From Cetobacterium sp. 8H (GTDB lineage: Bacteria > Fusobacteriota > Fusobacteriia > Fusobacteriales > Fusobacteriaceae), in contig NZ_JACHTG010000004.1 of NCBI RefSeq assembly GCF_014250675.1, positions 1,241,501 through 1,305,500 of the forward strand: 64,000 nucleotides of DNA. The letters are read 5' to 3'. The notes below the pieces were generated by a model, which did no database searches, was not told the origin of the DNA, and worked only from the letters and a program-made list of their open reading frames with translations. The position numbers and the translations under genes are program-made. This document shows positions 1 to 64,000 of this stretch, piece after piece. The stretch's first letter is position 1, and each line of letters starts with the position of its first letter.

Positions 1-1
1 T

Positions 2-319
2 GAATACTGGAATAGTTGTCAAAAACAGATGGTGAAAACAGGATATATGGACGGATACATGAGGATGTATTGGTGTAAAAAAATACTCGAATGGAGTAGA
101 ACGCCACAAATAGCATATGAAACAGCGATATATTTAAATAATAAATATTTTTATGATGGAAGAGATCCAAGTTCGTATACTGGTGTGGCTTGGTGTTTTG
201 GAAAGCACGATAGAGCTTGGAAAGAAAGAGCTATCTTTGGAAAAATTAGATATATGAATTCAAATGGATTAGAGAGAAAGTTTGAAATGGAAACATATAT
301 AAAAAAATACGGGAGATGA
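2..319 (+). CDS. Deoxyribodipyrimidine photolyase, class II (C-terminal part, cut by window edge)
   Basis: This is the C-terminal end of a class II cyclobutane pyrimidine dimer photolyase, the FAD enzyme that repairs UV dimers with light. The open frame runs in from the window edge without a stop, so the first in-frame ATG at 29 is internal. The encoded stretch contains the class II signatures WNSCQKQ, GYMRMYW and KKILEWS, then GVAW, HDRAW and FGKIRYMN, all in the family's usual C-terminal order. About the last 105 residues are present. The stop codon lies inside a terminator shared with the convergent transketolase genes. Class II enzymes are known from several anaerobes and methanogens. The assignment is confident; the start cannot be seen. 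Confidence 0.9.
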
Positions 320-344
320 GGGATTACCCCTCGCTCCCGTATTT
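305..344. terminator. Bidirectional terminator shared by photolyase and transketolase
   Basis: An 11-bp perfect stem (AAATACGGGAG with CTCCCGTATTT) has an inner GAGGG/CCCTC extension. It spans the last codons and stop of the photolyase and the last codons of the convergent transketolase gene, so both coding ends are built into one hairpin. Confidence 0.8.
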
Positions 345-1271
345 CACTTTGTTTATAAATTTACGTATTGTATCTGTGAGAGAAGGTGTATCTAGTCCAT
401 AGTGAGACAATAACTCCTCCGCTTTTCCAGACTGTCCAAAAGTGTCGTTTACACCAATAACTTTAACGGGAACTGGATTTAAAGAGAGAACTTCTAAAAC
501 AGCAGCTCCTAAACCACCAAAAGACTGATGTTCTTCAATAGTGACAATACCTTTCGTTTTTTTAGCACATTCAAAAATAAGTTTTTTATCAATAGGCTTG
601 ATTGAAGACATATTGATAACTTGAATAGACAAACCCTCTTTTTCTAAAATGGTTTTAACTTCAAGTGCTTTTGAAACCATAAAACCAGTAGCAATAATAG
701 AGATGTCATCACCCTCAGATAAAATATCACCTTGTCCTATTGTAAAAACTTTATTTTCATCAAAAATTATAGGGTAATCAGCACGGGATAATCTGATATA
801 ACAAGGGCCTATATCCTTTGCAATAGTTTTTAATAAAGCCTTAGTTTCATTGGCATCACAAGGTTGAAAAACTTTCATATTAGGAAGAACTCTCATGAGA
901 GCAATGTCTTCTAAACATTGTGCAGAGCCTCCATCTTCACCCACAGTTAGTCCAGAATGAGTAGCAACAAGTTTAACATTTAAGTTGTTGTAGCAAAGAA
1001 GCATTCTGATTTGATCATATGGACGAGTAGCTATAAAAGCAGCAAATGATGAAGCAAATGGAATAAAACCTTCACTGGAAATACCAGCTGAAATACCAAT
1101 TAAATCCTGCTCAGATATTCCGACATTAAAAAATCTTTCTGGAAACTCTTTTTGGAAATAGATAGCTTTGGTAGAATCTTGTAGATCTGCAGAAAGACCT
1201 ATAATTTTATCATTTTCTTTTCCTAACTCCAGAAGTGTCTCACCAAAAGCTTCTCTAGTAGATTTCATCAT
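324..1271 (-). CDS. Transketolase, C-terminal subunit
   Basis: This 315-residue protein is the pyrimidine-binding plus C-terminal half of a split transketolase, which transfers two-carbon ketol units in the non-oxidative pentose phosphate pathway. The conserved catalytic Glu sits in GISEQD near residue 54, followed by the HSGLTVGEDG region (about 105-115) and QPCD. The C-terminal domain begins around residue 190. The first codon pair is ATGATG, and a GGAGGTGG ribosome site lies 4-5 bases upstream of the first ATG. It overlaps the stop of the N-terminal subunit gene by 4 bases, which implies translational coupling. Split transketolases are common in Clostridia, Fusobacteria and archaea. DXS is ruled out by the short split architecture. 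Confidence 0.93.
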   Translation of the reverse strand: MMKSTREAFGETLLELGKENDKIIGLSADLQDSTKAIYFQKEFPERFFNVGISEQDLIGISAGISSEGFIPFASSFAAFIATRPYDQIRMLLCYNNLNVKLVATHSGLTVGEDGGSAQCLEDIALMRVLPNMKVFQPCDANETKALLKTIAKDIGPCYIRLSRADYPIIFDENKVFTIGQGDILSEGDDISIIATGFMVSKALEVKTILEKEGLSIQVINMSSIKPIDKKLIFECAKKTKGIVTIEEHQSFGGLGAAVLEVLSLNPVPVKVIGVNDTFGQSGKAEELLSHYGLDTPSLTDTIRKFINKVKYGSEG

Positions 1272-2068
1272 ATATCCACCTCCAACTCTTTAATCGCTTT
1301 ATTATATTCCTCTTCATTAGGAGCTTTACCATGCCAAGAACTCTTGAATTCCATGAAGCTAACCCCTTTTCCTTTAACTGTATTAGCTATAATAGCAACA
1401 GGTTTTTCTTTGTTTATAAAAAAATTATGGTATGCAGATCTAATCTCTTCAACATTGTGACCATCAATTTCAAAAACTTTCCATCCAAAAGCTTCAAGTT
1501 TTTCTTTTAGGGGCTCTAAATTTTTAATATCTTTAACAAACCCATTTTCTTGAACCTTATTATAATCGATGATAGCGCATAGATTGTTTAGATTTCTATC
1601 TCCGGCAGTCATAAAAGACTCCCAAACACTTCCCTCTTGCAATTCGCCGTCTCCCATGTAACAAAAGACTTTAAAATTAGCTTTTTTTAAAAATCCAGCT
1701 ATAGCAACCCCGCAAGAGTAGCTTAATCCTTGTCCAAGAGAGCCTGTAGAAAGTTCAACACCTGGAACAGTTTTAGAAACGTGGCCTTGAAGAAGTGCAC
1801 CAAACTTTCTAAAGTGCTCTAATTCTGATTTTGGAAAAAAACCAAATTCGGACAAAATTGAATAAACTAAAGGAGAAGCATGACCTTTCGAAATAATTAC
1901 TCTATCTCGATTTTCTTCATTCGGATTTTTAGGATCAAATTTAATAAATTCACTATAAAGTGTATACAGAAGTTCAACTCCAGAAAAAGAACCTCCAGGA
2001 TGACCAGATTTAGCTTTATAAATTGTTGTTAAAATTTCTTTTCTTAAATTCTTATAGATATTGCCCAT
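1268..2068 (-). CDS. Transketolase, N-terminal subunit
   Basis: This 266-residue protein is the thiamine diphosphate-binding half of the split transketolase and pairs with the downstream C-terminal subunit. SGHPGG is near residues 21-26, KGHASP at 61-66, and the ThDP/Mg motif runs from GDGELQEG (139-146) to DYN (168-170). The length fits the N-terminal half of the roughly 660-residue fused enzyme. It is the first gene of a two-gene unit on the minus strand, with a GGAGG-type ribosome site just upstream of the ATG. No separate promoter is obvious in the A/T-rich gap shared with the divergent lipoprotein gene. Confidence 0.93.
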   Translation of the reverse strand: MGNIYKNLRKEILTTIYKAKSGHPGGSFSGVELLYTLYSEFIKFDPKNPNEENRDRVIISKGHASPLVYSILSEFGFFPKSELEHFRKFGALLQGHVSKTVPGVELSTGSLGQGLSYSCGVAIAGFLKKANFKVFCYMGDGELQEGSVWESFMTAGDRNLNNLCAIIDYNKVQENGFVKDIKNLEPLKEKLEAFGWKVFEIDGHNVEEIRSAYHNFFINKEKPVAIIANTVKGKGVSFMEFKSSWHGKAPNEEEYNKAIKELEVDI

Positions 2069-2191
2069 AAAAACACCTCCTAAAAATGAATACGAAAAAT
2101 GGAAAAAAATCCTTTTAAAATAAAAAAAAAGGAAAAGATATTTTTTTTAACAACAATAAATATATCACTAATTTATTAAGGAGGAATCACT

Positions 2192-2509
2192 ATGAAAAAA
2201 ATGAAAATATTATCACTATTAGCATTAAGTGTATTTATTTTAGCTTGTTCAGGGGAAAAAGAAGAAGCTAAGCCAGCTCCTGAAACACCTGCAGCAGAAT
2301 CAACTGTTCCTGCAGATAAAACTCCATCAGATGCTGAGGCTCAGCAAATGACAGAAAAACCTGCCACTGAAACTCCAGAAAATGCATCTATAACTGAAAC
2401 CGTAGAAAAAACAACAGATAAAATTAGTTCAGAAATAGAAAAAGCAGGGGATGCAGCTAAAGAAAAAATTGACGAAGGGGTAGAAGCAATAAAAGAAAAA
2501 GTAAATTAG
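2192..2509 (+). CDS. Small acidic/Pro-rich lipoprotein, unknown function
   Basis: This is a predicted lipoprotein of 105 residues. It begins with a basic start (MKKMK), a hydrophobic core and the lipobox ILAC with Cys19 as the lipidated residue, followed by SGE. The mature part is low-complexity: residues 20-70 are rich in Glu, Ala, Pro and Thr, and residues 75-105 are Lys/Glu-rich with heptad-like spacing (EKAGDAAKEKIDEGVEAIKE), which suggests an amphipathic helix or coiled coil. It has its own ribosome site (AAGGAGG) and a terminator after it, so it is probably monocistronic. I do not recognise a family. Small lipoproteins of this type are frequent in Fusobacteriota. Confidence 0.75.
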   Translation: MKKMKILSLLALSVFILACSGEKEEAKPAPETPAAESTVPADKTPSDAEAQQMTEKPATETPENASITETVEKTTDKISSEIEKAGDAAKEKIDEGVEAIKEKVN

Positions 2510-2520
2510 CATGTAAAAAT

Positions 2521-2545
2521 AAAGGGTAGTTTTAGACTACCCTTT
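2521..2545. terminator. Bidirectional hairpin after lipoprotein gene
   Basis: A perfect 10-bp stem (AAAGGGTAGT with ACTACCCTTT) with a 5-base loop lies between the lipoprotein gene and the convergent C_GCAxxG_C_C gene. T-rich sequence follows on both strands. Confidence 0.75.
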
Positions 2546-2558
2546 AAATTATTTATTA

Positions 2559-2924
2559 TTATTTTATGTTTAAAATCTCTTCTAATTTAACATATGTAAA
2601 CTCTACAATATCAGCACAACTAACGCCACTTTTTTTCAAGTCTACGCAAATTTCAGAGTTGTATTCTTCTCTGATACTTTTTAAAAGAAGATTAGCTAGA
2701 TCTCTGGCTTTATTTTCGTCAGTATAAACCTCTCTACCTTTAGTGTAACCGATAATCATAGCAGCAGCATTTACAGCTCCACAAAGACTTCCTACAGTTA
2801 AGCCAGTTCCCATTCCACTTCCAATAGCAACAGGAATATTAGTATTGTTATTTTTATTAAAAGTATCAATTATAGTCTCGGCACAATTGAATGTTCCTTT
2901 AACATAGTTAGTTTTTTTAGTCAT
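2559..2924 (-). CDS. C_GCAxxG_C_C family redox-type protein
   Basis: A 121-residue member of the C_GCAxxG_C_C family. The conserved cysteines are visible: Cys14 in FNCAE, Cys48 in LCGAVNAA (the GCAxxG-like position, here CGAVNA), then Cys93 and Cys103. The Gly-rich GSGMGTG at about 35-41 is also typical. Members are small cytosolic proteins thought to be redox-active or metal-binding, and their biochemical role is not established. The gene is monocistronic on the minus strand and shares a terminator with the lipoprotein gene. Family recognition is good; function is open. Confidence 0.8.
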   Translation of the reverse strand: MTKKTNYVKGTFNCAETIIDTFNKNNNTNIPVAIGSGMGTGLTVGSLCGAVNAAAMIIGYTKGREVYTDENKARDLANLLLKSIREEYNSEICVDLKKSGVSCADIVEFTYVKLEEILNIK

Positions 2925-3002
2925 TTTAGCCTCCGATGAAATTTTAAAATAATCAATTAATTTTATTACTACAAACTATTATTGTCAATATAAAAAATAA
3001 AC

Positions 3003-3031
3003 TTGAAAAATCGTGGATAAAAGGGTACAAA
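3003..3031 (+). promoter_or_regulatory. Probable sigma-70 promoter for small membrane protein
   Basis: TTGAAA (3003-3008), a 17-bp spacer and TACAAA (3026-3031) lie about 30 bases upstream of the start at 3063. Confidence 0.45.
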
Positions 3032-3062
3032 TGAATTGTAGCATATCATGAAGGGGGAGTTT

Positions 3063-3323
3063 ATGATGTTGAAAAAAATAAGTTATATAATGGTTTTAAC
3101 TTTAAAAATGGGGTGTATTCTAAGTTATGAGGTGTTGGCAAAATTTTCGACACTATTTTATATTATTTTCATTTTTGGCTTAATTTTTACAGTGAAAAAT
3201 AACAATGTCACTATTGAGATATTAGCCATATCAAGCTTATTTTTATTTGGAAGCTGGAGTTATTGCAAACTATATAAAAAAATCTTGAACTGGATTTTGA
3301 AATTAGAAACTAAATTTATTTAG
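3063..3323 (+). CDS. Small hypothetical membrane protein
   Basis: An 86-residue, strongly hydrophobic protein with two to three predicted membrane segments (about 7-25, 29-47 and 54-72) and a basic C-terminus. The start is placed at ATG 3063 because the Shine-Dalgarno AGGGGGAG at 3051-3058 lies five bases before it; an upstream ATG at 3048 would sit ahead of that site. I do not recognise the family. It stands alone between a promoter-like sequence and a strong shared terminator. Confidence 0.55.
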   Translation: MMLKKISYIMVLTLKMGCILSYEVLAKFSTLFYIIFIFGLIFTVKNNNVTIEILAISSLFLFGSWSYCKLYKKILNWILKLETKFI

Positions 3324-3332
3324 AAAATTAAA

Positions 3333-3369
3333 AAAAATGGTTGTGTCATCTTTTGACACAACCATTTTT
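3333..3369. terminator. Strong bidirectional terminator
   Basis: A 16-bp stem (AAAAATGGTTGTGTCA with TGACACAACCATTTTT) with a 5-base loop lies between the small membrane protein gene and the convergent Cys-rich gene. Its right edge touches the stop of the latter. Confidence 0.9.
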
Positions 3370-3721
3370 AGTATGTAAATGTAAATGCTTTTTCAGTTAA
3401 AACTTTGATTTTTGAGTAGTCGATATCGTCATCTTTAGAAGAACATCCGCCAGAAGAGCACCCTCCACTCGAACATCCTCCACTTGAACAGCTTCCTTTA
3501 GAAGAGCAACCGCCACAAGAGTGTTCCTCCTCACCTTTTTCATAGTCAGGGTTTTTCTTAAGAAACTCTTCATAACTTTCAAGGTATCCTTGAGCTGTTA
3601 AAGATGTATAGATATCTTCTAGCTCTGTACTATTAAGTCCTAGATTTTTCATAATAGCTCCATTGCTATAAACCATTCCACTAGCAAGAAATTCTAAAAC
3701 TTTCTTTTCTATATCATTCAT
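3368..3721 (-). CDS. Winged-helix-like protein with Cys-rich (SSGGC) tail
   Basis: A 117-residue protein in two parts. Residues 1-50 look like a small winged-helix or HTH unit (LEFLASGMVYSNGAIMKNLGL, then a second helix ending GYLES). Residues 66-96 form a Cys/Gly/Ser-rich tract with six cysteines (69, 72, 78, 83, 88, 93), the last three in exact SSGGC repeats five residues apart. This is a plausible metal or Fe-S binding module. The combination recalls FeoC-type HTH-Cys proteins, but the Cys spacing is different and the feo genes lie 2 kb away on the other strand. The start is ATG 3721, since GAGGTG lies 9 bases upstream; a GTG at 3733 falls inside that site. Function is not assigned. Confidence 0.65.
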   Translation of the reverse strand: MNDIEKKVLEFLASGMVYSNGAIMKNLGLNSTELEDIYTSLTAQGYLESYEEFLKKNPDYEKGEEEHSCGGCSSKGSCSSGGCSSGGCSSGGCSSKDDDIDYSKIKVLTEKAFTFTY

Positions 3722-3760
3722 AAAAATTATCACCTCATGTAATAAAAACTATTTACTTTT

Positions 3761-3789
3761 ATTGTATCACAAAAAAAATAATTTGTTAA
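3761..3789 (-). promoter_or_regulatory. Promoter of the Cys-rich gene
   Basis: On the minus strand TTAACA (3784-3789), a 17-bp spacer and TACAAT (3761-3766) lie about 40 bases before the start codon. Confidence 0.6.
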
Positions 3790-3845
3790 TTTTTTTGCAA
3801 GCATGTTATAATTGACTAAAAATATATACTATATTTGGAGGGAAA

Positions 3846-4652
3846 ATGGAAGAGAAAGTATTTGAAAATAAGCAGGAGATGGTAGAGTTTTCAATAAGAA
3901 CTACCTATAGAAAAAAAATATGGTCAAAGTTCACAAAAGCAATAAAAGATTTTGATTTAATAGAAGATGGGGATAAAATAGCAGTAGGAGTATCTGGTGG
4001 AAAGGATAGTTTACTTTTAGCAAAACTTTTTCAAGAGTTAAAAAAAGATAGAAGTAAAAATTTTGAAGTTGCATTTATATCGATGAATCCTGGGTTTGGA
4101 GCAATGGATTTAGAGCAATTTAAAAGTAATTTAGAGGAGTTAGGAATCCCATGTGAAATTTTTGACGCAAATGTTTGGGAGATAGCATTTGAAGCAGATC
4201 CAGATAGTCCATGCTTTCTATGTGCTAAAATGAGAAGAGGAGTTTTATATAAAAAAGTTGAGGAGTTAGGATATAATAAACTAGCTTTAGGACATCATTT
4301 TGATGATATGATAGAAACAACACTAATAAATATGTTTTATGCTGGGACAACAAAGACGATGATTCCAAAGGTTGCTTCAACAAGTGGTAAACTAGAGTTA
4401 ATAAGACCTTTAATCTATATAAAAGAGCAGGACATAATAAACTTTACAAAAAGAAACGAGATCCAAGCAATGGCTTGTGGATGCCCAATCGAATCAGGAA
4501 AAGTTGACTCTAAAAGAAAAGAGATCAAACAGCTTTTAGCTTCGTTAGAGGAGAAAAATCCTCAGATAAAGCAAAGTATATTTAATTCAATGAGAAATAT
4601 AAACTTAGATTATGTTTTAGGATATGTTTCTAGCGATAAAAAAGGAGAATAA
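3846..4652 (+). CDS. PP-loop ATPase, TtcA-like tRNA 2-thiocytidine synthetase
   Basis: A 268-residue TtcA-family protein. These enzymes activate C32 of tRNA by adenylation and introduce sulfur through an Fe-S cluster. The PP-loop SGGKDS is at residues 50-55, the paired cysteines CFLC at 123-126, and a third Cys region CGCP begins at Cys211; these are the TtcA cluster ligands. LGHHFDD at about 148-154 is the second conserved block. The gene stops three bases before a second TtcA-like gene, so the two form an operon. Which paralog is the true TtcA cannot be told from sequence alone; this one has the ordinary length. Confidence 0.85.
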   Translation: MEEKVFENKQEMVEFSIRTTYRKKIWSKFTKAIKDFDLIEDGDKIAVGVSGGKDSLLLAKLFQELKKDRSKNFEVAFISMNPGFGAMDLEQFKSNLEELGIPCEIFDANVWEIAFEADPDSPCFLCAKMRRGVLYKKVEELGYNKLALGHHFDDMIETTLINMFYAGTTKTMIPKVASTSGKLELIRPLIYIKEQDIINFTKRNEIQAMACGCPIESGKVDSKRKEIKQLLASLEEKNPQIKQSIFNSMRNINLDYVLGYVSSDKKGE

Positions 4653-4655
4653 GAA

Positions 4656-5600
4656 TTGTTGAAAATAGATAAAATAATAGATTTAGATGGGTATAGATTT
4701 CAAAACTATACATTTGAAGTTTTAGAAGATAAAGTAAGAGTTTTAAATACAAAAGAGGAAATAACGATTGAAATAAATTATGAAGCTCATAAAATAGTTA
4801 AACTTTTAGATAAAATATATAAACTAACAGAATTAAAGATTGTTTTATCTCAAATAGATGAGAGAGAAATTTTATCTTTTATTCAAGATAAGGGGTTTGA
4901 AAAAACTCTTTGGAGTCCGATAGGAAAAGCTATGCATGATTACAATATGATTCAAGAAGGGGATAGAATAGCAGTAGGAATATCTGGAGGAAAGGATAGT
5001 CTTACAGTTTTAAATGCTCTTATAAGAGTTAAGAAGATATCGGGAATAAAGTTTGAGATATTTCCAATACATATCCACCCTGTAGAGGAAGGTGGGAAGT
5101 ACGGAGATATAAAAGAATACTGCAAAAAGATGGGAGTAGGACTTCAAGTTATAGAAACAAGTATTGGAGAGAGTATTTTAACAAATAAAGATTTAAAAAA
5201 TCCTTGTTTCATGTGTGCTAGAGTAAGAAGAGGTCTTTTATATAAAGAGATGAAAAAGCAAAATATAAATAAACTTGTTTTAGGGCATCACAAAGATGAT
5301 ATAGTTGAAACATTTTTACTAAATGTTTTTTATCAAGGGAATATGGGTGTTATGAAACCTGCATATGACTCAGAAGAATATGGACTAAAAGTTATAAGAC
5401 CTTTAGCTTATGTTGAGGAAAAGGAGATTATAAAGTATGCTAAAAAATTGAATCTTCCTATTTTGCATAATGATTGCCCTTATGAGACTAGCGACAACTC
5501 AAAACGTTTAAAAGTAAAAAAGATGATAGAAGAACTGTCTAAAGATAGCCCAAATATAAGAAGTGTAATGCTGAATAGTATAAAAAATCTATTTGTATAA
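4656..5600 (+). CDS. Second TtcA-like PP-loop ATPase with N-terminal extension
   Basis: A 314-residue paralog of the preceding gene. Its TtcA core begins near residue 83: SGGKDS at 110-115, CFMC at 184-187, LGHHKDD at about 209-215 and a last Cys274 in NDCPYE. The first 80 residues are additional, mixed alpha/beta in composition, and match nothing I recognise; they could bind tRNA or a partner. The start is TTG at 4656, set by AAGGAG at 4643-4648; no ATG fits. Two tandem TtcA-like genes suggest related but distinct tRNA thiolation targets or a heteromeric enzyme. The family call is secure; the substrate is not known. Confidence 0.8.
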   Translation: MLKIDKIIDLDGYRFQNYTFEVLEDKVRVLNTKEEITIEINYEAHKIVKLLDKIYKLTELKIVLSQIDEREILSFIQDKGFEKTLWSPIGKAMHDYNMIQEGDRIAVGISGGKDSLTVLNALIRVKKISGIKFEIFPIHIHPVEEGGKYGDIKEYCKKMGVGLQVIETSIGESILTNKDLKNPCFMCARVRRGLLYKEMKKQNINKLVLGHHKDDIVETFLLNVFYQGNMGVMKPAYDSEEYGLKVIRPLAYVEEKEIIKYAKKLNLPILHNDCPYETSDNSKRLKVKKMIEELSKDSPNIRSVMLNSIKNLFV

Positions 5601-5628
5601 AAAAGCTTTAATAATCAAAGTTTTATTC

Positions 5629-5657
5629 TTGACAAATATTCTGTGATAGATTATAAT
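5629..5657 (+). promoter_or_regulatory. Consensus promoter of the first feoA-like gene
   Basis: TTGACA (5629-5634), exactly 17 bases and TATAAT (5652-5657) match both consensus hexamers. The dyad at 5659-5682 covers the expected transcription start. Confidence 0.85.
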
Positions 5658-5658
5658 T

Positions 5659-5682
5659 CCATTATAGATAAAATTATAATGG
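5659..5682. promoter_or_regulatory. Operator-like dyad over the feoA-like promoter start
   Basis: An inverted repeat CCATTATA (5659-5666) and TATAATGG (5675-5682) with 8 bases between abuts the -10 element and ends next to the ribosome site. The position suits a metal-responsive repressor such as a Fur- or DtxR-type protein, but it does not match a canonical Fur box closely. Confidence 0.45.
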
Positions 5683-5695
5683 GGAGGTTTATTTT

Positions 5696-5920
5696 ATGAC
5701 ACCGTTAATTTTCGCAGAACAAAATAAAGAATTCATTATAAAAGAGATAAAAGGAAGAGATAAGGATAGAAATAGACTTACTGAAAAAGGATTTTGTATA
5801 GGTAACAAGATTTGCCTATTAAGAGATGATCAAAGTAACTACATAGTTAAAATAAATGATACTAAGTATGTTTTAAATTTTGGTTTAGCAAATAAGATAA
5901 TAATAGATGAGAAAATATAA
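5696..5920 (+). CDS. FeoA-domain protein (stand-alone)
   Basis: A 74-residue protein with the SH3-like FeoA pattern: an early KEIKGRDKDRNRLTEKGF segment and a Gly-containing turn, then ISLLRDD-like and YVLNFGLANKI strands. FeoA proteins help or regulate FeoB-mediated ferrous iron uptake at the inner membrane. It diverges more from typical FeoA than the second copy does. It has its own consensus promoter and is separated from feoA-feoB by a terminator, so it can be expressed as a separate short transcript with readthrough. FeoA assignment is probable rather than certain. Confidence 0.65.
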   Translation: MTPLIFAEQNKEFIIKEIKGRDKDRNRLTEKGFCIGNKICLLRDDQSNYIVKINDTKYVLNFGLANKIIIDEKI

Positions 5921-5927
5921 ATATATA

Positions 5928-5956
5928 AAATCACAGCTAGTCTGTGATTTGTTTTT
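5928..5956 (+). terminator. Terminator between feoA-like gene and feoAB
   Basis: A 9-bp stem (AAATCACAG with CTGTGATTT) with a 5-base loop is followed by GTTTTT. Confidence 0.75.
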
Positions 5957-6010
5957 AGAAAAAAACTTTGATTTACAAAATATATCGTTGGCTTAAGAAT
6001 GGGAGGACAA

Positions 6011-6235
6011 ATGAAACTTACAGATTTAAAAAGAGGAGAATCGGCAAGGATTGTGAAAATAGGGAAAATTGGAGAGCTGAAGAAAAGGCTTGTTGATATG
6101 GGTGTTACTGCTGGAGAGGTTATAAGACTAGAGAGAAATGCTCCATTAGGTGATCCGCAAGAGTTTATAGTTAAGTCTACAAATATTGCTATAAGAAAAC
6201 AGGATGCTCAAAATATAGAAGTTGAAAAGAATTAG
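6011..6235 (+). CDS. feoA: FeoA, ferrous iron transport accessory protein
   Basis: A 74-residue FeoA with the usual core: an N-terminal LTDLKRGESARIVKI, then LKKRLVDMGVTAGEVIRLERNAPLGDP, and a final IRKQDAQNIEV strand. It is a cytosolic SH3-like partner of FeoB. The start is taken at ATG 6011, because the ATG at 5999 is immediately followed by the GGAGG ribosome site. feoB begins 11 bases after its stop with its own AGGAGAG site, a standard feoAB arrangement. Confidence 0.88.
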   Translation: MKLTDLKRGESARIVKIGKIGELKKRLVDMGVTAGEVIRLERNAPLGDPQEFIVKSTNIAIRKQDAQNIEVEKN

Positions 6236-6246
6236 GAGAGAAGATA

Positions 6247-8442
6247 ATGATAAAAATAGCGTTTACGGGAAATCCAAATGTAGGTAAATCAGCATTAATA
6301 AATGCCATAGCAGGCTCTAATTTAAAAGTTGGAAACTGGGCAGGGGTAACAGTAGAGAAGAAAGAAGCAGAGTTTGAATATAAAGGTGAAAAGATTCAGT
6401 GTATAGATCTACCTGGAGTTTATAGTTTAAGTCCTTATACATTAGAAGAGATGATAACAAGAGACTTTATAATCAATGAAAAACCAGATGTTGTTATAAA
6501 TATAGTGGATTCTACAAACTTAGAGAGAAATCTATATCTGACAATGCTTTTAAAAGAGCTAGGAAGACCTATGATCATGGCACTTAACTTCTATGATGAA
6601 TTCGAAAAGTTAAACTATAAGTTAGATACTAAAAAGTTTGAAGAGTTAGTTGAAATGGATGTTGTTATGACATCAGCTACCAAGAAGACAGGACTTCAAG
6701 AACTTTTAGATAGAGCTCTTGAAATAGCAAAAAATAAAAAAGATGAAGTGGAATATACTCTTTTATTTGATAATTGCTTACAAGATGCAATAGAGGTTGT
6801 AAAATGTAAAATAAATTGTGATGAAACTTTATTAAAAGCATCTAAAAAGTTTGGAATTAACTTTTTAGCAATAAAATTAATTGAAAGAGACTCACACTTA
6901 CTTGAGATATTAAAAGAGGAGTATGGATATTCTTTAGATCAGGAGATAGTAAAAAGTGCAGAGCAATTGGAACTAGATCATGATGAAGATGTTGAGACAA
7001 TCTTAGCAGAGGGAAGATATGGAACAGTAAAAGGAATTTTAGCTAGAACATTTACTACTTCAATGAAGTCAAGATTGGATTTTACAGATAAAATTGATAG
7101 AATTTTACTTAATAAATATTTAGGACTACCAATATTCTTACTTATAATAGTGGGACTTATGGGAACAGTATTTAATGGATCAGCTCCACTTATCGATTGG
7201 GTAGACGGATTTGTTAATAATTATATTGGAAAATATGTAGGTATGTTAATTGATGAGAACACTCCAGCTTGGTTAGCATCACTTGTTGTAGATGGAATTT
7301 TAGGAGGAGTAGGAGGAGTAGTTGTGTTTGTTCCTCTAATGCTGTATCTATATTTCTTCTTGGCTCTTCTAGAAGAGAGTGGTTATATGTCAAGAGTTGC
7401 TTTCTTAATGGATAGAATAATGACAAAATTAGGATTGAATGGAAAAGCTTTCGTACCAATGGTTTTAGGATTTGGTTGTACTGTACCAGCAATATATGCG
7501 ACAAGAACTTTAGAAGATGATTCATCTAGAAGACTTACAGCGGCTATGGCACCATTCATGTCATGTGGAGCAAGATTACCAGTTTATGGACTATTCACTG
7601 CAGCGTTTTTCGGAGCAAAAGCAGGATTGGTAGTTATGTCTCTATATGTTTTAGGAATAACTGTAGCTATTTTAACAGGACTGATTTTAAAGAATTTTAA
7701 AATGTTTAAATCTGAGGGAAAAGCACTTTTAATTGAGTTACCTCCATACAGAGTTCCAAGTTTAAGAGTTATAGTTAAATCTACACTGACAAGAACAACA
7801 TCATACTTGAAAAAAGCTACTACTATTATAATGGGAATGCTTATGATTTTATGGGCTCTAACATATTTCCCAAATAATGGCGATACTGCAAACTCTTATA
7901 TGGCAAAGTTCGGGAAAACTTTCCAAGGTGTGTTAAAACCAACAGGATTTGCAGATAGATGGGAAACTGTTGCAGCTATACCACCAAGTTTAGCGGCGAA
8001 AGAGATAGTTGTTGGATTTATGGCACAAGTTTTAGTAGGAGATAACGGTGCTCAAGAAGAGGAAGAAGAAGCACCTACAACATTCTTTGAAGATACAACA
8101 GAACAAGTGGTTGGATTAGGAATTGCAATTAAAGATTCTGTACTTGCAGTTGTAAGTTTTGATGTTAAAGGACTATTCTCAGTTCCGGAAGCTAGTGAAA
8201 TAGAAGAAGAAGGAAATGGAATTGTTGCAGCAACTAAAATGTTATGGACAGATAATTTAGCTCCTTTAAGAGCATACTCGTTTATGGTATATATCTTATT
8301 AGTAGTTCCTTGTGTAGTAACTTTAGGAGCAATTAAACAGGAGTTTGGATATAAATTTACAGGATTTATAATAGGGTTACTTTTAGTGGTTCCGTACGTA
8401 GTTTCAACACTGATATTCCAGATAGGTAGACTATTTTTTTAA
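6247..8442 (+). CDS. feoB: FeoB, ferrous iron transporter (GTPase-membrane fusion)
   Basis: A 731-residue FeoB that moves Fe(II) across the inner membrane. The N-terminal G domain has G1 GNPNVGKS (8-15) and G3 DLPG (54-57), with the helical GDI-like domain to about residue 270. The membrane part starts near residue 287 and contains the gate-type segments SGYMSRVAFLMD and GFGCTVPAIYATR, and later PPSLAAKEIVVG. Length and order are typical for bacterial FeoB. An acidic run (EEEEEEAP) at about 601-608 sits in the cytosolic loop before the last membrane segments. A Cys-rich miniprotein follows directly, as is common for this family. Confidence 0.97.
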   Translation: MIKIAFTGNPNVGKSALINAIAGSNLKVGNWAGVTVEKKEAEFEYKGEKIQCIDLPGVYSLSPYTLEEMITRDFIINEKPDVVINIVDSTNLERNLYLTMLLKELGRPMIMALNFYDEFEKLNYKLDTKKFEELVEMDVVMTSATKKTGLQELLDRALEIAKNKKDEVEYTLLFDNCLQDAIEVVKCKINCDETLLKASKKFGINFLAIKLIERDSHLLEILKEEYGYSLDQEIVKSAEQLELDHDEDVETILAEGRYGTVKGILARTFTTSMKSRLDFTDKIDRILLNKYLGLPIFLLIIVGLMGTVFNGSAPLIDWVDGFVNNYIGKYVGMLIDENTPAWLASLVVDGILGGVGGVVVFVPLMLYLYFFLALLEESGYMSRVAFLMDRIMTKLGLNGKAFVPMVLGFGCTVPAIYATRTLEDDSSRRLTAAMAPFMSCGARLPVYGLFTAAFFGAKAGLVVMSLYVLGITVAILTGLILKNFKMFKSEGKALLIELPPYRVPSLRVIVKSTLTRTTSYLKKATTIIMGMLMILWALTYFPNNGDTANSYMAKFGKTFQGVLKPTGFADRWETVAAIPPSLAAKEIVVGFMAQVLVGDNGAQEEEEEAPTTFFEDTTEQVVGLGIAIKDSVLAVVSFDVKGLFSVPEASEIEEEGNGIVAATKMLWTDNLAPLRAYSFMVYILLVVPCVVTLGAIKQEFGYKFTGFIIGLLLVVPYVVSTLIFQIGRLFF

Positions 8443-8459
8443 CCCTTAAGGAGGAAGAA

Positions 8460-8612
8460 GTGAAAACGATTATATTGATAGCAATAGTAGCAGTAATAGG
8501 TGCAGTTGCAATAAGAAGTATTTACAAGATGTTAAAAGGTGAAAGTGGATGCAACTGTTCAAAAGGAGCAAATGGAAGTTGTAGTTTTAAAGATAAATGT
8601 AATAAAAAATAG
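8460..8612 (+). CDS. FeoB-associated Cys-rich membrane miniprotein
   Basis: A 50-residue protein. Residues 3-21 form one hydrophobic membrane helix, and a short Cys-rich tail follows (Cys31, 33, 41, 47). This is the architecture of the small FeoB-associated Cys-rich membrane proteins found next to feoB in Clostridia and Fusobacteria, proposed to handle iron at the transporter. The start is GTG 8460 with AAGGAGG five bases upstream. It lies 17 bases after feoB and before the shared terminator, so it closes the feo operon. The role is inferred from context. Confidence 0.8.
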   Translation: MKTIILIAIVAVIGAVAIRSIYKMLKGESGCNCSKGANGSCSFKDKCNKK

Positions 8613-8622
8613 CTAAAATAAA

Positions 8623-8661
8623 AAAAGAGCAGAAACTACTTATAGTAGAGCCTGCTCTTTT
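8623..8661. terminator. Bidirectional terminator after feo operon
   Basis: The outer stem is AAAAGAGCAG with CTGCTCTTTT, and an inner CTACT/AGTAG hairpin sits inside. It separates the feo operon from the convergent PG0541-like gene. Confidence 0.8.
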
Positions 8662-8671
8662 GATTTGTATA

Positions 8672-9064
8672 CTATTCTTCAGAAGCATCTTTAAGCCAAT
8701 GAACTTTTTCAGTAGAGTCATCAGCTTCAATATCAACAGACTGCATGTTATATATAAAATCATCGAGTGGACATACAAGTACAGCCATAACAACATTATC
8801 TGGAAGATCTGATCTAAAACTTTTTAATTTTTTTAAAAGGAGATCTACCTTATCTCCAGAAACAATAAGATGGAATACGGCTTCTGAACCGGGCCAAACA
8901 TGATTATTTAAATGTCGGATACCATGCTCCCAGCTACCTTCTAATTTAGATTGAATAGTGTAGTAGTGAAATCCTATCTTGTGTAAGAATGTTTGAAGAT
9001 TATTCTTTTGTGAATCATTTATATAGATTACCATTCTTTTTACATTTTTTCTATTAATCATCAT
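8672..9064 (-). CDS. PG0541-like (PII-fold) small protein
   Basis: A 130-residue protein with the pattern of the PG0541 'transporter-associated' family: an N-terminal strand MVIYINDSQ, a tyrosine-containing helix end, then THVWPG-like sequence (here NNHVWPGSEAVFHLIV) and a C-terminal strand ending in a proline turn (VLVCPLDDF). The fold is expected to be ferredoxin/PII-like. Known relatives lie next to RND-type transporters; none is present here, so this copy is an orphan. The start ATG 9064 is set by AGGAGGG six bases upstream. Function is unknown. Confidence 0.6.
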   Translation of the reverse strand: MMINRKNVKRMVIYINDSQKNNLQTFLHKIGFHYYTIQSKLEGSWEHGIRHLNNHVWPGSEAVFHLIVSGDKVDLLLKKLKSFRSDLPDNVVMAVLVCPLDDFIYNMQSVDIEADDSTEKVHWLKDASEE

Positions 9065-9220
9065 CCAGTCCCTCCTAAAAAATTATTGTTAACATGTTTA
9101 TTACTACATTTTTTTTAAAAAATCAATAGCTAATTGGGAGGTTATAGGTACTTAAGATTGCAGAATAAGAACATAAAAAAAATAATATTCAAGAATAGAA
9201 ATAAAAAATTTAAAAAAAGT

Positions 9221-9240
9221 ACACATTTTTATAAATGTGT
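9221..9240. promoter_or_regulatory. Perfect inverted repeat in the helicase promoter
   Basis: ACACATTT-TTAT-AAATGTGT is a 20-bp dyad with perfect 8-bp arms. It ends two bases before TATAAT (9243-9248) and covers the -35 position, so it can act as an operator for the DEAD-box helicase gene. Confidence 0.55.
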
Positions 9241-9284
9241 GGTATAATCTAATGAATGAATATAAATAGATTAAGGAAGTGAAT

Positions 9285-10871
9285 ATGGAAAAAATATTAA
9301 CATTTAGAGATTTAGGTTTAACTGAAAAGACTTTAAAACCTCTAGAGAAAAAAGGTTTTGAACAACCAAGTCCAATACAAGCGTTAACAATACCGGCATT
9401 ATTAAACGGAGATAAGGATATAATAGGTCAAGCACAAACAGGAACAGGTAAAACTGCAGCGTTTTCATTACCTATATTAGAGAAAATAGAGAACAGTACA
9501 GGAAATGTACAAGCTATAATCCTAGCTCCAACAAGAGAATTAGCAGTTCAAGTAGCTGAAGAAATGAACTCGTTAGCAGCAGGAAGAAGATTAAAGATAA
9601 TCCCAGTTTATGGAGGACAATCTTTAGAGCAACAAAAGAGACAACTTCAAAGAGGAGTAGACATCGTAGTTGGAACTCCAGGAAGAGTTATCGATTTAAT
9701 TAACAGAAAAGTTTTAGTATTAAATAAGATTGATTATTTCATACTAGACGAAGCTGATGAGATGTTAAACATGGGATTCGTAGAAGATATAGAGCAAATT
9801 CTTGAGTCTACAAACCAAGATAAAAGAATGCTGTTCTTCTCGGCAACTATGCCATCTGAAATCTTAAAAATCGCTAGATCACACATGAGAGATCATGAAG
9901 TTTTAGCAGTAAAAAAGAAAGAGTTAACTACAAACTTAACAGAGCAAATTTACTTTGAAGTAAAAGAGAGAGATAAATTTGAAGCACTTTGTAGAATCAT
10001 CGATATCGAATTAGATTTCTATGGAATTGTTTTCTGTAGAACTAAGAACGACGTTAATGAATTAGTAGGAAAGTTACAAGATAGAGGGTACGATGTTGAA
10101 GGATTACACGGAGATATCAGCCAAAATCATAGAGAGGTAACTTTAAAGAGATTTAAGAACAAAAACTTAAACATCTTAATAGCTACAGACGTTGCTGCAA
10201 GAGGAATCGACGTAAACGACCTTACTCATGTAATCAACTATGCTATACCTCAAGAAGCTGAAAGCTATGTTCATAGAATCGGAAGAACAGGAAGAGCTGG
10301 AAAGCAAGGAACTGCAATAACATTCATAACTCCATCTGAGTACAGAAAACTTCTTCAAATTCAGAAAATAACTAAAACTGAAATCAAGAAAGAGCAAGTT
10401 CCAGGAGTAAAAGATGTTATCTTAGCTAAGAAAACTAGACTATTTGATAATGTTAACAGCATAATCTCTGGTGGAGACGCTGAGAGCTACCAAGAGATGG
10501 CAAAAGAGTTATTAAATCAAGAGGCAACACCAATTGAAATAATAGCTGCTATCCTTAAAAACTGTTATGATGAAGAGTTAGAAGAGTCTAACTACTCAGA
10601 TATCGAAAGTGTTTCTTTAGATAAGACAGGAAAAACAAGACTATTTATCGCTTTAGGTAAAAAAGATAAAATGACTCCTAGAAAGATTGTTGATTTAATA
10701 TCTTCAAAAACAAAGATACATGAGTCAAAATTAAAAGGTGTAGAAGTGTATGAGAACTTCTCATTCGTTTCGGTACCATTTGTTGAAGCTGAAACAATAG
10801 TGGATATCTTCCAAAAAGATAGAAGAGGAAAGAAACCATTAATAGAAAAAGCAAAACAATCAAGAAAATAA
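9285..10871 (+). CDS. DEAD-box RNA helicase (DeaD/CshA type)
   Basis: A 528-residue ATP-dependent RNA helicase. Motif I is AQTGTGKT (50-57), motif II DEAD (155-158), motif III SAT (186-188) and motif VI HRIGRTGRAG near 329-338. The C-terminal part (about 445-515, TRLFIALGKKDKM...) is a DbpA-type RNA-binding domain as in DeaD/CshA proteins, which act in ribosome assembly, mRNA turnover and cold adaptation. The start is ATG 9285, because the GTG at 9279 lies inside the AAGGAAG ribosome site. The upstream dyad suggests regulation, and a hairpin with T-tract follows the gene. Whether it is the DeaD or CshA ortholog cannot be settled here. Confidence 0.93.
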   Translation: MEKILTFRDLGLTEKTLKPLEKKGFEQPSPIQALTIPALLNGDKDIIGQAQTGTGKTAAFSLPILEKIENSTGNVQAIILAPTRELAVQVAEEMNSLAAGRRLKIIPVYGGQSLEQQKRQLQRGVDIVVGTPGRVIDLINRKVLVLNKIDYFILDEADEMLNMGFVEDIEQILESTNQDKRMLFFSATMPSEILKIARSHMRDHEVLAVKKKELTTNLTEQIYFEVKERDKFEALCRIIDIELDFYGIVFCRTKNDVNELVGKLQDRGYDVEGLHGDISQNHREVTLKRFKNKNLNILIATDVAARGIDVNDLTHVINYAIPQEAESYVHRIGRTGRAGKQGTAITFITPSEYRKLLQIQKITKTEIKKEQVPGVKDVILAKKTRLFDNVNSIISGGDAESYQEMAKELLNQEATPIEIIAAILKNCYDEELEESNYSDIESVSLDKTGKTRLFIALGKKDKMTPRKIVDLISSKTKIHESKLKGVEVYENFSFVSVPFVEAETIVDIFQKDRRGKKPLIEKAKQSRK

Positions 10872-10890
10872 TTAAATAATGTTGATAGAG

Positions 10891-10926
10891 AGCTGTAACG
10901 AGGGAAACCGAAGTACAGCTTTTTTC
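10891..10926 (+). terminator. Terminator or attenuator between helicase and mltG
   Basis: A 7-bp stem (AGCTGTA with TACAGCT) around a 16-base loop containing GGGAAACC is followed by a T-run. mltG starts about 20 bases later, so readthrough could couple the two genes. Confidence 0.6.
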
Positions 10927-10947
10927 AGCATATTAAGGAGAGATAAG

Positions 10948-11901
10948 ATGAAGAAAAAAATCATAGTTTTATTTTTTTTAATTGTTATCGGTATTTTGGC
11001 AATTTTTAAGGTTTATTCGGTACAGAAGACTGAAAAAAGAGATTATGATGTACAGGTTAATTTGAAACAAGGAACAAGTTTAAATAGAGTTTTTACTAAA
11101 ATAGGGGTTGCAGATTCAATTTTTTTTAAGATATTTTTAAAATATGAAAAAAATTCTGGTAGAAATATAAAAGCAGGGTTTTATGAGTTTAAAGGTCAAT
11201 ACTCGTATGAAGATATTTTAAATATGATGGAAGAGGGAAAAGTTAAATATAAAGTTTTAACAATTCCAGAAGGATACTCTATAAAAGAGATAGGAAAAGT
11301 TATAACTGAAAAGGGCTATGGCTCTGAAGAGGGTTTAAAAAAAGCTTTAGAAAATATTAAAGACTTTCCATATCCAACTCCTAATGGGAATTTTGAAGGT
11401 TATTTATACCCTGAAACATATTATTTCTCTGTAGATTTAACAGAACAAGAGATTGTAAATAAGATGTTGGCTGAGTTTTTAAAAAAATTCCCACCTGATA
11501 AATATCCAAATAAGGAAAAGTTTTATAAAGAGTTGATAATGGCATCTATAATTGAGAGAGAAGCTCAATTAAAAGAGGAGAAGCCACTTATGGCATCAGT
11601 ATTTTATAACAGATTGAAAAAGGGAATGAAATTGGGTTCCGATGCAACTGTAAACTATATATATGACTATGGGAAAAGAAGGATGTACTACAAAGATTTG
11701 AAGGTGGATTCACCGTATAATACCTATATGTATAAGGGTTTGCCACCAGGACCAATTGCAAATCCAGATTTTACTTCAATGGAAGCTGCAATGAACCCTG
11801 CAAAGACAGATTACCTATTCTTTGTAGTGACAAGTGATGGAAAACATACATTTACAAAAACTTATAAGGAACATTTAGAAGTACAAAAAAAGAAAAAATA
11901 G
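10948..11901 (+). CDS. mltG: MltG, endolytic murein transglycosylase
   Basis: A 317-residue MltG (YceG) that cleaves nascent peptidoglycan strands at the inner membrane. One N-terminal membrane helix (about 4-22), a LysM-like periplasmic subdomain (about 35-105) and the catalytic domain can be seen. The catalytic Glu lies in ASIIEREAQ (about 199-207), followed by KPLMASVFYNRL and GLPPGPIANPG-like sequence (GLPPGPIANPD). The start is ATG 10948 with AAGGAGAG upstream; an in-frame ATG at 10879 would place the terminator hairpin inside the gene. Length is normal for the family. Confidence 0.93.
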   Translation: MKKKIIVLFFLIVIGILAIFKVYSVQKTEKRDYDVQVNLKQGTSLNRVFTKIGVADSIFFKIFLKYEKNSGRNIKAGFYEFKGQYSYEDILNMMEEGKVKYKVLTIPEGYSIKEIGKVITEKGYGSEEGLKKALENIKDFPYPTPNGNFEGYLYPETYYFSVDLTEQEIVNKMLAEFLKKFPPDKYPNKEKFYKELIMASIIEREAQLKEEKPLMASVFYNRLKKGMKLGSDATVNYIYDYGKRRMYYKDLKVDSPYNTYMYKGLPPGPIANPDFTSMEAAMNPAKTDYLFFVVTSDGKHTFTKTYKEHLEVQKKKK

Positions 11902-11915
11902 TTAGGAGTAAAAAA

Positions 11916-13595
11916 GTGGAAAAAACATTAGAAAAAATAGTTTTAGTTGGAATAAATAGCCAATATATACATACAAATTTAGCGATTAGATATTTGAAAA
12001 ACTATGTTGAAAAATTTAGTGATATTGAGATAGAAATATATGAGAGTAATATCAATAATCAAATCCAAAGCATAATAACAGATCTATTTAATACTGAAGC
12101 AGATCACATCATATTTTCAACTTACATTTGGAATAAAGAGTATGTTTTTACTCTTGTTAAAGAGTTGAAAAAAATTATGCCAAAGGTTAAGATAACATTA
12201 GGTGGACCTGAAGTTAGTTATAATGCAAAGGAATCACTTATAGAAAATAAAAGTATAGATTTTGTTTTAGTAGGAGAGGGAGAAAAAGTTCTTTTAAATT
12301 TTTTAACTAAACCTGTAAATGAAGTTAGAGGAGTGGCTTTTTTAGAAAATAATGAGTTCAAATATTTAGGAGATGAATTCCCAATAGAAAACTTAGATGA
12401 AATACCATTCCCATATACTGAAAAGGAATTGAAAGAGAATATAAAAATACTTTATTATGAATCTACAAGAGGTTGCCCGTTTAGCTGTTCATATTGCTTA
12501 TCTTCAATAGATAAAGGGGTTAGATACTGGTCTTTAGAAAGAGTAAAAAAAGATCTGTCTAAATTTATAGATTCGGGTGTTGAGCTAGTAAAGTTTGTAG
12601 ATAGAACTTTCAACTTAAGAAAAGATAGATATTTAGGTATTTGGAGTCATCTTCTGGAAAATTATAGAGAAAATATAACTTTCCATTTTGAAATAAATGC
12701 AAATATTTTTGATGATGAGGTAATAGAATTTTTAAAAACAGTTCCAGAGGGATATTTTCAATTTGAAATAGGGGTTCAAAGTATAAATAAAGAAACTATG
12801 AATAGTATAAATAGAAGAAATCTTTTAGAAAGATTAGAGAAAAATATAAAAGCGATATCAAAGAATATACATCTTCATGTGGATTTAATTGCAGGATTAC
12901 CTCATGACACATATGAAACATTTAAAGATTCGTTTAACTATGTCTATAACTTAGATGCTGAGATGATTCAATTAGGATTTTTAAAAATTTTAAATGGAAC
13001 TAAAATATCTAAAGAGATAGAAGAGTATGACTATAAATATATGGAATTTCCACCATATGAAATTCTTTCAAATAGCTTTATAAGTTATGGGGAACTGGTA
13101 AAATTAAAAAATCTTGAAAAAATGTTAGATTATTACTATAATTCTGAGAAATTTAAATATTCTGTAAATTATATTATAAAAAATAATTATTCAACACCGT
13201 TTGAATTTTTTGAAGAGATTGCAGAGTATTATAGAGAAAATAATCTTCTGACAGTGGGACATAAAATAGTTAGTATTTTTAATCATTTAATGGAGTTTTA
13301 TAATAATAAAAATTTTGAAGGAAAAGAGATTTTCATAGAGTACTTAAAGTTAGACTACTTGATGTTAGGAAAACCGGGGAGTTATCCACAGTGGTTTGAA
13401 TCTGAAAAAGATAAAGAAAGATACAATGAGATTATAATTTCTAAAAATTATAAATCATCAAGAGAAGCATACAAAAAGACAGAGTTTGAAAAATTTAACT
13501 ACAATGTTTTAAAGAATGTTGATGGAGAGATAGAAATTCTATTTAATTATATGCCGAAAAAGGTTGAATTAGAAGTGGTATCAGAGAAAAAATAA
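11916..13595 (+). CDS. B12-binding-domain radical SAM protein (DUF4080 type)
   Basis: A 559-residue protein with an N-terminal cobalamin-binding-like Rossmann domain (about 8-130, with LGGPEVSYN at 95-103) and a radical SAM domain. The cluster motif is CPFSCSYC (Cys187, 191, 194). A long C-terminal domain after about residue 400 matches the arrangement of the DUF4080 subgroup, whose substrates are unknown. It is cytosolic. The start is GTG 11916 with TAGGAG seven bases ahead. It lies 14 bases after mltG and ahead of the tilS promoter. No neighbouring biosynthetic partner identifies the reaction. Confidence 0.85.
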   Translation: MEKTLEKIVLVGINSQYIHTNLAIRYLKNYVEKFSDIEIEIYESNINNQIQSIITDLFNTEADHIIFSTYIWNKEYVFTLVKELKKIMPKVKITLGGPEVSYNAKESLIENKSIDFVLVGEGEKVLLNFLTKPVNEVRGVAFLENNEFKYLGDEFPIENLDEIPFPYTEKELKENIKILYYESTRGCPFSCSYCLSSIDKGVRYWSLERVKKDLSKFIDSGVELVKFVDRTFNLRKDRYLGIWSHLLENYRENITFHFEINANIFDDEVIEFLKTVPEGYFQFEIGVQSINKETMNSINRRNLLERLEKNIKAISKNIHLHVDLIAGLPHDTYETFKDSFNYVYNLDAEMIQLGFLKILNGTKISKEIEEYDYKYMEFPPYEILSNSFISYGELVKLKNLEKMLDYYYNSEKFKYSVNYIIKNNYSTPFEFFEEIAEYYRENNLLTVGHKIVSIFNHLMEFYNNKNFEGKEIFIEYLKLDYLMLGKPGSYPQWFESEKDKERYNEIIISKNYKSSREAYKKTEFEKFNYNVLKNVDGEIEILFNYMPKKVELEVVSEKK

Positions 13596-13609
13596 CAGGG
13601 AAAAAAAGT

Positions 13610-13637
13610 TTGAAAAAGGGTCTCTATATGGTATAAT
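13610..13637 (+). promoter_or_regulatory. Promoter of tilS-ftsH
   Basis: TTGAAA (13610-13615), a 16-bp spacer and TATAAT (13632-13637) lie 31 bases upstream of the tilS start. Confidence 0.7.
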
Positions 13638-13667
13638 TCTATAAAATACTGTTTGAAGGAAAAGTTT

Positions 13668-15020
13668 ATGCTAAATAAAATTTTAAAAAAGATAAAAAAA
13701 GAAAAATTAATAGAATCGGGAGATAAGATAGTAGTAGGATTTTCTGGTGGTCCAGATTCAGTTTTCTTGCTACAAGTTTTAATCTACGCTCAGAAAGAGA
13801 TGGATTTTGAGATACTACTGGTTCATATCAACCATCTTTTAAGAGATGAAAATTCAGAAAAAGATCAAGAGTTTGCAAGTGAAACAGCAAAGAGATTAAA
13901 TCTACCAATTTTTATTAAAAGAGCTAGCATAGAAAATATTTCAAAAGATATGGGTGTTGGCTTAGAAGAAGCTGGAAGAAAAATAAGGTATGATTTCTTC
14001 AATGAAATTTTAGAGAAAAATTCAGGAACGAAGATAGCAATCGCACACAATTTAGATGATCAAATCGAAACTTTTTTATTTAGAATGATAAGAGGATGTT
14101 CCCTTGAAGGTTTAGAAGGGATAAATCACAGAGATAATATCATAAGACCAATAAATGAAATCTATAAAAAAGAGATATTGAACTATTTGGATATGAATAA
14201 TATAGAGTATAGAATTGATGAAACTAATTTTGAGAATGAGTTTACTAGAAATAGTATCAGACTAGATTTGGTTCCATATATTGAGAAAAGATATAACGGT
14301 AGTTTTAAGGATAAAATACATAATTTAATAGATGAAATAAGGGAAGTAAATGAAGTTCTTAAGGTTAATCTAAAAGATTATAAAATTATCAGCCATAAAA
14401 AAGAGATGTTGAACTTAGAATTAATAAAAATTGAACCACCATATCTTCAAAGAAAGATAATAAATGAATATTTAAAAGAGTTTGATTTAGAAGCAACTAG
14501 AGAAAAAATATTGAATATAATTAAAATTATAAATTCAGGAGGAAGCAAAACTCTTGATTTAGAAGATAACCATCTTTTAAAAAAACAGTATAATAGTATC
14601 TGGATAGAAAAAAAAATACTAGATAAAAATATTCAAAAAAATGAAGAAGAAACTCAGATAGAAAAAATTAAAGTACCATTTAAACTAAAATTTAATGGAT
14701 ATCTTCTAGAGGCTGTAAAAGATAGCAAAAGCTCAGGTCAAAATGAGTTTTTAACTAATTTAAAGCCAGGGGATGAAGTGGAAGTTAGAGTTAGAAAAGA
14801 TGGGGATAAAATCCAACCTCTAGGAATGAGTAGTTATAAAAAATTAAAAGATATTTTTATAAATGAAAAAATTGTTAAAGAAGAGAGGGCAAACATTCCA
14901 TTGATTATAAAAGATAATGAGATTGTTTGGGTAGCTGGAATCAAAAAAAGTGAAGTATTTAAGGGTGAAAAAAATAAAGAAGGGATTAAGCTAATCATGA
15001 GGAGGCAGGATGAAAACTAG
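13668..15020 (+). CDS. tilS: TilS, tRNA(Ile)-lysidine synthetase
   Basis: A 450-residue TilS that converts C34 of tRNA-Ile(CAU) to lysidine so that it reads AUA. The PP-loop SGGPDS is at 26-31, the VHINHLLR motif at about 57-64 and the AHNLDDQIETFLFR motif at about 126-139. The C-terminal TilS domain starts near 370. This enzyme matters here because AUA codons are very frequent in the window. The start is ATG 13668 with GAAGGAAAAG in front; an upstream TTG at 13653 precedes that site. Its end overlaps the ftsH start by 11 bases, so the two are co-transcribed. Confidence 0.95.
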   Translation: MLNKILKKIKKEKLIESGDKIVVGFSGGPDSVFLLQVLIYAQKEMDFEILLVHINHLLRDENSEKDQEFASETAKRLNLPIFIKRASIENISKDMGVGLEEAGRKIRYDFFNEILEKNSGTKIAIAHNLDDQIETFLFRMIRGCSLEGLEGINHRDNIIRPINEIYKKEILNYLDMNNIEYRIDETNFENEFTRNSIRLDLVPYIEKRYNGSFKDKIHNLIDEIREVNEVLKVNLKDYKIISHKKEMLNLELIKIEPPYLQRKIINEYLKEFDLEATREKILNIIKIINSGGSKTLDLEDNHLLKKQYNSIWIEKKILDKNIQKNEEETQIEKIKVPFKLKFNGYLLEAVKDSKSSGQNEFLTNLKPGDEVEVRVRKDGDKIQPLGMSSYKKLKDIFINEKIVKEERANIPLIIKDNEIVWVAGIKKSEVFKGEKNKEGIKLIMRRQDEN

Positions 15021-17172
15021 AGATAATAATGAAAAAATGGCACTGTATAACTTTATTGAAGAAGAGCCAAAAAAAGATGATGAAAAAGATGATAAAGCTA
15101 GTGAAGATACTCAAGATAAGTCTAAAGCGGAACAGGAAAAAGAAGATTTAGAAGAAAGAAAAAGAAAGATCAAAGAGAAGCTAAAAGAGGGAATGGACAA
15201 CCCTAAAAACGACAAGGATGATAAAGATCCTCAAAGAGGTTTAGGTGGAAAGTTTAACCTAAAAGGATTCATAATGTTACTTTTTATAGTGACTATAATC
15301 TTATCATTACCTTCAATGTTCTCAAAATCGGAGTCTACAAATGTAAAAACTATCAGTTATACAGAGTTTTTAAATGATGTAAAAACTGATAAATTAGTAA
15401 GAGTCGATGAAAAAGAAGGATATATTTATGGATATACTTCAGATAAAGACGCAACTGCATTTAAAGCTAGAATGATTACTGACAGATTGGGTAGTGATCC
15501 ACAACTAGTAAACTTAATAGAGACAAAAAACATTCAAATAGAATCTTTACCACCACAGGAATTACCATTCTTATTAAATATGTTAGCATCTTGGTTCCCA
15601 ATGTTACTACTTATTGGAATCTGGATATTCATGCTTAATAAAATGAATAAGGGCGGAGGCGGAGGACCTCAAGTTTTCAATATGGGGAAATCTAAAGCTA
15701 AAGAGAATGGAGAGAATGTATCTCAGGTAACATTTGCCGATGTAGCTGGAATTGATGAGGCTAAGGTTGAGTTAGAAGAGGTAGTTCAATTCTTAAAAGA
15801 GCCAGATAAATTTAAAACTTTAGGGGCAAAAATACCTAAAGGGGTACTTCTTTTAGGAGCTCCTGGAACAGGTAAAACACTTCTTGCAAAAGCAGTAGCA
15901 GGAGAAGCTGGAGTACCATTCTTTAGTATGTCAGGATCAGAGTTCGTTGAGATGTTCGTAGGAGTTGGAGCATCTAGAGTGAGAGACCTGTTTACAAAAG
16001 CTAGAAAAAATGCACCTTGCATAATATTTATAGATGAGATTGACGCTGTTGGAAGAAAAAGAGGAAGCGGACAAGGCGGAGGAAACGACGAAAGAGAGCA
16101 AACTCTTAACCAACTACTAGTAGAGATGGATGGATTTGGAAGCGACGAGACTATCATAGTTTTAGCAGCGACAAATAGACCTGAAATACTTGATAAGGCT
16201 CTTATGAGACCAGGTAGATTTGATAGACAAGTTGTTGTAGATAGACCTGATATCAAAGGTAGAGAAGAGATATTAAAAGTTCATGCAAGAAATAAGAAAT
16301 TTGCAGCAGATGTAGATTTTGATGTTATTGCTAGAAAAACTCCAGGATTTGTTGGAGCGGACATTGCAAATATGTTAAACGAAGCAGCTATACTTGCAGC
16401 AAGAGCTGGAAGACAAGAGATAAAGATGGAAGACTTAGAAGAGGCATCTGAAAAGGTAACTATAGGTCCTGAAAGAAAATCGAGAATGGCTGTTCAAAAG
16501 GAAAGAATAATAGTTGCTTATCATGAGGTTGGACATGCTATGACTCAAAGAATGTCACCGCATACAGAGCCGGTTCACAAGGTTACAATCATTCCTAGAG
16601 GAATGGCAGCATTGGGATACACGATGACACTTCCTACAGAGGATAGATATTTAAAATCTAAAAATGAATTTTTATCAGAGTTAGTTACTTTATTAGGAGG
16701 AAGAGCTTCGGAAGAGGTTGTATTCGGAGATATCACAACAGGAGCAAGTAATGATATTGAAAGAGCAACAGCTATAGCCCATGCAATGGTAACAAAGTAT
16801 GGTATGAGTGAGAAATTTGGTCCAATAATGCTAGATAACACTCGTGAAGGAGATATGTTCCAACAAAAGCTTTACGGTGAAGTTACAGCTAAAGAGATTG
16901 ATGATGAGATAAGAGGGTTAGTATCAAATGCATACTTAAAAGCTAAAGAGATATTGACAGAGAATAGAGAGACACTAGAAACAATAACACAGGCTCTTTT
17001 AAGACTAGAAACTATAACAGGTGAAGAACTTGATGAGATGTTACAAGGAAAAACTGTTAAAAGAATAGAAGATGAGAACAGAATTAAAGAGAAATTAGCT
17101 GAGATAGAGCAAGAAGAGGAAAAGTTAAAAGAAGAGCTGAAAAATAAAGCTTCTCAATCGGTTATGGAATAA
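15010..17172 (+). CDS. ftsH: FtsH, membrane ATP-dependent zinc metalloprotease
   Basis: A 720-residue FtsH that degrades membrane and short-lived cytosolic proteins. Two membrane helices (about 86-103 and 193-209) flank the periplasmic domain. The AAA module has Walker A GAPGTGKT (283-290), IIFIDEIDAVG and the SRH near RPGRFDRQ. The zinc site HEVGH is at 505-509. About 80 highly charged, Lys/Glu/Asp-rich residues precede the first helix, longer than in well-studied FtsH proteins (about 640-650 residues). The C-terminal 40 residues look coiled-coil. The AGGAGG ribosome site lies inside tilS. The call is very secure. Confidence 0.97.
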   Translation: MKTRDNNEKMALYNFIEEEPKKDDEKDDKASEDTQDKSKAEQEKEDLEERKRKIKEKLKEGMDNPKNDKDDKDPQRGLGGKFNLKGFIMLLFIVTIILSLPSMFSKSESTNVKTISYTEFLNDVKTDKLVRVDEKEGYIYGYTSDKDATAFKARMITDRLGSDPQLVNLIETKNIQIESLPPQELPFLLNMLASWFPMLLLIGIWIFMLNKMNKGGGGGPQVFNMGKSKAKENGENVSQVTFADVAGIDEAKVELEEVVQFLKEPDKFKTLGAKIPKGVLLLGAPGTGKTLLAKAVAGEAGVPFFSMSGSEFVEMFVGVGASRVRDLFTKARKNAPCIIFIDEIDAVGRKRGSGQGGGNDEREQTLNQLLVEMDGFGSDETIIVLAATNRPEILDKALMRPGRFDRQVVVDRPDIKGREEILKVHARNKKFAADVDFDVIARKTPGFVGADIANMLNEAAILAARAGRQEIKMEDLEEASEKVTIGPERKSRMAVQKERIIVAYHEVGHAMTQRMSPHTEPVHKVTIIPRGMAALGYTMTLPTEDRYLKSKNEFLSELVTLLGGRASEEVVFGDITTGASNDIERATAIAHAMVTKYGMSEKFGPIMLDNTREGDMFQQKLYGEVTAKEIDDEIRGLVSNAYLKAKEILTENRETLETITQALLRLETITGEELDEMLQGKTVKRIEDENRIKEKLAEIEQEEEKLKEELKNKASQSVME

Positions 17173-17178
17173 AAAGAC

Positions 17179-17207
17179 TTTACCAATCTAATAAAATATG
17201 CTATAAT
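17179..17207 (+). promoter_or_regulatory. Promoter of rpsO
   Basis: TTTACC (17179-17184), a 17-bp spacer and TATAAT (17202-17207) start a leader of about 70 bases before rpsO. Confidence 0.75.
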
Positions 17208-17220
17208 AAGACTAATCTTT

Positions 17221-17260
17221 GCTAGGATTTACGAGTAAGCTACGTAAACCTTGGCCTAGA
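17221..17260 (+). ncRNA. Structured rpsO leader, candidate S15 autoregulatory RNA
   Basis: The leader can form a bulged hairpin (GGATTTACG at 17225-17233 with CGTAAACC at 17243-17250, 9-base loop) and an enclosing pair CTAGG (17222-17226) with CCTAG (17255-17259). The two share bases, so alternative folds or a pseudoknot are possible. Known rpsO leaders in several phyla bind S15 to block translation. This assignment rests on position and pairing only. Confidence 0.5.
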
Positions 17261-17284
17261 TATTAAATATTCAGGAGGAATACA

Positions 17285-17545
17285 ATGGCTATTAACAAAC
17301 CAGAAATAATATCTGCTTACGGAAAAGACGCAAAAGATACAGGATCTACAGAGGTTCAAATCGCGATCTTAACTGCACAAATCAACCACTTAACAAACCA
17401 CTTAAGAACTCACAAGAAGGATTTCCACTCTAGATTAGGATTACTTAAAATGGTTGGAAAAAGAAAGAGACTTTTAAGCTACTTAATGAGCAAAGATATC
17501 GAAGGATACAGAACTCTTATTGCTAAATTAGGAATCAGAAAGTAA
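17285..17545 (+). CDS. rpsO: Ribosomal protein S15
   Basis: An 86-residue S15, which binds the central domain of 16S rRNA early in small-subunit assembly. The sequence shows the expected TGSTEVQIA start of the fold, the conserved [15 protein letters not shown] block and the C-terminal [24 protein letters not shown]-type helix. Length is typical (88-89 in most bacteria). AGGAGG precedes the ATG. It is monocistronic, with its own promoter, structured leader and terminator. Confidence 0.98.
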
Positions 17546-17550
17546 TAACT

Positions 17551-17579
17551 AAAACGAGGATTCTTCCTCGTTTTTTTTT
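17551..17579 (+). terminator. rpsO terminator
   Basis: A 10-bp stem (AAAACGAGGA with TCCTCGTTTT) with a 4-base loop runs into nine T residues. Confidence 0.92.
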
Positions 17580-17610
17580 ATAAAAATTATTCGAAAAATA
17601 GGGAGGGAAG

Positions 17611-18696
17611 ATGAAAAAAATTATAGCAGCACTTTTTTTAATTCTATCTGTTTTTAGCTTTGCTGAAGAGGAGTATATAAAAGGGAAGATACTTTATCTT
17701 GAGAGAGTTGTAAAAAATAGAGCTGATCAAGAGGATGGCATAAAAGAAACAAGAGAATATAGTGTTGAAATCTTAGAAGGTACAGATAAAGGGTCAACAG
17801 TGACTGTAGAAGCACCAATATATGAAGAGAGCGCTTATAATATATATATAAGAGACAATCAGAATGTAGTCTTATATAAGGATAATATAGAGGATGACAG
17901 AAGCATATATTACATAGTTGATATAGATAAAAGAAACTCTATTTTGATGATTATTGGAATTTTTATGGGGCTTACAATATTTGTGGCTAAATTTAAAGGG
18001 GTTAAAGCTTTAGCATCTCTTATTATAGTGATAGGAATTATCTATAACATATTTTTACCAGCTATTTCCATGGGATACTCTCCAATTCTTATATCTACGG
18101 GATGTGCACTGCTCGCTTCAACAATAACAATTTTTATGACAACAGGGTTTTCAAAAAAAGGTGTTGTAGCTATACTAGGAGCTGTAGCAGGTGTAGTTAT
18201 AGCGGGTATACTTTCGATGTATTTTTCTTATAAAATGGCTATGACAGGTTTTATTTCAGTTGAGGCTTTGAACTACTCAAATCTTTTGAAAGGGATAAAG
18301 GTTAAGGAGATAATCTCGGCAGGAGTTATATTGGGAAGTATGGGGGCTGTAATGGATGTATCTATGTCGATATCATCAGCTCTAACAGAACTTCATGAAA
18401 GGGATAACAGTATAAAAGGACATGAGATGTTTAATTCTGGAATGAGAATAGGTAGTGATATTATAGGAACAATGGTAAATACACTTATATTAGCATATAT
18501 AGGAAGTGGAATACTTTCAACTCTATTCATCTATCTTCAGAAGGAACAATTCCCACTGATAAGAATTTTGAATTTTGAATCTGTAGCAGCCGATATAGTT
18601 CGAGCTTTTGCAGGAAGTATAGGAATTTTAGTAGCTGTTCCAATCACTTCCTATCTATGCAGTATTTTTATTGTTCAGTCGGAACAAAATGATTGA
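17611..18696 (+). CDS. YibE/F-like multipass membrane protein
   Basis: A 361-residue YibE/F family protein. A signal-like N-terminus (about 1-18, ending SFA) is followed by an extracytoplasmic beta-rich segment to about residue 108 and then seven to eight membrane helices. The family motif region with GVILGSMGAVMDVSMSIS (about 237-254) is clear. The function of the family is not established; it is widespread in Firmicutes and Fusobacteria. Its 3' end overlaps the convergent kdsC gene by 29 bases, with no terminator between. GGAGGG lies seven bases before the ATG. Confidence 0.85.
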   Translation: MKKIIAALFLILSVFSFAEEEYIKGKILYLERVVKNRADQEDGIKETREYSVEILEGTDKGSTVTVEAPIYEESAYNIYIRDNQNVVLYKDNIEDDRSIYYIVDIDKRNSILMIIGIFMGLTIFVAKFKGVKALASLIIVIGIIYNIFLPAISMGYSPILISTGCALLASTITIFMTTGFSKKGVVAILGAVAGVVIAGILSMYFSYKMAMTGFISVEALNYSNLLKGIKVKEIISAGVILGSMGAVMDVSMSISSALTELHERDNSIKGHEMFNSGMRIGSDIIGTMVNTLILAYIGSGILSTLFIYLQKEQFPLIRILNFESVAADIVRAFAGSIGILVAVPITSYLCSIFIVQSEQND

Positions 18697-19174
18697 TAAC
18701 TTTGTCCCATAAGTTTTCATTTTTTAGTATGTATTCGATGAACTCTCTAACAGCTCCATCTCCACCATTTTTTGTAGATATGAAGTCAGAGATATTTAAG
18801 ATTTCTTCAACAGCATCTTTAGGAGCCCCAGCTAGCTTAGATTTTTTCATAACAGCTAAATCAATAAGGTCATCTCCCATATAGGCAACATTTGAATAGT
18901 CCAGCTCACGCTTTTTTAGAATGGCTTCCAAAGTTCCAATTTTGTCTTTTATTCCTTGGTGGATCTCTTTGATACCTAGCTCTAGGGCTCTTCTAGTTAC
19001 AATTTGTGAGGTTTTTCCAGTTATTATAACAACCTCTTTTCCTAAAGCGATTGCTTGGGTGATACCAAGGCCATCTTTGACATTGAAAGCCTTCATAGCA
19101 TCGCCGCTGTTAGAAACATAAAGTTTACCATCTGTAAGAGTTCCATCAACATCTAAAACAATAAGTTTAATCAT
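18668..19174 (-). CDS. kdsC: KdsC, KDO 8-phosphate phosphatase
   Basis: A 168-residue HAD-superfamily (subclass IIIC) phosphatase that makes KDO for the lipopolysaccharide inner core. The nucleophile motif LDVDGTLTDG has Asp8 and Asp10; VIITGKTS is motif II (Thr/Ser), and YMGDDLIDLAVM is motif IV. Length matches KdsC (about 170-188). It shows that the organism has an LPS-type outer membrane. It overlaps the end of the convergent YibE/F gene. AGGAGG lies five bases before the ATG. No other kds gene is nearby. Confidence 0.88.
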   Translation of the reverse strand: MIKLIVLDVDGTLTDGKLYVSNSGDAMKAFNVKDGLGITQAIALGKEVVIITGKTSQIVTRRALELGIKEIHQGIKDKIGTLEAILKKRELDYSNVAYMGDDLIDLAVMKKSKLAGAPKDAVEEILNISDFISTKNGGDGAVREFIEYILKNENLWDKVINHFVPTEQ

Positions 19175-19208
19175 TCCATCCTCCTAAAAAAATATACAAA
19201 AATAAAAT

Positions 19209-19232
19209 AAAACTGGGGATATCCCCAGTTTT
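19209..19232 (-). terminator. rpsT terminator
   Basis: A perfect 10-bp stem (AAAACTGGGG with CCCCAGTTTT) has an ATAT loop; on the minus strand it is followed by a T-rich tract. Confidence 0.88.
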
Positions 19233-19248
19233 ATTTTCATAGCGTTAA

Positions 19249-19509
19249 TTATAAAGCGTTAACTTTTGCAGCTAATCTAGCTTTCTTTCTAGAAACTGTG
19301 TTTTTCTTCATGATTCCTTTAGAAACAGCTTTATCTAACTCTTTGTAAGCTACAGATAAAGCAGCTTTTGCAGCCTCAATCTCTTTAGTTTCAACAGAAA
19401 CTAAAACCTTTTTAACCATAGTTTTTACTCTAGATTTTACAGCTTGATTTCTCTCTCTATTTCTCTCCGCTACTAATACTCTCTTTTTTGCTGATTTTGA
19501 ATGTGCCAA
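19249..19509 (-). CDS. rpsT: Ribosomal protein S20 (TTG start)
   Basis: An 86-residue S20, a primary 16S rRNA-binding protein of the small subunit. The N-terminus AHSKSAKKRVLVAERNRERN and the C-terminal KNTVSRKKARLAAKVN are characteristic. The start codon is TTG (19507-19509), with GGGAGG upstream. E. coli rpsT also uses UUG, linked there to autogenous translational control, so the weak start may be functional here too. It is monocistronic with its own promoter and terminator. Confidence 0.96.
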   Translation of the reverse strand: MAHSKSAKKRVLVAERNRERNQAVKSRVKTMVKKVLVSVETKEIEAAKAALSVAYKELDKAVSKGIMKKNTVSRKKARLAAKVNAL

Positions 19510-19549
19510 ATCAAAAACCTCCCTTTAATTTTAAATAAAATTTCATATC

Positions 19550-19578
19550 ATAATAACATAAAAAACGAATTATGTCAA
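19550..19578 (-). promoter_or_regulatory. Promoter of rpsT
   Basis: On the minus strand TTGACA (19573-19578), a 17-bp spacer and TATTAT (19550-19555) give a strong sigma-70-type promoter about 40 bases before the TTG start. The rest of the gap up to 19779 is A/T-rich and holds no other gene that I can see. Confidence 0.82.
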
Positions 19579-19779
19579 TATGGATTGCGATACTCAGTGT
19601 AAGTATTTCAATTTGACAGGTAAGCATAAAAAGAGACACTACAATATTTACAATGGACCAACTATATTTTATCATATTCAGCATAAAAAAAGAAGATAAA
19701 TTAAAAAAATAATTTATATTTTTACAAAAAAAGAGTATTATATTAGTGTAGCAAAATTTAAATTTTAGAAAGGAAAAGA

Positions 19780-22242
19780 ATGAATATAGAGGAAAAAATA
19801 TCTTCGGAAGCAAGAGAAAGAATCCTTAGTGAGATAAAAAAAGCTAAAGGAAATGAGGTTTTTTTTAGAGGGATTCCAGATGAAGACGGAGTAGTTACGG
19901 AGGTAGAGGTTTTAGCAAGAGGAAATAAATACTCGGTTCCGGCAATTTTAAGAGCGATGAAGAAAGGGGAAGTGATTATACACAATCATCCTTCAGGGCA
20001 CCTATATCCTTCAGATCCAGATGTAGAAATAGCAGCACTTTATTCGAATAGACTTGATGGAGCTTCATATATTATAAATAATGAGGTAAATGATATCTAT
20101 GTGATAGTAGAGTTAAGCTTGAAAAAAAATATCAAAATAGATATAAAACCATATTTTGAGAAAAATGGACTTTTAGCAGGTGTATTTAATGAGTTTGAAT
20201 ACAGAAATGAGCAACTTGAAATGGCTGAAGTTATTGAAAATGGTTTAAATACAGAGACTAAAGTAATTGTAGAAGCTGGAACAGGAACAGGAAAAACTTT
20301 GGGATATCTTATTCCTGCAATTGAGTGGAGTATAAAGAATAAAAAAAGAGTTGTTATCACAACAAATACAATAAATTTACAAGAACAACTTTTAAATAAA
20401 GATATACCTATAGCGAAAAAAGTTATACAAGGAGACTTTAGTTATATTCTGGTTAAGGGAAGAGGTAACTATCTTTGCAATAGAAAATTGAGCAATGTGG
20501 CGACAGGAGATATCGTAGATTTTGAAGAGTTTAGTCAGAGCCAGAAAAGCCAGTTTAAAGAGGTTGTAAGATGGGGAGGCAAAACTGATACAGGAGATAA
20601 GGCAGAACTTCCATTTGAGGTAGATTATAGCATCTGGGAGCACTTCCAAAGTGAGAGCGATATGTGTGCTGGATCAAAATGTCCTTTTAAAGCTGAATGC
20701 TTCTTTTTAAAAGCAAGAGACGAAAAGAAAAAAGCGGATATTTTAATAACCAATCACCACATGTATTTTTCAGATTTAGCTATAAGAAAAGAGATTGGAT
20801 TTAACACAGAATATTCAATACTCCCTGAATATGAATTAGTTGTTTTTGATGAGGCTCATAATGTTGAGAAAGTTGCAAGAGATTATTTCTCATATGAAGT
20901 TTCTAAATATGGATTCACAAAAACTATGAACCAGATATATACACTGGAAAAATCTAAAAAAAGAGGGACTGGAAGTTTAGATATCTTTATAAACTATTTG
21001 AAACATTCGGATTTTGATGGGAAAAAAGGGATTGAAAAAGATTTAGAAAACGATATAAAACTAAGACATAGAAATGTTTTAAACTCAGGAAGAGCATACT
21101 TTAATTTTTTAATAGATGTTTTTTCTAAAGGACAGATGACGAGTACAACGTATAGACTAAAAAAAGGAGAGTTTGAAAGAGCAAAATTTTATGCACAGCT
21201 AGATAATTTAAAAGATGAATTTATATCGGATATTTCATCATATCTAAAAAAAGTGAGAGGAATCTTAGGAAAATTAAAAGATCTAGAGGATAAAGAGGGT
21301 TATATGAGTGACTACTCAAGATATATAGATAGACTTGATGGATTTTTTGAAAATCTTAAGTTTATAACGAGTTTAGAAGATGAGAAATTTATATATTGGG
21401 TAGAGGTAAATGGGAAAAAGAGTAACTCAAAAATGGTTGCAACTCCTTTAAAAATAGATGGAGAGTTGGATAAAAATCTTTATAGCAACTTGAAACAGAT
21501 GATATTTACATCAGCAACTATTGCAATAGGAGATGATTTTAGTTACTTTAAGGAAAGCATAGGACTGAAGGAGAAAACTCTGGAAAAAGTTATACACTCA
21601 CCATTTGATTATAACAATCAAATGAAGGTATATCTGCCAAAAGACCTTTTAAATCCGAGTGATCCAAAATTTATAGACAGTATTAGAGTATTTTTAAAAG
21701 ATTTAATCTTGAAAACTTCTGGAAAGTGTTTTATACTATTTACTTCATATTCGACTTTGAACTATATCTACTATATGATAAAGGATGAGCTGGAAGAGGC
21801 GGGACTTAACCTGTTAATTCAAGGGCAAGCTCCTAGAACTCAACTTGTAAATTTGTATAAAACTATAAAAAATCCAGTTTTATTTGGGACAGATTCATTC
21901 TGGGAGGGTGTCGATATAAAAGGAGAACAACTGAGTTCTGTAATTATAGTGAAGCTTCCATTTAAAGTTCCGAGTGACCCTGTAACAGAGGCCATAATAG
22001 AGAGTATAACACAACAGAATAAAAATGCTTTTGTGGAATACCAGATACCGGAATCTGTGATAAAATTTAAACAGGGTATTGGAAGATTAATAAGAAGTAA
22101 AAGTGATAAAGGTATAGTTACAATATTGGATAATAGAGTGATTACAAAGAGCTATGGAAAATATTTTAAAGATGCGATTCCTACTAAAAATATAAAAATT
22201 CTAACAAAGGAAGAGGTATTGAAAGATATTTCCAAAACTTAA
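19780..22242 (+). CDS. DinG/XPD-like helicase with N-terminal JAMM domain
   Basis: An 820-residue fusion. Residues 1-125 form a JAB/JAMM (RadC-like) metalloprotease-fold domain with a complete motif HNHPSGHLYPSDPD: His68, His70, Ser78 and Asp81 in HxHx7SxxD spacing, and a candidate Glu26 in GNEVFF. From about 140 it is a DinG-type superfamily 2 helicase: Walker A AGTGTGKT (166-173), four Fe-S cysteines (232, 295, 300, 306), DEAH (356-359), SATI near 580 and GIGRLIRS in motif VI. DinG proteins unwind R-loops and forked DNA. It opens a run with pgpH and ybeY. The helicase call is secure; the activity of the JAMM domain is inference. Confidence 0.92.
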   Translation: MNIEEKISSEARERILSEIKKAKGNEVFFRGIPDEDGVVTEVEVLARGNKYSVPAILRAMKKGEVIIHNHPSGHLYPSDPDVEIAALYSNRLDGASYIINNEVNDIYVIVELSLKKNIKIDIKPYFEKNGLLAGVFNEFEYRNEQLEMAEVIENGLNTETKVIVEAGTGTGKTLGYLIPAIEWSIKNKKRVVITTNTINLQEQLLNKDIPIAKKVIQGDFSYILVKGRGNYLCNRKLSNVATGDIVDFEEFSQSQKSQFKEVVRWGGKTDTGDKAELPFEVDYSIWEHFQSESDMCAGSKCPFKAECFFLKARDEKKKADILITNHHMYFSDLAIRKEIGFNTEYSILPEYELVVFDEAHNVEKVARDYFSYEVSKYGFTKTMNQIYTLEKSKKRGTGSLDIFINYLKHSDFDGKKGIEKDLENDIKLRHRNVLNSGRAYFNFLIDVFSKGQMTSTTYRLKKGEFERAKFYAQLDNLKDEFISDISSYLKKVRGILGKLKDLEDKEGYMSDYSRYIDRLDGFFENLKFITSLEDEKFIYWVEVNGKKSNSKMVATPLKIDGELDKNLYSNLKQMIFTSATIAIGDDFSYFKESIGLKEKTLEKVIHSPFDYNNQMKVYLPKDLLNPSDPKFIDSIRVFLKDLILKTSGKCFILFTSYSTLNYIYYMIKDELEEAGLNLLIQGQAPRTQLVNLYKTIKNPVLFGTDSFWEGVDIKGEQLSSVIIVKLPFKVPSDPVTEAIIESITQQNKNAFVEYQIPESVIKFKQGIGRLIRSKSDKGIVTILDNRVITKSYGKYFKDAIPTKNIKILTKEEVLKDISKT

Positions 22243-22256
22243 AAGGAGTAACTAAT

Positions 22257-24326
22257 ATGAAAAAAATTGAGCTATTTGGTCTAAGTTTAACTTTTAAACT
22301 AAATAAGAAAAACGCAGACGATGCTGAATTATATACTAAAGACCACCATCTCAAAGAAAAAATATTTTATCTAATTTTGATGATAATGGTTATAGTTATT
22401 AGTTCAAAGGGTGGATATATAATAAATAAGCAAAAGTATAATGTTGGAGATGTGGCAATCAACGATATATATGCACCAAAAAGTGTGCTTTTTAATGACA
22501 AAGATAAAAAACAAGATATCATAAAAAATTTGATGGAAAGTTCAAAGAAAGAATATATATATGTTCCACAAGCTGGAACGGTATATATCTCAGCAGCTGA
22601 GTATTTATTTGATGAGATTTTAAAAAAGAATTTCAAGAAAAATAAGCTTTATTTAGATAGAATAGAGGATGTTATAGGAAAACCTCTACCAACGAAACTG
22701 ATAACAGGGTTGACACAACTCAATAAAAAAGAGCTTTTAGAAACTAGAGAGAGAGTGATAGGGTTTTTAACAAAAGCTTATGCCACAGGAATAATTAGAG
22801 AGAAGGGTATCTTAACAATATCACCTCCAAATGATGAGGCATTTGAAGAGTTGACAGATTTTGACAAAAAAATTGTAGAAAATTTTTTAACTGCTAACTA
22901 TATATATGATGAAACAAAGACTAAAAATTCTATAGCTGAGAAGATATCACAGATAGATGATCAGATATTAGATGTTAAGGCAGGAACTCTTCTAGTAAAA
23001 AAAGGGGATATAATAACTGAGAGTAAATCTAAACTGTTAGAAGTAGCCGGAATATATTCGTATAAAAAAAGTTTAGGTTTTTCAATATCAAACCTATTAT
23101 ATACAATAATATTGACGGTTATATTCTATCCGCTTTTAGTGACAAAGTTTAAAAAGAACATACTCAATAAGAATATATATAGAAGTCTATTTTTAATCTA
23201 TACAATAGGCTTTTTAGTGTTTAGATTTACAAAACTAGACCACATATATTTTGTTCCATTTGAGACTATGTACTTTTTAATGGGAATATTGTTTGCAAAG
23301 GACTTTGCAATTCTTACAACTGCGATGGCAATATCGTATCTATTCCCTATTGTAGGGTATGACCCAGTATTTGTTATTGTAACAACACTTGTTTGTATAA
23401 TGGGAACTTATTTGATAGAGAAAGTAACGACAAGACAAGAGCTTATTGCACTTGGAATGAAGTTAGCTGTAACAAAGTTTTTTCTATATCTATTGCTGAC
23501 ATATTTTATAGGAAGAGAACAAAACTTAGTTGTGCTTCAAAGTGGAGAGATTGTAGTATCTGGACTTTTATCAGGGATGCTAGCAATAGCAGTTTTACCA
23601 TACTTTGAGAAAACGTTTAATATTTTAACAACATTTAGACTGTTAGAATTAGGAGATCTGTCTCACCCACTATTAAAACTTCTATCTATGAAAGCTCCTG
23701 GAACGTTCCACCACTCAATGATGGTGGCAACTCTATCAGAAGCTGCGGCTGAAGCGATAGGAGCAAACGCAATATTTGCAAGGGTAGCATCTTACTATCA
23801 CGATATAGGAAAGATGAAAAGACCGAAGTTCTATGTAGAAAATCAGGAGGGGGGAGAGAACCCTCACAGTAAAATATCTCCATTTTTAAGTAATCTTATT
23901 ATAACGTCTCATACAAAAGATGGAAATGAACTAGGAAGAGAATATAAAATTCCAAGAGAGATAAGAGATGTTATGTTTGAACACCAAGGGACAACTATGC
24001 TTGCATATTTTTACAATAAGGCCAAGCAATTAGACCCAACAGTTATAGAGGATGATTTTAGATACAGTGGACCTACTCCTAGAAGTAAAGAGTCTGCAAT
24101 TATAATGTTAGCGGATTCTGTAGAAGCAGCGGTTAGATCAATAGATGAGAAAACACCAATAACAATAGAAAATATGCTTCGTAAGATAATCAATGCGAAG
24201 ATAGAGGAGAATCAACTTTCTGAAGCGGCTCTTACATTTAAAGAGATTGAGATAATAATAAAAACATTTACTAAGGTACTTATGAGCATACATCATGTGA
24301 GAATTAAGTATCCAGGACAAAAATAA
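22257..24326 (+). CDS. 7TM-HD phosphohydrolase, PgpH-like
   Basis: A 689-residue 7TMR-HD protein. A first membrane helix (about 35-52) is followed by a large extracytoplasmic 7TM-HDED domain (about 55-275), then about seven membrane helices (280-470) and a cytosolic HD domain with HH near 485-486 and YYHDIGK (His515-Asp516). The family includes PgpH, a c-di-AMP phosphodiesterase. It precedes ybeY and dgkA, the order seen in many Firmicutes, where it is linked to envelope and potassium homeostasis. c-di-AMP specificity is inferred from family and context. It begins 15 bases after the helicase. Confidence 0.9.
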   Translation: MKKIELFGLSLTFKLNKKNADDAELYTKDHHLKEKIFYLILMIMVIVISSKGGYIINKQKYNVGDVAINDIYAPKSVLFNDKDKKQDIIKNLMESSKKEYIYVPQAGTVYISAAEYLFDEILKKNFKKNKLYLDRIEDVIGKPLPTKLITGLTQLNKKELLETRERVIGFLTKAYATGIIREKGILTISPPNDEAFEELTDFDKKIVENFLTANYIYDETKTKNSIAEKISQIDDQILDVKAGTLLVKKGDIITESKSKLLEVAGIYSYKKSLGFSISNLLYTIILTVIFYPLLVTKFKKNILNKNIYRSLFLIYTIGFLVFRFTKLDHIYFVPFETMYFLMGILFAKDFAILTTAMAISYLFPIVGYDPVFVIVTTLVCIMGTYLIEKVTTRQELIALGMKLAVTKFFLYLLLTYFIGREQNLVVLQSGEIVVSGLLSGMLAIAVLPYFEKTFNILTTFRLLELGDLSHPLLKLLSMKAPGTFHHSMMVATLSEAAAEAIGANAIFARVASYYHDIGKMKRPKFYVENQEGGENPHSKISPFLSNLIITSHTKDGNELGREYKIPREIRDVMFEHQGTTMLAYFYNKAKQLDPTVIEDDFRYSGPTPRSKESAIIMLADSVEAAVRSIDEKTPITIENMLRKIINAKIEENQLSEAALTFKEIEIIIKTFTKVLMSIHHVRIKYPGQK

Positions 24327-24350
24327 AAGAGATAAGTAAGGAGTAAAAAT

Positions 24351-24815
24351 ATGGAAGTAGTATTAGATTTTTCATTGGAGATTGAAGGATACGATGAATT
24401 TTTAAAAGAAGAAGAGGTAAAGGAGTATATAAATGAGGTTTTAAATGACGAGTTTGAATCTGAAAAACCAGTATACTTATCGGTGGCTCTAGTAGGAAAT
24501 GAAGATATCCAGAGAATAAATAGGGACTTTAGAGATAAGGATCAGCCAACAGATGTCATATCGTTTGCTTATCATGAAACAGAGGACTATATGATAGGAC
24601 CGTATGATACTTTAGGAGATATAATAATATCTTTAGAAAGAGTAGAAGAACAGTGTAAAGAGTACAATCACTCTTTCAGAAGAGAGTTTTTCTATGTTTT
24701 AACTCATGGAATGCTTCACCTATTAGGTTATGATCATATAGATGAAGAGGATAAAAAAGAGATGAGAGCAAGAGAGGAAGAAATCTTAACGAAATTTGGA
24801 CACACTAGAGATTAA
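24351..24815 (+). CDS. ybeY: YbeY, rRNA maturation endoribonuclease
   Basis: A 154-residue YbeY, the zinc endoribonuclease involved in 16S rRNA 3' processing and ribosome quality control. The zinc motif HGMLHLLGYDH gives His119, His123 and His129, and the conserved FRDKDQPTDVISF block lies upstream at about 60-72. Length is normal. It has AAGGAG before the ATG and sits between pgpH and dgkA, the conserved genomic neighbourhood. Confidence 0.96.
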   Translation: MEVVLDFSLEIEGYDEFLKEEEVKEYINEVLNDEFESEKPVYLSVALVGNEDIQRINRDFRDKDQPTDVISFAYHETEDYMIGPYDTLGDIIISLERVEEQCKEYNHSFRREFFYVLTHGMLHLLGYDHIDEEDKKEMRAREEEILTKFGHTRD

Positions 24816-24824
24816 GGAGGACTT

Positions 24825-25538
24825 ATGGGGCATAAGAAAACTAAACAAGATATAACTCAAAGTTTTAACGTAGCAATAGAAGGTATTATTGAAACTATAA
24901 GAACTGAAAGAAATATGAAATTCCATACATTTTCAACAGTTCTTGTTTTAATGCTTTCAGTCTTTATGGGAGTTAGTAGGATAGAGCTGATTGTACTTTC
25001 TCTAAGTATGTGTTTTGTGCTAGTCGCGGAACTATTAAATACTGCAATAGAAACATTTGTGGATATGGTTTCTCCAGAATATAATGTTTTGGCCAAAAGA
25101 GCAAAAGATATTGGAGCAGGAGCCGTTTTTATAGCAGCGACGAATGCCCTTGTTGTAGGTTATCTTGTTTTTCATAAAAGAGTGGCCGGAGAGTTTGATG
25201 AATTTTTCGAGTTGCTTAAAGGTTCTTATGCTAATGTCATAATTTTTATACTTATATTTTTAGTTGTTTTAGTTATAGCAATAAAAAGTTTTTTTAAAAA
25301 GGGAACTCCCTTGAGAGGCGGTATACCAAGTGGACATAGTGCTCTTGGAGGAGCTCTTTTTATAGGAATATTTTTCTTAACAAATGATGTGAGAGTTTTT
25401 TATCTTTCATTATTCTTACTAATTTTAGTTTTGCAGTCAAGAGTTGAGGGGAAAATACATACGGTTTTAGAAACAATAATAGGGGCAGTGTTGGGAATGG
25501 GAATAACTTATTTATTCCTATCTTTACTTAATATATAG
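24825..25538 (+). CDS. Diacylglycerol/undecaprenol kinase fused to PAP2 phosphatase
   Basis: A 237-residue membrane protein with two enzyme domains. Residues 1-122 are a DgkA-type lipid kinase with the conserved AELLNTAIETFVD and KRAKDIGAGAVF motifs. Residues 140-237 are a PAP2-type phosphatase: KKGTPLRGG, PSGH (168-171) and SRVEGKIH, with Glu in place of the usual Asp three residues after the His. Both domains act on polyprenyl or diglyceride lipids in the inner membrane and would catalyse opposite steps. The fusion is found in Clostridia and relatives. AAGGAGG precedes the ATG, nine bases after ybeY. Confidence 0.88.
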   Translation: MGHKKTKQDITQSFNVAIEGIIETIRTERNMKFHTFSTVLVLMLSVFMGVSRIELIVLSLSMCFVLVAELLNTAIETFVDMVSPEYNVLAKRAKDIGAGAVFIAATNALVVGYLVFHKRVAGEFDEFFELLKGSYANVIIFILIFLVVLVIAIKSFFKKGTPLRGGIPSGHSALGGALFIGIFFLTNDVRVFYLSLFLLILVLQSRVEGKIHTVLETIIGAVLGMGITYLFLSLLNI

Positions 25539-25547
25539 GAGGAAAAA

Positions 25548-27068
25548 ATGCAAAGAGCAAAGGATTATTTACTCCTGAGTGTACTTTCTTATTGTAATTT
25601 TACAGAGGATGACTATGGAAAAAGCTTAAGCCAAGTTTACGAAGAAAATGATCATTCGAAATTGGATACGGATGGATTTTATTTTTGTAATTCAAAAACA
25701 AGATTTCTATTCTGTCAATTTTTTGAAGATATTTTAGACAAGTGGGAAATCTTTTATATACAAAATAAAAGAGCTTCTTATGGAGATAAAGAATCAACAG
25801 GATTTTATAGCGTTGTTTTTAAGAATGTATTGGAAAATAACTATGTAATATCCTATAGAGGAAGTGAGAAATATCCCATAGAGGACGCCTACAAAGATTT
25901 TATAGAAAATGATTTGAAGATTGGTCTAGGAGTTAAGCCTATTCAATTTTATGATGGACTACAGGTATTTGATAAGATATATGATGAGTTTAAAATTCCG
26001 AAAGAAAAAATTTCAATAACAGGACACTCTCTAGGAGGGGGAATAGCTCAATTTGTTAGTATAATGGTTGATAAACAAAGAGGGTTTATTCCTTATACAT
26101 GTACTTGGAACGCAGTTGGAATAAATAGAGATGGAATTATAAACCTTTTGGATTTCTTTAACTATGATAAAATACTTGATAAAATAAAGTTAAATGATGT
26201 GGAAAAGCAATATTTTGTGGAGTTTAAAAATGAGTATCTATCATTCTTTTTAAAAGAATTAAAAAAAGGAAAAATCATTAAAGATAACAATACACTACTC
26301 ATATCTACAGATGTGCAGATAGCACCTCAAATAGATGAGGGATTTATCAAAAATTTTATGAAAAATACAAAGTTTGATAATCTTTTAGGAAAACTATCAA
26401 ATGATACAAAAAATGAGCTTTTAGATGATAATAAAATATTTAATGCTCTTTTTAAAGTAGATAATTTAGCTGAAGAACTTTTTAAAGCTAACTATTTCAT
26501 TAGAAGAGTAAAAGAGAATATAGTTTACGAAGAAAATATTGTTAACTTTTGTCATTCTGAGGATTTGACAGTATCTTTATTTGCACATATAGGTGCAGTA
26601 TATCAAGTTGATAAAGGTTTTTTAAAAAAAGACGTAAATAAAAGAACACTTTTTTCAAGTTTGAGATTTTTTACAAAATCAGTTCAAGACTATCATTATC
26701 AAGATGTATTTTTACCCTTTATAGAAGTTGAAGGACAGAGAAGGGGAATGTTTAATAAAGAGTTATCGATAGGATATCTAGGGACTTTTGTAAGGAAAAT
26801 AATCTCACTAGAATATTGTGTAGAAAGAGAGCTATTAGCAGAATATTACAGTTTAGTTCCAATAACAAATCAAAATTACAAAAAGATAAAAACACATATT
26901 TTGAGTGCAATAAAAAAATGCGGAGATGATATCTTATATAAACATCAAGCATATAATCAACTTAAAGATATGGATGAACAAACATTTTCAAAAGTTTGGG
27001 AGAGTTTAAAATCTAAACTGCCGAGCCCTTATAGAACACAAGATATATATGATCTGATACTGTTTTAA
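25548..27068 (+). CDS. Lipase-like alpha/beta hydrolase (DUF2974/Mbeg1-like)
   Basis: A 506-residue protein with an alpha/beta-hydrolase nucleophile elbow GHSLGGG at about 158-164, preceded by the class 3 lipase-type strand NYVISYRGSEK (about 99-109). This matches the Mbeg1-like/DUF2974 group. No signal peptide is seen at the N-terminus. The C-terminal 250 residues are helical, with a possible catalytic His in FAHIGAVYQ or YHYQDV, and fit no family I know. It follows dgkA by nine bases, so it may act on lipids in the same pathway. The substrate is unknown. Confidence 0.75.
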   Translation: MQRAKDYLLLSVLSYCNFTEDDYGKSLSQVYEENDHSKLDTDGFYFCNSKTRFLFCQFFEDILDKWEIFYIQNKRASYGDKESTGFYSVVFKNVLENNYVISYRGSEKYPIEDAYKDFIENDLKIGLGVKPIQFYDGLQVFDKIYDEFKIPKEKISITGHSLGGGIAQFVSIMVDKQRGFIPYTCTWNAVGINRDGIINLLDFFNYDKILDKIKLNDVEKQYFVEFKNEYLSFFLKELKKGKIIKDNNTLLISTDVQIAPQIDEGFIKNFMKNTKFDNLLGKLSNDTKNELLDDNKIFNALFKVDNLAEELFKANYFIRRVKENIVYEENIVNFCHSEDLTVSLFAHIGAVYQVDKGFLKKDVNKRTLFSSLRFFTKSVQDYHYQDVFLPFIEVEGQRRGMFNKELSIGYLGTFVRKIISLEYCVERELLAEYYSLVPITNQNYKKIKTHILSAIKKCGDDILYKHQAYNQLKDMDEQTFSKVWESLKSKLPSPYRTQDIYDLILF

Positions 27069-27089
27069 AAATTTAAGGTGGTGAAGAGA

Positions 27090-28244
27090 GTGAAAAAGAT
27101 AATAATATTAAGTTTAATTATAAAAGCCGTTACATTTACAAGTAACGGCTTAAATTATAAAGAGCCTCAGAATATTAAAAAGTTTTTCAAAGAACCTATA
27201 GTTAAAGTACAAACTCCATCTGTTCAAGCTGGAAGAAAAGGTTTCACAACTCAAAAGGAACTACTTGACTATTTAGGTGCTATCCATACAACGAATAACA
27301 ATACAATTATGGATCTTTTAGGTCCAACTCATAATGGAAACTATGTTCCAGTAGTTTTGTTAGGTAAAGAAAAAGAGTTTAATAATGATAAGCTGACTGT
27401 GATGTTAATAGCACAGCAACATGGAAACGAGCCTATGGGGTGTGATGTTTTGATGGCTACAGTAAAAAGAGTGGCTAAAGGCGACTTAAACTATCTTTTA
27501 GATAGAATGAATATTCTTATTATGCCTAGAATAAATCCTGATGGAGCTAAAAAATTTACAAGGGATTCTGGAGAGAGAAAAGATATCAATGCAGATCATA
27601 TTTCTCTTTTAACAGTAGAGGCTCAATCAATCAATAAAATATATGAAAAATATAATCCTGAAGTCTTTGTAGATATACATGAGTATATATCAGATTTAAA
27701 ATCCTATTCAAATATATTAGAGGGGGAAGCGGTTCCATACTATGACTTGCTAATACTTGATCCCACCAATTCAAACTATTCAAAAAAAATGAAACAATAT
27801 ACAGAAAAAACACTCTTAGAAATAAAAAGTATAGAGAAAATTAGTGATTACACAGTTGATTATTACTATAATCCTATTATAAAACCCAAAAAAGACAGTC
27901 TACTAACTCTATATGAAGCGACAGGTAGTCTCACTCTTGCAAGAAATATGTACGGGCTCAAAGGAAGTCTTTCATACCTCATTGAGCTTAGAGGAAGAGG
28001 GATAGGGTTTGAGAATGTAAAGAGGCGTTTAGAAAGTGGAAGTTTAGCTGTAGAAACAATTTTAAAAGATTCATATAACAATCATGTTCAGATAAAAGAT
28101 ACTGTGAAAAACGAAAGAAAAAAACAAAGAGATTTAGTACAAAAAAATTCAGAAATTGTGAAAGAAAGGAACTCGATAAAATTGATAGATGTAAAAAACT
28201 CATTTATTTCTGAGATTCCTTGCTTAAAAATAAAATTGAATTAA
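27090..28244 (+). CDS. Exported M14-family zinc carboxypeptidase-like protein
   Basis: A protein of about 384 residues with a short signal-like N-terminus (about 1-18, start GTG 27090). The M14 zinc motif HGNEP lies near 110-114, the third ligand His in VDIHEY near 195-200, INPDGAKKF is the substrate-side motif, and the probable catalytic Glu is in LIELRGRG near 299. The fold fits M14 carboxypeptidases or deacylases acting in the periplasm, perhaps on peptidoglycan peptides. GTG codons also occur at 27078 and 27081, but they overlap the AAGGTGG ribosome site. A 10-bp inverted repeat lies within codons 12-21. Confidence 0.8.
   Translation: MKKIIILSLIIKAVTFTSNGLNYKEPQNIKKFFKEPIVKVQTPSVQAGRKGFTTQKELLDYLGAIHTTNNNTIMDLLGPTHNGNYVPVVLLGKEKEFNNDKLTVMLIAQQHGNEPMGCDVLMATVKRVAKGDLNYLLDRMNILIMPRINPDGAKKFTRDSGERKDINADHISLLTVEAQSINKIYEKYNPEVFVDIHEYISDLKSYSNILEGEAVPYYDLLILDPTNSNYSKKMKQYTEKTLLEIKSIEKISDYTVDYYYNPIIKPKKDSLLTLYEATGSLTLARNMYGLKGSLSYLIELRGRGIGFENVKRRLESGSLAVETILKDSYNNHVQIKDTVKNERKKQRDLVQKNSEIVKERNSIKLIDVKNSFISEIPCLKIKLN
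27124..27151. repeat. Perfect inverted repeat inside the start of the M14 gene
   Basis: AAGCCGTTAC (27124-27133) and GTAACGGCTT (27142-27151) flank an 8-base loop, about 35 bases into the coding region. No T-tract follows on the plus strand; on the minus strand TTTTATAATT follows. Confidence 0.7.
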
Positions 28245-28493
28245 TGGTCAAAAAATACACATCAAAATAAAAATTTCACAAATAAACATAGAAATAACCT
28301 TAATATGACCGTAATTATTCGAATAAAACGTTCATAAAATATATATATAGTTTATTAAATGAAGAAAAAATACTAATAAAATACTTCATTTTTGGAGTTA
28401 AATGTGATACTATAAGAAAGCGAATATATCAAAAATGAACTCAAAATAACCATTGATAAAATGAATGGTTACTATTTTTAGGGAGGGGAACCT
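28245..28493 (+). promoter_or_regulatory. A/T-rich control region ahead of the envelope locus
   Basis: No gene is seen. A weak promoter (TTTTTG, 16 bases, TATAAG) ends near 28421. The leader after it carries small dyads: TTTTGGAGTT near 28389 with AACTCAAAA near 28439, and AACCATT with AATGGTT near 28448-28470 followed by ACTATTTTT. These could fold as an attenuator. The ribosome site GGGAGGGG precedes the next gene. Confidence 0.4.
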
Positions 28494-29321
28494 ATGGTAA
28501 AGAAGGTTTTAGTAGGAACATTAGCACTTAGTTCTTTAGGATTTGCAGCAGATTTATCAACAGTGAGTGGAGAGACAACAGCAGTTTTTGCTAAGCAAGA
28601 ATTGAGCAACGATAAACCGCTTATCTATTTAGCAGACAATTTCCATGAGATGGCAACTGTGCCAGGATTTTCTATGGGAGCACCATCAGGATTAGTTTCT
28701 TCATATGGAGTTGCATTTGCAGGTCTATCTGGAAAAACAAATAGTGATGATACAGATGGAGCACTAGCTTTAGGAATGGGATTTGGAGATGCTGAAACTA
28801 TAGGTGGAGCAATCTCTTTAGGAGTTGGAAGTATCGATCCAAGAGATGGAGGAGCTTTCAATAGAGGAAATTTAAATATGAGTTTAGGACATCATTTTAA
28901 AGATTATGGATTTGGATGGTCAGTAGGTATGAATGGAGTAAACCTATGGCATGACAATGGAAGTGATGGAGATAATGAAAACCCTAGCTTCTATACAGCA
29001 GTTACAAAGTTATGGCCAAATGATATTGCACCAATAGCAATAACAGCAGGACTTGGAAATAACTCTTTTGCAGATGTAAATATTGAAAATAGAGATAGAA
29101 AAGAAGAAGTAGGAGGATTTGGTTCAGTAGCAGTTTACCTATTCCCACAGATGAGTTTAATCCTTGATTATACATCAAATGTAGTGACAGTAGGAACAAG
29201 TATAGTTCCATTCCCACAATATCCAGTATCTATCAACTTAGGGGCAACTAACCTAACTGAGCAAGGACCAGAAGATAAGGTTTCTGCAATCGGATCAATA
29301 GCTGCAGCGTATGTATTTTAA
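28494..29321 (+). CDS. Exported, probably outer-membrane beta-barrel protein
   Basis: A 275-residue protein with a signal peptide (about 1-19, cleavage after GFAA or GFA). The mature part is Gly-rich with alternating hydrophobic strands (GALALGMGFGD, NLNMSLGHHFKDY, GFGSVAVYLFP, MSLILDYTS) and ends in an aromatic residue (AAAYVF), as outer-membrane barrels do. About ten strands could be drawn. I do not recognise a named family. It is the first gene of the locus with a small secreted protein, Wzz-like, BY-kinase and TolC genes, so an envelope or polysaccharide-export role is plausible but unproven. Confidence 0.6.
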   Translation: MVKKVLVGTLALSSLGFAADLSTVSGETTAVFAKQELSNDKPLIYLADNFHEMATVPGFSMGAPSGLVSSYGVAFAGLSGKTNSDDTDGALALGMGFGDAETIGGAISLGVGSIDPRDGGAFNRGNLNMSLGHHFKDYGFGWSVGMNGVNLWHDNGSDGDNENPSFYTAVTKLWPNDIAPIAITAGLGNNSFADVNIENRDRKEEVGGFGSVAVYLFPQMSLILDYTSNVVTVGTSIVPFPQYPVSINLGATNLTEQGPEDKVSAIGSIAAAYVF

Positions 29322-29336
29322 TAGGAGGTAGAAAAA

Positions 29337-29657
29337 ATGAAAAAGATTTTATTGGTGCTAGCATCATTATTGTTAATAAATACAGTGGTATTATGTGCAG
29401 AGGAAACAGCGGAATCAGCTGAGAACTCTACTCAAGCAACTCAGTCAGAAAATACAATTTCAGCAGCTCCAGCAGCTCTATCAAAAGGAGAGTCGTTTAT
29501 GGCAGCATTTGGAATGGGAGATTCAGGAGTTATAGGTGGAGGAGAATCCGGTGGAACATCAGGATCAGGAGCATCGGTTGCAGCAGCAATGTCAACAGCA
29601 CATGTGGGATCAACAGTTTTAACAAGCCCACAAAATACACCATACTCATACAAATAA
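29337..29657 (+). CDS. Small secreted Ala/Ser/Gly-rich protein
   Basis: A 106-residue protein with a signal peptide (about 1-20, VVLCA). VVLC is a poor lipobox because Leu is next to Cys, so simple secretion is more likely. The mature protein is low-complexity: Glu/Thr/Ser-rich to about residue 45, then AALSKGESFMAAFGMGDSG and a Gly/Ser tract at 64-80. No family is recognised. Small Thr/Ser-rich proteins such as GfcA start group 4 capsule loci in enterobacteria; the similarity is one of size and position only. RBS AGGAGG lies 15 bases after the barrel gene. Confidence 0.6.
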   Translation: MKKILLVLASLLLINTVVLCAEETAESAENSTQATQSENTISAAPAALSKGESFMAAFGMGDSGVIGGGESGGTSGSGASVAAAMSTAHVGSTVLTSPQNTPYSYK

Positions 29658-29699
29658 TACAGCAACTGAAAGCAACACATTAATTGATATAATAATGAG

Positions 29700-29726
29700 A
29701 GCGATCAGAAGTGGTCGCTTTTTTTA
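29700..29726 (+). terminator. Terminator before the Wzz-like gene
   Basis: A 7-bp stem AGCGATC with GGTCGCT (one G-T pair) and a 6-base loop is followed by seven T residues. It separates the barrel and small-protein genes from the signalling genes. Confidence 0.75.
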
Positions 29727-29775
29727 TGAAAAAATATAAAAAATAAATAAAAAGTATATTTTAATGGGGAGAATA

Positions 29776-30522
29776 ATGAGGAGAAGAGAGGAATTTTATG
29801 AGGATGACTTCTACGAAGATGAAGAGGAGTTAGACCTGATGGACCTAGTTTTCACACTTCTTAGAAGATGGAAACTAATAACACTTACAGCGATACCTAT
29901 ATTTGCATTAGGGGTATTTTTTGCAGCTACAAGACCAACGATATATAAGGGTGAGATGACACTTATGGTTTCAAGTGGAAGAAACTATGTGGCAAGCTCG
30001 CTTGAGAGTGGAGAACTATCGTTGAATCAGCAATTAACAACGACTTATACAGAGATAGCAAAAAGTAGAGTGATACTGAAAAATGTTATAAAAAAATATG
30101 ATCTTATAGAAAGTTTTGAGTCACTCCAAGGAAATTTAGCTATAAGTTCAGTTCAAGGAACAGAATTTATAAAACTAACATATAAAAATAGAGACCCAGT
30201 TATGGCAGCAGCTGTTGTAAATGAGATTGGAAATGAGTTTATGTTAAAAGTTCGTGAAGTTATGAATTTTCAAAATATAAAAGTTGTTGAGCCGGCAGAG
30301 ATTCCTAAAGAGGCACTGCCTAAAAAAAGAGCTCTTATTCTAGCTATTTCTTTAGTACTATCGGTTATGGTGGGATGTATGTCAGCTTTCGTAGTTGAGT
30401 TTTTCTTCTGTAAACTGAGAAAGCCTAAAGATATTGAAAAGATTTTAGGAACATCGATGTTAGGGATGGTACCAGACTTCAATCTATCTCTAGTTGAAGG
30501 AGGAACAAATGGAAAAGAGTAA
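29776..30522 (+). CDS. Wzz-type polysaccharide chain-length / co-polymerase protein
   Basis: A 248-residue Wzz-domain protein. An acidic N-terminus (EEFYEDDFYEDEEELD) precedes the first membrane helix (about 33-53); a periplasmic helical domain follows, and a second helix lies near 181-205 with the Pro-rich PAEIPKEALPKKR just before it, which is typical. It lacks a kinase domain, as in the CapA/CpsC proteins of Gram-positives, and the kinase is the next gene. The start is ATG 29776 because the ATG at 29764 precedes the GGGGAG site. It overlaps the kinase gene by 14 bases. Confidence 0.88.
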   Translation: MRRREEFYEDDFYEDEEELDLMDLVFTLLRRWKLITLTAIPIFALGVFFAATRPTIYKGEMTLMVSSGRNYVASSLESGELSLNQQLTTTYTEIAKSRVILKNVIKKYDLIESFESLQGNLAISSVQGTEFIKLTYKNRDPVMAAAVVNEIGNEFMLKVREVMNFQNIKVVEPAEIPKEALPKKRALILAISLVLSVMVGCMSAFVVEFFFCKLRKPKDIEKILGTSMLGMVPDFNLSLVEGGTNGKE

Positions 30523-31336
30523 AAGACAACTATTTTTTAAGGATTCAGAAAATCATGAGATGAATGAAGCTCTAAGAGTTATCAGAACAAACCTTCACTT
30601 TTTAAATGAGAAGGAGGAGGATAGAATAGTTTTAGTGACAAGTACAACTCCTAAAGAGGGGAAGAGTACAATAGCTTCTAACTATGCTATGAGTATTGCG
30701 ATAACAGGAAAAAAAGTTCTTCTTGTAGATTGCGATATAAGAAGACCAAGAGCTCATGAGAGTTTTGGAGTTAATTTCAAAATGGGATTAGAATCAGTTT
30801 TAACAGGTAAAACTGTTATAAATGATGTAATTTTAAAAGATGTAGAAAAAAATTTAGATATACTGCCAACAAGATATATGGCTCACAATGTGACAGAGCT
30901 TTTCTTAGGGGATAAGATGAAGACTCTTTTAGAAGGCTTAAAGGGTGAATACAATACGATAGTACTAGATACACCACCTCTTATTGTAGCAAGTGACGCT
31001 GCAATTTTATCCAAGCACTGTGATGGGGTTGTATATGTTGTAGCATATGACCAAGTTGCTAAAAGAGAACTAGAGTTTGGAAAGACAATGCTCGAGAATG
31101 CAAAAGCTAATCTGTATGGATTTGTTGTAAATAGAGTGGATAAAAATGGTCTTTCATATGGAAATTATGGATACTATAACAATAATTACTCATACTATAA
31201 AGACTACTATACAGAAGAAGGAGAAAATTTATCAAGAACATATGTGCCAAAAAAAGGGTTCAAAGGGTTCGTTGAAAAATTAAAAAGAGACTATAAGAGA
31301 CAGCTAAGTGGAGACCAGAAGGGGAAAAGATGGTAG
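30509..31336 (+). CDS. BY-kinase (CpsD/CapB-type tyrosine autokinase)
   Basis: A 275-residue bacterial tyrosine kinase. The Walker A motif TPKEGKST is at about 47-54, Walker A' VDCDIRRPR at about 73-81 and Walker B VLDTPP near 150-155. A C-terminal tyrosine cluster near 216-233 (YGNYGYYNNNYSYYKDYY, nine Tyr in 18 residues) is the autophosphorylation site type. The kinase is activated by the Wzz-like protein and reset by the phosphatase encoded next. The start is ATG 30509 with AAGGAGG upstream, inside the wzz-like gene. A Gram-positive split form in an outer-membrane bacterium is notable. Confidence 0.92.
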   Translation: MEKSKRQLFFKDSENHEMNEALRVIRTNLHFLNEKEEDRIVLVTSTTPKEGKSTIASNYAMSIAITGKKVLLVDCDIRRPRAHESFGVNFKMGLESVLTGKTVINDVILKDVEKNLDILPTRYMAHNVTELFLGDKMKTLLEGLKGEYNTIVLDTPPLIVASDAAILSKHCDGVVYVVAYDQVAKRELEFGKTMLENAKANLYGFVVNRVDKNGLSYGNYGYYNNNYSYYKDYYTEEGENLSRTYVPKKGFKGFVEKLKRDYKRQLSGDQKGKRW

Positions 31337-32121
31337 ATATCCACACTCATCTGTTATTTGGAGTGGATGATGGACCTGAAACACTAGAAGAGTCTATCAA
31401 ACTTATAGAGCTTGGTAAAAAACTTGGATATAGTGAGTTTATACTCACTTCTCACTTTGGAAAAGGAAGATTTCAAAATCAAAACTATGATAAAAACTTT
31501 GAGATATTAAAATCTGAGTGTGAAAAACTGAGTTTAGGTATTGTTTTACATAAAGGGAATGAGATATACCTAGATGAAAATATATCTGAGATATTAAAAG
31601 AAAAAAGATTTAATACTTTAGGAGAGAGATATCTTTTGGTGGAGTTTTCACCTCTTACGATTCCGGGGGTCGCAGAGGGGATGCTAAAAAGAGTTATAAG
31701 TGCAGGTTATATACCTATACTTGCTCATATAGAAAGATATAAGCACTTTAGAGGAAGTGATCTTGTTAGGTTAAAAAAGCTTGGAGTAAAACTTCAGGTA
31801 AACATTTCAGGAGCTTCTTATAACAAGAGTGTAGAAAGACTTTTAAAAGAGGGGTATATAGATTTTTTAGGAAGTGACACACATAGGTTAGGAAAAAGGG
31901 ACTATAACCTTGTGGATGAGCTTATAGATATAAAAAAGTTAGTGGGAGAAGATCTTTTAAGGAAAATGACACTGACTAACGGGAAAAAGATATTGAACAG
32001 TCAAGAGATTGAGGAGGATTTTGGGGATGAAGAAAAAGGTTCTAGTAGTAGCTTTTTTAGCACTTTCTTTGGTGGCATATTCAAAGGGGCTAGGGCTAGA
32101 AGAGATCTTAAACAGGGTTGA
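31330..32121 (+). CDS. PHP-type tyrosine phosphatase (CpsB/YwqE)
   Basis: A 263-residue PHP-domain protein-tyrosine phosphatase that dephosphorylates the BY-kinase. The metal-binding motif HTHLLFGVDDGP is at 4-15, with later ligands in LTSHFGKG, HKGNE, LAHIERY and LGSDTHR. It overlaps the kinase stop by 7 bases. The family usually ends near the NGKKIL helix (about residue 220-245); here about 31 extra residues (from 233 on) are read in a frame that overlaps the start of the TolC gene by 95 bases. The extension is low-complexity Ser/Phe/Gly and probably reflects a lost stop codon. Confidence 0.9.
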   Translation: MVDIHTHLLFGVDDGPETLEESIKLIELGKKLGYSEFILTSHFGKGRFQNQNYDKNFEILKSECEKLSLGIVLHKGNEIYLDENISEILKEKRFNTLGERYLLVEFSPLTIPGVAEGMLKRVISAGYIPILAHIERYKHFRGSDLVRLKKLGVKLQVNISGASYNKSVERLLKEGYIDFLGSDTHRLGKRDYNLVDELIDIKKLVGEDLLRKMTLTNGKKILNSQEIEEDFGDEEKGSSSSFFSTFFGGIFKGARARRDLKQG

Positions 32122-33265
32122 AGTTGGAAGCCCTGAGGTTAAGATTCAAGAGTTAGATATAAAAATTAAAGATAAAAATAAAAAAAAGGCACTTAGAAAT
32201 TTAATTTTGCCTCCTGTAACTATATCGAGTGAAAATGATTGGGAGATAGCGAAAAAAGAAGGTTTAGGTTTTGAAGAGATAGAAGCATATATTCCAATCT
32301 TTCAAGGTGGAAGAATGGTATATGGGTATAAAAAGACAGGAAAAGAGCTAGATTTAGCTAAAGAGAACCAGAAACTGTCTGTATATACGTGGCAAGAGCA
32401 GAGTGTGTCAGAATACTTTGATGCTCTTAACTACAGAAAGCAGCGTGAGATTACAGATAAAACAATAGAGGCACTACAAAAGCAAAGAGCAAGACTTGAT
32501 GGGCTGTATAAAGAAAACAAACTTATACCAAAGTCAGAGGTTTTAAAGGTTGAAGCGGATATTGAAAACAATAGAGCACAAAATCTTCAAAATATACAAA
32601 AAGAAAGAGCTGCAAAAGAGACACTTATGCAGTATCTAGGATATGATTTGGATAAAAAGATCGAGCTAGATGAGTTTGATGCCATGAGTCACCTTGAAAA
32701 TATAGGAGTGATAAAAAAAGTTGAGGCTCCTGAAGCTACAACACTAGGAAAGCGTGAGAGTTTGCTTGTAGATATAGCCGAGTATGATTTGAAGATAACA
32801 AAAGCTGATCTATATCCATCAATATATGTGAAACCCTCTCATAAGTTTAGAGAAGAAAACAAAACAACAAAAGAGTATGAAAATGTAAATGAGGGAATGG
32901 TTGAAGTAGGATTTAGATATACGTTTGCTTGGGGAGCAACTTTAGATAGTGTTGCTCAAAGTCAATACAGACTGGATCAAGCAAAATTGAAATATGAAAA
33001 TAATATCAGAGGTATAGACCTAGATATGAGAAATAAACTTGGAGAGATTGAATCTCTTGCAGGGCAGAGTGGAGCTCAGAAGAAAAGAGTGGAGCTGTTA
33101 CAAGAAAACTTAGGTATAGATAACTTGAGATATGATAACGAACTTGTAACAACTTTTGACTATCTAAACTCTGTAAATCAACTGAGAAAAGCTCAAGAGG
33201 ACTACTATAAACTTCAAAGAGAACTTGTACTAGCAGTTATAGAGTATGAGAATCTTTATAGATAG
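32027..33265 (+). CDS. TolC-family outer membrane channel
   Basis: A 412-residue outer membrane efflux protein. The signal peptide covers about 1-18 (MKKKVLVVAFLALSLVAYS). Long helical repeats follow, with the TolC-type ends YFDALNYRKQ...KQRARLDGLYKENKLIPKSEVLKVEADIE in the first half and the paired motif DNLRYDNELVTTFDYLNSVNQL in the second. The protein trimerises into an outer membrane and periplasmic duct. ATG 32027 is chosen because GGAGG lies nine bases upstream and the signal peptide begins there. It sits between the tyrosine phosphatase and a MacA-like adaptor. Confidence 0.88.
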   Translation: MKKKVLVVAFLALSLVAYSKGLGLEEILNRVEVGSPEVKIQELDIKIKDKNKKKALRNLILPPVTISSENDWEIAKKEGLGFEEIEAYIPIFQGGRMVYGYKKTGKELDLAKENQKLSVYTWQEQSVSEYFDALNYRKQREITDKTIEALQKQRARLDGLYKENKLIPKSEVLKVEADIENNRAQNLQNIQKERAAKETLMQYLGYDLDKKIELDEFDAMSHLENIGVIKKVEAPEATTLGKRESLLVDIAEYDLKITKADLYPSIYVKPSHKFREENKTTKEYENVNEGMVEVGFRYTFAWGATLDSVAQSQYRLDQAKLKYENNIRGIDLDMRNKLGEIESLAGQSGAQKKRVELLQENLGIDNLRYDNELVTTFDYLNSVNQLRKAQEDYYKLQRELVLAVIEYENLYR

Positions 33266-33274
33266 GGGAGAGGG

Positions 33275-34597
33275 ATGAATAAGAAAATAGCTATAGGGAT
33301 TTTAGCTCTTCTACTTGCTGGAGGAATAGGATACAAAGGGATGCAGATCGCTTCAGGAAAAGAGGTAAAAGTCTATAAAATAGAGATGGGAACACTTTCT
33401 AGTTCAATTTTATATGCAGGAGTTGTTGCACCAGGGGATGTTGTACCGGTTTATGTTGAAGCACCAGCACTTGTTGAAAGCATAGATGCTCGTGTGGGAC
33501 AAGAGGTTGAGCCAGGGGATAAACTTATGGTTTTCAGTTCTAAAAGTATAATTGAAAATGATAAGGAGCTGCGTATAAATGAGCTCGATATGAAAGATAT
33601 AAAGCTTAGAATTGCTGACCTTGAAGGCGGATCGCTAAAGCTTGAACTAGATAATAGAAAACTTGAGATGAGAAACCTTGAAGAAAAAGTTAATGGAGAT
33701 ATAAGAAGACTTCCAGTTGTTATGGCGGAAGCTAAAAGTTTAAAAGATAAGGCAGAAGCATATAAAAAACTGTTAGCTCAGGATGGAGTTTCAAGCACTG
33801 AAGCTAGTAGAGCTTCAACTGAAGCAGATAAAAAAGCTGTTGAGCTAGAGGACTTGAAGATGTCATTAGAACTTAATAGACAAAAGTTTGAACTTATGGC
33901 TGTAAGTTTTGAAAGTCTAACTAGAGAACTTCAAATAGAAGAAGCTAAATTAAAATCTCAACTAGAAAAGTTAGAGCTAAACAATGAGATTTTAGCAAGA
34001 CGTGCAGAGCAACTTAAAAAACCACTTGTGGCTCCAGTAGCTGGGGTTATAACAGCAATAGATGTACAAGAGGGAAGCAATGCTCACAGTGGTCAAAGAC
34101 TTCTTTCAATATCACCTAGAGGTGAGAGCACAATAAAAGTAGAGGTACCTATGTATCAAGCTACAAGTGTGACGCCAAATCAGAAGGCAACAATAAGAAC
34201 TAGCTCATCTGAAGGGGAGCTAACTTATACAGGTACTGTATCAAGAGTATCAAGTGTAGCTAGAGAGAGTCTTCTAGGAAACAAAAAAGAAAAGGTTATT
34301 GAAGTTGAAGTTAAAGTTTCAGAAAAAAATAATCTTAAACCGGGTTTTATAACAGATGTTGAGATAAGTAGTGAATCTTCAAGAAGTGTTGCAACTGTAA
34401 CCTCATTTTCTGTTTTAGAAGAGGGGGATAAGGCATATGTGTTTGTTGTTGAAGATGGGAAAGTAAGAAAAACTGAAATTAAGTTAGGTGCAAAGACAAA
34501 TACTGACTACGAAGTTTTAAATCTTTCTGTAGGAACAGAGGTTGTAATAAATCCATTTAAGGTTAGTAGCGGTGAAAGAGTAAAGGCTGTGATCTAA
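33275..34597 (+). CDS. MacA/HlyD-like periplasmic adaptor
   Basis: A 440-residue membrane fusion protein. One N-terminal helix (about 4-22) is followed by a beta-barrel/lipoyl half (VYVEAPALVESIDARVGQEVEPGD), a long alpha-helical hairpin (about 95-250) and the second lipoyl half (KPLVAPVAGVITAIDVQEGSNAHSG). The C-terminal beta domains reach residue 440. It would join the TolC channel to an inner membrane transporter. Its stop overlaps the start of the permease gene in TAATG, so these two are coupled. The substrate is not evident. Confidence 0.88.
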   Translation: MNKKIAIGILALLLAGGIGYKGMQIASGKEVKVYKIEMGTLSSSILYAGVVAPGDVVPVYVEAPALVESIDARVGQEVEPGDKLMVFSSKSIIENDKELRINELDMKDIKLRIADLEGGSLKLELDNRKLEMRNLEEKVNGDIRRLPVVMAEAKSLKDKAEAYKKLLAQDGVSSTEASRASTEADKKAVELEDLKMSLELNRQKFELMAVSFESLTRELQIEEAKLKSQLEKLELNNEILARRAEQLKKPLVAPVAGVITAIDVQEGSNAHSGQRLLSISPRGESTIKVEVPMYQATSVTPNQKATIRTSSSEGELTYTGTVSRVSSVARESLLGNKKEKVIEVEVKVSEKNNLKPGFITDVEISSESSRSVATVTSFSVLEEGDKAYVFVVEDGKVRKTEIKLGAKTNTDYEVLNLSVGTEVVINPFKVSSGERVKAVI

Positions 34598-35673
34598 TGA
34601 AATTTTGGATGGCATATAGACTTCTTTTAGGGAATAGAGGTAGAGCTCTATTCCCACTAGGAGGAGTTATCGTAGGAGCTATGGCTCTTATCATGACTCT
34701 ATCGTTAGGAGAGGGTGCAAAAAATATAATAGATAACGATCTTTCTGCAATAGGTAGCAATAGGATACTTGTTGGAGCAGAAAATCTAGGAAGTAGAGAT
34801 TTAGAGATTATTGAAAGGTTGCCTTTTGTGGAATATGGGGTTTTTCCAGAAAAAAGGGAGAGTGTAGATAATATAATCTTTAAAGGATATTCAAAAAAAG
34901 CTCTTCATGCGATGGGACTTCCAGATCTGCAGGAAAATGAGGTAGTACTGGATAAAAGTCAGTTTCATGAGAAGAAAGTGGGAGAGCTTATAGAGCTTGA
35001 AACGGGGAATGGGAAAAGAATATTTAGGATTAGGGATTTGTATCAAGAGTTGAGTCCATTTGAGACTATGAAACTAGGGGATAGGGTCATAGTTGGAGAC
35101 AAGACATTTGAAAAAATATTTGGAAGGAGAGACTACAAGAGTTTAGTCATATCCTTTCCACAAGATGAAGATGGGGTGGAATATATACCGGTAATATTGA
35201 GGGAGCTGAATAGGTCCCGGTTAAGTTACGGGCAAGTTCGGTTATTAGAAACACCTGATGTTTATAGAAAAGTGGAGAGGATAAAGACTTTTGTAAGCAA
35301 AATTTTGTTTAGTCTCTCTTTTATTTCTCTGATAGTTGGTGGGATAGGAGTACTGAACCTTATAGGGGCTTCGGTACGAGAGAGAGGCTCATATATTGGA
35401 ATAATGAGGACCATAGGAATGGGGAAAAGAGTTCTTATTGAGATATTTCTACTAGAAGGTATAATAATTGTAGGATTTGGTTCTGTTATAGGAATTATAT
35501 TAGGAGTAATGATGTCATATATGGTAGGATTAATTATAAACATACCACCATACTTTAGTTTGATAGAGATAGTTCTATCCATGATAGTCACAATGGGAAT
35601 CGGATTATTATTTGGTGTATTTCCAGCTAAAAAAGCTGGAAAAATCGAGATAGTCGATGCCTTAAAAGTTTAA
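34597..35673 (+). CDS. FtsX/MacB-like ABC transporter permease
   Basis: A 358-residue permease of the MacB/FtsX type: one N-terminal membrane helix (about 17-37), a periplasmic domain (about 45-225) and three C-terminal helices (about 232-255, 285-310, 322-345). The conserved SLIVGGIGVLNLIGASVRER stretch and the ending PAKKAGKIEIVDALKV are typical of the family. The ATPase, either fused or a LolD/MacB-like partner, is missing from this operon and from the window. With TolC and MacA-like partners it would form a tripartite mechanochemical export system if an ATPase is supplied in trans. Confidence 0.88.
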   Translation: MKFWMAYRLLLGNRGRALFPLGGVIVGAMALIMTLSLGEGAKNIIDNDLSAIGSNRILVGAENLGSRDLEIIERLPFVEYGVFPEKRESVDNIIFKGYSKKALHAMGLPDLQENEVVLDKSQFHEKKVGELIELETGNGKRIFRIRDLYQELSPFETMKLGDRVIVGDKTFEKIFGRRDYKSLVISFPQDEDGVEYIPVILRELNRSRLSYGQVRLLETPDVYRKVERIKTFVSKILFSLSFISLIVGGIGVLNLIGASVRERGSYIGIMRTIGMGKRVLIEIFLLEGIIIVGFGSVIGIILGVMMSYMVGLIINIPPYFSLIEIVLSMIVTMGIGLLFGVFPAKKAGKIEIVDALKV

Positions 35674-35684
35674 GCGGGGGATGT

Positions 35685-36689
35685 ATGGGAGATAGTATTA
35701 TATTAGCATTAATGATTATTATATTATTGATAAGTATTATTTTTATGAAAAAAATAGCTCATCCTATTATTTTAATTGAAATAATTTTTATCTTTTATGG
35801 ATATCTGTATAAAGAAATAAATATTAATATTTTTGACAAGTTTGAGTTAATTATTGCTACTATAATATGTTTTTTAATATCTATTATGTCTAAATTAATT
35901 TTTATTACCATAAAAAAGAAAAAAGAAAACAAAGTAAAAGATGAAAATAGAAAATGTGAATCAATAATTTTGTTTTTAAAAATAACTAATGGAATAATTT
36001 TTATTTTAAATATAGTGTTTATTATAATGGGTATATTTTTTAAAAATTTGGCTATAGATTTGAAAGACTCTTCATATTTGTTGTTAAATATAGGAATTTT
36101 TAATGAAATTATTATATTAATATTTCTTGATAGAGAGGAGATAATAGAAAAAAAAGTTTTTTTTAACCTATTATTTTATAACTTGTTTTTGGGGACATAT
36201 TTAAATATTTTAAATTTTATAATAGGAGTAATATACATAAAATTATTGAAAAAAGATATAATCAAAAAAATAGGATGGAAAATATTTGGCTTATTATTAA
36301 TAATTTTCATTATAATTAAAAAAATAGAATTAATAACCCCAAATAGTTTATATATACTTGAAGGTTACGGTATAATTCATAAATATTTTATATTTATAGC
36401 GATAAGTTTTATATATTCTTTAATCTTTGAGTTATCACAAATAAATTCAAGTTTGAGAGTTTTGCTAAGTAGAATAATACCTAGTTTAGGGATTTTGTTT
36501 TTTATAAAAATAGAACTAGAATTTTTTGATTTAATTATTAAACAAGTTATCATCTATTTTTTAGTAGTAGGAATGGTAGAATTTAGAATCTTTTTATATA
36601 AATACAAAGAGAAGAGATTGAAGGCAATTGTTTTAGAAAATTTTCATCAAATAAAAAATCACTCCAAATTAGAATTGTTAAAGATATAG
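35685..36689 (+). CDS. Ile-rich multipass membrane protein, unknown
   Basis: A 334-residue protein with about ten membrane helices and short basic loops (KLIFITIKKKKENKVK, KLLKKDIIKK). Isoleucine, lysine and phenylalanine dominate, and the DNA is much more A/T-rich than the upstream genes. It follows the permease by 11 bases with GGGGG before the ATG, so it belongs to the same transcript. I do not recognise the family. Size and helix number resemble fast-evolving polysaccharide polymerases (Wzy), but no motif supports that. It may be a late arrival in the locus. Confidence 0.55.
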   Translation: MGDSIILALMIIILLISIIFMKKIAHPIILIEIIFIFYGYLYKEININIFDKFELIIATIICFLISIMSKLIFITIKKKKENKVKDENRKCESIILFLKITNGIIFILNIVFIIMGIFFKNLAIDLKDSSYLLLNIGIFNEIIILIFLDREEIIEKKVFFNLLFYNLFLGTYLNILNFIIGVIYIKLLKKDIIKKIGWKIFGLLLIIFIIIKKIELITPNSLYILEGYGIIHKYFIFIAISFIYSLIFELSQINSSLRVLLSRIIPSLGILFFIKIELEFFDLIIKQVIIYFLVVGMVEFRIFLYKYKEKRLKAIVLENFHQIKNHSKLELLKI

Positions 36690-36784
36690 GTACAATCTTT
36701 TAAAAAAGATCCTACAAAGGGTTATATTTTTCAAGTATTTGATTGATGCTATCTATTATATTGAATGAAATAAAATGTTTATTG

Positions 36785-36820
36785 TAAGGTTCTTTTTATA
36801 TTTTAATAGAAAGAACCTTA
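36785..36820. terminator. Inverted repeat between convergent genes, possible terminator
   Basis: TAAGGTTCTTT (36785-36795) pairs perfectly with AAAGAACCTTA (36810-36820) around a 14-base loop. T-tracts on either side are weak. The remaining sequence from 36690 to 36964 is A/T-rich and holds no gene that I can see. Confidence 0.5.
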
Positions 36821-36964
36821 TATAGTTTATTTTAATATATATAATAAATTGCCACTCTATAAATTTAAGTTGGTTTACAAATACTAAATTTGAATTAATT
36901 TATTGATATTTCTCTTTATTATGTTGTAACTGATATTTATTTTAAATTTAAAATATTTAATTTT

Positions 36965-38374
36965 TTAAATTATTTTTTCAATAAAGGGCTTTAACTTCAG
37001 TTTGTCATATTTTGTGATAGGGAAATTGAACTCTACTAATCGATCGTTTATATGATATTTTGAAAAATCCAAATCCTCAAATGTTAAGATAACTTTAGGG
37101 TTATTTTCTTTTAAGAACGCCTCTAAATCAAAGGCAGATACCAGATGATAGCTGTTTACATCACTTTTAAGACCAACATCTTCACACAGGTCTATAATTA
37201 AATTTTTGTGTAAAAATTTATAGACTACAGCGATCTCTTTTAATTGATCAATCTCTTTTTTTATATCTAAATAAACAACATTCAAAAGAGTCATAGTTAA
37301 ATTAGCAAGATCAAAACTATCTAGTTGACCAAAATACTTTTTTAAAAGATCAGCTATTTTTTTATATGGAACTAAATAAGCTTCTCCAATAGAGTTATTA
37401 AAAATATAAAACTCATTGATATTGAAACTCTGTTTGTAATCCATAACAATAGTTATTAATAATATACGATTTAAAAGTTCTTTTGTAATTTTTATCTCTA
37501 CCCTTAACTTATCTTCAATATATTTAATAAGATTTATAGCTTCGATAGCTTTTTTAGGGTACATCTTCAAAAGGTTTGTTTTAAATTTTTTCATAGAAAA
37601 TTCTATCAATAGATATATATCAAAATCACTATATAGAGAGGTTTTCTTTAAAAAATCCACGAGCTCTATCCACTTATTTTCGGTATCTTCATCCAGTTTT
37701 TTATCTGTACTTGAATCTTGAAACTCTGTTCTCAATATAGAAATATATGTTATACTTTCTATATTTAAAGAAACAAAGGTATTGTTAGGAAGATTTGTCA
37801 GTTTAAAAATATTTTTAATTAGGCTATACACCTTATAAGTTTCTTTTAACTTATAAAACTCTATAAAAAATTCATCAAATATTTCAGGTAAATACTTTTG
37901 TTCTAAAAATATCTTTATTAAATAGAGCTTAAAAAAATCTCTTTTATCACTTTCTTTTCCCTCTAAAATAATACCATACCTAGTTAGATTCTTTATCTCT
38001 AAACTGAATTTTTCTAAAATTTCTTTTAGCTCATTTAAATCATTTGTTAAAGTTCGTCTAGTAACTCCTATTTTTTCACTAATTTGGCTTAGATTAATTA
38101 TATCCAATTTTAAAAGTTTTAAAATGATATACATTCGTCTTTCCTCAGGAGTAAAACTCTGTTTTTTTCTTAATTTATCTATAATTTTTGGTGTTTTACT
38201 AATTTTATTATGAATGTTCTCTATAGAGTCACCATCAAAAAGATATTCTAAATCCTTTAAATATCTTTTTGTTTTAAACTCAGATATATTTAATATATCT
38301 GCCAATTCACTTACAGAGTAGACATTTCTTTTCAAGCAGTACATAATTTTAAAGTGTATAGATGTAACGTTCAT
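36965..38374 (-). CDS. Mga/BglG-like transcriptional regulator with PRD-like domain
   Basis: A 469-residue regulator. Residues 1-50 hold a first HTH (SVSELADILNISEFKTKRYL) and about 65-130 a second winged HTH (NLSQISEKIGVTRRTLTNDL), as in BglG/Mga-type activators. A helical PRD-like region spans about 180-380. The C-terminus (about 385-469) resembles a degenerate EIIB fold without its catalytic Cys. No EIIA domain is present. The start is ATG 38374 after GAGGAAG; a GTG at 38380 lies in that site. A similar gene lies immediately upstream (31-base gap). Targets are probably local; the 39958 gene is the nearest divergent candidate. Confidence 0.75.
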   Translation of the reverse strand: MNVTSIHFKIMYCLKRNVYSVSELADILNISEFKTKRYLKDLEYLFDGDSIENIHNKISKTPKIIDKLRKKQSFTPEERRMYIILKLLKLDIINLSQISEKIGVTRRTLTNDLNELKEILEKFSLEIKNLTRYGIILEGKESDKRDFFKLYLIKIFLEQKYLPEIFDEFFIEFYKLKETYKVYSLIKNIFKLTNLPNNTFVSLNIESITYISILRTEFQDSSTDKKLDEDTENKWIELVDFLKKTSLYSDFDIYLLIEFSMKKFKTNLLKMYPKKAIEAINLIKYIEDKLRVEIKITKELLNRILLITIVMDYKQSFNINEFYIFNNSIGEAYLVPYKKIADLLKKYFGQLDSFDLANLTMTLLNVVYLDIKKEIDQLKEIAVVYKFLHKNLIIDLCEDVGLKSDVNSYHLVSAFDLEAFLKENNPKVILTFEDLDFSKYHINDRLVEFNFPITKYDKLKLKPFIEKII

Positions 38375-38404
38375 AATCACTTCCTCTTTTCTTAGACTTA
38401 GATA

Positions 38405-39793
38405 TTACACTAAGGAACTTAGTGCTTTTTCCATAGCTTTTATCTCAATTTTTTCTAAAATTTTCAAGTAGTTAAATGTTGATATTTTTTTTACATTTGA
38501 ATCAGTATGTTTTTCATCACTTATTATTAAATCATAGTGTTTTATACAATCTAAATAATTAAACTTAAAATGAAAGGAAGGAAGTATATCTATATTTATA
38601 TGAGAAAGATGTCTCTTTAGATTATCCTTCAAATAAAGATCATGTGGCAAAACTACCTCATTAAAAAGTAAAAGTATATTTTTAATATATTTTATATTAT
38701 TTTCTTTGAGTATTTTTTTTATTGCACTTAGAAGAACAATTTTGTCATAGAAGTAAAGATTTAATCCAGTTTTTAATAATACTTCCTTAATTATTTTTAA
38801 TAATTTTTTATCCTCATTATTTAGTTTAGAAGAGTATACATTCAAAATATTATTCTCATACTTAAAAAAAGATATATATAGTTTTTTCATTAAAAGCTCT
38901 TCAAATCCTTTTTCTATACTTGTTATATTTAATCTACTTTTCAATTCATTTAATAGAATAGTTGAACGTTCTATAGATTCCTTTTCAAAAAAAGTTTCAT
39001 TATTTTTCAAATTTAATAAAAATGAAAGAATTTGAGTTTGGTACTGCTGTGAATACCCTTCTAATTTAATATTCACTTTATATTTAATATCTCTATATAT
39101 TTCTAGGTTGTTATAACGTTGGTCAAATGAAAACCCTTCAAAAGTATCAATACATATTTTTAAAATTATTGAGAATGCAAGAACGAATTTAGTAGCAGGA
39201 ACTTCCGAAAAAGTGAAGAGATTATATAGTTTTTCTAAAAGGTTATCAAGTTGAGAGTCCTTGAAAAGATTGTAATAGATTGATACTGAAGATATTGAAA
39301 GATCATTTTTTACAAAAATTTTTATAAGTTTTTTACAAAAGGTACTCTTATCACCTGAGCCTAATTTTTCTAATTTTAGTCCTTTTCCAGCCTCATATCT
39401 ATAGGTACTTTTATTTTCTTTTAATATATTTTTAACAATTTGAAAATATCTATTTATAGAACTTCTAGATATATCGAATTGATTTTTTTCAAATTCAAGG
39501 TTTATAAAGCCTTTAAAAATAAATTTCAAGTAGAGATAGTCAATTATGTCTTCTGCACACAAAAATGCTTTGCTATTTACAATATAGTTCCACTGTTCAT
39601 CCTTTAATTCTAATTGATACTTACCATCTTTGAGTTCAATCTCATTCATATTCAAATCCTTTAAATTGATATTCAATTGAGATATATTTTTCACTAATGT
39701 TTTACTATCAACATCTAAATATAGCGCTAAATCTTTTAAAGAAAACTCTCCATGAGATAGCAAGTTTAATATACCAGTGTTTGTAGAATTCAT
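38405..39793 (-). CDS. Second Mga/PRD-like transcriptional regulator
   Basis: A 462-residue relative of the downstream regulator. An N-terminal HTH (FSLKDLALYLDVDSKTLVKN) is at about 17-36 and a second one (FDISRSSINRYFQIVKN) near 100-118. The middle is helical and PRD-like, and a weak EIIB-like C-terminal domain (IKNILLLFNEV) has no catalytic Cys. Lysine and isoleucine are very abundant. The start is ATG 39793, set by GGAGGTGATTAT; longer in-frame starts run into the promoter region. An 8-bp dyad lies 47 bases upstream, between this gene and the divergent secreted-protein gene. Confidence 0.72.
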   Translation of the reverse strand: MNSTNTGILNLLSHGEFSLKDLALYLDVDSKTLVKNISQLNINLKDLNMNEIELKDGKYQLELKDEQWNYIVNSKAFLCAEDIIDYLYLKFIFKGFINLEFEKNQFDISRSSINRYFQIVKNILKENKSTYRYEAGKGLKLEKLGSGDKSTFCKKLIKIFVKNDLSISSVSIYYNLFKDSQLDNLLEKLYNLFTFSEVPATKFVLAFSIILKICIDTFEGFSFDQRYNNLEIYRDIKYKVNIKLEGYSQQYQTQILSFLLNLKNNETFFEKESIERSTILLNELKSRLNITSIEKGFEELLMKKLYISFFKYENNILNVYSSKLNNEDKKLLKIIKEVLLKTGLNLYFYDKIVLLSAIKKILKENNIKYIKNILLLFNEVVLPHDLYLKDNLKRHLSHINIDILPSFHFKFNYLDCIKHYDLIISDEKHTDSNVKKISTFNYLKILEKIEIKAMEKALSSLV

Positions 39794-39839
39794 ATAATCA
39801 CCTCCGAACATAGATTTTATCATAATTGCTAAAAAAACC

Positions 39840-39860
39840 ATATATGAAAAAATCATATAT
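39840..39860. promoter_or_regulatory. Operator-like dyad between divergent genes
   Basis: ATATATGA (39840-39847) and TCATATAT (39853-39860) flank AAAAA. The perfect 21-bp dyad sits between the regulator pair and the secreted-protein gene and could bind one of the regulators. A second short dyad, TCAC-TTGAT-GTGA, lies at about 39892-39904, nearer the secreted-protein gene. Confidence 0.45.
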
Positions 39861-39957
39861 TTATTATGCAAAAAATTCTAAAATAAAAATTTCACTTGAT
39901 GTGATAATATATAAATCTATTTTAAATTTAAAGAATTGAAGAGTTTTAGGAGGAAAA

Positions 39958-40314
39958 ATGAAAAATATAATTAAGATAGCTATTTTAGCAGGAGTTTTGA
40001 GTGCAAATGCATTTGCCGGAATTGTTAATGGAACTATGACAAAAGTAAGAGCGTATGAAGAGGGGACTCAAATTAGTTTCGAATCTAAAATACCTAATGT
40101 AACTTTTAAAGTAAAAAAAGTGGATATTTTTAAGGCTATGACTAGAGTAGGAAAAGTAACTTCAATTGGAGACTTAGAGAAGAATGGATTAATCCATGAT
40201 ACAGATAGAAAAGTAGTTGTACAGTTAGATAGAGTTAAAGATGGACTACATATTAAAGCAAGAAACAATTCAATGTTTGTTACTGAGAGAGAACTAGATA
40301 AAATAAGAAGATAA
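39958..40314 (+). CDS. Small secreted protein, unknown function
   Basis: A 118-residue protein with a clear signal peptide (about 1-20, ANAFA then GIV). The mature 98 residues are basic and mixed alpha/beta (VNGTMTKVRAYEEGTQISFE, KVVVQLDRVKDGLHIKAR), with no cysteines and no motif that I know. It should be periplasmic. AGGAGG lies five bases before the ATG and a strong terminator follows, so it is monocistronic. It faces the two Mga/PRD-like regulators across a region with dyads, which makes it their best local target candidate. Confidence 0.65.
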   Translation: MKNIIKIAILAGVLSANAFAGIVNGTMTKVRAYEEGTQISFESKIPNVTFKVKKVDIFKAMTRVGKVTSIGDLEKNGLIHDTDRKVVVQLDRVKDGLHIKARNNSMFVTERELDKIRR

Positions 40315-40322
40315 AAAATAAG

Positions 40323-40357
40323 AAAAGTTGTGGATTTTTATTCCCACAACTTTTTTT
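40323..40357 (+). terminator. Terminator after secreted-protein gene
   Basis: An 11-bp stem (AAAAGTTGTGG with CCACAACTTTT) with a 10-base loop runs into T residues. Its right half recurs after the LsrF-like gene. Confidence 0.88.
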
Positions 40358-40375
40358 GTTTAGGCTTATAGAATA
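40344..40375 (+). repeat. Direct repeat copy A (terminator half plus flank)
   Basis: This 32-base stretch matches 42712-42743 at 27 positions, including the first 17 without change. The copies bound the 2HCT-LsrF gene pair. Confidence 0.7.
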
Positions 40376-40408
40376 CAGTTTTTTATAGTAAAACTTTAAT
40401 AATTATAT

Positions 40409-40437
40409 TTGACTTTATAAAAAAAATAAGTTATATA
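40409..40437 (+). promoter_or_regulatory. Promoter of the 2HCT-LsrF pair
   Basis: TTGACT (40409-40414), a 17-bp spacer and TATATA (40432-40437) lie upstream of the transporter. The palindrome ATATAGCTATAT (40433-40444) covers the -10 and start region and may be an operator. Confidence 0.65.
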
Positions 40438-40471
40438 GCTATATTACTGAAAGTATGAAGGGGGAATAGCT

Positions 40472-41782
40472 ATGAGCAATCAAGATGCAGTTTTATTACA
40501 AAATGAAAACGATATTAAAAAAATTACTTTTTTAGAACTAGATTTAAAGTATTTTGTTCCTATTTTTATAATTGTTTTAGTGGCAGCTTATACAGGAAGC
40601 TTACCTAAAGGTATGATAGGAGCATTTGGTTTAATGATGGTGTTTGGGGCTCTGTTAGATTATATTGGAAATAAGATGCCAATAGTTAAAGATTATCTTG
40701 GCGGAGGACCAATAGTTACTATTTTTGCGTCTGCTGCTTTAGTTTATTATAATGTTTTTCCAAAAGCTGTATTTTCAACAGTAGAAAACTTTATGAAAGG
40801 TGGAGGATTTTTAGATTTTTATATAGCGGCTTTGATTGTAGGAAGTATTCTTGGGATGAATAGAAAACTCTTAATAAAAGCTTCAATAAGATATCTTCCA
40901 GTAATAATAGGTGGAGTTTTCGTAGCAATTGCATTAACAGGAGTAGTTGGCTCTCTTTTGGGGTATGGATTTACAAAATCTATTTTTTATATAGCTATTC
41001 CAATTATGGGTGGTGGAATGGGAGCTGGTGCTGTACCACTATCTCAAATTTTTGGACAAGCTTTAAATCAAAATCCAACAGACCTTCTTTCGGTAATGGT
41101 TCCGGCTGTTGCATTAGGAAATGCAGTGGCAATAGTTGTAGGAGCTTTTTTAAATAAGCTTGGAAAAAAATATACTTCATTGACAGGAGAGGGGAAACTT
41201 TTAAAGAACTTTGATAATAATACAGTAGATGAAGAAAAAGAAAGTAAGCTTTCTGATCTAAAAGAGTTAGGAAGTGGTATGATTATAGCTCTTTCATTCT
41301 TTATTTTTGGAAGTATTTTATCTAAATTTATTCCTATGCATGCCTATGCTTTAATGATAATATCTGTAGCAATAGTTAAAGCTTTAAATTTAATGGATAA
41401 AAAATATGAAAATTATGCAGCTAAGTGGTATCAATTTATAGCTAAAAATTTTACTTCAGCTCTTCTAGTTGGAATAGGAATAGCTTATACAAGTTTAGCT
41501 CAAGTTATTGATGCTTTTACAATAACATATCTGATATTAGTTTTAACAACTGTTATAGGTGCAGTAATAGGAACCGCTATAATGGGACACTTCTTAGGAT
41601 TTTATATGGTTGAGGCATCGATAACAGGTGGTCTATGTATGGCTAATATGGGTGGAACAGGAGACGTTGCAGTTTTATCGGGTGCTGATAGAATGGAGCT
41701 TATGCCTTTTGCTCAAATTTCATCGAGAATAGGTGGAGCTTTTATGCTTATTTTAACATCACTACTTATTAATCTATTATAA
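40472..41782 (+). CDS. 2-hydroxycarboxylate transporter (2HCT/CitS family)
   Basis: A 436-residue sodium-dependent carboxylate transporter with about eleven membrane helices. The two inverted-repeat signature loops of the 2HCT family are visible: PIMGGGMGAGAVPLSQIFG at about 174-192 and MGGTGDVAVLSGADRM near 397-412. Characterised members carry citrate, malate, lactate or other 2-hydroxycarboxylates. Citrate lyase genes, which usually accompany CitS, are absent; the partner is an LsrF-like aldolase 15 bases downstream. The substrate may therefore be unusual. The family assignment is secure. Confidence 0.9.
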   Translation: MSNQDAVLLQNENDIKKITFLELDLKYFVPIFIIVLVAAYTGSLPKGMIGAFGLMMVFGALLDYIGNKMPIVKDYLGGGPIVTIFASAALVYYNVFPKAVFSTVENFMKGGGFLDFYIAALIVGSILGMNRKLLIKASIRYLPVIIGGVFVAIALTGVVGSLLGYGFTKSIFYIAIPIMGGGMGAGAVPLSQIFGQALNQNPTDLLSVMVPAVALGNAVAIVVGAFLNKLGKKYTSLTGEGKLLKNFDNNTVDEEKESKLSDLKELGSGMIIALSFFIFGSILSKFIPMHAYALMIISVAIVKALNLMDKKYENYAAKWYQFIAKNFTSALLVGIGIAYTSLAQVIDAFTITYLILVLTTVIGAVIGTAIMGHFLGFYMVEASITGGLCMANMGGTGDVAVLSGADRMELMPFAQISSRIGGAFMLILTSLLINLL

Positions 41783-41797
41783 GAGGAGAGAAAGAAT

Positions 41798-42682
41798 ATG
41801 GCTGATATAAATGATATGAAGGTAGCAAAAGATTATTTTTTAGATATTCCATTTAAGAACCAAGGGAATTTTCATGTGAAAGGTGCAGAAAATCTGGGAT
41901 GGGGAATGAAAAAAAGACTTTCAAATATTTTTAATCCTGAGAGTGGAAATACTGTAATGTTTGCGTTTGATCATGGATATTTCATGGGATCTGTTTCAGG
42001 ACTTGAAAGATTGGATATTATTGTCCCAAAAGTTGTTGATTATGTGGATGCTTTAATGGCTACAAGGGGTGCTCTTAGAACTTGTGTTTTACCGAGCAAT
42101 AAAAAAGGAACTGTTTTGAGAGTAACATCTGGGTCATCAGTATTAGATGATGATTTGAGTAGAGAGGTTGTAGCTGTAGATATAGATGATTCTATAAGAA
42201 TGGATGCGGATTGTCTGGCTGTTCAAGTTTTTATAGGATCTGAAGGACAAAAAGAAAGTTTGGAAAATTTATCTAACGTAGTAAATAAGGCTTTAAAGTT
42301 TGATATACCTGTTATGGGAGTTGTGGCTGTAGGTAAAGATATGGAAAGAACACCTAAGTATTTTAAGTTAGCAACTAGAATCTTAGCTGAGTTAGGTGCA
42401 AATATAATAAAAACATATTACTGTGAAAATCTGGAAGAGGTTGTGGCTGCATGTCCGGTTCCTATAGTAATAGCAGGTGGTAAAAAATTACCAGAAAATG
42501 AAGCGCTGACACTGGCATATAAGAGTATAAAAGCGGGAGCTAGAGGGGTAGATATGGGACGAAACATATTCCAGAGTTTATATCCGGCAGCTATGGCAAA
42601 GGCGGTATCTCTAATAGTTCATAAGGGATATACTGATGATGAAGCGTACAAGTTTTATTTAGAAGAAATTAAAAAATATTAA
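41798..42682 (+). CDS. LsrF-like class I aldolase/thiolase
   Basis: A 294-residue protein close to E. coli LsrF along its whole length, as far as I can recall that sequence: FAFDHGYFMG near 55-64, the Schiff-base Lys in NIIKTYYCE at about 200-208, CPVPIVIAGGKKLPE and GARGVDMGRNIFQS. LsrF is the thiolase that finishes degradation of phospho-AI-2, producing DHAP and acetyl-CoA. None of the other lsr genes (transporter, LsrK, LsrG, LsrR) is present in the window, and the gene is paired with a 2HCT transporter. The reaction may be the same or on a related phosphorylated keto-compound. Confidence 0.85.
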   Translation: MADINDMKVAKDYFLDIPFKNQGNFHVKGAENLGWGMKKRLSNIFNPESGNTVMFAFDHGYFMGSVSGLERLDIIVPKVVDYVDALMATRGALRTCVLPSNKKGTVLRVTSGSSVLDDDLSREVVAVDIDDSIRMDADCLAVQVFIGSEGQKESLENLSNVVNKALKFDIPVMGVVAVGKDMERTPKYFKLATRILAELGANIIKTYYCENLEEVVAACPVPIVIAGGKKLPENEALTLAYKSIKAGARGVDMGRNIFQSLYPAAMAKAVSLIVHKGYTDDEAYKFYLEEIKKY

Positions 42683-42694
42683 TAGAATTGAGTG

Positions 42695-42725
42695 AAGTTG
42701 TGGGGTAAAATCCACAACTTTTTTT
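42695..42725 (+). terminator. Terminator after the LsrF-like gene
   Basis: A 9-bp stem (AAGTTGTGG with CCACAACTT) with an 8-base loop is followed by five further T residues. Confidence 0.88.
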
Positions 42726-42743
42726 GTTCAAGGTTATAGGGTA
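42712..42743 (+). repeat. Direct repeat copy B (terminator half plus flank)
   Basis: This copy has 27 of 32 bases identical to 40344-40375. A promoter for the next gene (TTGTTC at 42724-42729, 17 bases, TATAAT at 42747-42752) is embedded here. Confidence 0.7.
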
Positions 42744-42781
42744 TGGTATAATATATTAAAAAGAAAAAATGAGGTGAAGAC

Positions 42782-44437
42782 ATGATTAAAAAGAGATTGC
42801 CGATAGGGGTTAGTGACTTTAAAAAGATAATAGAAGAAAATTACTACTATGTAGATAAAACAAATTTTATCAAAGAGATACTCGAAAAAAAATCAGAAGT
42901 AACATTGTTAGCGAGACCTAGACGTTTTGGTAAGACTTTGAATATGACTACACTGAAATATTTTTTAGATATAAAAGAATCTCTTGAAAATAGAAAATTA
43001 TTTTCAGGATTAAATATAGAAAAGTCAGACTATATTGTTGAGCAGGGGAAGTATCCTGTAGTATATTTGACGATGAAGGATCTAGGCGGTAGAAATTTTA
43101 CAGAATTTTATGAAGAATTTAAAAGTAAAGTTAGTGGGATTTTTAATGAATATGAAAATATAAGAGAAAAACTAAATGCAAGAGATTTAAAAGAGTTTGA
43201 TAAAATTTGGTTTAAAGAAGAAAATGGGGACTATTCGAGAGCACTAAATTTTCTTTCAGAGTTAATTTTTAAGTGCTATAAAATTAAACCGGTTCTTCTA
43301 ATAGATGAGTATGATGCCCCTATGATAAAGGCCAATGAAATGGGTTATTATTATGATGTAAAAGAGTTGATAGGAACTTTTTATGGGAGTGCGTTAAAGG
43401 ATGGGGTTGCAGCTTTTTCAGTTATAACAGGGATATTACGTGTTGCAAAGGAATCTATATTTTCAACTTTGAACAATTTGAAAGTTAGTACAATATTAAG
43501 TGAAGATTATTCTCACTTCGGAATGTTAGAGTTAGAAGTAGAAGAAATACTGAAATATTACAATTTAGAAACAACTTTAAATGATACTAAGAAATGGTAT
43601 AATGGATATCTTTTTGGAAAAGAAAAAGTATATAATCCTTGGAGTATTTTAAATCATTGTGATACCGGAAAGTTAGAAGGGTATTGGGTAAATACAAGTG
43701 CTAATACATTGATAAAAATGATGTTAGAAAATGCTGATGAACAGATAACAGATATATTTTATGAGCTGTTAAGAGATGGAAAAGTAAAGACAATTTTAAA
43801 TGAAAATATGATATTTGGACAAAAATATAGTAATGATATCATACTTTATTTAATGTTTTCAGCAGGATATTTAACTATTGATAGTATTGGAAAAAAAGAT
43901 GATGAATATTATTTAAAAATACCTAACTATGAGGTAAAAAAATATTTTAAAAATACTTTTGTTGATATTGTAAAAGGAAATGGAATAAATAGTTTTTCAG
44001 AATTAGAAGATGCTCTTTTAGAAGGTAAAATAAGAGGGGTAAAATCTATAGATGAGTTAATAAATACTATGTTTTTATCGAGTATGAGCTATTTAGATAG
44101 TTCAAAAGAGGAGAAGTTCTATCATAATTTAGTTTTAGGAATGCTAATAGGGCTAGACAATCATTTTTATATCCATTCTAATCGAGAGGTTGGTATAGGA
44201 AGATACGATTTAGCATTAGAACCTAAGGATAAAAAAGGATATGGATATATATTTGAGTTTAAGGTAAGTAAAAAAAATGATGATATGGAAAAAATGGGAG
44301 CTCAGGCTCTGGATCAAATTGAAAGAAAAATATATGAGCATGAAATGAGAAGTCGAGGTATTTCTAAGATTATAAAGATAGGGATGGTATTCTGTGGCAA
44401 AACTTTAAAATTGTATGAAAGTCAATTTTCAACCTAG
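42782..44437 (+). CDS. AAA-ATPase-like protein with PD-(D/E)XK nuclease-type C-terminus
   Basis: A 551-residue protein of the AAA-ATPase-like/DUF1703 family. The N-terminal signature LPIGVSDFKKIIE...YYVDKT is followed by the modified Walker A RPRRFGKT (45-52) and Walker B VLLIDEYDAP near 173-182. The C-terminal part (about 460-550) has the PD-(D/E)XK-like pattern GRYDLALEP then YIFEFKVSK. Such proteins are often multicopy in Bacteroidetes, Fusobacteria and Clostridia. A mobile or defence function has been suggested for the family but is unproven. It has its own promoter and no obvious partner. Confidence 0.85.
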   Translation: MIKKRLPIGVSDFKKIIEENYYYVDKTNFIKEILEKKSEVTLLARPRRFGKTLNMTTLKYFLDIKESLENRKLFSGLNIEKSDYIVEQGKYPVVYLTMKDLGGRNFTEFYEEFKSKVSGIFNEYENIREKLNARDLKEFDKIWFKEENGDYSRALNFLSELIFKCYKIKPVLLIDEYDAPMIKANEMGYYYDVKELIGTFYGSALKDGVAAFSVITGILRVAKESIFSTLNNLKVSTILSEDYSHFGMLELEVEEILKYYNLETTLNDTKKWYNGYLFGKEKVYNPWSILNHCDTGKLEGYWVNTSANTLIKMMLENADEQITDIFYELLRDGKVKTILNENMIFGQKYSNDIILYLMFSAGYLTIDSIGKKDDEYYLKIPNYEVKKYFKNTFVDIVKGNGINSFSELEDALLEGKIRGVKSIDELINTMFLSSMSYLDSSKEEKFYHNLVLGMLIGLDNHFYIHSNREVGIGRYDLALEPKDKKGYGYIFEFKVSKKNDDMEKMGAQALDQIERKIYEHEMRSRGISKIIKIGMVFCGKTLKLYESQFST

Positions 44438-44506
44438 TCGATATTGTATATATTTTTTGAATGATTTATGGTAGAATACATTTAAAAAACAAAGGTGAGG
44501 CGAGCC

Positions 44507-45130
44507 ATGATAGCAAAAGAGTTTGTAACAGATATTTTGACATATGTTTTAACAATAATTGGAATATTAAATCCCTTTGGAAATGTACCACTTTTCATGA
44601 CACTGACAAAGGATCAAAATCCGGAAATAAGAAAGAAAATGTATAACGCAATAGTATTAGCTGGATTTGGGATAGTGACAGGATTTATAGTAGCTGGAGA
44701 TTTTTTTATGAACTATCTATATAAAATAGGGATGAATGAGCTAAGAGTGGCCGGAGGACTTATATTAGTTGTTGTTGCTTTTAGAAATCTATTAGGAATT
44801 GGAGTTTCTAAAGAGAGCTCAGGAAATATAATGTCCGAAAAAGAAGCCATAAGATATGCTATAACACCTTTAACATTTCCTATGCTAGTAGGACCAGGAA
44901 CGATATCAACAGTAATGATTATACACAAAGAAGCTGGATTAATTATTTCGGTAGGAGCAGTAGCAATTACCTTTTTAATAATGAAGTTTTTATTTAATAT
45001 CTCAGATTGGTTAGATAAAGTACTAGGAGAAGTAGTTCTATTTGTACTTTCTAGAGTTATGCAGATATTTATAATGTCAGCGGGAGTAAAATTAATTTCG
45101 ACAGGAATTAAAGGGATATTTATAGGCTAA
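44507..45130 (+). CDS. MarC family inner membrane protein
   Basis: A 207-residue MarC-family protein with six predicted membrane helices. The family motifs NPFGNVPLFMTLT (about 23-35) and ITPLTFPMLVGPGTIS (about 121-136) are clear. The physiological role of MarC proteins is unknown; an early link to multiple antibiotic resistance was not upheld. The start is ATG 44507, five bases after AAGGTGAGG; the GTG at 44495 is part of that site. It appears monocistronic. Confidence 0.88.
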   Translation: MIAKEFVTDILTYVLTIIGILNPFGNVPLFMTLTKDQNPEIRKKMYNAIVLAGFGIVTGFIVAGDFFMNYLYKIGMNELRVAGGLILVVVAFRNLLGIGVSKESSGNIMSEKEAIRYAITPLTFPMLVGPGTISTVMIIHKEAGLIISVGAVAITFLIMKFLFNISDWLDKVLGEVVLFVLSRVMQIFIMSAGVKLISTGIKGIFIG

Positions 45131-45142
45131 AAAATAAAATGA

Positions 45143-45205
45143 GGTGATAATAAGGAAACTTCAGACATAAACATCGTGATATCTTTTAAAAAGGAGAATT
45201 GTTAA
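45143..45205 (+). pseudogene. Probable remnant of MNT-type nucleotidyltransferase (HI0073-like)
   Basis: Between a TGA and a TAA one frame encodes GDNKETSDINIVISFKKENC. This resembles the catalytic segment of minimal nucleotidyltransferases, where the usual sequence is like SDIDLVI; here the second Asp is Asn. Both the N-terminal GS motif and the C-terminal half are missing. The TAA overlaps the ATG of the HEPN partner gene. Deletion of the enzyme with survival of the partner would explain the layout. The segment is short, so chance similarity is possible. Confidence 0.45.
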
Positions 45206-45600
45206 TGAACGAGAATAAATTAAAAGATAAATTAGAAGATTATAAAAAAGCACTTAAAAAATTAAAAATAGCTTTAGAAAAAGATCCACATGTAGATGAA
45301 ATATACTTAGATGGAACAATCCAAAGATTTAAATTCGTATATGAATTGAGTTGGAAATTAATGAAAAATTATTTAGAGTATCAAGGGATTGAAGTTTCTT
45401 CTCCAAGAGAGACATTTAGAGAAGGATTTAAGAGCAATCTAATAGAAGATGCAACTCAATGGATAAATTTAATGCAAAATAGAAATAGAACATCTCACAC
45501 ATATAATGAAGAAACTGCTTGGGATATATATGATAAAATTAAAACTGAGTATATATATTTATTTGAAAGTTTCTTAATATCTATTTCAAATAAAATATGA
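45205..45600 (+). CDS. HI0074-family HEPN protein (nucleotidyltransferase substrate-binding subunit)
   Basis: A 131-residue four-helix HEPN protein of the HI0074/HepT-like group. The FVYELSWKLMKNYLEYQG and SPRETFREGF segments are characteristic, and NRNRTSHTY carries the R-x4-6-H type motif (here with RTSH) associated with RNase activity in HepT toxins. It normally pairs with a small nucleotidyltransferase in an MNT-HEPN toxin-antitoxin or related module; only a remnant of that gene precedes it. The start is ATG 45205, with AAGGAG upstream at 45191-45196. Activity in the absence of a partner is uncertain. Confidence 0.85.
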   Translation: MNENKLKDKLEDYKKALKKLKIALEKDPHVDEIYLDGTIQRFKFVYELSWKLMKNYLEYQGIEVSSPRETFREGFKSNLIEDATQWINLMQNRNRTSHTYNEETAWDIYDKIKTEYIYLFESFLISISNKI

Positions 45601-45603
45601 TAT

Positions 45604-45639
45604 AAAAAGGCTAATTTTCATTTGAAAATTAGCCTTTTT
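45604..45639. terminator. Strong bidirectional terminator
   Basis: A stem of about 17 bp (AAAAAGGCTAATTTTCA with TGAAAATTAGCCTTTTT) lies between the HEPN gene and the convergent MscS gene. Confidence 0.92.
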
Positions 45640-45642
45640 ATT

Positions 45643-46443
45643 TTATTTAATTTTCACATCATAGGATTGATAAGGGAAGTTAATGCCTTCTCTATCAAAA
45701 TTTTTTTTAACCTCTTCTTGAATATCCGCACTCAAATCTCTGAAGTTTTCTTTTAAAGTCCAAACTCTAACAATAAATTCAAGTGCTGATTCAGTTTCTT
45801 TAGAGAATCTAACAAAGACCCCTCTATCTTTTAAAACTGATGGGTGTGAATTTACAACATCTAAAAGAGTATCTTTTACCTTATCAACTGAAGAATTTTT
45901 TTCAGCAAAAAATACAAAATCGGCTCTTCTTTCTGGATTAGCTGTGACTGTAGTAACTACAGAGGTTGAAAGTTTCCCATTAGGAATTATAACCTTTCTG
46001 TTGTCGGCAGTATATAATAGAGTACATAGAAAAGTTATTCTTTGTACGACTCCTTCTGAACCACATGCAGTAATAAAGTCTCCCTTTTTAAAAGGTTTTG
46101 TTAATAATATTTGAATTCCACCAGCTATATCAGAAAAATTACCTTTTAGAGCTAATCCAACTCCAATACCAACAGAGGCAAGTAAAGCTACAAAAGATGA
46201 AAGCTCTAACCCTAAAATTTCTATTGCATTGAAAAAATAGAAAATTATTAAGAATGAAGTTAATGTAGGAATTAGAAAGCTTATTATTAATTCATCTGTT
46301 TTGTTTTTTCTTAAAACTTTTTTTAAGGAGTTAACCAAGAACTCTTTTACCGGACTATAAGTTAGGTATAGTATAACTAGGTAGATTAATTTTTTTAATA
46401 TTACTAAGGAATATTTAGCTATAATTGTTATGATATTTTCCAT
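45643..46443 (-). CDS. MscS-family mechanosensitive ion channel
   Basis: A 266-residue small-conductance mechanosensitive channel that releases solutes on hypo-osmotic shock. There are membrane helices at about 15-35 and 50-75, and the pore-lining TM3 is at about 82-112 (SVGIGVGLALKGNFSDIAGGIQIL region). The conserved beta domain follows (PFKKGDFITACGSEGVV, VIIPNGKLS, PNGK near 153-156) and the C-terminal alpha/beta domain ends the protein. Length matches E. coli MscS (286). It is monocistronic on the minus strand, sharing a terminator with the HEPN gene. Confidence 0.92.
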   Translation of the reverse strand: MENIITIIAKYSLVILKKLIYLVILYLTYSPVKEFLVNSLKKVLRKNKTDELIISFLIPTLTSFLIIFYFFNAIEILGLELSSFVALLASVGIGVGLALKGNFSDIAGGIQILLTKPFKKGDFITACGSEGVVQRITFLCTLLYTADNRKVIIPNGKLSTSVVTTVTANPERRADFVFFAEKNSSVDKVKDTLLDVVNSHPSVLKDRGVFVRFSKETESALEFIVRVWTLKENFRDLSADIQEEVKKNFDREGINFPYQSYDVKIK

Positions 46444-46558
46444 AAGAACTCCCTCTATAAAATTATTTATTAAAACATTATACTACAAATTAATTTTTTT
46501 TGCTTATTTAACTTTTGATGCTACAATATAGCAAAGAAATAGGAACGGGGGAAATAAA

Positions 46559-48598
46559 ATGTGGGCTTTAAAACTTTTAGAAGTATTTAACTCTGCTATA
46601 AAAAACAATAAAAATATAACTATAAAAGAGGTAGCAGAAGAGCTTAATGTATCTCAAAGAAGTATAAGATATGAGATTGAAAAACTAAATGAGAGATTGA
46701 TTGAAAACGATTATCAGGAGATTGAGAGTGAAAAGGGCATTTTAAAATTTGGAAATTTAGATGGTGTGAGAGAGATTCTAGAAACTGATGGACAATATAA
46801 TATATCTTCAGAGGAGAGGGAAAACTATATTATTTTAAAAACACTTTTAGATAGAGAGATCAATCAAAGAGAGATTTCAGAAGAGTTAGATATAAGTAAA
46901 ACAACGGTTAAAGGGCATCTAAAAGAAGTGAAACTTTTTTTAGAGAAATATAGCCTAGTTCTTGATATCCAATATAGAAAAGGTCTTGAATTGAATGGTA
47001 AAGAGGAAAATATTCGGGGAGCACTTTTGAAAATATTAAATGTAATATCTCGTGGGAACTCTGTATATCTCAAAAATAAAGCTAAAGAACTTATTTTAGA
47101 TAGGGTTGAAGAGGTTGGCATAAAAAGATTCATAAACTATTGTCAGAAATTGATGGAGATAATAATCTCAGATGAAGCACATGATATTATTTTGAACTAT
47201 TTAAAGATAAGTTTATATATGAATAAAAGAGGTTTCACGATTGAAAATATAAAAAATGAGAAATTTTTATCTGAAACAAAAGAGTATAAATGTATAAAAA
47301 AAGGTTCTCCAATACTTGAAGAGTGGTATGAGATAGAACTTTCAAAATATGAGTATTTAAAAATAACAGATTATTTTTTAGGTAGTAATACATACAATTT
47401 AAACTATTCATATTATGATAACTGGGTTGAAATTGAAGTTATAGTCAAAGATATGATACAGGAGTTTAACGATGAGATACAGGAAGATATATCACAGGAT
47501 AAAGTTCTTTTAGAGGGGTTATTAAATCATATAAAACCTACAATATATAGAATAAGAAATCATATAGAACTTGAAAATTCAATATATAAAGAGGTTTTAG
47601 AAAGTTATCCACATCTTTTTGAAATAGTTGAAAAAATAATTAAAAAATTGGAAAAATCTATGGGAGTTAAATTTACAGAGGATGAAATATCTTTTTTAGT
47701 GATACACTTTAAGGCTGCTATGGATAGAAATGTTGTAAGAAATAAAAAATATAAGGTTCTCTTGGTATGTGGATCAGGATATGGGACTTCAAAACTTTTA
47801 GCTCAGCAGATAAAACAGTACTATGATGTCGAGATTGTGGATATAATTCCAAAATATATGTTGGAGAAAGTTATAGCTAAAGAAAGTGTAGATTTAGTTT
47901 TAACAACTGTTGATATAGAGAAGGAGTTTGTATCTAAACCAACAATTAAACTAAATGCTATTTTAAATGAAGAGGATAAAAAAAATATAGAGAGTTATGG
48001 AGTTTTAAAAAGTAGTAAAAAGGTATCTATGAAGAGTTTAGTTGAAGTGATAAAGAAAAATTGTAAAGAAGTGGATGAAAAAAGTCTAAAAAAAGAGTTG
48101 AAATCTCTTTTAGAAGGATTTGTGGTAGACGATATTTTTCACAAGAAAAATACAATTTTTGACTACTTGAGCTCAGATAGAATTTTAATAAATGAAAGTG
48201 TAAAGGACTGGAAAGAGGCTGTTCAAAAAGTTGGAAACCTTCTTGTAAGATCAGGTTCAATAGAGGAAAGCTATATTAAAAGTTCTATAAAAACTATTGA
48301 AGAGTTTGGAACTTATATGGTTTTAGGGCCACAGGTAGTTTTTCCACATGCAAGGACAAAAGGGGATGTGAACGAGACTGGATTTGCTATTTTAACCTTA
48401 GAAAAGCCGGTTGACCTTTTAAATGGAGAGAAGGTATCGGTATTTATACTGTTCTCATCTAAAGACAACAAGGAACATCTGGATGCGTTTATGAAATTGG
48501 TGGATCTATCGAATAAAGAGGGGTTTTTAGAGAGCATAAAAAAAATAAAGAAAAGTGACGACTTTATAAAATTATTGAAAAGAGAGTTTCCTAATTAG
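46559..48598 (+). CDS. BglG/ManR-type PTS-controlled transcriptional activator
   Basis: A 679-residue multidomain regulator. It has an HTH at about 20-45 (TIKEVAEELNVSQRSIRYEI), a second HTH near 103-125 (QREISEELDISKTTVKGHL), and two PRD regions, the second with FLVIHFKAAMDR near 379-390. An EIIB-like domain has VCGSGYGTS at about 404-412 (Cys present), and a C-terminal EIIA domain has the active-site His in VVFPHARTKG near residue 596. Phosphorylation by PTS proteins should tune its activity. It precedes a PTS operon starting at 48717, its likely target. A palindromic terminator covers its stop codon. Confidence 0.9.
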   Translation: MWALKLLEVFNSAIKNNKNITIKEVAEELNVSQRSIRYEIEKLNERLIENDYQEIESEKGILKFGNLDGVREILETDGQYNISSEERENYIILKTLLDREINQREISEELDISKTTVKGHLKEVKLFLEKYSLVLDIQYRKGLELNGKEENIRGALLKILNVISRGNSVYLKNKAKELILDRVEEVGIKRFINYCQKLMEIIISDEAHDIILNYLKISLYMNKRGFTIENIKNEKFLSETKEYKCIKKGSPILEEWYEIELSKYEYLKITDYFLGSNTYNLNYSYYDNWVEIEVIVKDMIQEFNDEIQEDISQDKVLLEGLLNHIKPTIYRIRNHIELENSIYKEVLESYPHLFEIVEKIIKKLEKSMGVKFTEDEISFLVIHFKAAMDRNVVRNKKYKVLLVCGSGYGTSKLLAQQIKQYYDVEIVDIIPKYMLEKVIAKESVDLVLTTVDIEKEFVSKPTIKLNAILNEEDKKNIESYGVLKSSKKVSMKSLVEVIKKNCKEVDEKSLKKELKSLLEGFVVDDIFHKKNTIFDYLSSDRILINESVKDWKEAVQKVGNLLVRSGSIEESYIKSSIKTIEEFGTYMVLGPQVVFPHARTKGDVNETGFAILTLEKPVDLLNGEKVSVFILFSSKDNKEHLDAFMKLVDLSNKEGFLESIKKIKKSDDFIKLLKREFPN

Positions 48599-48611
48599 GA
48601 AACTTTTTTTT
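48585..48611 (+). terminator. Terminator overlapping the regulator stop codon
   Basis: A 20-bp perfect palindrome (AGTTTCCTAATTAGGAAACT) includes the TAG stop and runs into eight T residues. Confidence 0.85.
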
Positions 48612-48638
48612 ATGAAAAAAAATGAAAAAACTAGCCTC

Positions 48639-48667
48639 TTTTAAATAAAGATTTGTTTTATTATAAT
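48639..48667 (+). promoter_or_regulatory. Promoter of the PTS operon
   Basis: TTTTAA (48639-48644), a 17-bp spacer and TATAAT (48662-48667) lie 50 bases before the EIIA start. The weak -35 fits an activator-dependent promoter. Confidence 0.6.
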
Positions 48668-48716
48668 TAAAGCATGAAAAAGAAATATTAAAAAATGTCA
48701 AAAAGGTTGGTTATAT

Positions 48717-49142
48717 ATGAAGAAAATTTTAGAAGGAAACATCCGTATAATTGATAGAGTTAATGGATGGAGAGAGGGAGTTAAAGAAGCTGGAGCAATT
48801 CTTCTTGAGAAAAGTAAAATCGAAGAAAGATATATAGATGCAGCGATAAACAATATTGAAAGATTAGGTAATTATATTATTTTAACAGATGGAGTGGCTA
48901 TGCCTCATGCAAGGCCAGAAGATGGAGCTATTGAAACCTCGGTATCACTTCTAATTGTAAAAGAGGGCGTGGAATTTTCAGATGAAGAGGAAAAAGTAAA
49001 ACTAATATTTATGCTGGCTTCAAAAGATAATACATCTCATATAGATGTAATTAGAAAACTATCAAACTTGATAGACGATGAGGAAATGATTGAAAAAATA
49101 TCAAATGCATCGGCTGAAATTGAAATATTAAATTTTTTATAA
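48717..49142 (+). CDS. PTS EIIA component (UlaC/fructose-mannitol type)
   Basis: A 141-residue single-domain EIIA. The active-site His lies in DGVAMPHARPEDG (about residue 64), with the conserved LGNYIILTDG just before. It passes phosphate from HPr to the EIIB encoded next. Its sequence resembles the EIIA domain of the upstream regulator, which suggests coordinated phosphorylation. It is the first gene of a five-gene unit with EIIB, EIIC, kinase and aldolase, spaced by 0-20 bases. Confidence 0.9.
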   Translation: MKKILEGNIRIIDRVNGWREGVKEAGAILLEKSKIEERYIDAAINNIERLGNYIILTDGVAMPHARPEDGAIETSVSLLIVKEGVEFSDEEEKVKLIFMLASKDNTSHIDVIRKLSNLIDDEEMIEKISNASAEIEILNFL

Positions 49143-49158
49143 AAAGGGGAGATTGAAA

Positions 49159-49434
49159 ATGGTAAAAATTTTAACAGTATGTGGAAATGGAATTGGAAGT
49201 AGTTTAATGTGTGCAATGAAGATTGAAGAGATTTGTCAAGAAGAAGGAATAAATGCAAGCGTAAGTTCTTGTGATTTTAACTCTGTAACTGGTAAGGATG
49301 TGGACTTAGTTGTAACTATAAAGGAGTTAGCAGATCAAATAACAACAATAAAAACAGCGCCTATTAGAAGTTACACAAATAAAAAGAAAATAAAAGAAGA
49401 TGTTTTAGAAGCAATTAAAGGTTTAGTAAAATAG
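49159..49434 (+). CDS. PTS EIIB component (UlaB-type)
   Basis: A 91-residue EIIB of the ascorbate/galactitol-type fold. The phospho-acceptor Cys8 is in TVCGNGIGSSLMC, the usual P-loop-like position at the end of the first strand. It receives phosphate from EIIA and transfers it to the incoming sugar at EIIC. The start is ATG 49159, with GGGGAG upstream; a TTG at 49153 is in frame but closer to that site. Length is typical. Confidence 0.9.
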   Translation: MVKILTVCGNGIGSSLMCAMKIEEICQEEGINASVSSCDFNSVTGKDVDLVVTIKELADQITTIKTAPIRSYTNKKKIKEDVLEAIKGLVK

Positions 49435-49444
49435 GAGGGTGAAA

Positions 49445-50818
49445 ATGATAGTAGGATTATTACAAATAATAGGAAATGATATTTTAACAAATCCAGCATT
49501 TTTATTAGGGCTTATGTCTTTGGTTGGACTTGTGGCATTGAAAAAACCAATAAATAAATTGATAACAGGAACTTTAAAGCCGATACTTGGATTTATAATG
49601 CTTGGAGCGGGAGCCGACTTTATCGTTAAAAATCTTGATTATTTAGGAAAGATGATAGAAAAAGGATTTAACATAACAGGAGTTGTTCCAAACAATGAGG
49701 CGATAGTTTCAATCGCTCAAAAGGTTTTAGGAAAAGAAACAATGTTTATCCTTGTTGCAGGTCTTATAATTAACATACTAATTGCAAGATTTACAAAGTT
49801 TAAATATATATTTTTAACAGGACACCATAGCTTCTTCTTAGCTTGTATGTTCTCAGCAGTTCTTGCAACAATAGGGTTCCAAGGTGGAATGCTAGTTTTA
49901 GTTGGTGGACTTTTACTTGGAATGTGGTCAGCTATATCTCCAGCAATTGGTCAAAAATATACAGACTTAGTTACTGATGATGATGGAATTGCAATGGGAC
50001 ACTTTGGATCGATAGGTTATTATATTGCAGCATTTATAGGTTCTAAAATTGGAAATCTAGAGGATAGTACAGAGAATATAAAAATACCTGAGAAGTTAAA
50101 CTTCTTAAGAGATACAACAATCTCTACAGGAATAACTATGTTAGTATTTTATATAATAGCAGCTGTAGCAGCTGGTCCTGAGTACGTAGCAGAGCTTTCT
50201 GGTGGAAAAAACTATATAGTATTTGCTATAACATCAGCATTAAGTTTTGCTGTTGGAGTTACAATTGTTTATAACGGTGTAAGAATGATACTATCTGAGC
50301 TTATTCCAGCTTTCCAAGGAATCTCTCAAAAGGTTATTCCAAACTCAATTCCAGCAGTTGATTGCGCTGTATTCTTTACATATGCACCAAATGCTGTAAT
50401 CATAGGATTCTTATCATCTTTCATAGGTGGAGTATTAGGAATGTTTATACTAGGAGCTATGGGAGCGGTACTAATAATACCAGGTCTTGTACCACACTTC
50501 TTCTGTGGAGCAACAGCAGGAATTTATGGAAATGCAACAGGAGGAAAAAGAGGAGCAATAGTTGGAGCATTCGTAAATGGACTATTCCTATCTTTCTTAC
50601 CAGCATTATTACTTCCAGTTCTTGGTGGAATTGGATTCCAAAATACAACTTTTGGAGATATCGACTTTGGAGTATTAGGAATAATAGTTGGAAAAGTAGG
50701 AGAGGTATATAAAGCGCCAGGAATCTTAGCAATAATTTTAGTACTAGCAGTATTTATGGCAGTGGCATCAATAAGTCAAAAAGATGTGAAAGTTATAAAC
50801 GCAAAGGATGAATATTAA
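49445..50818 (+). CDS. PTS EIIC component (UlaA/SgaT-type)
   Basis: A 457-residue sugar permease of the UlaA/SgaT family with about eleven membrane helices. Family features include the early LIGTLKPILGFIMLGAGADFIV-like region (about 37-62), HHSFFLACMFSA near 125-136 and PHFFCGATAGIYGNATGGKRGA near 348-370. UlaA carries L-ascorbate, but none of the ascorbate catabolic genes (UlaD, E, F, G) is here. The neighbours are a PfkB kinase and a class II aldolase, so another sugar or polyol is likely. The start is ATG 49445 after GGAGGG. Confidence 0.92.
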   Translation: MIVGLLQIIGNDILTNPAFLLGLMSLVGLVALKKPINKLITGTLKPILGFIMLGAGADFIVKNLDYLGKMIEKGFNITGVVPNNEAIVSIAQKVLGKETMFILVAGLIINILIARFTKFKYIFLTGHHSFFLACMFSAVLATIGFQGGMLVLVGGLLLGMWSAISPAIGQKYTDLVTDDDGIAMGHFGSIGYYIAAFIGSKIGNLEDSTENIKIPEKLNFLRDTTISTGITMLVFYIIAAVAAGPEYVAELSGGKNYIVFAITSALSFAVGVTIVYNGVRMILSELIPAFQGISQKVIPNSIPAVDCAVFFTYAPNAVIIGFLSSFIGGVLGMFILGAMGAVLIIPGLVPHFFCGATAGIYGNATGGKRGAIVGAFVNGLFLSFLPALLLPVLGGIGFQNTTFGDIDFGVLGIIVGKVGEVYKAPGILAIILVLAVFMAVASISQKDVKVINAKDEY

Positions 50819-50819
50819 A

Positions 50820-51740
50820 ATGAAAAAGATACTATGTGTGGGGCACTCAGCTTGTGATATCACATATTTAACAAAAGAGTACCCTCTAGAAAATAGAAAA
50901 TATAAAGTTGATGAAACAAAGATGATGGGAGGTGGTCCCACTGGGAATGCCTCATATCTTTTAGGAAAATATAAACAAGAGGTATCATATATAACTACTC
51001 TAGGAACAGATCCGTATGGAGTGAGCATCGTATCAGAGCTGGAATCTGTGGGAGTAGATTTAAAGAATAGCTTGATAAGAAGTGGCTACAATACACCTTG
51101 TAGTATGATAATTACAAATACTTCAACAGGAAGTAGAACAATATTAAATCATAGAAATAAAAATATAATCCCAGAGGATTATAAAATAGAATATGATAAA
51201 AAGCCTGAAATTATTTTGTTTGATGGGCATGAAATAGAGCTAGCTAGATTGGCTTTGAAAGAGTTTCCAGAATCTCTAACTGTGCTTGATGCAGGAAGTT
51301 ATAAGGAAGAGACTGTAGAGCTAGCAAGTAAAGTTGATTATCTAATTTGTTCTGAAGACTTTGCAAGAGACTATACAAAAGTAGAAAGTTTAACCCCCGA
51401 AAACTATTCTCAAGTATTCTCTCAAATGGAAAGTCTGAATGGGAAAAATGTGGTGATAACTTTAGGAGAGAAAGGGTGTATTTATAGAAAGAATGGTGAG
51501 CTATACAATCACCCTGCTTTCCAAACTAAAGCTATTGATACAACAGGAGCGGGAGATATATTCCACGGAGCTTTTGTATACGCTCTAAGCAATAATTTTG
51601 ATTTTATTAAAACTATCAAATTTTCTTCAGTATGTGCTTCATTATCTGTTGAAAAAATTGGTGGAAGAGAATCGATACCAGAATTAAATGACATATATAA
51701 GAGGATGGAAAAATGGGAAAGTACAGATTTCAAGATTTAG
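50820..51740 (+). CDS. PfkB-family carbohydrate kinase
   Basis: A 306-residue ribokinase-family kinase. The first signature has MGGGPTGNASYLLGKYK near 39-55, and the second, with the catalytic Asp, is DTTGAGDIFHGAFVYAL near 239-255 (motif DTTGAGD). In this operon it probably phosphorylates the sugar phosphate delivered by the PTS to a bisphosphate for the next enzyme. The ATG at 50820 is preferred to the one at 50808 since the EIIC stop lies between and AAAGGATG gives the better spacing. It overlaps the aldolase gene by 28 bases. Confidence 0.85.
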   Translation: MKKILCVGHSACDITYLTKEYPLENRKYKVDETKMMGGGPTGNASYLLGKYKQEVSYITTLGTDPYGVSIVSELESVGVDLKNSLIRSGYNTPCSMIITNTSTGSRTILNHRNKNIIPEDYKIEYDKKPEIILFDGHEIELARLALKEFPESLTVLDAGSYKEETVELASKVDYLICSEDFARDYTKVESLTPENYSQVFSQMESLNGKNVVITLGEKGCIYRKNGELYNHPAFQTKAIDTTGAGDIFHGAFVYALSNNFDFIKTIKFSSVCASLSVEKIGGRESIPELNDIYKRMEKWESTDFKI

Positions 51741-52672
51741 GACTAGAAAATACAAGAGAGATGTTTAGAAAAGCAAATGAGAACGGATATTCAGTTCCTG
51801 CTTTTAACTTTGCTAATTTAGAGCAACTTAAAGCGATATTAGATGCTTGTGCAAAGGTGGAGTCAGACGTTATTTTACAGATATCAGATTCTGCTAGAAA
51901 ATATATTGGTAAAGAAACGTTAGCACTTATGGTTAAAGGTGCAATTTTAGATCTTAGAGAGAGTGGAAGTAAAATTTCAGTAGCTCTTAACTTAGATCAC
52001 GGAAAAGATTTTGACCAGATAAAAGACTGTTTAGACTATGGTTTTTCATCAGTTATGATAGATGCTTCACACGAAGAGTTTTCTAAAAATATAGAAAAAA
52101 CTAAAGAGGTTGTAGAGTTAGCAAAACTTTATGACGCCAGTGTAGAAGGTGAACTTGGAGTGTTATCTGGAGTTGAAGATGAGATATCATCTGAAGATGA
52201 AAAATTTACAAATCCAAGTGAAGTTGTAGAGTTTGTTAAAAGAAGTGGAGTGGACTCACTGGCAATTGCGATTGGAACAGCTCATGGAGCACACAAGTTT
52301 AAGCCAGGAACAGATCCTAAGTTAAGACTTGATATACTTGAAAAGGTAAAAGCAGAGCTAGGGAATTTCCCAATTGTATTACATGGTTCATCTTCAGTTC
52401 CAGCTGAATATATTGAAAAGTTTAGAACGTTTGGCGGAGAGATAAAAGATGCCATAGGTATTCCTGATGAAGAGCTTCAAAAAGCGTCTAAATCAATAGT
52501 TACAAAAATAAATGTGGACACAGATGGAAGACTTGTTTTCACAAGTACACTTCTAGAGTACATGAAAACAAATCCAAAAGAGATGGATTTGAAAAAATAT
52601 CTAGCTACTCCTAGAAAAGAGATGGCTAAATATTATTCTGAAAAGATAAACAGAGTATTTAAAATAAAGTAA
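51713..52672 (+). CDS. Class II ketose-bisphosphate aldolase
   Basis: A 319-residue zinc-dependent aldolase of the FbaA/GatY/KbaY family. Visible motifs are VPAFNFANLEQL near 23-34, LNLDHGKDFD (zinc His, about 94-103), VMIDASHEEF near 114-123, VEGELGVLSG near 144-153 and AIAIGTAHGAHK then LHGSSSVP. It would cleave a ketose 1,6-bisphosphate to DHAP and an aldehyde. The sugar is unknown. Members of the glycolytic FbaA type and the tagatose type are not separable by eye. It closes the PTS operon ahead of a strong terminator. Confidence 0.9.
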   Translation: MGKYRFQDLGLENTREMFRKANENGYSVPAFNFANLEQLKAILDACAKVESDVILQISDSARKYIGKETLALMVKGAILDLRESGSKISVALNLDHGKDFDQIKDCLDYGFSSVMIDASHEEFSKNIEKTKEVVELAKLYDASVEGELGVLSGVEDEISSEDEKFTNPSEVVEFVKRSGVDSLAIAIGTAHGAHKFKPGTDPKLRLDILEKVKAELGNFPIVLHGSSSVPAEYIEKFRTFGGEIKDAIGIPDEELQKASKSIVTKINVDTDGRLVFTSTLLEYMKTNPKEMDLKKYLATPRKEMAKYYSEKINRVFKIK

Positions 52673-52682
52673 TGAAGTAAAT

Positions 52683-52721
52683 AAAAAGTAGGATTGATTA
52701 TTGTGATCAATCCTACTTTTT
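52683..52721. terminator. Strong bidirectional terminator
   Basis: A 16-bp stem (AAAAAGTAGGATTGAT with ATCAATCCTACTTTTT) with a 7-base loop lies between the PTS operon and the convergent lysine exporter genes. Confidence 0.93.
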
Positions 52722-52725
52722 ATTT

Positions 52726-53325
52726 TTATAAGCTAAACATATTAACGATAAGTGGAACTAAAATTGGAACAGATGAAGTCAAAACTACTCCTGAAAAAAA
52801 TGCAATAATTGAAATATCAGACGTATTACTTTTATTTATAACAGGAAGTAAAGTATCCATAGCGGTAGCTCCTGCAACAGAAACTGACTCAAAGCTTCCA
52901 AAAGACTTGGCAACAAAAGGGATTGTCAAGATTGCAATAACCTCTCTAAAGACATTACTTAAAAAAGCTACACTTCCTAGCTCAGCACTTATTTTTGAAA
53001 GCTCTATTGCGGATAGAGAATACCATCCAAGTCCAGAAGAGATAGCCAGTGACTCACCTAAAGAAATAGGCAGGATAAAAGATCCTATAAATCCTCCAAA
53101 CAGAGAACCAATAATTGTAGAGATGGGTAAAAACCATATTTTTTTACCATATTTTTTCAGATCTTTAAATACACTTGAATTATCTCCAATATCAATTCCA
53201 ACAAAGAAAAGTAGTAGACAAAGGCCGATGTCAATCAAAGTATCAGAGTTTGCACCTATGAAAGGGGACTTAAAAAATAGTCCTAAAATTACACCAACAA
53301 AAATTGAAATAGATATTCCTATCAT
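52726..53325 (-). CDS. LysO-like lysine exporter, C-terminal part (DUF340)
   Basis: A 199-residue membrane protein that matches the C-terminal two-thirds of LysO (YbjE): the LCLLLFFVGIDIG segment near 34-46, GLGWYSLSAIELSK near 98-111 and SNVFREVIAILTIPF near 123-137 are diagnostic, as is the TAMDTLLP loop. E. coli LysO is one chain of about 300 residues exporting lysine and thialysine; here it is split into two genes overlapping by 4 bases (ATGA). Both parts are expected to form one transporter in the inner membrane. Confidence 0.87.
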   Translation of the reverse strand: MIGISISIFVGVILGLFFKSPFIGANSDTLIDIGLCLLLFFVGIDIGDNSSVFKDLKKYGKKIWFLPISTIIGSLFGGFIGSFILPISLGESLAISSGLGWYSLSAIELSKISAELGSVAFLSNVFREVIAILTIPFVAKSFGSFESVSVAGATAMDTLLPVINKSNTSDISIIAFFSGVVLTSSVPILVPLIVNMFSL

Positions 53326-53609
53326 TTCTCAACCCCCTTATTTTTATTGTGAAAAAAGAATTTTGTAACCAAGATACTTCCCAAAATAGAAAAAATAGCT
53401 ATTATAAGTGCTTGAAACCCAAGATTTGGAAATTCACTGATAATCTTGTCATCACTACCTATTTTATACCCCATGACCCCCAGCAAAAAAAATAGAGAAA
53501 AAGATTGTAAAATTCCAGTTTTGTTTTTAAGTTTTAAAGGTATAAGTTTATACTTACTTAAAAAGAAACCAAAAGAAATAATGGCAATGTAAAGAAAAAT
53601 TCTGTTCAT
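53322..53609 (-). CDS. LysO-like lysine exporter, N-terminal part
   Basis: A 95-residue protein with three membrane helices (about 3-17, 29-46 and 62-85). The LFFLLGVMGYKIGSDD stretch matches the N-terminal part of LysO-type exporters. The gene overlaps the following C-terminal part by 4 bases, so translation should be coupled. GGGAGG lies before the ATG. Its promoter contains a dyad. The split appears genuine rather than a recent frameshift, because both parts have proper start and stop signals. Confidence 0.8.
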   Translation of the reverse strand: MNRIFLYIAIISFGFFLSKYKLIPLKLKNKTGILQSFSLFFLLGVMGYKIGSDDKIISEFPNLGFQALIIAIFSILGSILVTKFFFHNKNKGVEK

Positions 53610-53639
53610 TATAATCCTCCCGTGACCTATATTATGAGA

Positions 53640-53668
53640 ATTCTATCATATAGCTGACAGTTTATCAA
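53640..53668 (-). promoter_or_regulatory. Promoter of the lysO-like genes with overlapping dyad
   Basis: On the minus strand TTGATA (53663-53668), a 17-bp spacer and TAGAAT (53640-53645). An imperfect dyad from 53627 to 53653 centred on AGAATTCT, with CTATAT outer arms, overlaps the -10 element and could be an operator. Confidence 0.55.
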
Positions 53669-53689
53669 ATTATTATAAAAAATACTAAA

Positions 53690-53980
53690 AGTGAACCTTT
53701 AAAAGGTTTTTTTAGATATGAAAAACAATAAAAAATTAAAGAGATTTCTATAAAAATATAACTCTAAAAAAAATAAAATAAAAAAAATTTTTATATTTTT
53801 TTTAGATTAATAATTCAAAGCAAATTATATTTTTAAATAAAATTTTTAAAAGTAGTGAAGTTAAAAGCTGATATAAAATAAACCTTAAACAGGTTTTTAT
53901 TTGTTGAAAATCATTATAATAAGTAAATTTTTAAAATAAAATAAAAATATAAATAAAAAATAATTCAAAAATAATACATA
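53690..53980. other. A/T-rich intergenic stretch before tyrosine phenol-lyase
   Basis: No gene is seen. The sequence is mostly A and T. It contains two short similar hairpins followed by T residues: AACCTTT-A-AAAGGTT near 53694-53713 and AAACCT-TAAAC-AGGTTT near 53881-53897. Both lie upstream of the likely promoter at 53981. I see no T-box or riboswitch pattern. Confidence 0.5.
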
Positions 53981-54009
53981 TTGACATAAAAATAAAAAAA
54001 AGGTATATA
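53981..54009 (+). promoter_or_regulatory. Promoter of tyrosine phenol-lyase
   Basis: TTGACA (53981-53986), a 17-bp spacer and TATATA (54004-54009) lie 39 bases before the start codon. Confidence 0.8.
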
Positions 54010-54026
54010 TAGTATCAACGAGATAA

Positions 54027-55424
<1,398 letters not shown>

Positions 55425-55426
55425 AA

Positions 55427-55463
55427 AAAATATCCTAAAGGTAAAACTTTAGGATATTTTTTT
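55427..55463 (+). terminator. Terminator after tpl
   Basis: A 14-bp stem (AAAATATCCTAAAG with CTTTAGGATATTTT) with a 6-base loop and T-run. Confidence 0.9.
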
Positions 55464-55490
55464 CCAAAAATAAAAAATTTAGGAGGTTAT

Positions 55491-57023
55491 ATGGGTTTGA
55501 TAGATTCTATGTTAGCACCGTTAAAAACAGTAGTAAGTTCGTTGAATGGATTTTTATGGGGAGATATAATTCTTTTTAATGTAGGAGAAATAAATATAGG
55601 ACTAAGTCTTCTGGTTTTGATGCTGATACCAGCGGGAATATACTATAGTGTAAAGACAAGAATGTTGTCATTTAGACTATTTCCAGAGATGATAAGAATT
55701 GTTTTGAAAAGTAAAACTACAGATAATAAAGAAGCTATATCAGGACTTCAAGCACTATTTATAGCAACCGCTTCAAGAGTAGGTATGGGAAACTTAGCAG
55801 GAGTTGTAGCTGCAGTTTCATTTGGAGGACCTGGAGCTATATTTTGGATGTGGGTAGCGGCAATAATAGGTTCAAACACTGCGTTTATTGAGAGTACTTT
55901 AGCTCAAATATACAAAGAGAAAGATCCTCTTTACGGTGGTTGGAGAGGTGGGCCAGCATACTTCATGAATAGAATGGAAGTAGTGGTTGAAGCTAAACGT
56001 AAAGATCCGTTTGAAAATTCAGTTGAAAAAGATTCAGACTTAATTTCAAGAACAGAGGAGAGATACTATAAAAAATCTTCAAGTTTTAGATTGTGTGGAA
56101 TTTTATTTGCAATATCAGGACTAATTACTTGGGTAGGAATAACACAGATCGTATCAAATTCAGTTTCAGAATCATTTACAAATGCTTTTGGAATTAACCC
56201 TTTATATACATCACTTGGAATGACATTGTTAGGAGCTATTGTACTATTCGGTAAGGGGCATAAAGATAAAATTGCAGACGTTTTAAATAGATTAGTTCCA
56301 ATAATGGCAATATTATATTTTACGTTGACTCTATTTATTTTAATAAAAAATATTGGAGCAGTACCTGCAATGTTTGCAGAGATATTTGAACAAGCTTTTG
56401 GAGCAAGACAGATTGCTGCTGGAGGATTTGGAGCAGTATTGATGCAAGGGGTAAAAAGAGGATTGTTCTCTAATGAAGCGGGAAGTGGATCAGCTCCTTG
56501 TGCTGCAGCTGCAGCCGAAGTTGAACATCCAGCTCAGCAAGGATTAATACAAGCTTTAGGGGTATTTATAGATACTTTAGTAGTTTGTAGTTGTACAGCT
56601 TTTACAATGTTATTAGCTCCTCAAAGTGTAAGAGAGGGGAAAATGGGGATGGATCTTTTACAAAGTTGTATGGATTATCATATAGGTTCTATCGGAACTC
56701 CGTTAGTGGCATTGATATTATTTTTATTCAGTTTCAGTACTTTCTTAGGAATACTATTTTATGCTCGTTCAAATGTAGCCTTCCTTTTTGGAGATAAAAT
56801 GGTGGCTCAAGATGGGTATAAAATATTTGCACTGGCTATGATGTTTGTTGGTGGAATGGCTCAGTATCTATTTGTTTGGGAGCTAGGAGATTTAGGAGTT
56901 GCACTGATGACAGTATTTAATATAATTGCTATTATTCCAATGTCTAAAATAGCTCTTGATTCTTTAAAAGATTATGAAAATATTTATATCAAAGATAGAA
57001 AAATTTTAGCAGAAGAGAAATAG
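55491..57023 (+). CDS. AGCS-family sodium:amino acid symporter
   Basis: A 510-residue alanine/glycine:cation symporter with about eleven membrane helices. The family signature is clear: ASRVGMGNLAGVVAAVSFGG near 98-117, then GPGAIFWMWVAAIIG, and EAGSGSAPCAAAAAEVEHP near 331-349. A hydrophilic insert at about 165-205 (KRKDPFENSVEKD...) is longer than usual. It follows tpl after a terminator, so partial readthrough may link them; tyrosine or another amino acid could be the substrate, but the family mainly takes alanine, glycine or glutamine. Confidence 0.92.
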   Translation: MGLIDSMLAPLKTVVSSLNGFLWGDIILFNVGEINIGLSLLVLMLIPAGIYYSVKTRMLSFRLFPEMIRIVLKSKTTDNKEAISGLQALFIATASRVGMGNLAGVVAAVSFGGPGAIFWMWVAAIIGSNTAFIESTLAQIYKEKDPLYGGWRGGPAYFMNRMEVVVEAKRKDPFENSVEKDSDLISRTEERYYKKSSSFRLCGILFAISGLITWVGITQIVSNSVSESFTNAFGINPLYTSLGMTLLGAIVLFGKGHKDKIADVLNRLVPIMAILYFTLTLFILIKNIGAVPAMFAEIFEQAFGARQIAAGGFGAVLMQGVKRGLFSNEAGSGSAPCAAAAAEVEHPAQQGLIQALGVFIDTLVVCSCTAFTMLLAPQSVREGKMGMDLLQSCMDYHIGSIGTPLVALILFLFSFSTFLGILFYARSNVAFLFGDKMVAQDGYKIFALAMMFVGGMAQYLFVWELGDLGVALMTVFNIIAIIPMSKIALDSLKDYENIYIKDRKILAEEK

Positions 57024-57030
57024 AAAAATT

Positions 57031-57066
57031 AAAATATCCTAGAAGATTTACTCTAGGATATTTTTT
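57031..57066 (+). terminator. Terminator after the AGCS gene
   Basis: A 13-bp stem (AAAATATCCTAGA with TCTAGGATATTTT) is followed by T residues. It closely resembles the terminator after tpl. Confidence 0.9.
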
Positions 57067-57132
57067 AATTGTAAAAAAATAGAAAATTTGATACTCTATA
57101 ATAAACAGTCTTATTATTTAAGGGGGATGATC

Positions 57133-58377
57133 ATGTTTTTATCACCGGGGGAAAAAATACTTAAATATAGGAAACACTACAAAATAACTCAAGAGGAATT
57201 AACCACTGACAAGATATCAAAGACATATCTAGGCATGGTAGAAAATGGAAAGAAAAGTTTAAGTAAAAAAACAGGGTTAATTCTTTTTAAAAATTTGGAA
57301 AAAAAGTTAAATGAAAGTGGGATAGACTTTAACTTAACTTATGATGAGCTAATGGAAAGTTCAGAAATTCAAGCAGAGAAATATTTGGAGAATTTTTTAA
57401 ATCAAAAAGATTGTTTAAAAAATAGTAAATGGATGATAGAGGAAGCAATACTGAATTTAAATCCAACAGAACAAAAGAAATACTTACTGAGAATAGCAAA
57501 TTTTTACCTAGAAAAAGGAGAATTAAATGAATCTAGACGAATATTTGCAAAATTTTTTCAAAGAGTGTCAGAATTAAAGCGGTATGAAACTGAATTTTTG
57601 AAATTTTTAGAATTGAATGCAAAATTTAAAAAATATGAAGTGATCATGTTGATATTTAAAAAGTATGAAGATGATTTCAAAAATTTAAAATTAAGCAGAG
57701 CTATAGAACAGGTATATTACTACTATGTATTATCTCTTTGGAAGTTAGAAGAAGGCTCAGATATTACAGAAGAAAAACTTTTATTTTTAGAAAACTTAAA
57801 ATCAAAAGATGTGAAAAAACAGATATTTAAAATTTTAGGTGAAATAAATTTAAAAAATAAAAAATACGATGAAGCTTTTAATATATATACAAATCTTTTG
57901 AAGAAAGCTACAAGTCTAGATGAAAAATTGGAAATAGCTTATAGCTTGGTTGAGCTCTATATACAAAGTAGAAATTTTGTAGAGTTGAAGAGTGTCTACT
58001 TAAAGTTGAAAAAGATAAAAGAGAAACATTTAGAAAAAAATAATATGAAAAAATTTAAATTACTTTATACTTTAGGAAGAATAGGAGAGATTCTAAATAG
58101 AAAAACCGAGAGTAAAGAGTATTATATTGAGGCATTAATTATTGGAAAAGGAATAGATGTTCCTTTAAACCAGGTTATAGAGATAATAGTAAGTTTATTT
58201 AAAATGTTTGAAAAAAGTGATTACTACTCTTTGGTGAGTATTGAAAAAGAGTATCTGAGGATACTTGAAAATTATGAGGATTATAAGCCGGTTATTAAGT
58301 TAATGGAATACTATTACAATAACTATCCTCAAAAAATGGCAGAAAAATTTAATATATTTAATAACTATTTGGAGTAA
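57133..58377 (+). CDS. XRE-family regulator with helical repeat domain
   Basis: A 414-residue protein. Residues 5-60 form an XRE-type HTH (GEKILKYRKHYKITQEEL...KTYLGMVENGKKSLSKKT). The remaining 350 residues are helical, with TPR-like repeats (NFYLEKGELNESRRIFAKFF, INLKNKKYDEAFNIYTNLL, EIAYSLVELYIQSRNFVELKSVY). This resembles RRNPP/Rgg-like regulators that sense small peptides, though no peptide gene is visible. The start is ATG 57133 with AAGGGGG six bases before; an ATG at 57127 is closer to the site. It may regulate the adjacent tpl/AGCS genes; this is inference. Confidence 0.78.
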   Translation: MFLSPGEKILKYRKHYKITQEELTTDKISKTYLGMVENGKKSLSKKTGLILFKNLEKKLNESGIDFNLTYDELMESSEIQAEKYLENFLNQKDCLKNSKWMIEEAILNLNPTEQKKYLLRIANFYLEKGELNESRRIFAKFFQRVSELKRYETEFLKFLELNAKFKKYEVIMLIFKKYEDDFKNLKLSRAIEQVYYYYVLSLWKLEEGSDITEEKLLFLENLKSKDVKKQIFKILGEINLKNKKYDEAFNIYTNLLKKATSLDEKLEIAYSLVELYIQSRNFVELKSVYLKLKKIKEKHLEKNNMKKFKLLYTLGRIGEILNRKTESKEYYIEALIIGKGIDVPLNQVIEIIVSLFKMFEKSDYYSLVSIEKEYLRILENYEDYKPVIKLMEYYYNNYPQKMAEKFNIFNNYLE

Positions 58378-58398
58378 AATAGTGAGGAGAAGAACAAT

Positions 58399-59244
58399 AT
58401 GATAAAAATCGGAAAAAGACAACCAATGAAAATTAATAACTTTAGTAGTAAAGGTGCATATTTAGATGCTGGAACTGGAGATGACAAAGATAATATTCTT
58501 CTTCCTAGTAATGAGCTAGAAGGAAGAGATTTAGATGTTGGTCAAGAACTTGATGTAATGATATACAGAGATTCTGAGGATAGACTTATAGCTACACTTA
58601 GAAAAACAGCATTAACTGTTGGGACAATAGGAAAGCTTCATGTAACAGATGTAAACCAGAAATTAGGAGCATTTTTAGATTGGGGATTAAAAAAGGAACT
58701 TTTACTACCATTCTCTCAAATGGATGGAGACGTAAATCCTGGTGATGAAGTTTTAGTTGGAATTTATGAGGATAGCAAAGGAAGACTTTCGGCAACAATG
58801 AAGATATACAGTTTCTTAATGCCAAATAAAGACTATAAAAAGAATGATTTTGTAGAAGGAACAGTTTATAGAGTAAACCCAGAGATTGGAGTTTTCGTAG
58901 CTGTAGATGATAGATATTTTGGACTTATCCCAAACAGTGAGTGTTTCCAAAAGTTATCTATAGGAGATAAAGTTGAAGCTAGAATAATAAGAGTTAGAGA
59001 GGATGGAAAGTTAGATCTTGCTCTAAGAGAACTTGCATTTATGCAAATGGATAAGGATGCTGAGGCTATCGTTTCTAAAATGAAGATATTAAAATCACAC
59101 TTTAGATTCAATGATAACAGTTCACCTGAATCTATAAAAGAGTATTTTGGAATAAGTAAAAAAGCTTTCAAAAGAGCTTTAGGAAAGCTTTTAAAAGAGG
59201 GAAGAATTGAAAAAACTGCAGAAGGATTTTTCATTTTAAAGTAA
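58399..59244 (+). CDS. CvfB-like S1-domain RNA-binding protein
   Basis: A 281-residue CvfB-family protein. Three S1-like beta-barrels run from about 1-65, 67-135 and 140-215 (IGKRQPMKINNFSSKGAYLD, GTIGKLHVTDVNQKLGAFLDWG, FVEGTVYRVNPEIGVFVAVDD), and a C-terminal winged helix lies near 220-280 (SPESIKEYFGISKKAFKRAL). In Staphylococcus CvfB affects virulence gene expression through RNA binding; the general role is not settled. It has GAGGAG before the ATG and is followed 12 bases later by an IclR regulator. Confidence 0.88.
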   Translation: MIKIGKRQPMKINNFSSKGAYLDAGTGDDKDNILLPSNELEGRDLDVGQELDVMIYRDSEDRLIATLRKTALTVGTIGKLHVTDVNQKLGAFLDWGLKKELLLPFSQMDGDVNPGDEVLVGIYEDSKGRLSATMKIYSFLMPNKDYKKNDFVEGTVYRVNPEIGVFVAVDDRYFGLIPNSECFQKLSIGDKVEARIIRVREDGKLDLALRELAFMQMDKDAEAIVSKMKILKSHFRFNDNSSPESIKEYFGISKKAFKRALGKLLKEGRIEKTAEGFFILK

Positions 59245-59256
59245 AAGGGAGTTTTC

Positions 59257-60021
59257 ATGGAAGGAAAAACAATACAATCTATTCAAAGAGCAATTGATAT
59301 AATGAACTGTTTCAATGAAAATGTGCACGAGTTATCTTTAAAAGAGATTAGTGAGAGAGTTGGCTTGAGCAAAAGTACAGTACATGGAATAGTCTCAACT
59401 CTTCTGAAAAATTCATACTTAGAGCAAAGTCAAAAGAATAGCAATTATTCTTTAGGGCCAGCTTTTATAGAAAAAAGTTTTATTGTAAATGAAGATGTAT
59501 TGATAAAAAATGTAGGACATAAATATTTAGCAGATATTTCTGAACGTTTTTCTGTTACTGTGAATCTATTTTTATTTAAAAGAGAGCATCTAAAATTAAT
59601 AGACCGTGTTCAATCGGATTCTATGTATTATACAATAAGTACATCTGTTACAAAGATACCTTTAAATGCTTCAGCATCTGGAAAGTTAGCATTAGCTTAC
59701 TCCAAGGATGTAAACATTGATAAGATATTCAATAAAGATTTATTATATAAGTATACAAATAGCACAATAATTGATAGAGAAACTTTGATGGAAGAGATTC
59801 GTAAAATAAGAGAGGATGGATATTCACTTGAAAGATCAGAAGTAGAACTGGGAATATACTGTATTTCAGTTCCAATTTTTAAGGTGAACAATCAGTTTGT
59901 AGGAACTATTTCAATAATGGCGACTAGAGAAAAACTTATGTTAATTTTACCGGATTTAGCTCCAAAAATGGTATCTATAAGTAAAAAAATATCCTATGAA
60001 TTAGGAGCAAGAGAGGAATGA
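59257..60021 (+). CDS. IclR-family transcriptional regulator
   Basis: A 254-residue IclR-type regulator. The N-terminal winged HTH (LSLKEISERVGLSKSTVHGIVSTL, about 24-47) is followed by a GAF-like effector domain (about 75-250) with LNASASGKLALAY near 132-144, a standard IclR motif. Members respond to small carboxylates or aromatic compounds. It lies between cvfB and the glutamine synthetase gene, which has its own promoter with a dyad. The target is not known. Its stop codon is inside the terminator hairpin. Confidence 0.9.
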   Translation: MEGKTIQSIQRAIDIMNCFNENVHELSLKEISERVGLSKSTVHGIVSTLLKNSYLEQSQKNSNYSLGPAFIEKSFIVNEDVLIKNVGHKYLADISERFSVTVNLFLFKREHLKLIDRVQSDSMYYTISTSVTKIPLNASASGKLALAYSKDVNIDKIFNKDLLYKYTNSTIIDRETLMEEIRKIREDGYSLERSEVELGIYCISVPIFKVNNQFVGTISIMATREKLMLILPDLAPKMVSISKKISYELGAREE

Positions 60022-60042
60022 AAAAATTCCTCTCTTTTTTTA
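60009..60042 (+). terminator. Terminator overlapping the IclR gene stop
   Basis: An 11-bp stem (AAGAGAGGAAT with ATTCCTCTCTT) with a 6-base loop and T-run includes the stop codon. Confidence 0.88.
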
Positions 60043-60058
60043 TTTTAATTTTTTCTTG

Positions 60059-60087
60059 TTGACAAATAACTAAAAATAGGATATTGT
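60059..60087 (+). promoter_or_regulatory. Promoter of glutamine synthetase gene
   Basis: TTGACA (60059-60064), a 17-bp spacer and TATTGT (60082-60087). ATTGT and ACAAT form a short dyad at 60083-60099 over the start region. The leader holds a small CGTTC/GAACG hairpin near 60117-60135. Confidence 0.7.
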
Positions 60088-60151
60088 AAATGTAACAATT
60101 TTTTAATGAAGAATGACGTTCGACAATGTAGAACGAAAACAAGGAGGAAAA

Positions 60152-62263
60152 ATGAATAACATGCTAGAAATTTTTGGAGAGTTCTGTTTTACCGAGGATA
60201 AATTAAAAAGCAGAATACCAGAATCTTTTTTTAGAGAGTTCAAAAAAGTTCAAAGTGGAGAGAAAACTTTGTCTATTGAACTTGCAGATTCTATAGCAAA
60301 TGCAGTTAAAAGCTGGGCAACAGAGAACGGAGCAACTCACTTTACACACTGGTTTCAACCTTTAACTGAATTGACGGCAGAAAAGCATGATTCATTTATA
60401 TCATTGTCATCTGATGGAAGCTGTGTTTCGCAATTTTCAGGAAAAGAGTTAATTAAAGGGGAAGCGGACACTTCATCATTTCCAAATGGAGGAGTAAGAT
60501 CTACATTTGAAGCGAGAGGATATACAGCTTGGGATGCTAAATCGCCAATGTTTTTAAGAGGAGAGGGGCTATCTAAATCACTATATATCCCAACAGCATT
60601 TATAGGATATAATCAAATGGCTTTAGATAAAAAAGTTCCACTTTTAAGATCTATAGATTTTATATCAGAACAAACTTTGAAATTAAAAAATATTTTAGAT
60701 CCTGAATCTAATGTAAAATCTATCAATAATACACTGGGAATAGAGCAGGAGTATTTCTTGATAGACAAGAAGTTTTTAGAAAAACGTCAAGATTTGATGC
60801 TTTCAGGTAGAACAATTTTTGGATCATTGCCACCAAAAGGTCAAGAGTTAAATGATCATTACTATGGAAGTATCAAGGAAAAAGTTGAAAGAGTAATGAA
60901 TGAAATAGATAAAGAGTTATGGAAAATAGGTATAATGGCAAAAACTAAGCACAACGAGGTGGCACCAAATCAATTTGAAATAGCCCTTATGTTTACAACA
61001 GCCAATGTGGCGGTAGATCAGAATCAGTTAACTATGGATATAATAAAAAAAGTAGCTGATAGGCATGAGCTGAGCGCATTGTTACATGAAAAGCCATTCA
61101 AAGGAGTAAATGGATCAGGAAAACATTGTAACTGGTCACTTTCAACGGAGTTAGGAGAGAATTTGTTGGATCCATCATCACTTACAAAAGATAATCTTCA
61201 ATTTTTAGTTTTTATGATGGCTATATTAGAAGGAATAGATAGATACTCAGATGTTCTTAGAGCTTCTTGTGCAACACCAGGAAATGATCACAGACTCGGA
61301 GGACATGAAGCACCACCAGCTATAATATCTGTTTTTATAGGTGAAGAATTAGAAGATATATTGAAAAATTTAAAAAATATTGTTTCTGTAAATGGATCGA
61401 AGGAAGATATGAAATTTGGAGTTAAAAATTTCACAAAGATTCCTAAAGATATTTCTGATAGAAATAGAACATCCCCATTCGCATTCACAGGAAATAAGTT
61501 TGAGTTTAGAATGCCTGGTTCAAGTGCTTCAGCTTCAACACCTACATTCATAATAAATACAATTGTAGGAACTGTTATCAAAGAGTATGTGGAGATATTG
61601 GAGAAGAGTTCAGCTGAGAGTATAAATAAAGATATAATAGAGTTGATAAAAGATAGATATGAAAAACATAAAAGAATCATATTTAATGGAAACGGATATG
61701 ATGATATTTGGAAAAGAGAGGCAGAAAAAAGAGGGTTAAAAAATTTAAAAAATACAATGGAAGGTTTAAAAGTTTATAAAGAACCTAAAATAATAGAGCT
61801 TTTTTCTAAGGCTGAAGTATTGAGTCCAGAAGAACTTGAAGCTATATACTCTGTTTATTGTGAGCGTTATATAAAGCAGATAAATATAGAAGGAAGTTCT
61901 ATGATTAGAATAGCTAGAAATGAGATATATCCAGCTTTAATGGAATATGCATCAAAAATTTCAAATAGCATTATTTCAATCAAAGAAGTTCTAGGTCATG
62001 ATGAGTTTTTATTTGCAGATAAAGCTCATTTAATAAAGCTTTTAGCTGGAAAAAATCGTTTGAAAGATTTCTTAGCTCAGTTAGAATCGCAACTGGTGGT
62101 AGCAAATGAAGTTGAAGGATTATACAACAGGGTTGTTTATTTAAATGAGCATATAATACCAATATTAAATTGCTTAAGAGATATAATTGATCTTTTAGAG
62201 CATCAGGTAGAGAAAAAGATTTGGCCTGTACCAACATATGAGGATATGTTATTTAGATTATAG
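60152..62263 (+). CDS. glnN: Glutamine synthetase type III (GlnN)
   Basis: A 703-residue type III glutamine synthetase that makes glutamine from glutamate and ammonia. GSIII-specific blocks are visible: THFTHWFQPLT near 65-75, the FPNGG(V)RSTFEARGYTAWD region near 108-126, the GIEQEYFLID active-site strand near 196-205, AKTKHNEVAPNQFEIA near 266-281 and GVNGSGKHCNWSLS near 322-335. The C-terminal 130 residues are helical, as in the family. The length fits GSIII (about 700-730). The start is ATG 60152 after AAGGAGG; an ATG at 60113 is in the leader. Confidence 0.95.
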   Translation: MNNMLEIFGEFCFTEDKLKSRIPESFFREFKKVQSGEKTLSIELADSIANAVKSWATENGATHFTHWFQPLTELTAEKHDSFISLSSDGSCVSQFSGKELIKGEADTSSFPNGGVRSTFEARGYTAWDAKSPMFLRGEGLSKSLYIPTAFIGYNQMALDKKVPLLRSIDFISEQTLKLKNILDPESNVKSINNTLGIEQEYFLIDKKFLEKRQDLMLSGRTIFGSLPPKGQELNDHYYGSIKEKVERVMNEIDKELWKIGIMAKTKHNEVAPNQFEIALMFTTANVAVDQNQLTMDIIKKVADRHELSALLHEKPFKGVNGSGKHCNWSLSTELGENLLDPSSLTKDNLQFLVFMMAILEGIDRYSDVLRASCATPGNDHRLGGHEAPPAIISVFIGEELEDILKNLKNIVSVNGSKEDMKFGVKNFTKIPKDISDRNRTSPFAFTGNKFEFRMPGSSASASTPTFIINTIVGTVIKEYVEILEKSSAESINKDIIELIKDRYEKHKRIIFNGNGYDDIWKREAEKRGLKNLKNTMEGLKVYKEPKIIELFSKAEVLSPEELEAIYSVYCERYIKQINIEGSSMIRIARNEIYPALMEYASKISNSIISIKEVLGHDEFLFADKAHLIKLLAGKNRLKDFLAQLESQLVVANEVEGLYNRVVYLNEHIIPILNCLRDIIDLLEHQVEKKIWPVPTYEDMLFRL

Positions 62264-62276
62264 TTTATACGAAGTA

Positions 62277-62317
62277 AAAAAAGCTACTTTATCATATTTT
62301 GATAAAGTAGCTTTTTT
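62277..62317. terminator. Strong bidirectional terminator
   Basis: An 18-bp stem (AAAAAAGCTACTTTATCA with TGATAAAGTAGCTTTTTT) with a 5-base loop lies between glnN and the convergent trxB. Confidence 0.94.
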
Positions 62318-62336
62318 ATTTCCCGTAACTGAGGGA

Positions 62337-63266
62337 TTATTTTTGGTGAGCTTTCTTTAGAACATATTTGATAGCTTCTAAAGCTGCTACAGTTCCATCA
62401 GAAGTCGCTGTAGTAACTTGACGTACTATTTTAGATCTAACATCTCCTGCTGCAAAAACACCCTCTACAGAGGTTTGCATATGATCGTTTGTAATAATAT
62501 ATCCTTGCGGATCAAGAGATGCAACTTCACTGTAAAGTTCAGTTAAAGATTTTGTTCCTAAATATAGGAAGGCAAACTGTGATTTAACTGTTTGAGTTTC
62601 ACCTTTATGAGAAACAACAACCTCTTCAACAAATTCGTCACCTTTTATCTCTAAAAGCTTAGATGAGTAGAATATTTTAACTTTTTCATTAGATCTTAAC
62701 ACATTCATAACAGACTCGTCACAGTGGTGACACTCATCCGTAATAAAGATGTTGATCTCTTTTGAGTATTTTGTTAAGAATAGAGCTTCTTCAGCAATCT
62801 CTTCCCCTCTACCAAAAAGTGAAACAGTCATGTTTCTAGTGAAAGCTCCATCACAAGTAGCGCAGTAAGAAACACCTTTTCCAAGGTATTCACTTTCACC
62901 AGGAAGCTTTTTACTTTCGTTTTTAGCCCACCCAGTTGCTATTATAATAGATTTTCCTCTAAAGTTATCCTCATCAGTTTTAACAATTTTAGTTTCTCCT
63001 GTAAAATCAAACCCTAAAAATGTAGCATTAACGTATGTAACGTTAAAATCTAAAGTTTGTTTTTTCATAAGAGTTTGAATCTCTTTTCCTGTTGGAGAAC
63101 CAGGAATACCTGGATAGTTCTCTATTTTGTGAGCCATAAGTAGGCTTCCTACTTCAGGTTTCTCAATAACAAGAACAGATAGACGAGATCTTCCAGCATA
63201 AAGAGCTGAAGTTAATCCTGCAGGTCCACCACCAATAACAATAACATCATAAATTTTATTTTTCAT
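62337..63266 (-). CDS. trxB: Thioredoxin reductase
   Basis: A 309-residue flavoprotein of the low-molecular-weight thioredoxin reductase type. The FAD-binding GGGPAGLTSALYAGR is at 12-26, the redox pair Cys135 and Cys138 in SYCATCDGA, and the second FAD motif GVFAAGDVRS near 270-279. The NADPH-binding segment is SLFGRGEEIAEEAL, where the usual GGG(D/N) is GRGEE, so NADPH or ferredoxin dependence is uncertain. It is followed upstream in the transcript by an MBL-fold gene, 11 bases apart. Confidence 0.9.
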   Translation of the reverse strand: MKNKIYDVIVIGGGPAGLTSALYAGRSRLSVLVIEKPEVGSLLMAHKIENYPGIPGSPTGKEIQTLMKKQTLDFNVTYVNATFLGFDFTGETKIVKTDEDNFRGKSIIIATGWAKNESKKLPGESEYLGKGVSYCATCDGAFTRNMTVSLFGRGEEIAEEALFLTKYSKEINIFITDECHHCDESVMNVLRSNEKVKIFYSSKLLEIKGDEFVEEVVVSHKGETQTVKSQFAFLYLGTKSLTELYSEVASLDPQGYIITNDHMQTSVEGVFAAGDVRSKIVRQVTTATSDGTVAALEAIKYVLKKAHQK

Positions 63267-63277
63267 ATTAAAGCCTC

Positions 63278-63904
63278 CTAAAACATTCCTTGGGATTTTA
63301 ATACTCTTCTTTCTTCACCTAATGTTGTAGGTTCAGAATGGCCACTGTATACTATAGTATCTTCGGGATAGTTCTCACAAATCTTTTTTAAACTTCTTTG
63401 TAATTGTGATAAATTACCAGTTGGTAGATCAAATCTACCATAACTTCTTCTAAAAAGTGTGTCACCAGAAATCATAATTTTAGCATCACTGTTATAGAAG
63501 CACTTAGAACCTATAGTGTGTCCAGGAGTATCAACCACTTCAAAACCAAAAATAGAATCTCCTTCTTTGATAGGAGTAAATTTACCAGTATAAATAAAAT
63601 CATACCCTTGAATTGCATAGGATAGATTTAAAGAAGCATCCGTTAAAAATTTCTCTTCCTCTTTTCCAATGTAAAGAGTTGCATTTGGAAACAGTCTCAT
63701 AATCTCATTGATTCCGCCGATATGGTCTCCATGACCGTGTGTCAAAATAACATTTTTAAGTTCAAGGTTATGCTCTTTAATAAACGAAACAACCCCTTGC
63801 AATCTAGAATCACTACAGTCGAAAAGAGAAGCTTCATTTTTTTCATTCCAAACTAAGTAGCAGTTAGTCATGTAGCCACCTAGAGGAAAAGTTTTAATTT
63901 TCAT
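63278..63904 (-). CDS. MBL-fold metallo-hydrolase (glyoxalase II-like)
   Basis: A 208-residue metallo-beta-lactamase-fold hydrolase. The metal motif THGHGDHIGG has His56, His58, Asp60 and His61; further ligands are in DTPGHTIGS and the final His in YSGHSEPTTLGEE. It belongs to the short bacterial YcbL/GloB-like group, which hydrolyses thioesters such as S-lactoylglutathione analogues. The substrate is unknown. GGAGG precedes the ATG. It lies directly upstream of trxB and downstream of an O-methyltransferase gene on the same strand. Confidence 0.9.
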   Translation of the reverse strand: MKIKTFPLGGYMTNCYLVWNEKNEASLFDCSDSRLQGVVSFIKEHNLELKNVILTHGHGDHIGGINEIMRLFPNATLYIGKEEEKFLTDASLNLSYAIQGYDFIYTGKFTPIKEGDSIFGFEVVDTPGHTIGSKCFYNSDAKIMISGDTLFRRSYGRFDLPTGNLSQLQRSLKKICENYPEDTIVYSGHSEPTTLGEERRVLKSQGMF

Positions 63905-63921
63905 TAAAATACCTCCAAAAA

Positions 63922-64000
63922 TTAATTGTGTTTAACAAGACCAATTCCATCCCCAAAAGGAAGCAGGACAAAATTGTGGTGAGCATATAAGTAATCAATA
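63922..64000 (-). CDS. O-methyltransferase (C-terminal end, cut by window edge)
   Basis: On the minus strand the last 25 codons of a gene enter from the window edge: the peptide HHNFVLLPFGDGIGLVKHN is followed by a stop at 63922-63924. The LLPFGDGIGL pattern is the C-terminal strand of family 3 SAM-dependent O-methyltransferases (TrmR/YrrM-like, usually LPLGDGL...). It ends 18 bases before the MBL-fold gene, so it probably starts the same operon. Only the tail is seen, so the specificity cannot be judged. Confidence 0.65.
   Translation of the reverse strand, partial: IDYLYAHHNFVLLPFGDGIGLVKHN

Follow-up and report, generated by a model that had tools for sequence, protein, structure and literature searches.

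A conserved Fusobacteriaceae gene block joining tyrosine-kinase capsule control to a TolC/MacA line, a probable envelope-export block for capsule or exopolysaccharide

The window analyzed here is a stretch of 64,000 nucleotides from Cetobacterium sp. 8H, in which nine open reading frames follow each other on the plus strand with small gaps or overlaps, all of them present where the initial annotation had placed them. Six of these genes (wzz, byk, php, tolC, macA and ftsX) are referred to below as the cassette. The features are as follows:

28494..29321, + strand: predicted outer-membrane barrel of ~12 strands (AlphaFold model; no family above cut-off)
29337..29657, + strand: small secreted Ser/Ala/Gly-rich protein with a signal peptide, directly 3' of the barrel gene (alignment)
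29764..30522, + strand: short Wzz/CpsC-like polysaccharide co-polymerase (PF02706, 1.3e-12; TIGR01006, 5e-28)
30509..31336, + strand: BY-kinase CpsD/CapB (TIGR01007, 154.6 bits against a cut-off of 108; motifs)
31330..32121, + strand: PHP-type tyrosine phosphatase CpsB/CapC (PF19567, 6e-48)
32027..33265, + strand: TolC-family outer-membrane channel of a BY-kinase-linked group (PF02321, OEP/TolC, 5e-31; tree)
33275..34597, + strand: MacA/HlyD-like periplasmic adaptor of a BY-kinase-linked clade (PF13437, HlyD_3, 2.8e-17; TIGR01730, RND_mfp, 4.6e-26; tree)
34597..35673, + strand: MacB-fold FtsX permease without a nucleotide-binding domain (PF02687, 7.6e-16; weak MacB_PCD; model)
35685..36689, + strand: Ile-rich polytopic membrane protein, judged to lie outside the system (no family above cut-off)
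36965..38380, - strand: Mga-like HTH regulator, a possible regulator of the system (PF05043, 1.1e-7)

Each of the pairs wzz/byk, byk/php, php/tolC and macA/ftsX has overlapping start and stop codons, which fits a single operon. The likely ATG of the kinase is at 30509 and that of TolC at 32027, 95 bases inside the PHP gene, and the gap between the small-protein gene and wzz is about 107 bases. A scan for promoters and terminators gave results at chance level and an Rfam search gave no match. The Mga-like protein is 26% identical over 488 columns to the regulator encoded divergently to the barrel gene in another Cetobacterium (L126:9699), of which it is a distant homologue, and it may possibly regulate the system. 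Elsewhere in the window a single protein (24825-25538) joins two domains, a diacylglycerol kinase and, after it, a PAP2 phosphatase. AAA-ATPase-like/PDDEXK_9 proteins are encoded near the cassette in the window (42782-44434) and at L059:10614-12290; in genome G009 one lies between ftsX and php.

The control genes have the features of the Gram-positive CpsBCD set: a separate short co-polymerase, a PHP phosphatase and a BY-kinase with Walker A (TPKEGKST), Walker A' (VLLVDCD) and Walker B (IVLDTPP) motifs and a Tyr-rich C-terminal tail. The co-polymerase has 252 residues, with ~130-140 residues between its two membrane helices (hydropathy peaks at 38-56 and 197-215), and judged by its sequence it has no room for the helical arm that is said to recruit Wza. 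In the Wza-Wzc structural work this arm of Wzc is described as the likely recruiter of Wza, and CpsC-CpsD pairs are described as having no translocon component (PMC12881504). Neither an OPX protein nor a Wzc with a long periplasmic helical arm was found in the system of the window.

Downstream, the cassette contains the set of parts of a MacAB-TolC pump, namely TolC, a MacA-type adaptor and a MacB-fold permease of 358 residues. The AlphaFold model of the permease shows a MacB-like fold (pLDDT 83, pTM 0.58), its best PDB matches are MacB structures, and it aligns to the MacAB-TolC pump 5NIK with a TM of 0.65. The permease has no nucleotide-binding domain, a feature that the initial annotation did not mention, and a search with a profile made from the MacB-type ATPase of the genome itself found no such domain inside the cassette at any fetched locus. 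The loop which we take to be the one that contacts the ATPase in relatives is the best conserved part of the permease (0.72 against 0.50-0.60 elsewhere) and, because of this, an ATPase may possibly be supplied in trans. A gene of 221 residues beside ftsX in G009 was considered as the missing ATPase and was ruled out, as it has no Pfam match and its neighbors are of AAA/nuclease type.

The Ile-rich protein was initially counted as a member of the system, which was not borne out: it matches nothing in the remaining 60 family genomes, and the GC content of its gene is 18%, against 34-41% for the cassette, barrel and small-protein genes. The same search gave no support for a role of this protein as a polymerase.

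The proposal of a system had been made dependent on the gene order being conserved in related genomes, and conserved it is: in the gene maps, wzz-byk-php-tolC-macA-ftsX appears in full at 22 loci, from 21 Fusobacteriaceae genomes and 7 genera, among them Cetobacterium, Propionigenium (P. maris) and Psychrilyobacter, with an in-frame stop in the permease of one of the 22 (G030). The permease was searched in 61 genomes of the family and then, by permease alignment, in 98 genomes of the phylum Fusobacteriota; 29 permeases without a nucleotide-binding domain were found in 28 genomes, and between the last of these and the first ordinary MacB-type permease the score drops from 374 to 192 bits. The PHP phosphatase and this permease are found together in 27 genomes; four genomes are discordant, three of which are explained by contig ends or incomplete assemblies, and within genera g1, g4 and g5 the two change between present and absent together. 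Fisher values for module co-occurrence are 1e-19 and 4e-19, calculated with shared descent ignored. A scan of named genomes with the permease alignment gave 7 loci only, and a tblastn search of plasmids with MacA gave C. somerae as the sole full-length match. A shorter version with neither php nor ftsX, wzz-byk-tolC-macA, is present at L085, L094, L095, L096 and at L103 in the window's own genome.

Several variations on the cassette were seen. In some genera a small PDDEXK_3-type frame lies between macA and ftsX (L062:6572-6973, PF13366; similar-looking ones at L054:8780 and L056:9138), cassettes of the Psychrilyobacter group have an additional BY-kinase 5' of wzz (L062:518, L063:2687, L064:15738 and L087:7), and in some Fusobacteriaceae lengths of 464-497 residues point to possible Wzz-kinase fusions (L092:7479 and 17033, L104:935, L106:3476).

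A further question is whether the TolC and MacA genes are tied to the kinase or only lie beside it. Forty BY-kinase genes score above the family cut-off and 35 of them share a gene run with TolC and/or MacA; the other five comprise two at contig ends (G048 and G097, the latter a short contig with wzz-byk-php and no TolC in sight) and three exceptions without TolC nearby (two in G042 and one at G054:C19). In trees, the TolC and MacA proteins linked to the kinase branch apart from their efflux paralogues, the MacA clade (n=32) with support of 100/94 and TolC with a weaker split; row L008_own_448 of the TolC tree is an adaptor and should be disregarded. Of the loci with no BY-kinase and a weak match to Wzz, seven were sampled; none (0/7) has the kinase-linked TolC/MacA pair, and one, L130, has an ordinary MacA-NBD-FtsX set. 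TolC and MacA track the kinase more than the permease does. One could still argue that these are ordinary multidrug or metabolite efflux genes, chance neighbors of the capsule control genes with no functional link to them, as Pfam and PGAP label the proteins generically as TolC, HlyD and FtsX and as a normal MacA-NBD-FtsX set lies nearby in the same genome (L067). We regard this as very improbable, since the fixed order in 7 genera, the dedicated clades, the kinase linkage, the loss of the ATPase domain and the gene overlaps all speak against it. The claim that tyrosine-kinase capsule control is coupled to a TolC line in a conserved unit is supported by the fixed order and the kinase linkage.

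It was described in a survey of capsule systems that Wzx/Wzy and ABC systems of double-membraned bacteria employ OPX-family proteins (PMC5542703), and PF02563 was used to detect such proteins (PMC9601211). With PF02563, 6 of the 98 Fusobacteriota genomes were positive, none of them beside a BY-kinase, while E. coli and three other controls were positive; the window's genome (G000) gave no match. Three of the positive genomes (G038, G039 and G087) have a Wzz-like gene beside the OPX gene and no cassette-type TolC/MacA in the fetched stretch, and in G053 and G058 the OPX gene lies in a locus separate from the cassette. Since surveys look for Wza-type proteins (PMC5542703, PMC9601211), the Fusobacteriota systems would escape them. 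In our own literature search, which covered mainly open-access published papers, no description of the cassette was found. The export block is real and conserved and, apparently, undescribed as a unit.

The barrel model has ~12 strands and is of low confidence (pLDDT 62.5, pTM 0.67), with weak PDB matches to FapF, OmpG and NanC. Barrel genes were found in 24 genomes, all 24 of which contain a BY-kinase, sometimes tens of kb away or on another contig, and at most barrel loci the small-protein gene lies directly 3' of the barrel gene. Members of the small-protein family have in common an SF-x-AFGM motif and a TPYSYK-like C-terminus, with a variable Ser/Gly middle. From this distribution both proteins probably belong to the system. 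At G033 and G030 (L050:11446, L052:7548) a different small secreted protein of ~105 residues, below the threshold of the small-protein profile, is encoded 3' of the barrel.

These two genes bear on another reading, in which TolC-MacA-FtsX exports a non-capsule cargo (a peptide, the small secreted protein or a lipid) and shares only its regulation with capsule synthesis, the polysaccharide leaving elsewhere, perhaps through the barrel. Export of substrates from the periplasm is known for MacAB-TolC; the barrel and the small protein are encoded as a pair, and the amyloid exporter FapF is among the barrel matches, at low TM. For the polysaccharide, a route through the barrel could be compared with the 12-strand NanC/KdgM family, which handles complex carbohydrates (PMC4827864). 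Against this reading stand the closer association of TolC and MacA than of the permease with the kinase, the loci that have neither permease nor barrel, the absence of an OPX protein as an alternative exit and the low confidence of the barrel model, so that we consider this reading unlikely.

What, then, is the substrate? The initial annotation left it as a glycan or other polymer and remarked on the absence of Wza, Wzx, Wzy and glycosyltransferases. The absence holds in the window, where OPX, PGT, GT1, GT2 and our other profiles found nothing and Pfam found none among nine flanking genes, but it is not a general trait. In most relatives with enough sequence the cassette adjoins, before or after, a Wzy-type capsule cluster with a sugar transferase, a glycosyltransferase and Wzy, and the substrate now leans clearly to a Wzy-type polysaccharide. 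In G005, for example, the genes after the permease encode an initiating sugar transferase, GT2, a nucleotidyl transferase, GDP-mannose dehydratase, an epimerase, GT1 and a Wzy-like protein, and further relatives repeat this layout with other enzymes. The C. somerae glycan genes encode a dehydratase, LegC, a sugar transferase, glycosyltransferases and an 'O-antigen polymerase'. Between two C. somerae strains, identity is 59-91% across the eight-gene stretch that begins with the barrel and ends with the permease, and 80-94% for the three glycan genes that come next; most glycan genes further out have no counterpart. This pattern is typical of capsule loci, in which the export block is constant and the serotype block varies. 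The C. somerae cassettes (L126, L127) lie on plasmids of 664-705 kb, and that of the window's genome on contig C4 (1.75 Mb).

The window shows the cassette in reduced form, with no adjacent glycan cluster. It may be that the cassette here is a remnant that lost its glycan cluster, an export block without a substrate, which would concern the window only and would be compatible with a capsule role of the cassette elsewhere. An orphan gene of 18% GC occupies the position of the glycan cluster of relatives, and the genome has a second full polysaccharide locus, L103 (G000:C4:462000-481900, genes 7237-17533; C4:469-480 kb), with its own wzz, kinase, TolC and MacA, with glycan genes between wzz and byk, and with neither PHP phosphatase nor FtsX permease. 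Yet all eight genes are intact, their identity to G012 is at least 79% where measured (ftsX 79, tolC 81, macA 87, barrel 92), and the genome has, at another place, a glycan cluster that lacks export genes, all of which makes a remnant somewhat doubtful. Glycosyltransferases beyond the window, which the initial annotation had proposed to look for, are indeed present. The 2.57 Mb genome has three initiating transferases: one in L103, one in L124 near a Wzz-like gene that has no BY-kinase with it, and one at C4:714,481. The last belongs to a cluster (L122/L123, G000:C4 ~707,000-717,300) with glycosyltransferases, an EpsG-type polymerase and no export genes, in which six consecutive genes follow the order of the genes beside php-ftsX in G002 at 40-65% identity. 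This cluster can be tentatively suggested as the in-trans partner of the window's cassette.

From gene content, order, co-occurrence and predicted folds, a complex, a substrate and an energy source can be proposed. On this genomic basis the six genes probably serve envelope export in a capsule or exopolysaccharide system of the Wzx/Wzy type, where TolC and the MacA-like adaptor take the place of the OPX protein Wza, and the cassette most likely works as a kinase-controlled capsule exporter with a TolC exit. Wzx would flip and Wzy would polymerize the repeat units at the inner membrane, and the short Wzz and the BY-kinase would control chain length as the kinase autophosphorylates and is dephosphorylated again, in cycles, by the PHP phosphatase. 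The chain would then cross the periplasm and the outer membrane inside a MacA-TolC tube, its adaptor ring held at the inner membrane by the permease, which would borrow an ATPase from elsewhere or work undriven, and a helper role at the surface may fall to the barrel and the small secreted protein. For the window's cassette, the glycan cluster on C4 would be a plausible partner in trans. Of the tripartite export system under tyrosine-phosphorylation control that was originally proposed, the coupling of kinase control to the TolC line stands by its conserved order, and the ATPase of the pump is missing; active pumping without it is not explained by our model and counts against it. The variant that has neither permease nor PHP phosphatase, the kinase sites with no TolC close by and the lack of glycan genes next to the window's cassette also weigh against the model. 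TolC pores are narrow in known structures, and gene order alone does not tell export from regulation. TolC export of a long capsule polymer was not found in our search of mainly open-access papers, but sugars through TolC are not a wholly new idea, since a 1997 listing, as quoted in PMC4827864, has TolC-family proteins among exporters of complex carbohydrates. If the model is correct, long sugar polymers have another way across the outer membrane besides the Wza channel that is thought necessary in double-membraned bacteria, and a MacB relative without an ATPase has a new job; the model predicts capsule loss in mutants of the kinase-linked tolC copy.

Each known system resembles the cassette in part. 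With the Group 1 capsule export of E. coli K30 (Wza-Wzb-Wzc) it shares a Wzz-type co-polymerase, a Tyr-tailed BY-kinase, a cognate phosphatase and, in relatives, Wzx/Wzy-type clusters. It differs in having no OPX/Wza, in separating a short Wzz from the kinase where K30 has one Wzc with a helical arm, in having a PHP phosphatase in place of the low-molecular-weight Wzb, and in its TolC and MacA. The Streptococcus CpsB-CpsC-CpsD set has the same separate short co-polymerase, separate kinase, PHP phosphatase and, as in relatives of the window, adjacent capsule genes, but the cassette belongs to an outer-membrane bacterium and continues in one gene run into an outer-membrane export line. This line resembles the tripartite ABC pump MacAB-TolC, and DevBCA-HgdD of cyanobacteria, in its channel, adaptor and permease fold, and differs in having no nucleotide-binding domain in the permease or elsewhere in the cassette and in the tie to polysaccharide genes and a tyrosine kinase. 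The composite OPX/beta-barrel translocon (PMC9601211) likewise has an outer-membrane barrel gene beside polysaccharide export genes, but the short OPX beside the barrel that characterizes it was not found at the locus, where the barrel is predicted with ~12 strands and TolC is present. The cassette does not qualify as a Wza system by the search for OPX, nor as a MacAB-TolC pump by the search for an ATPase domain in the cassette, both of which were negative.
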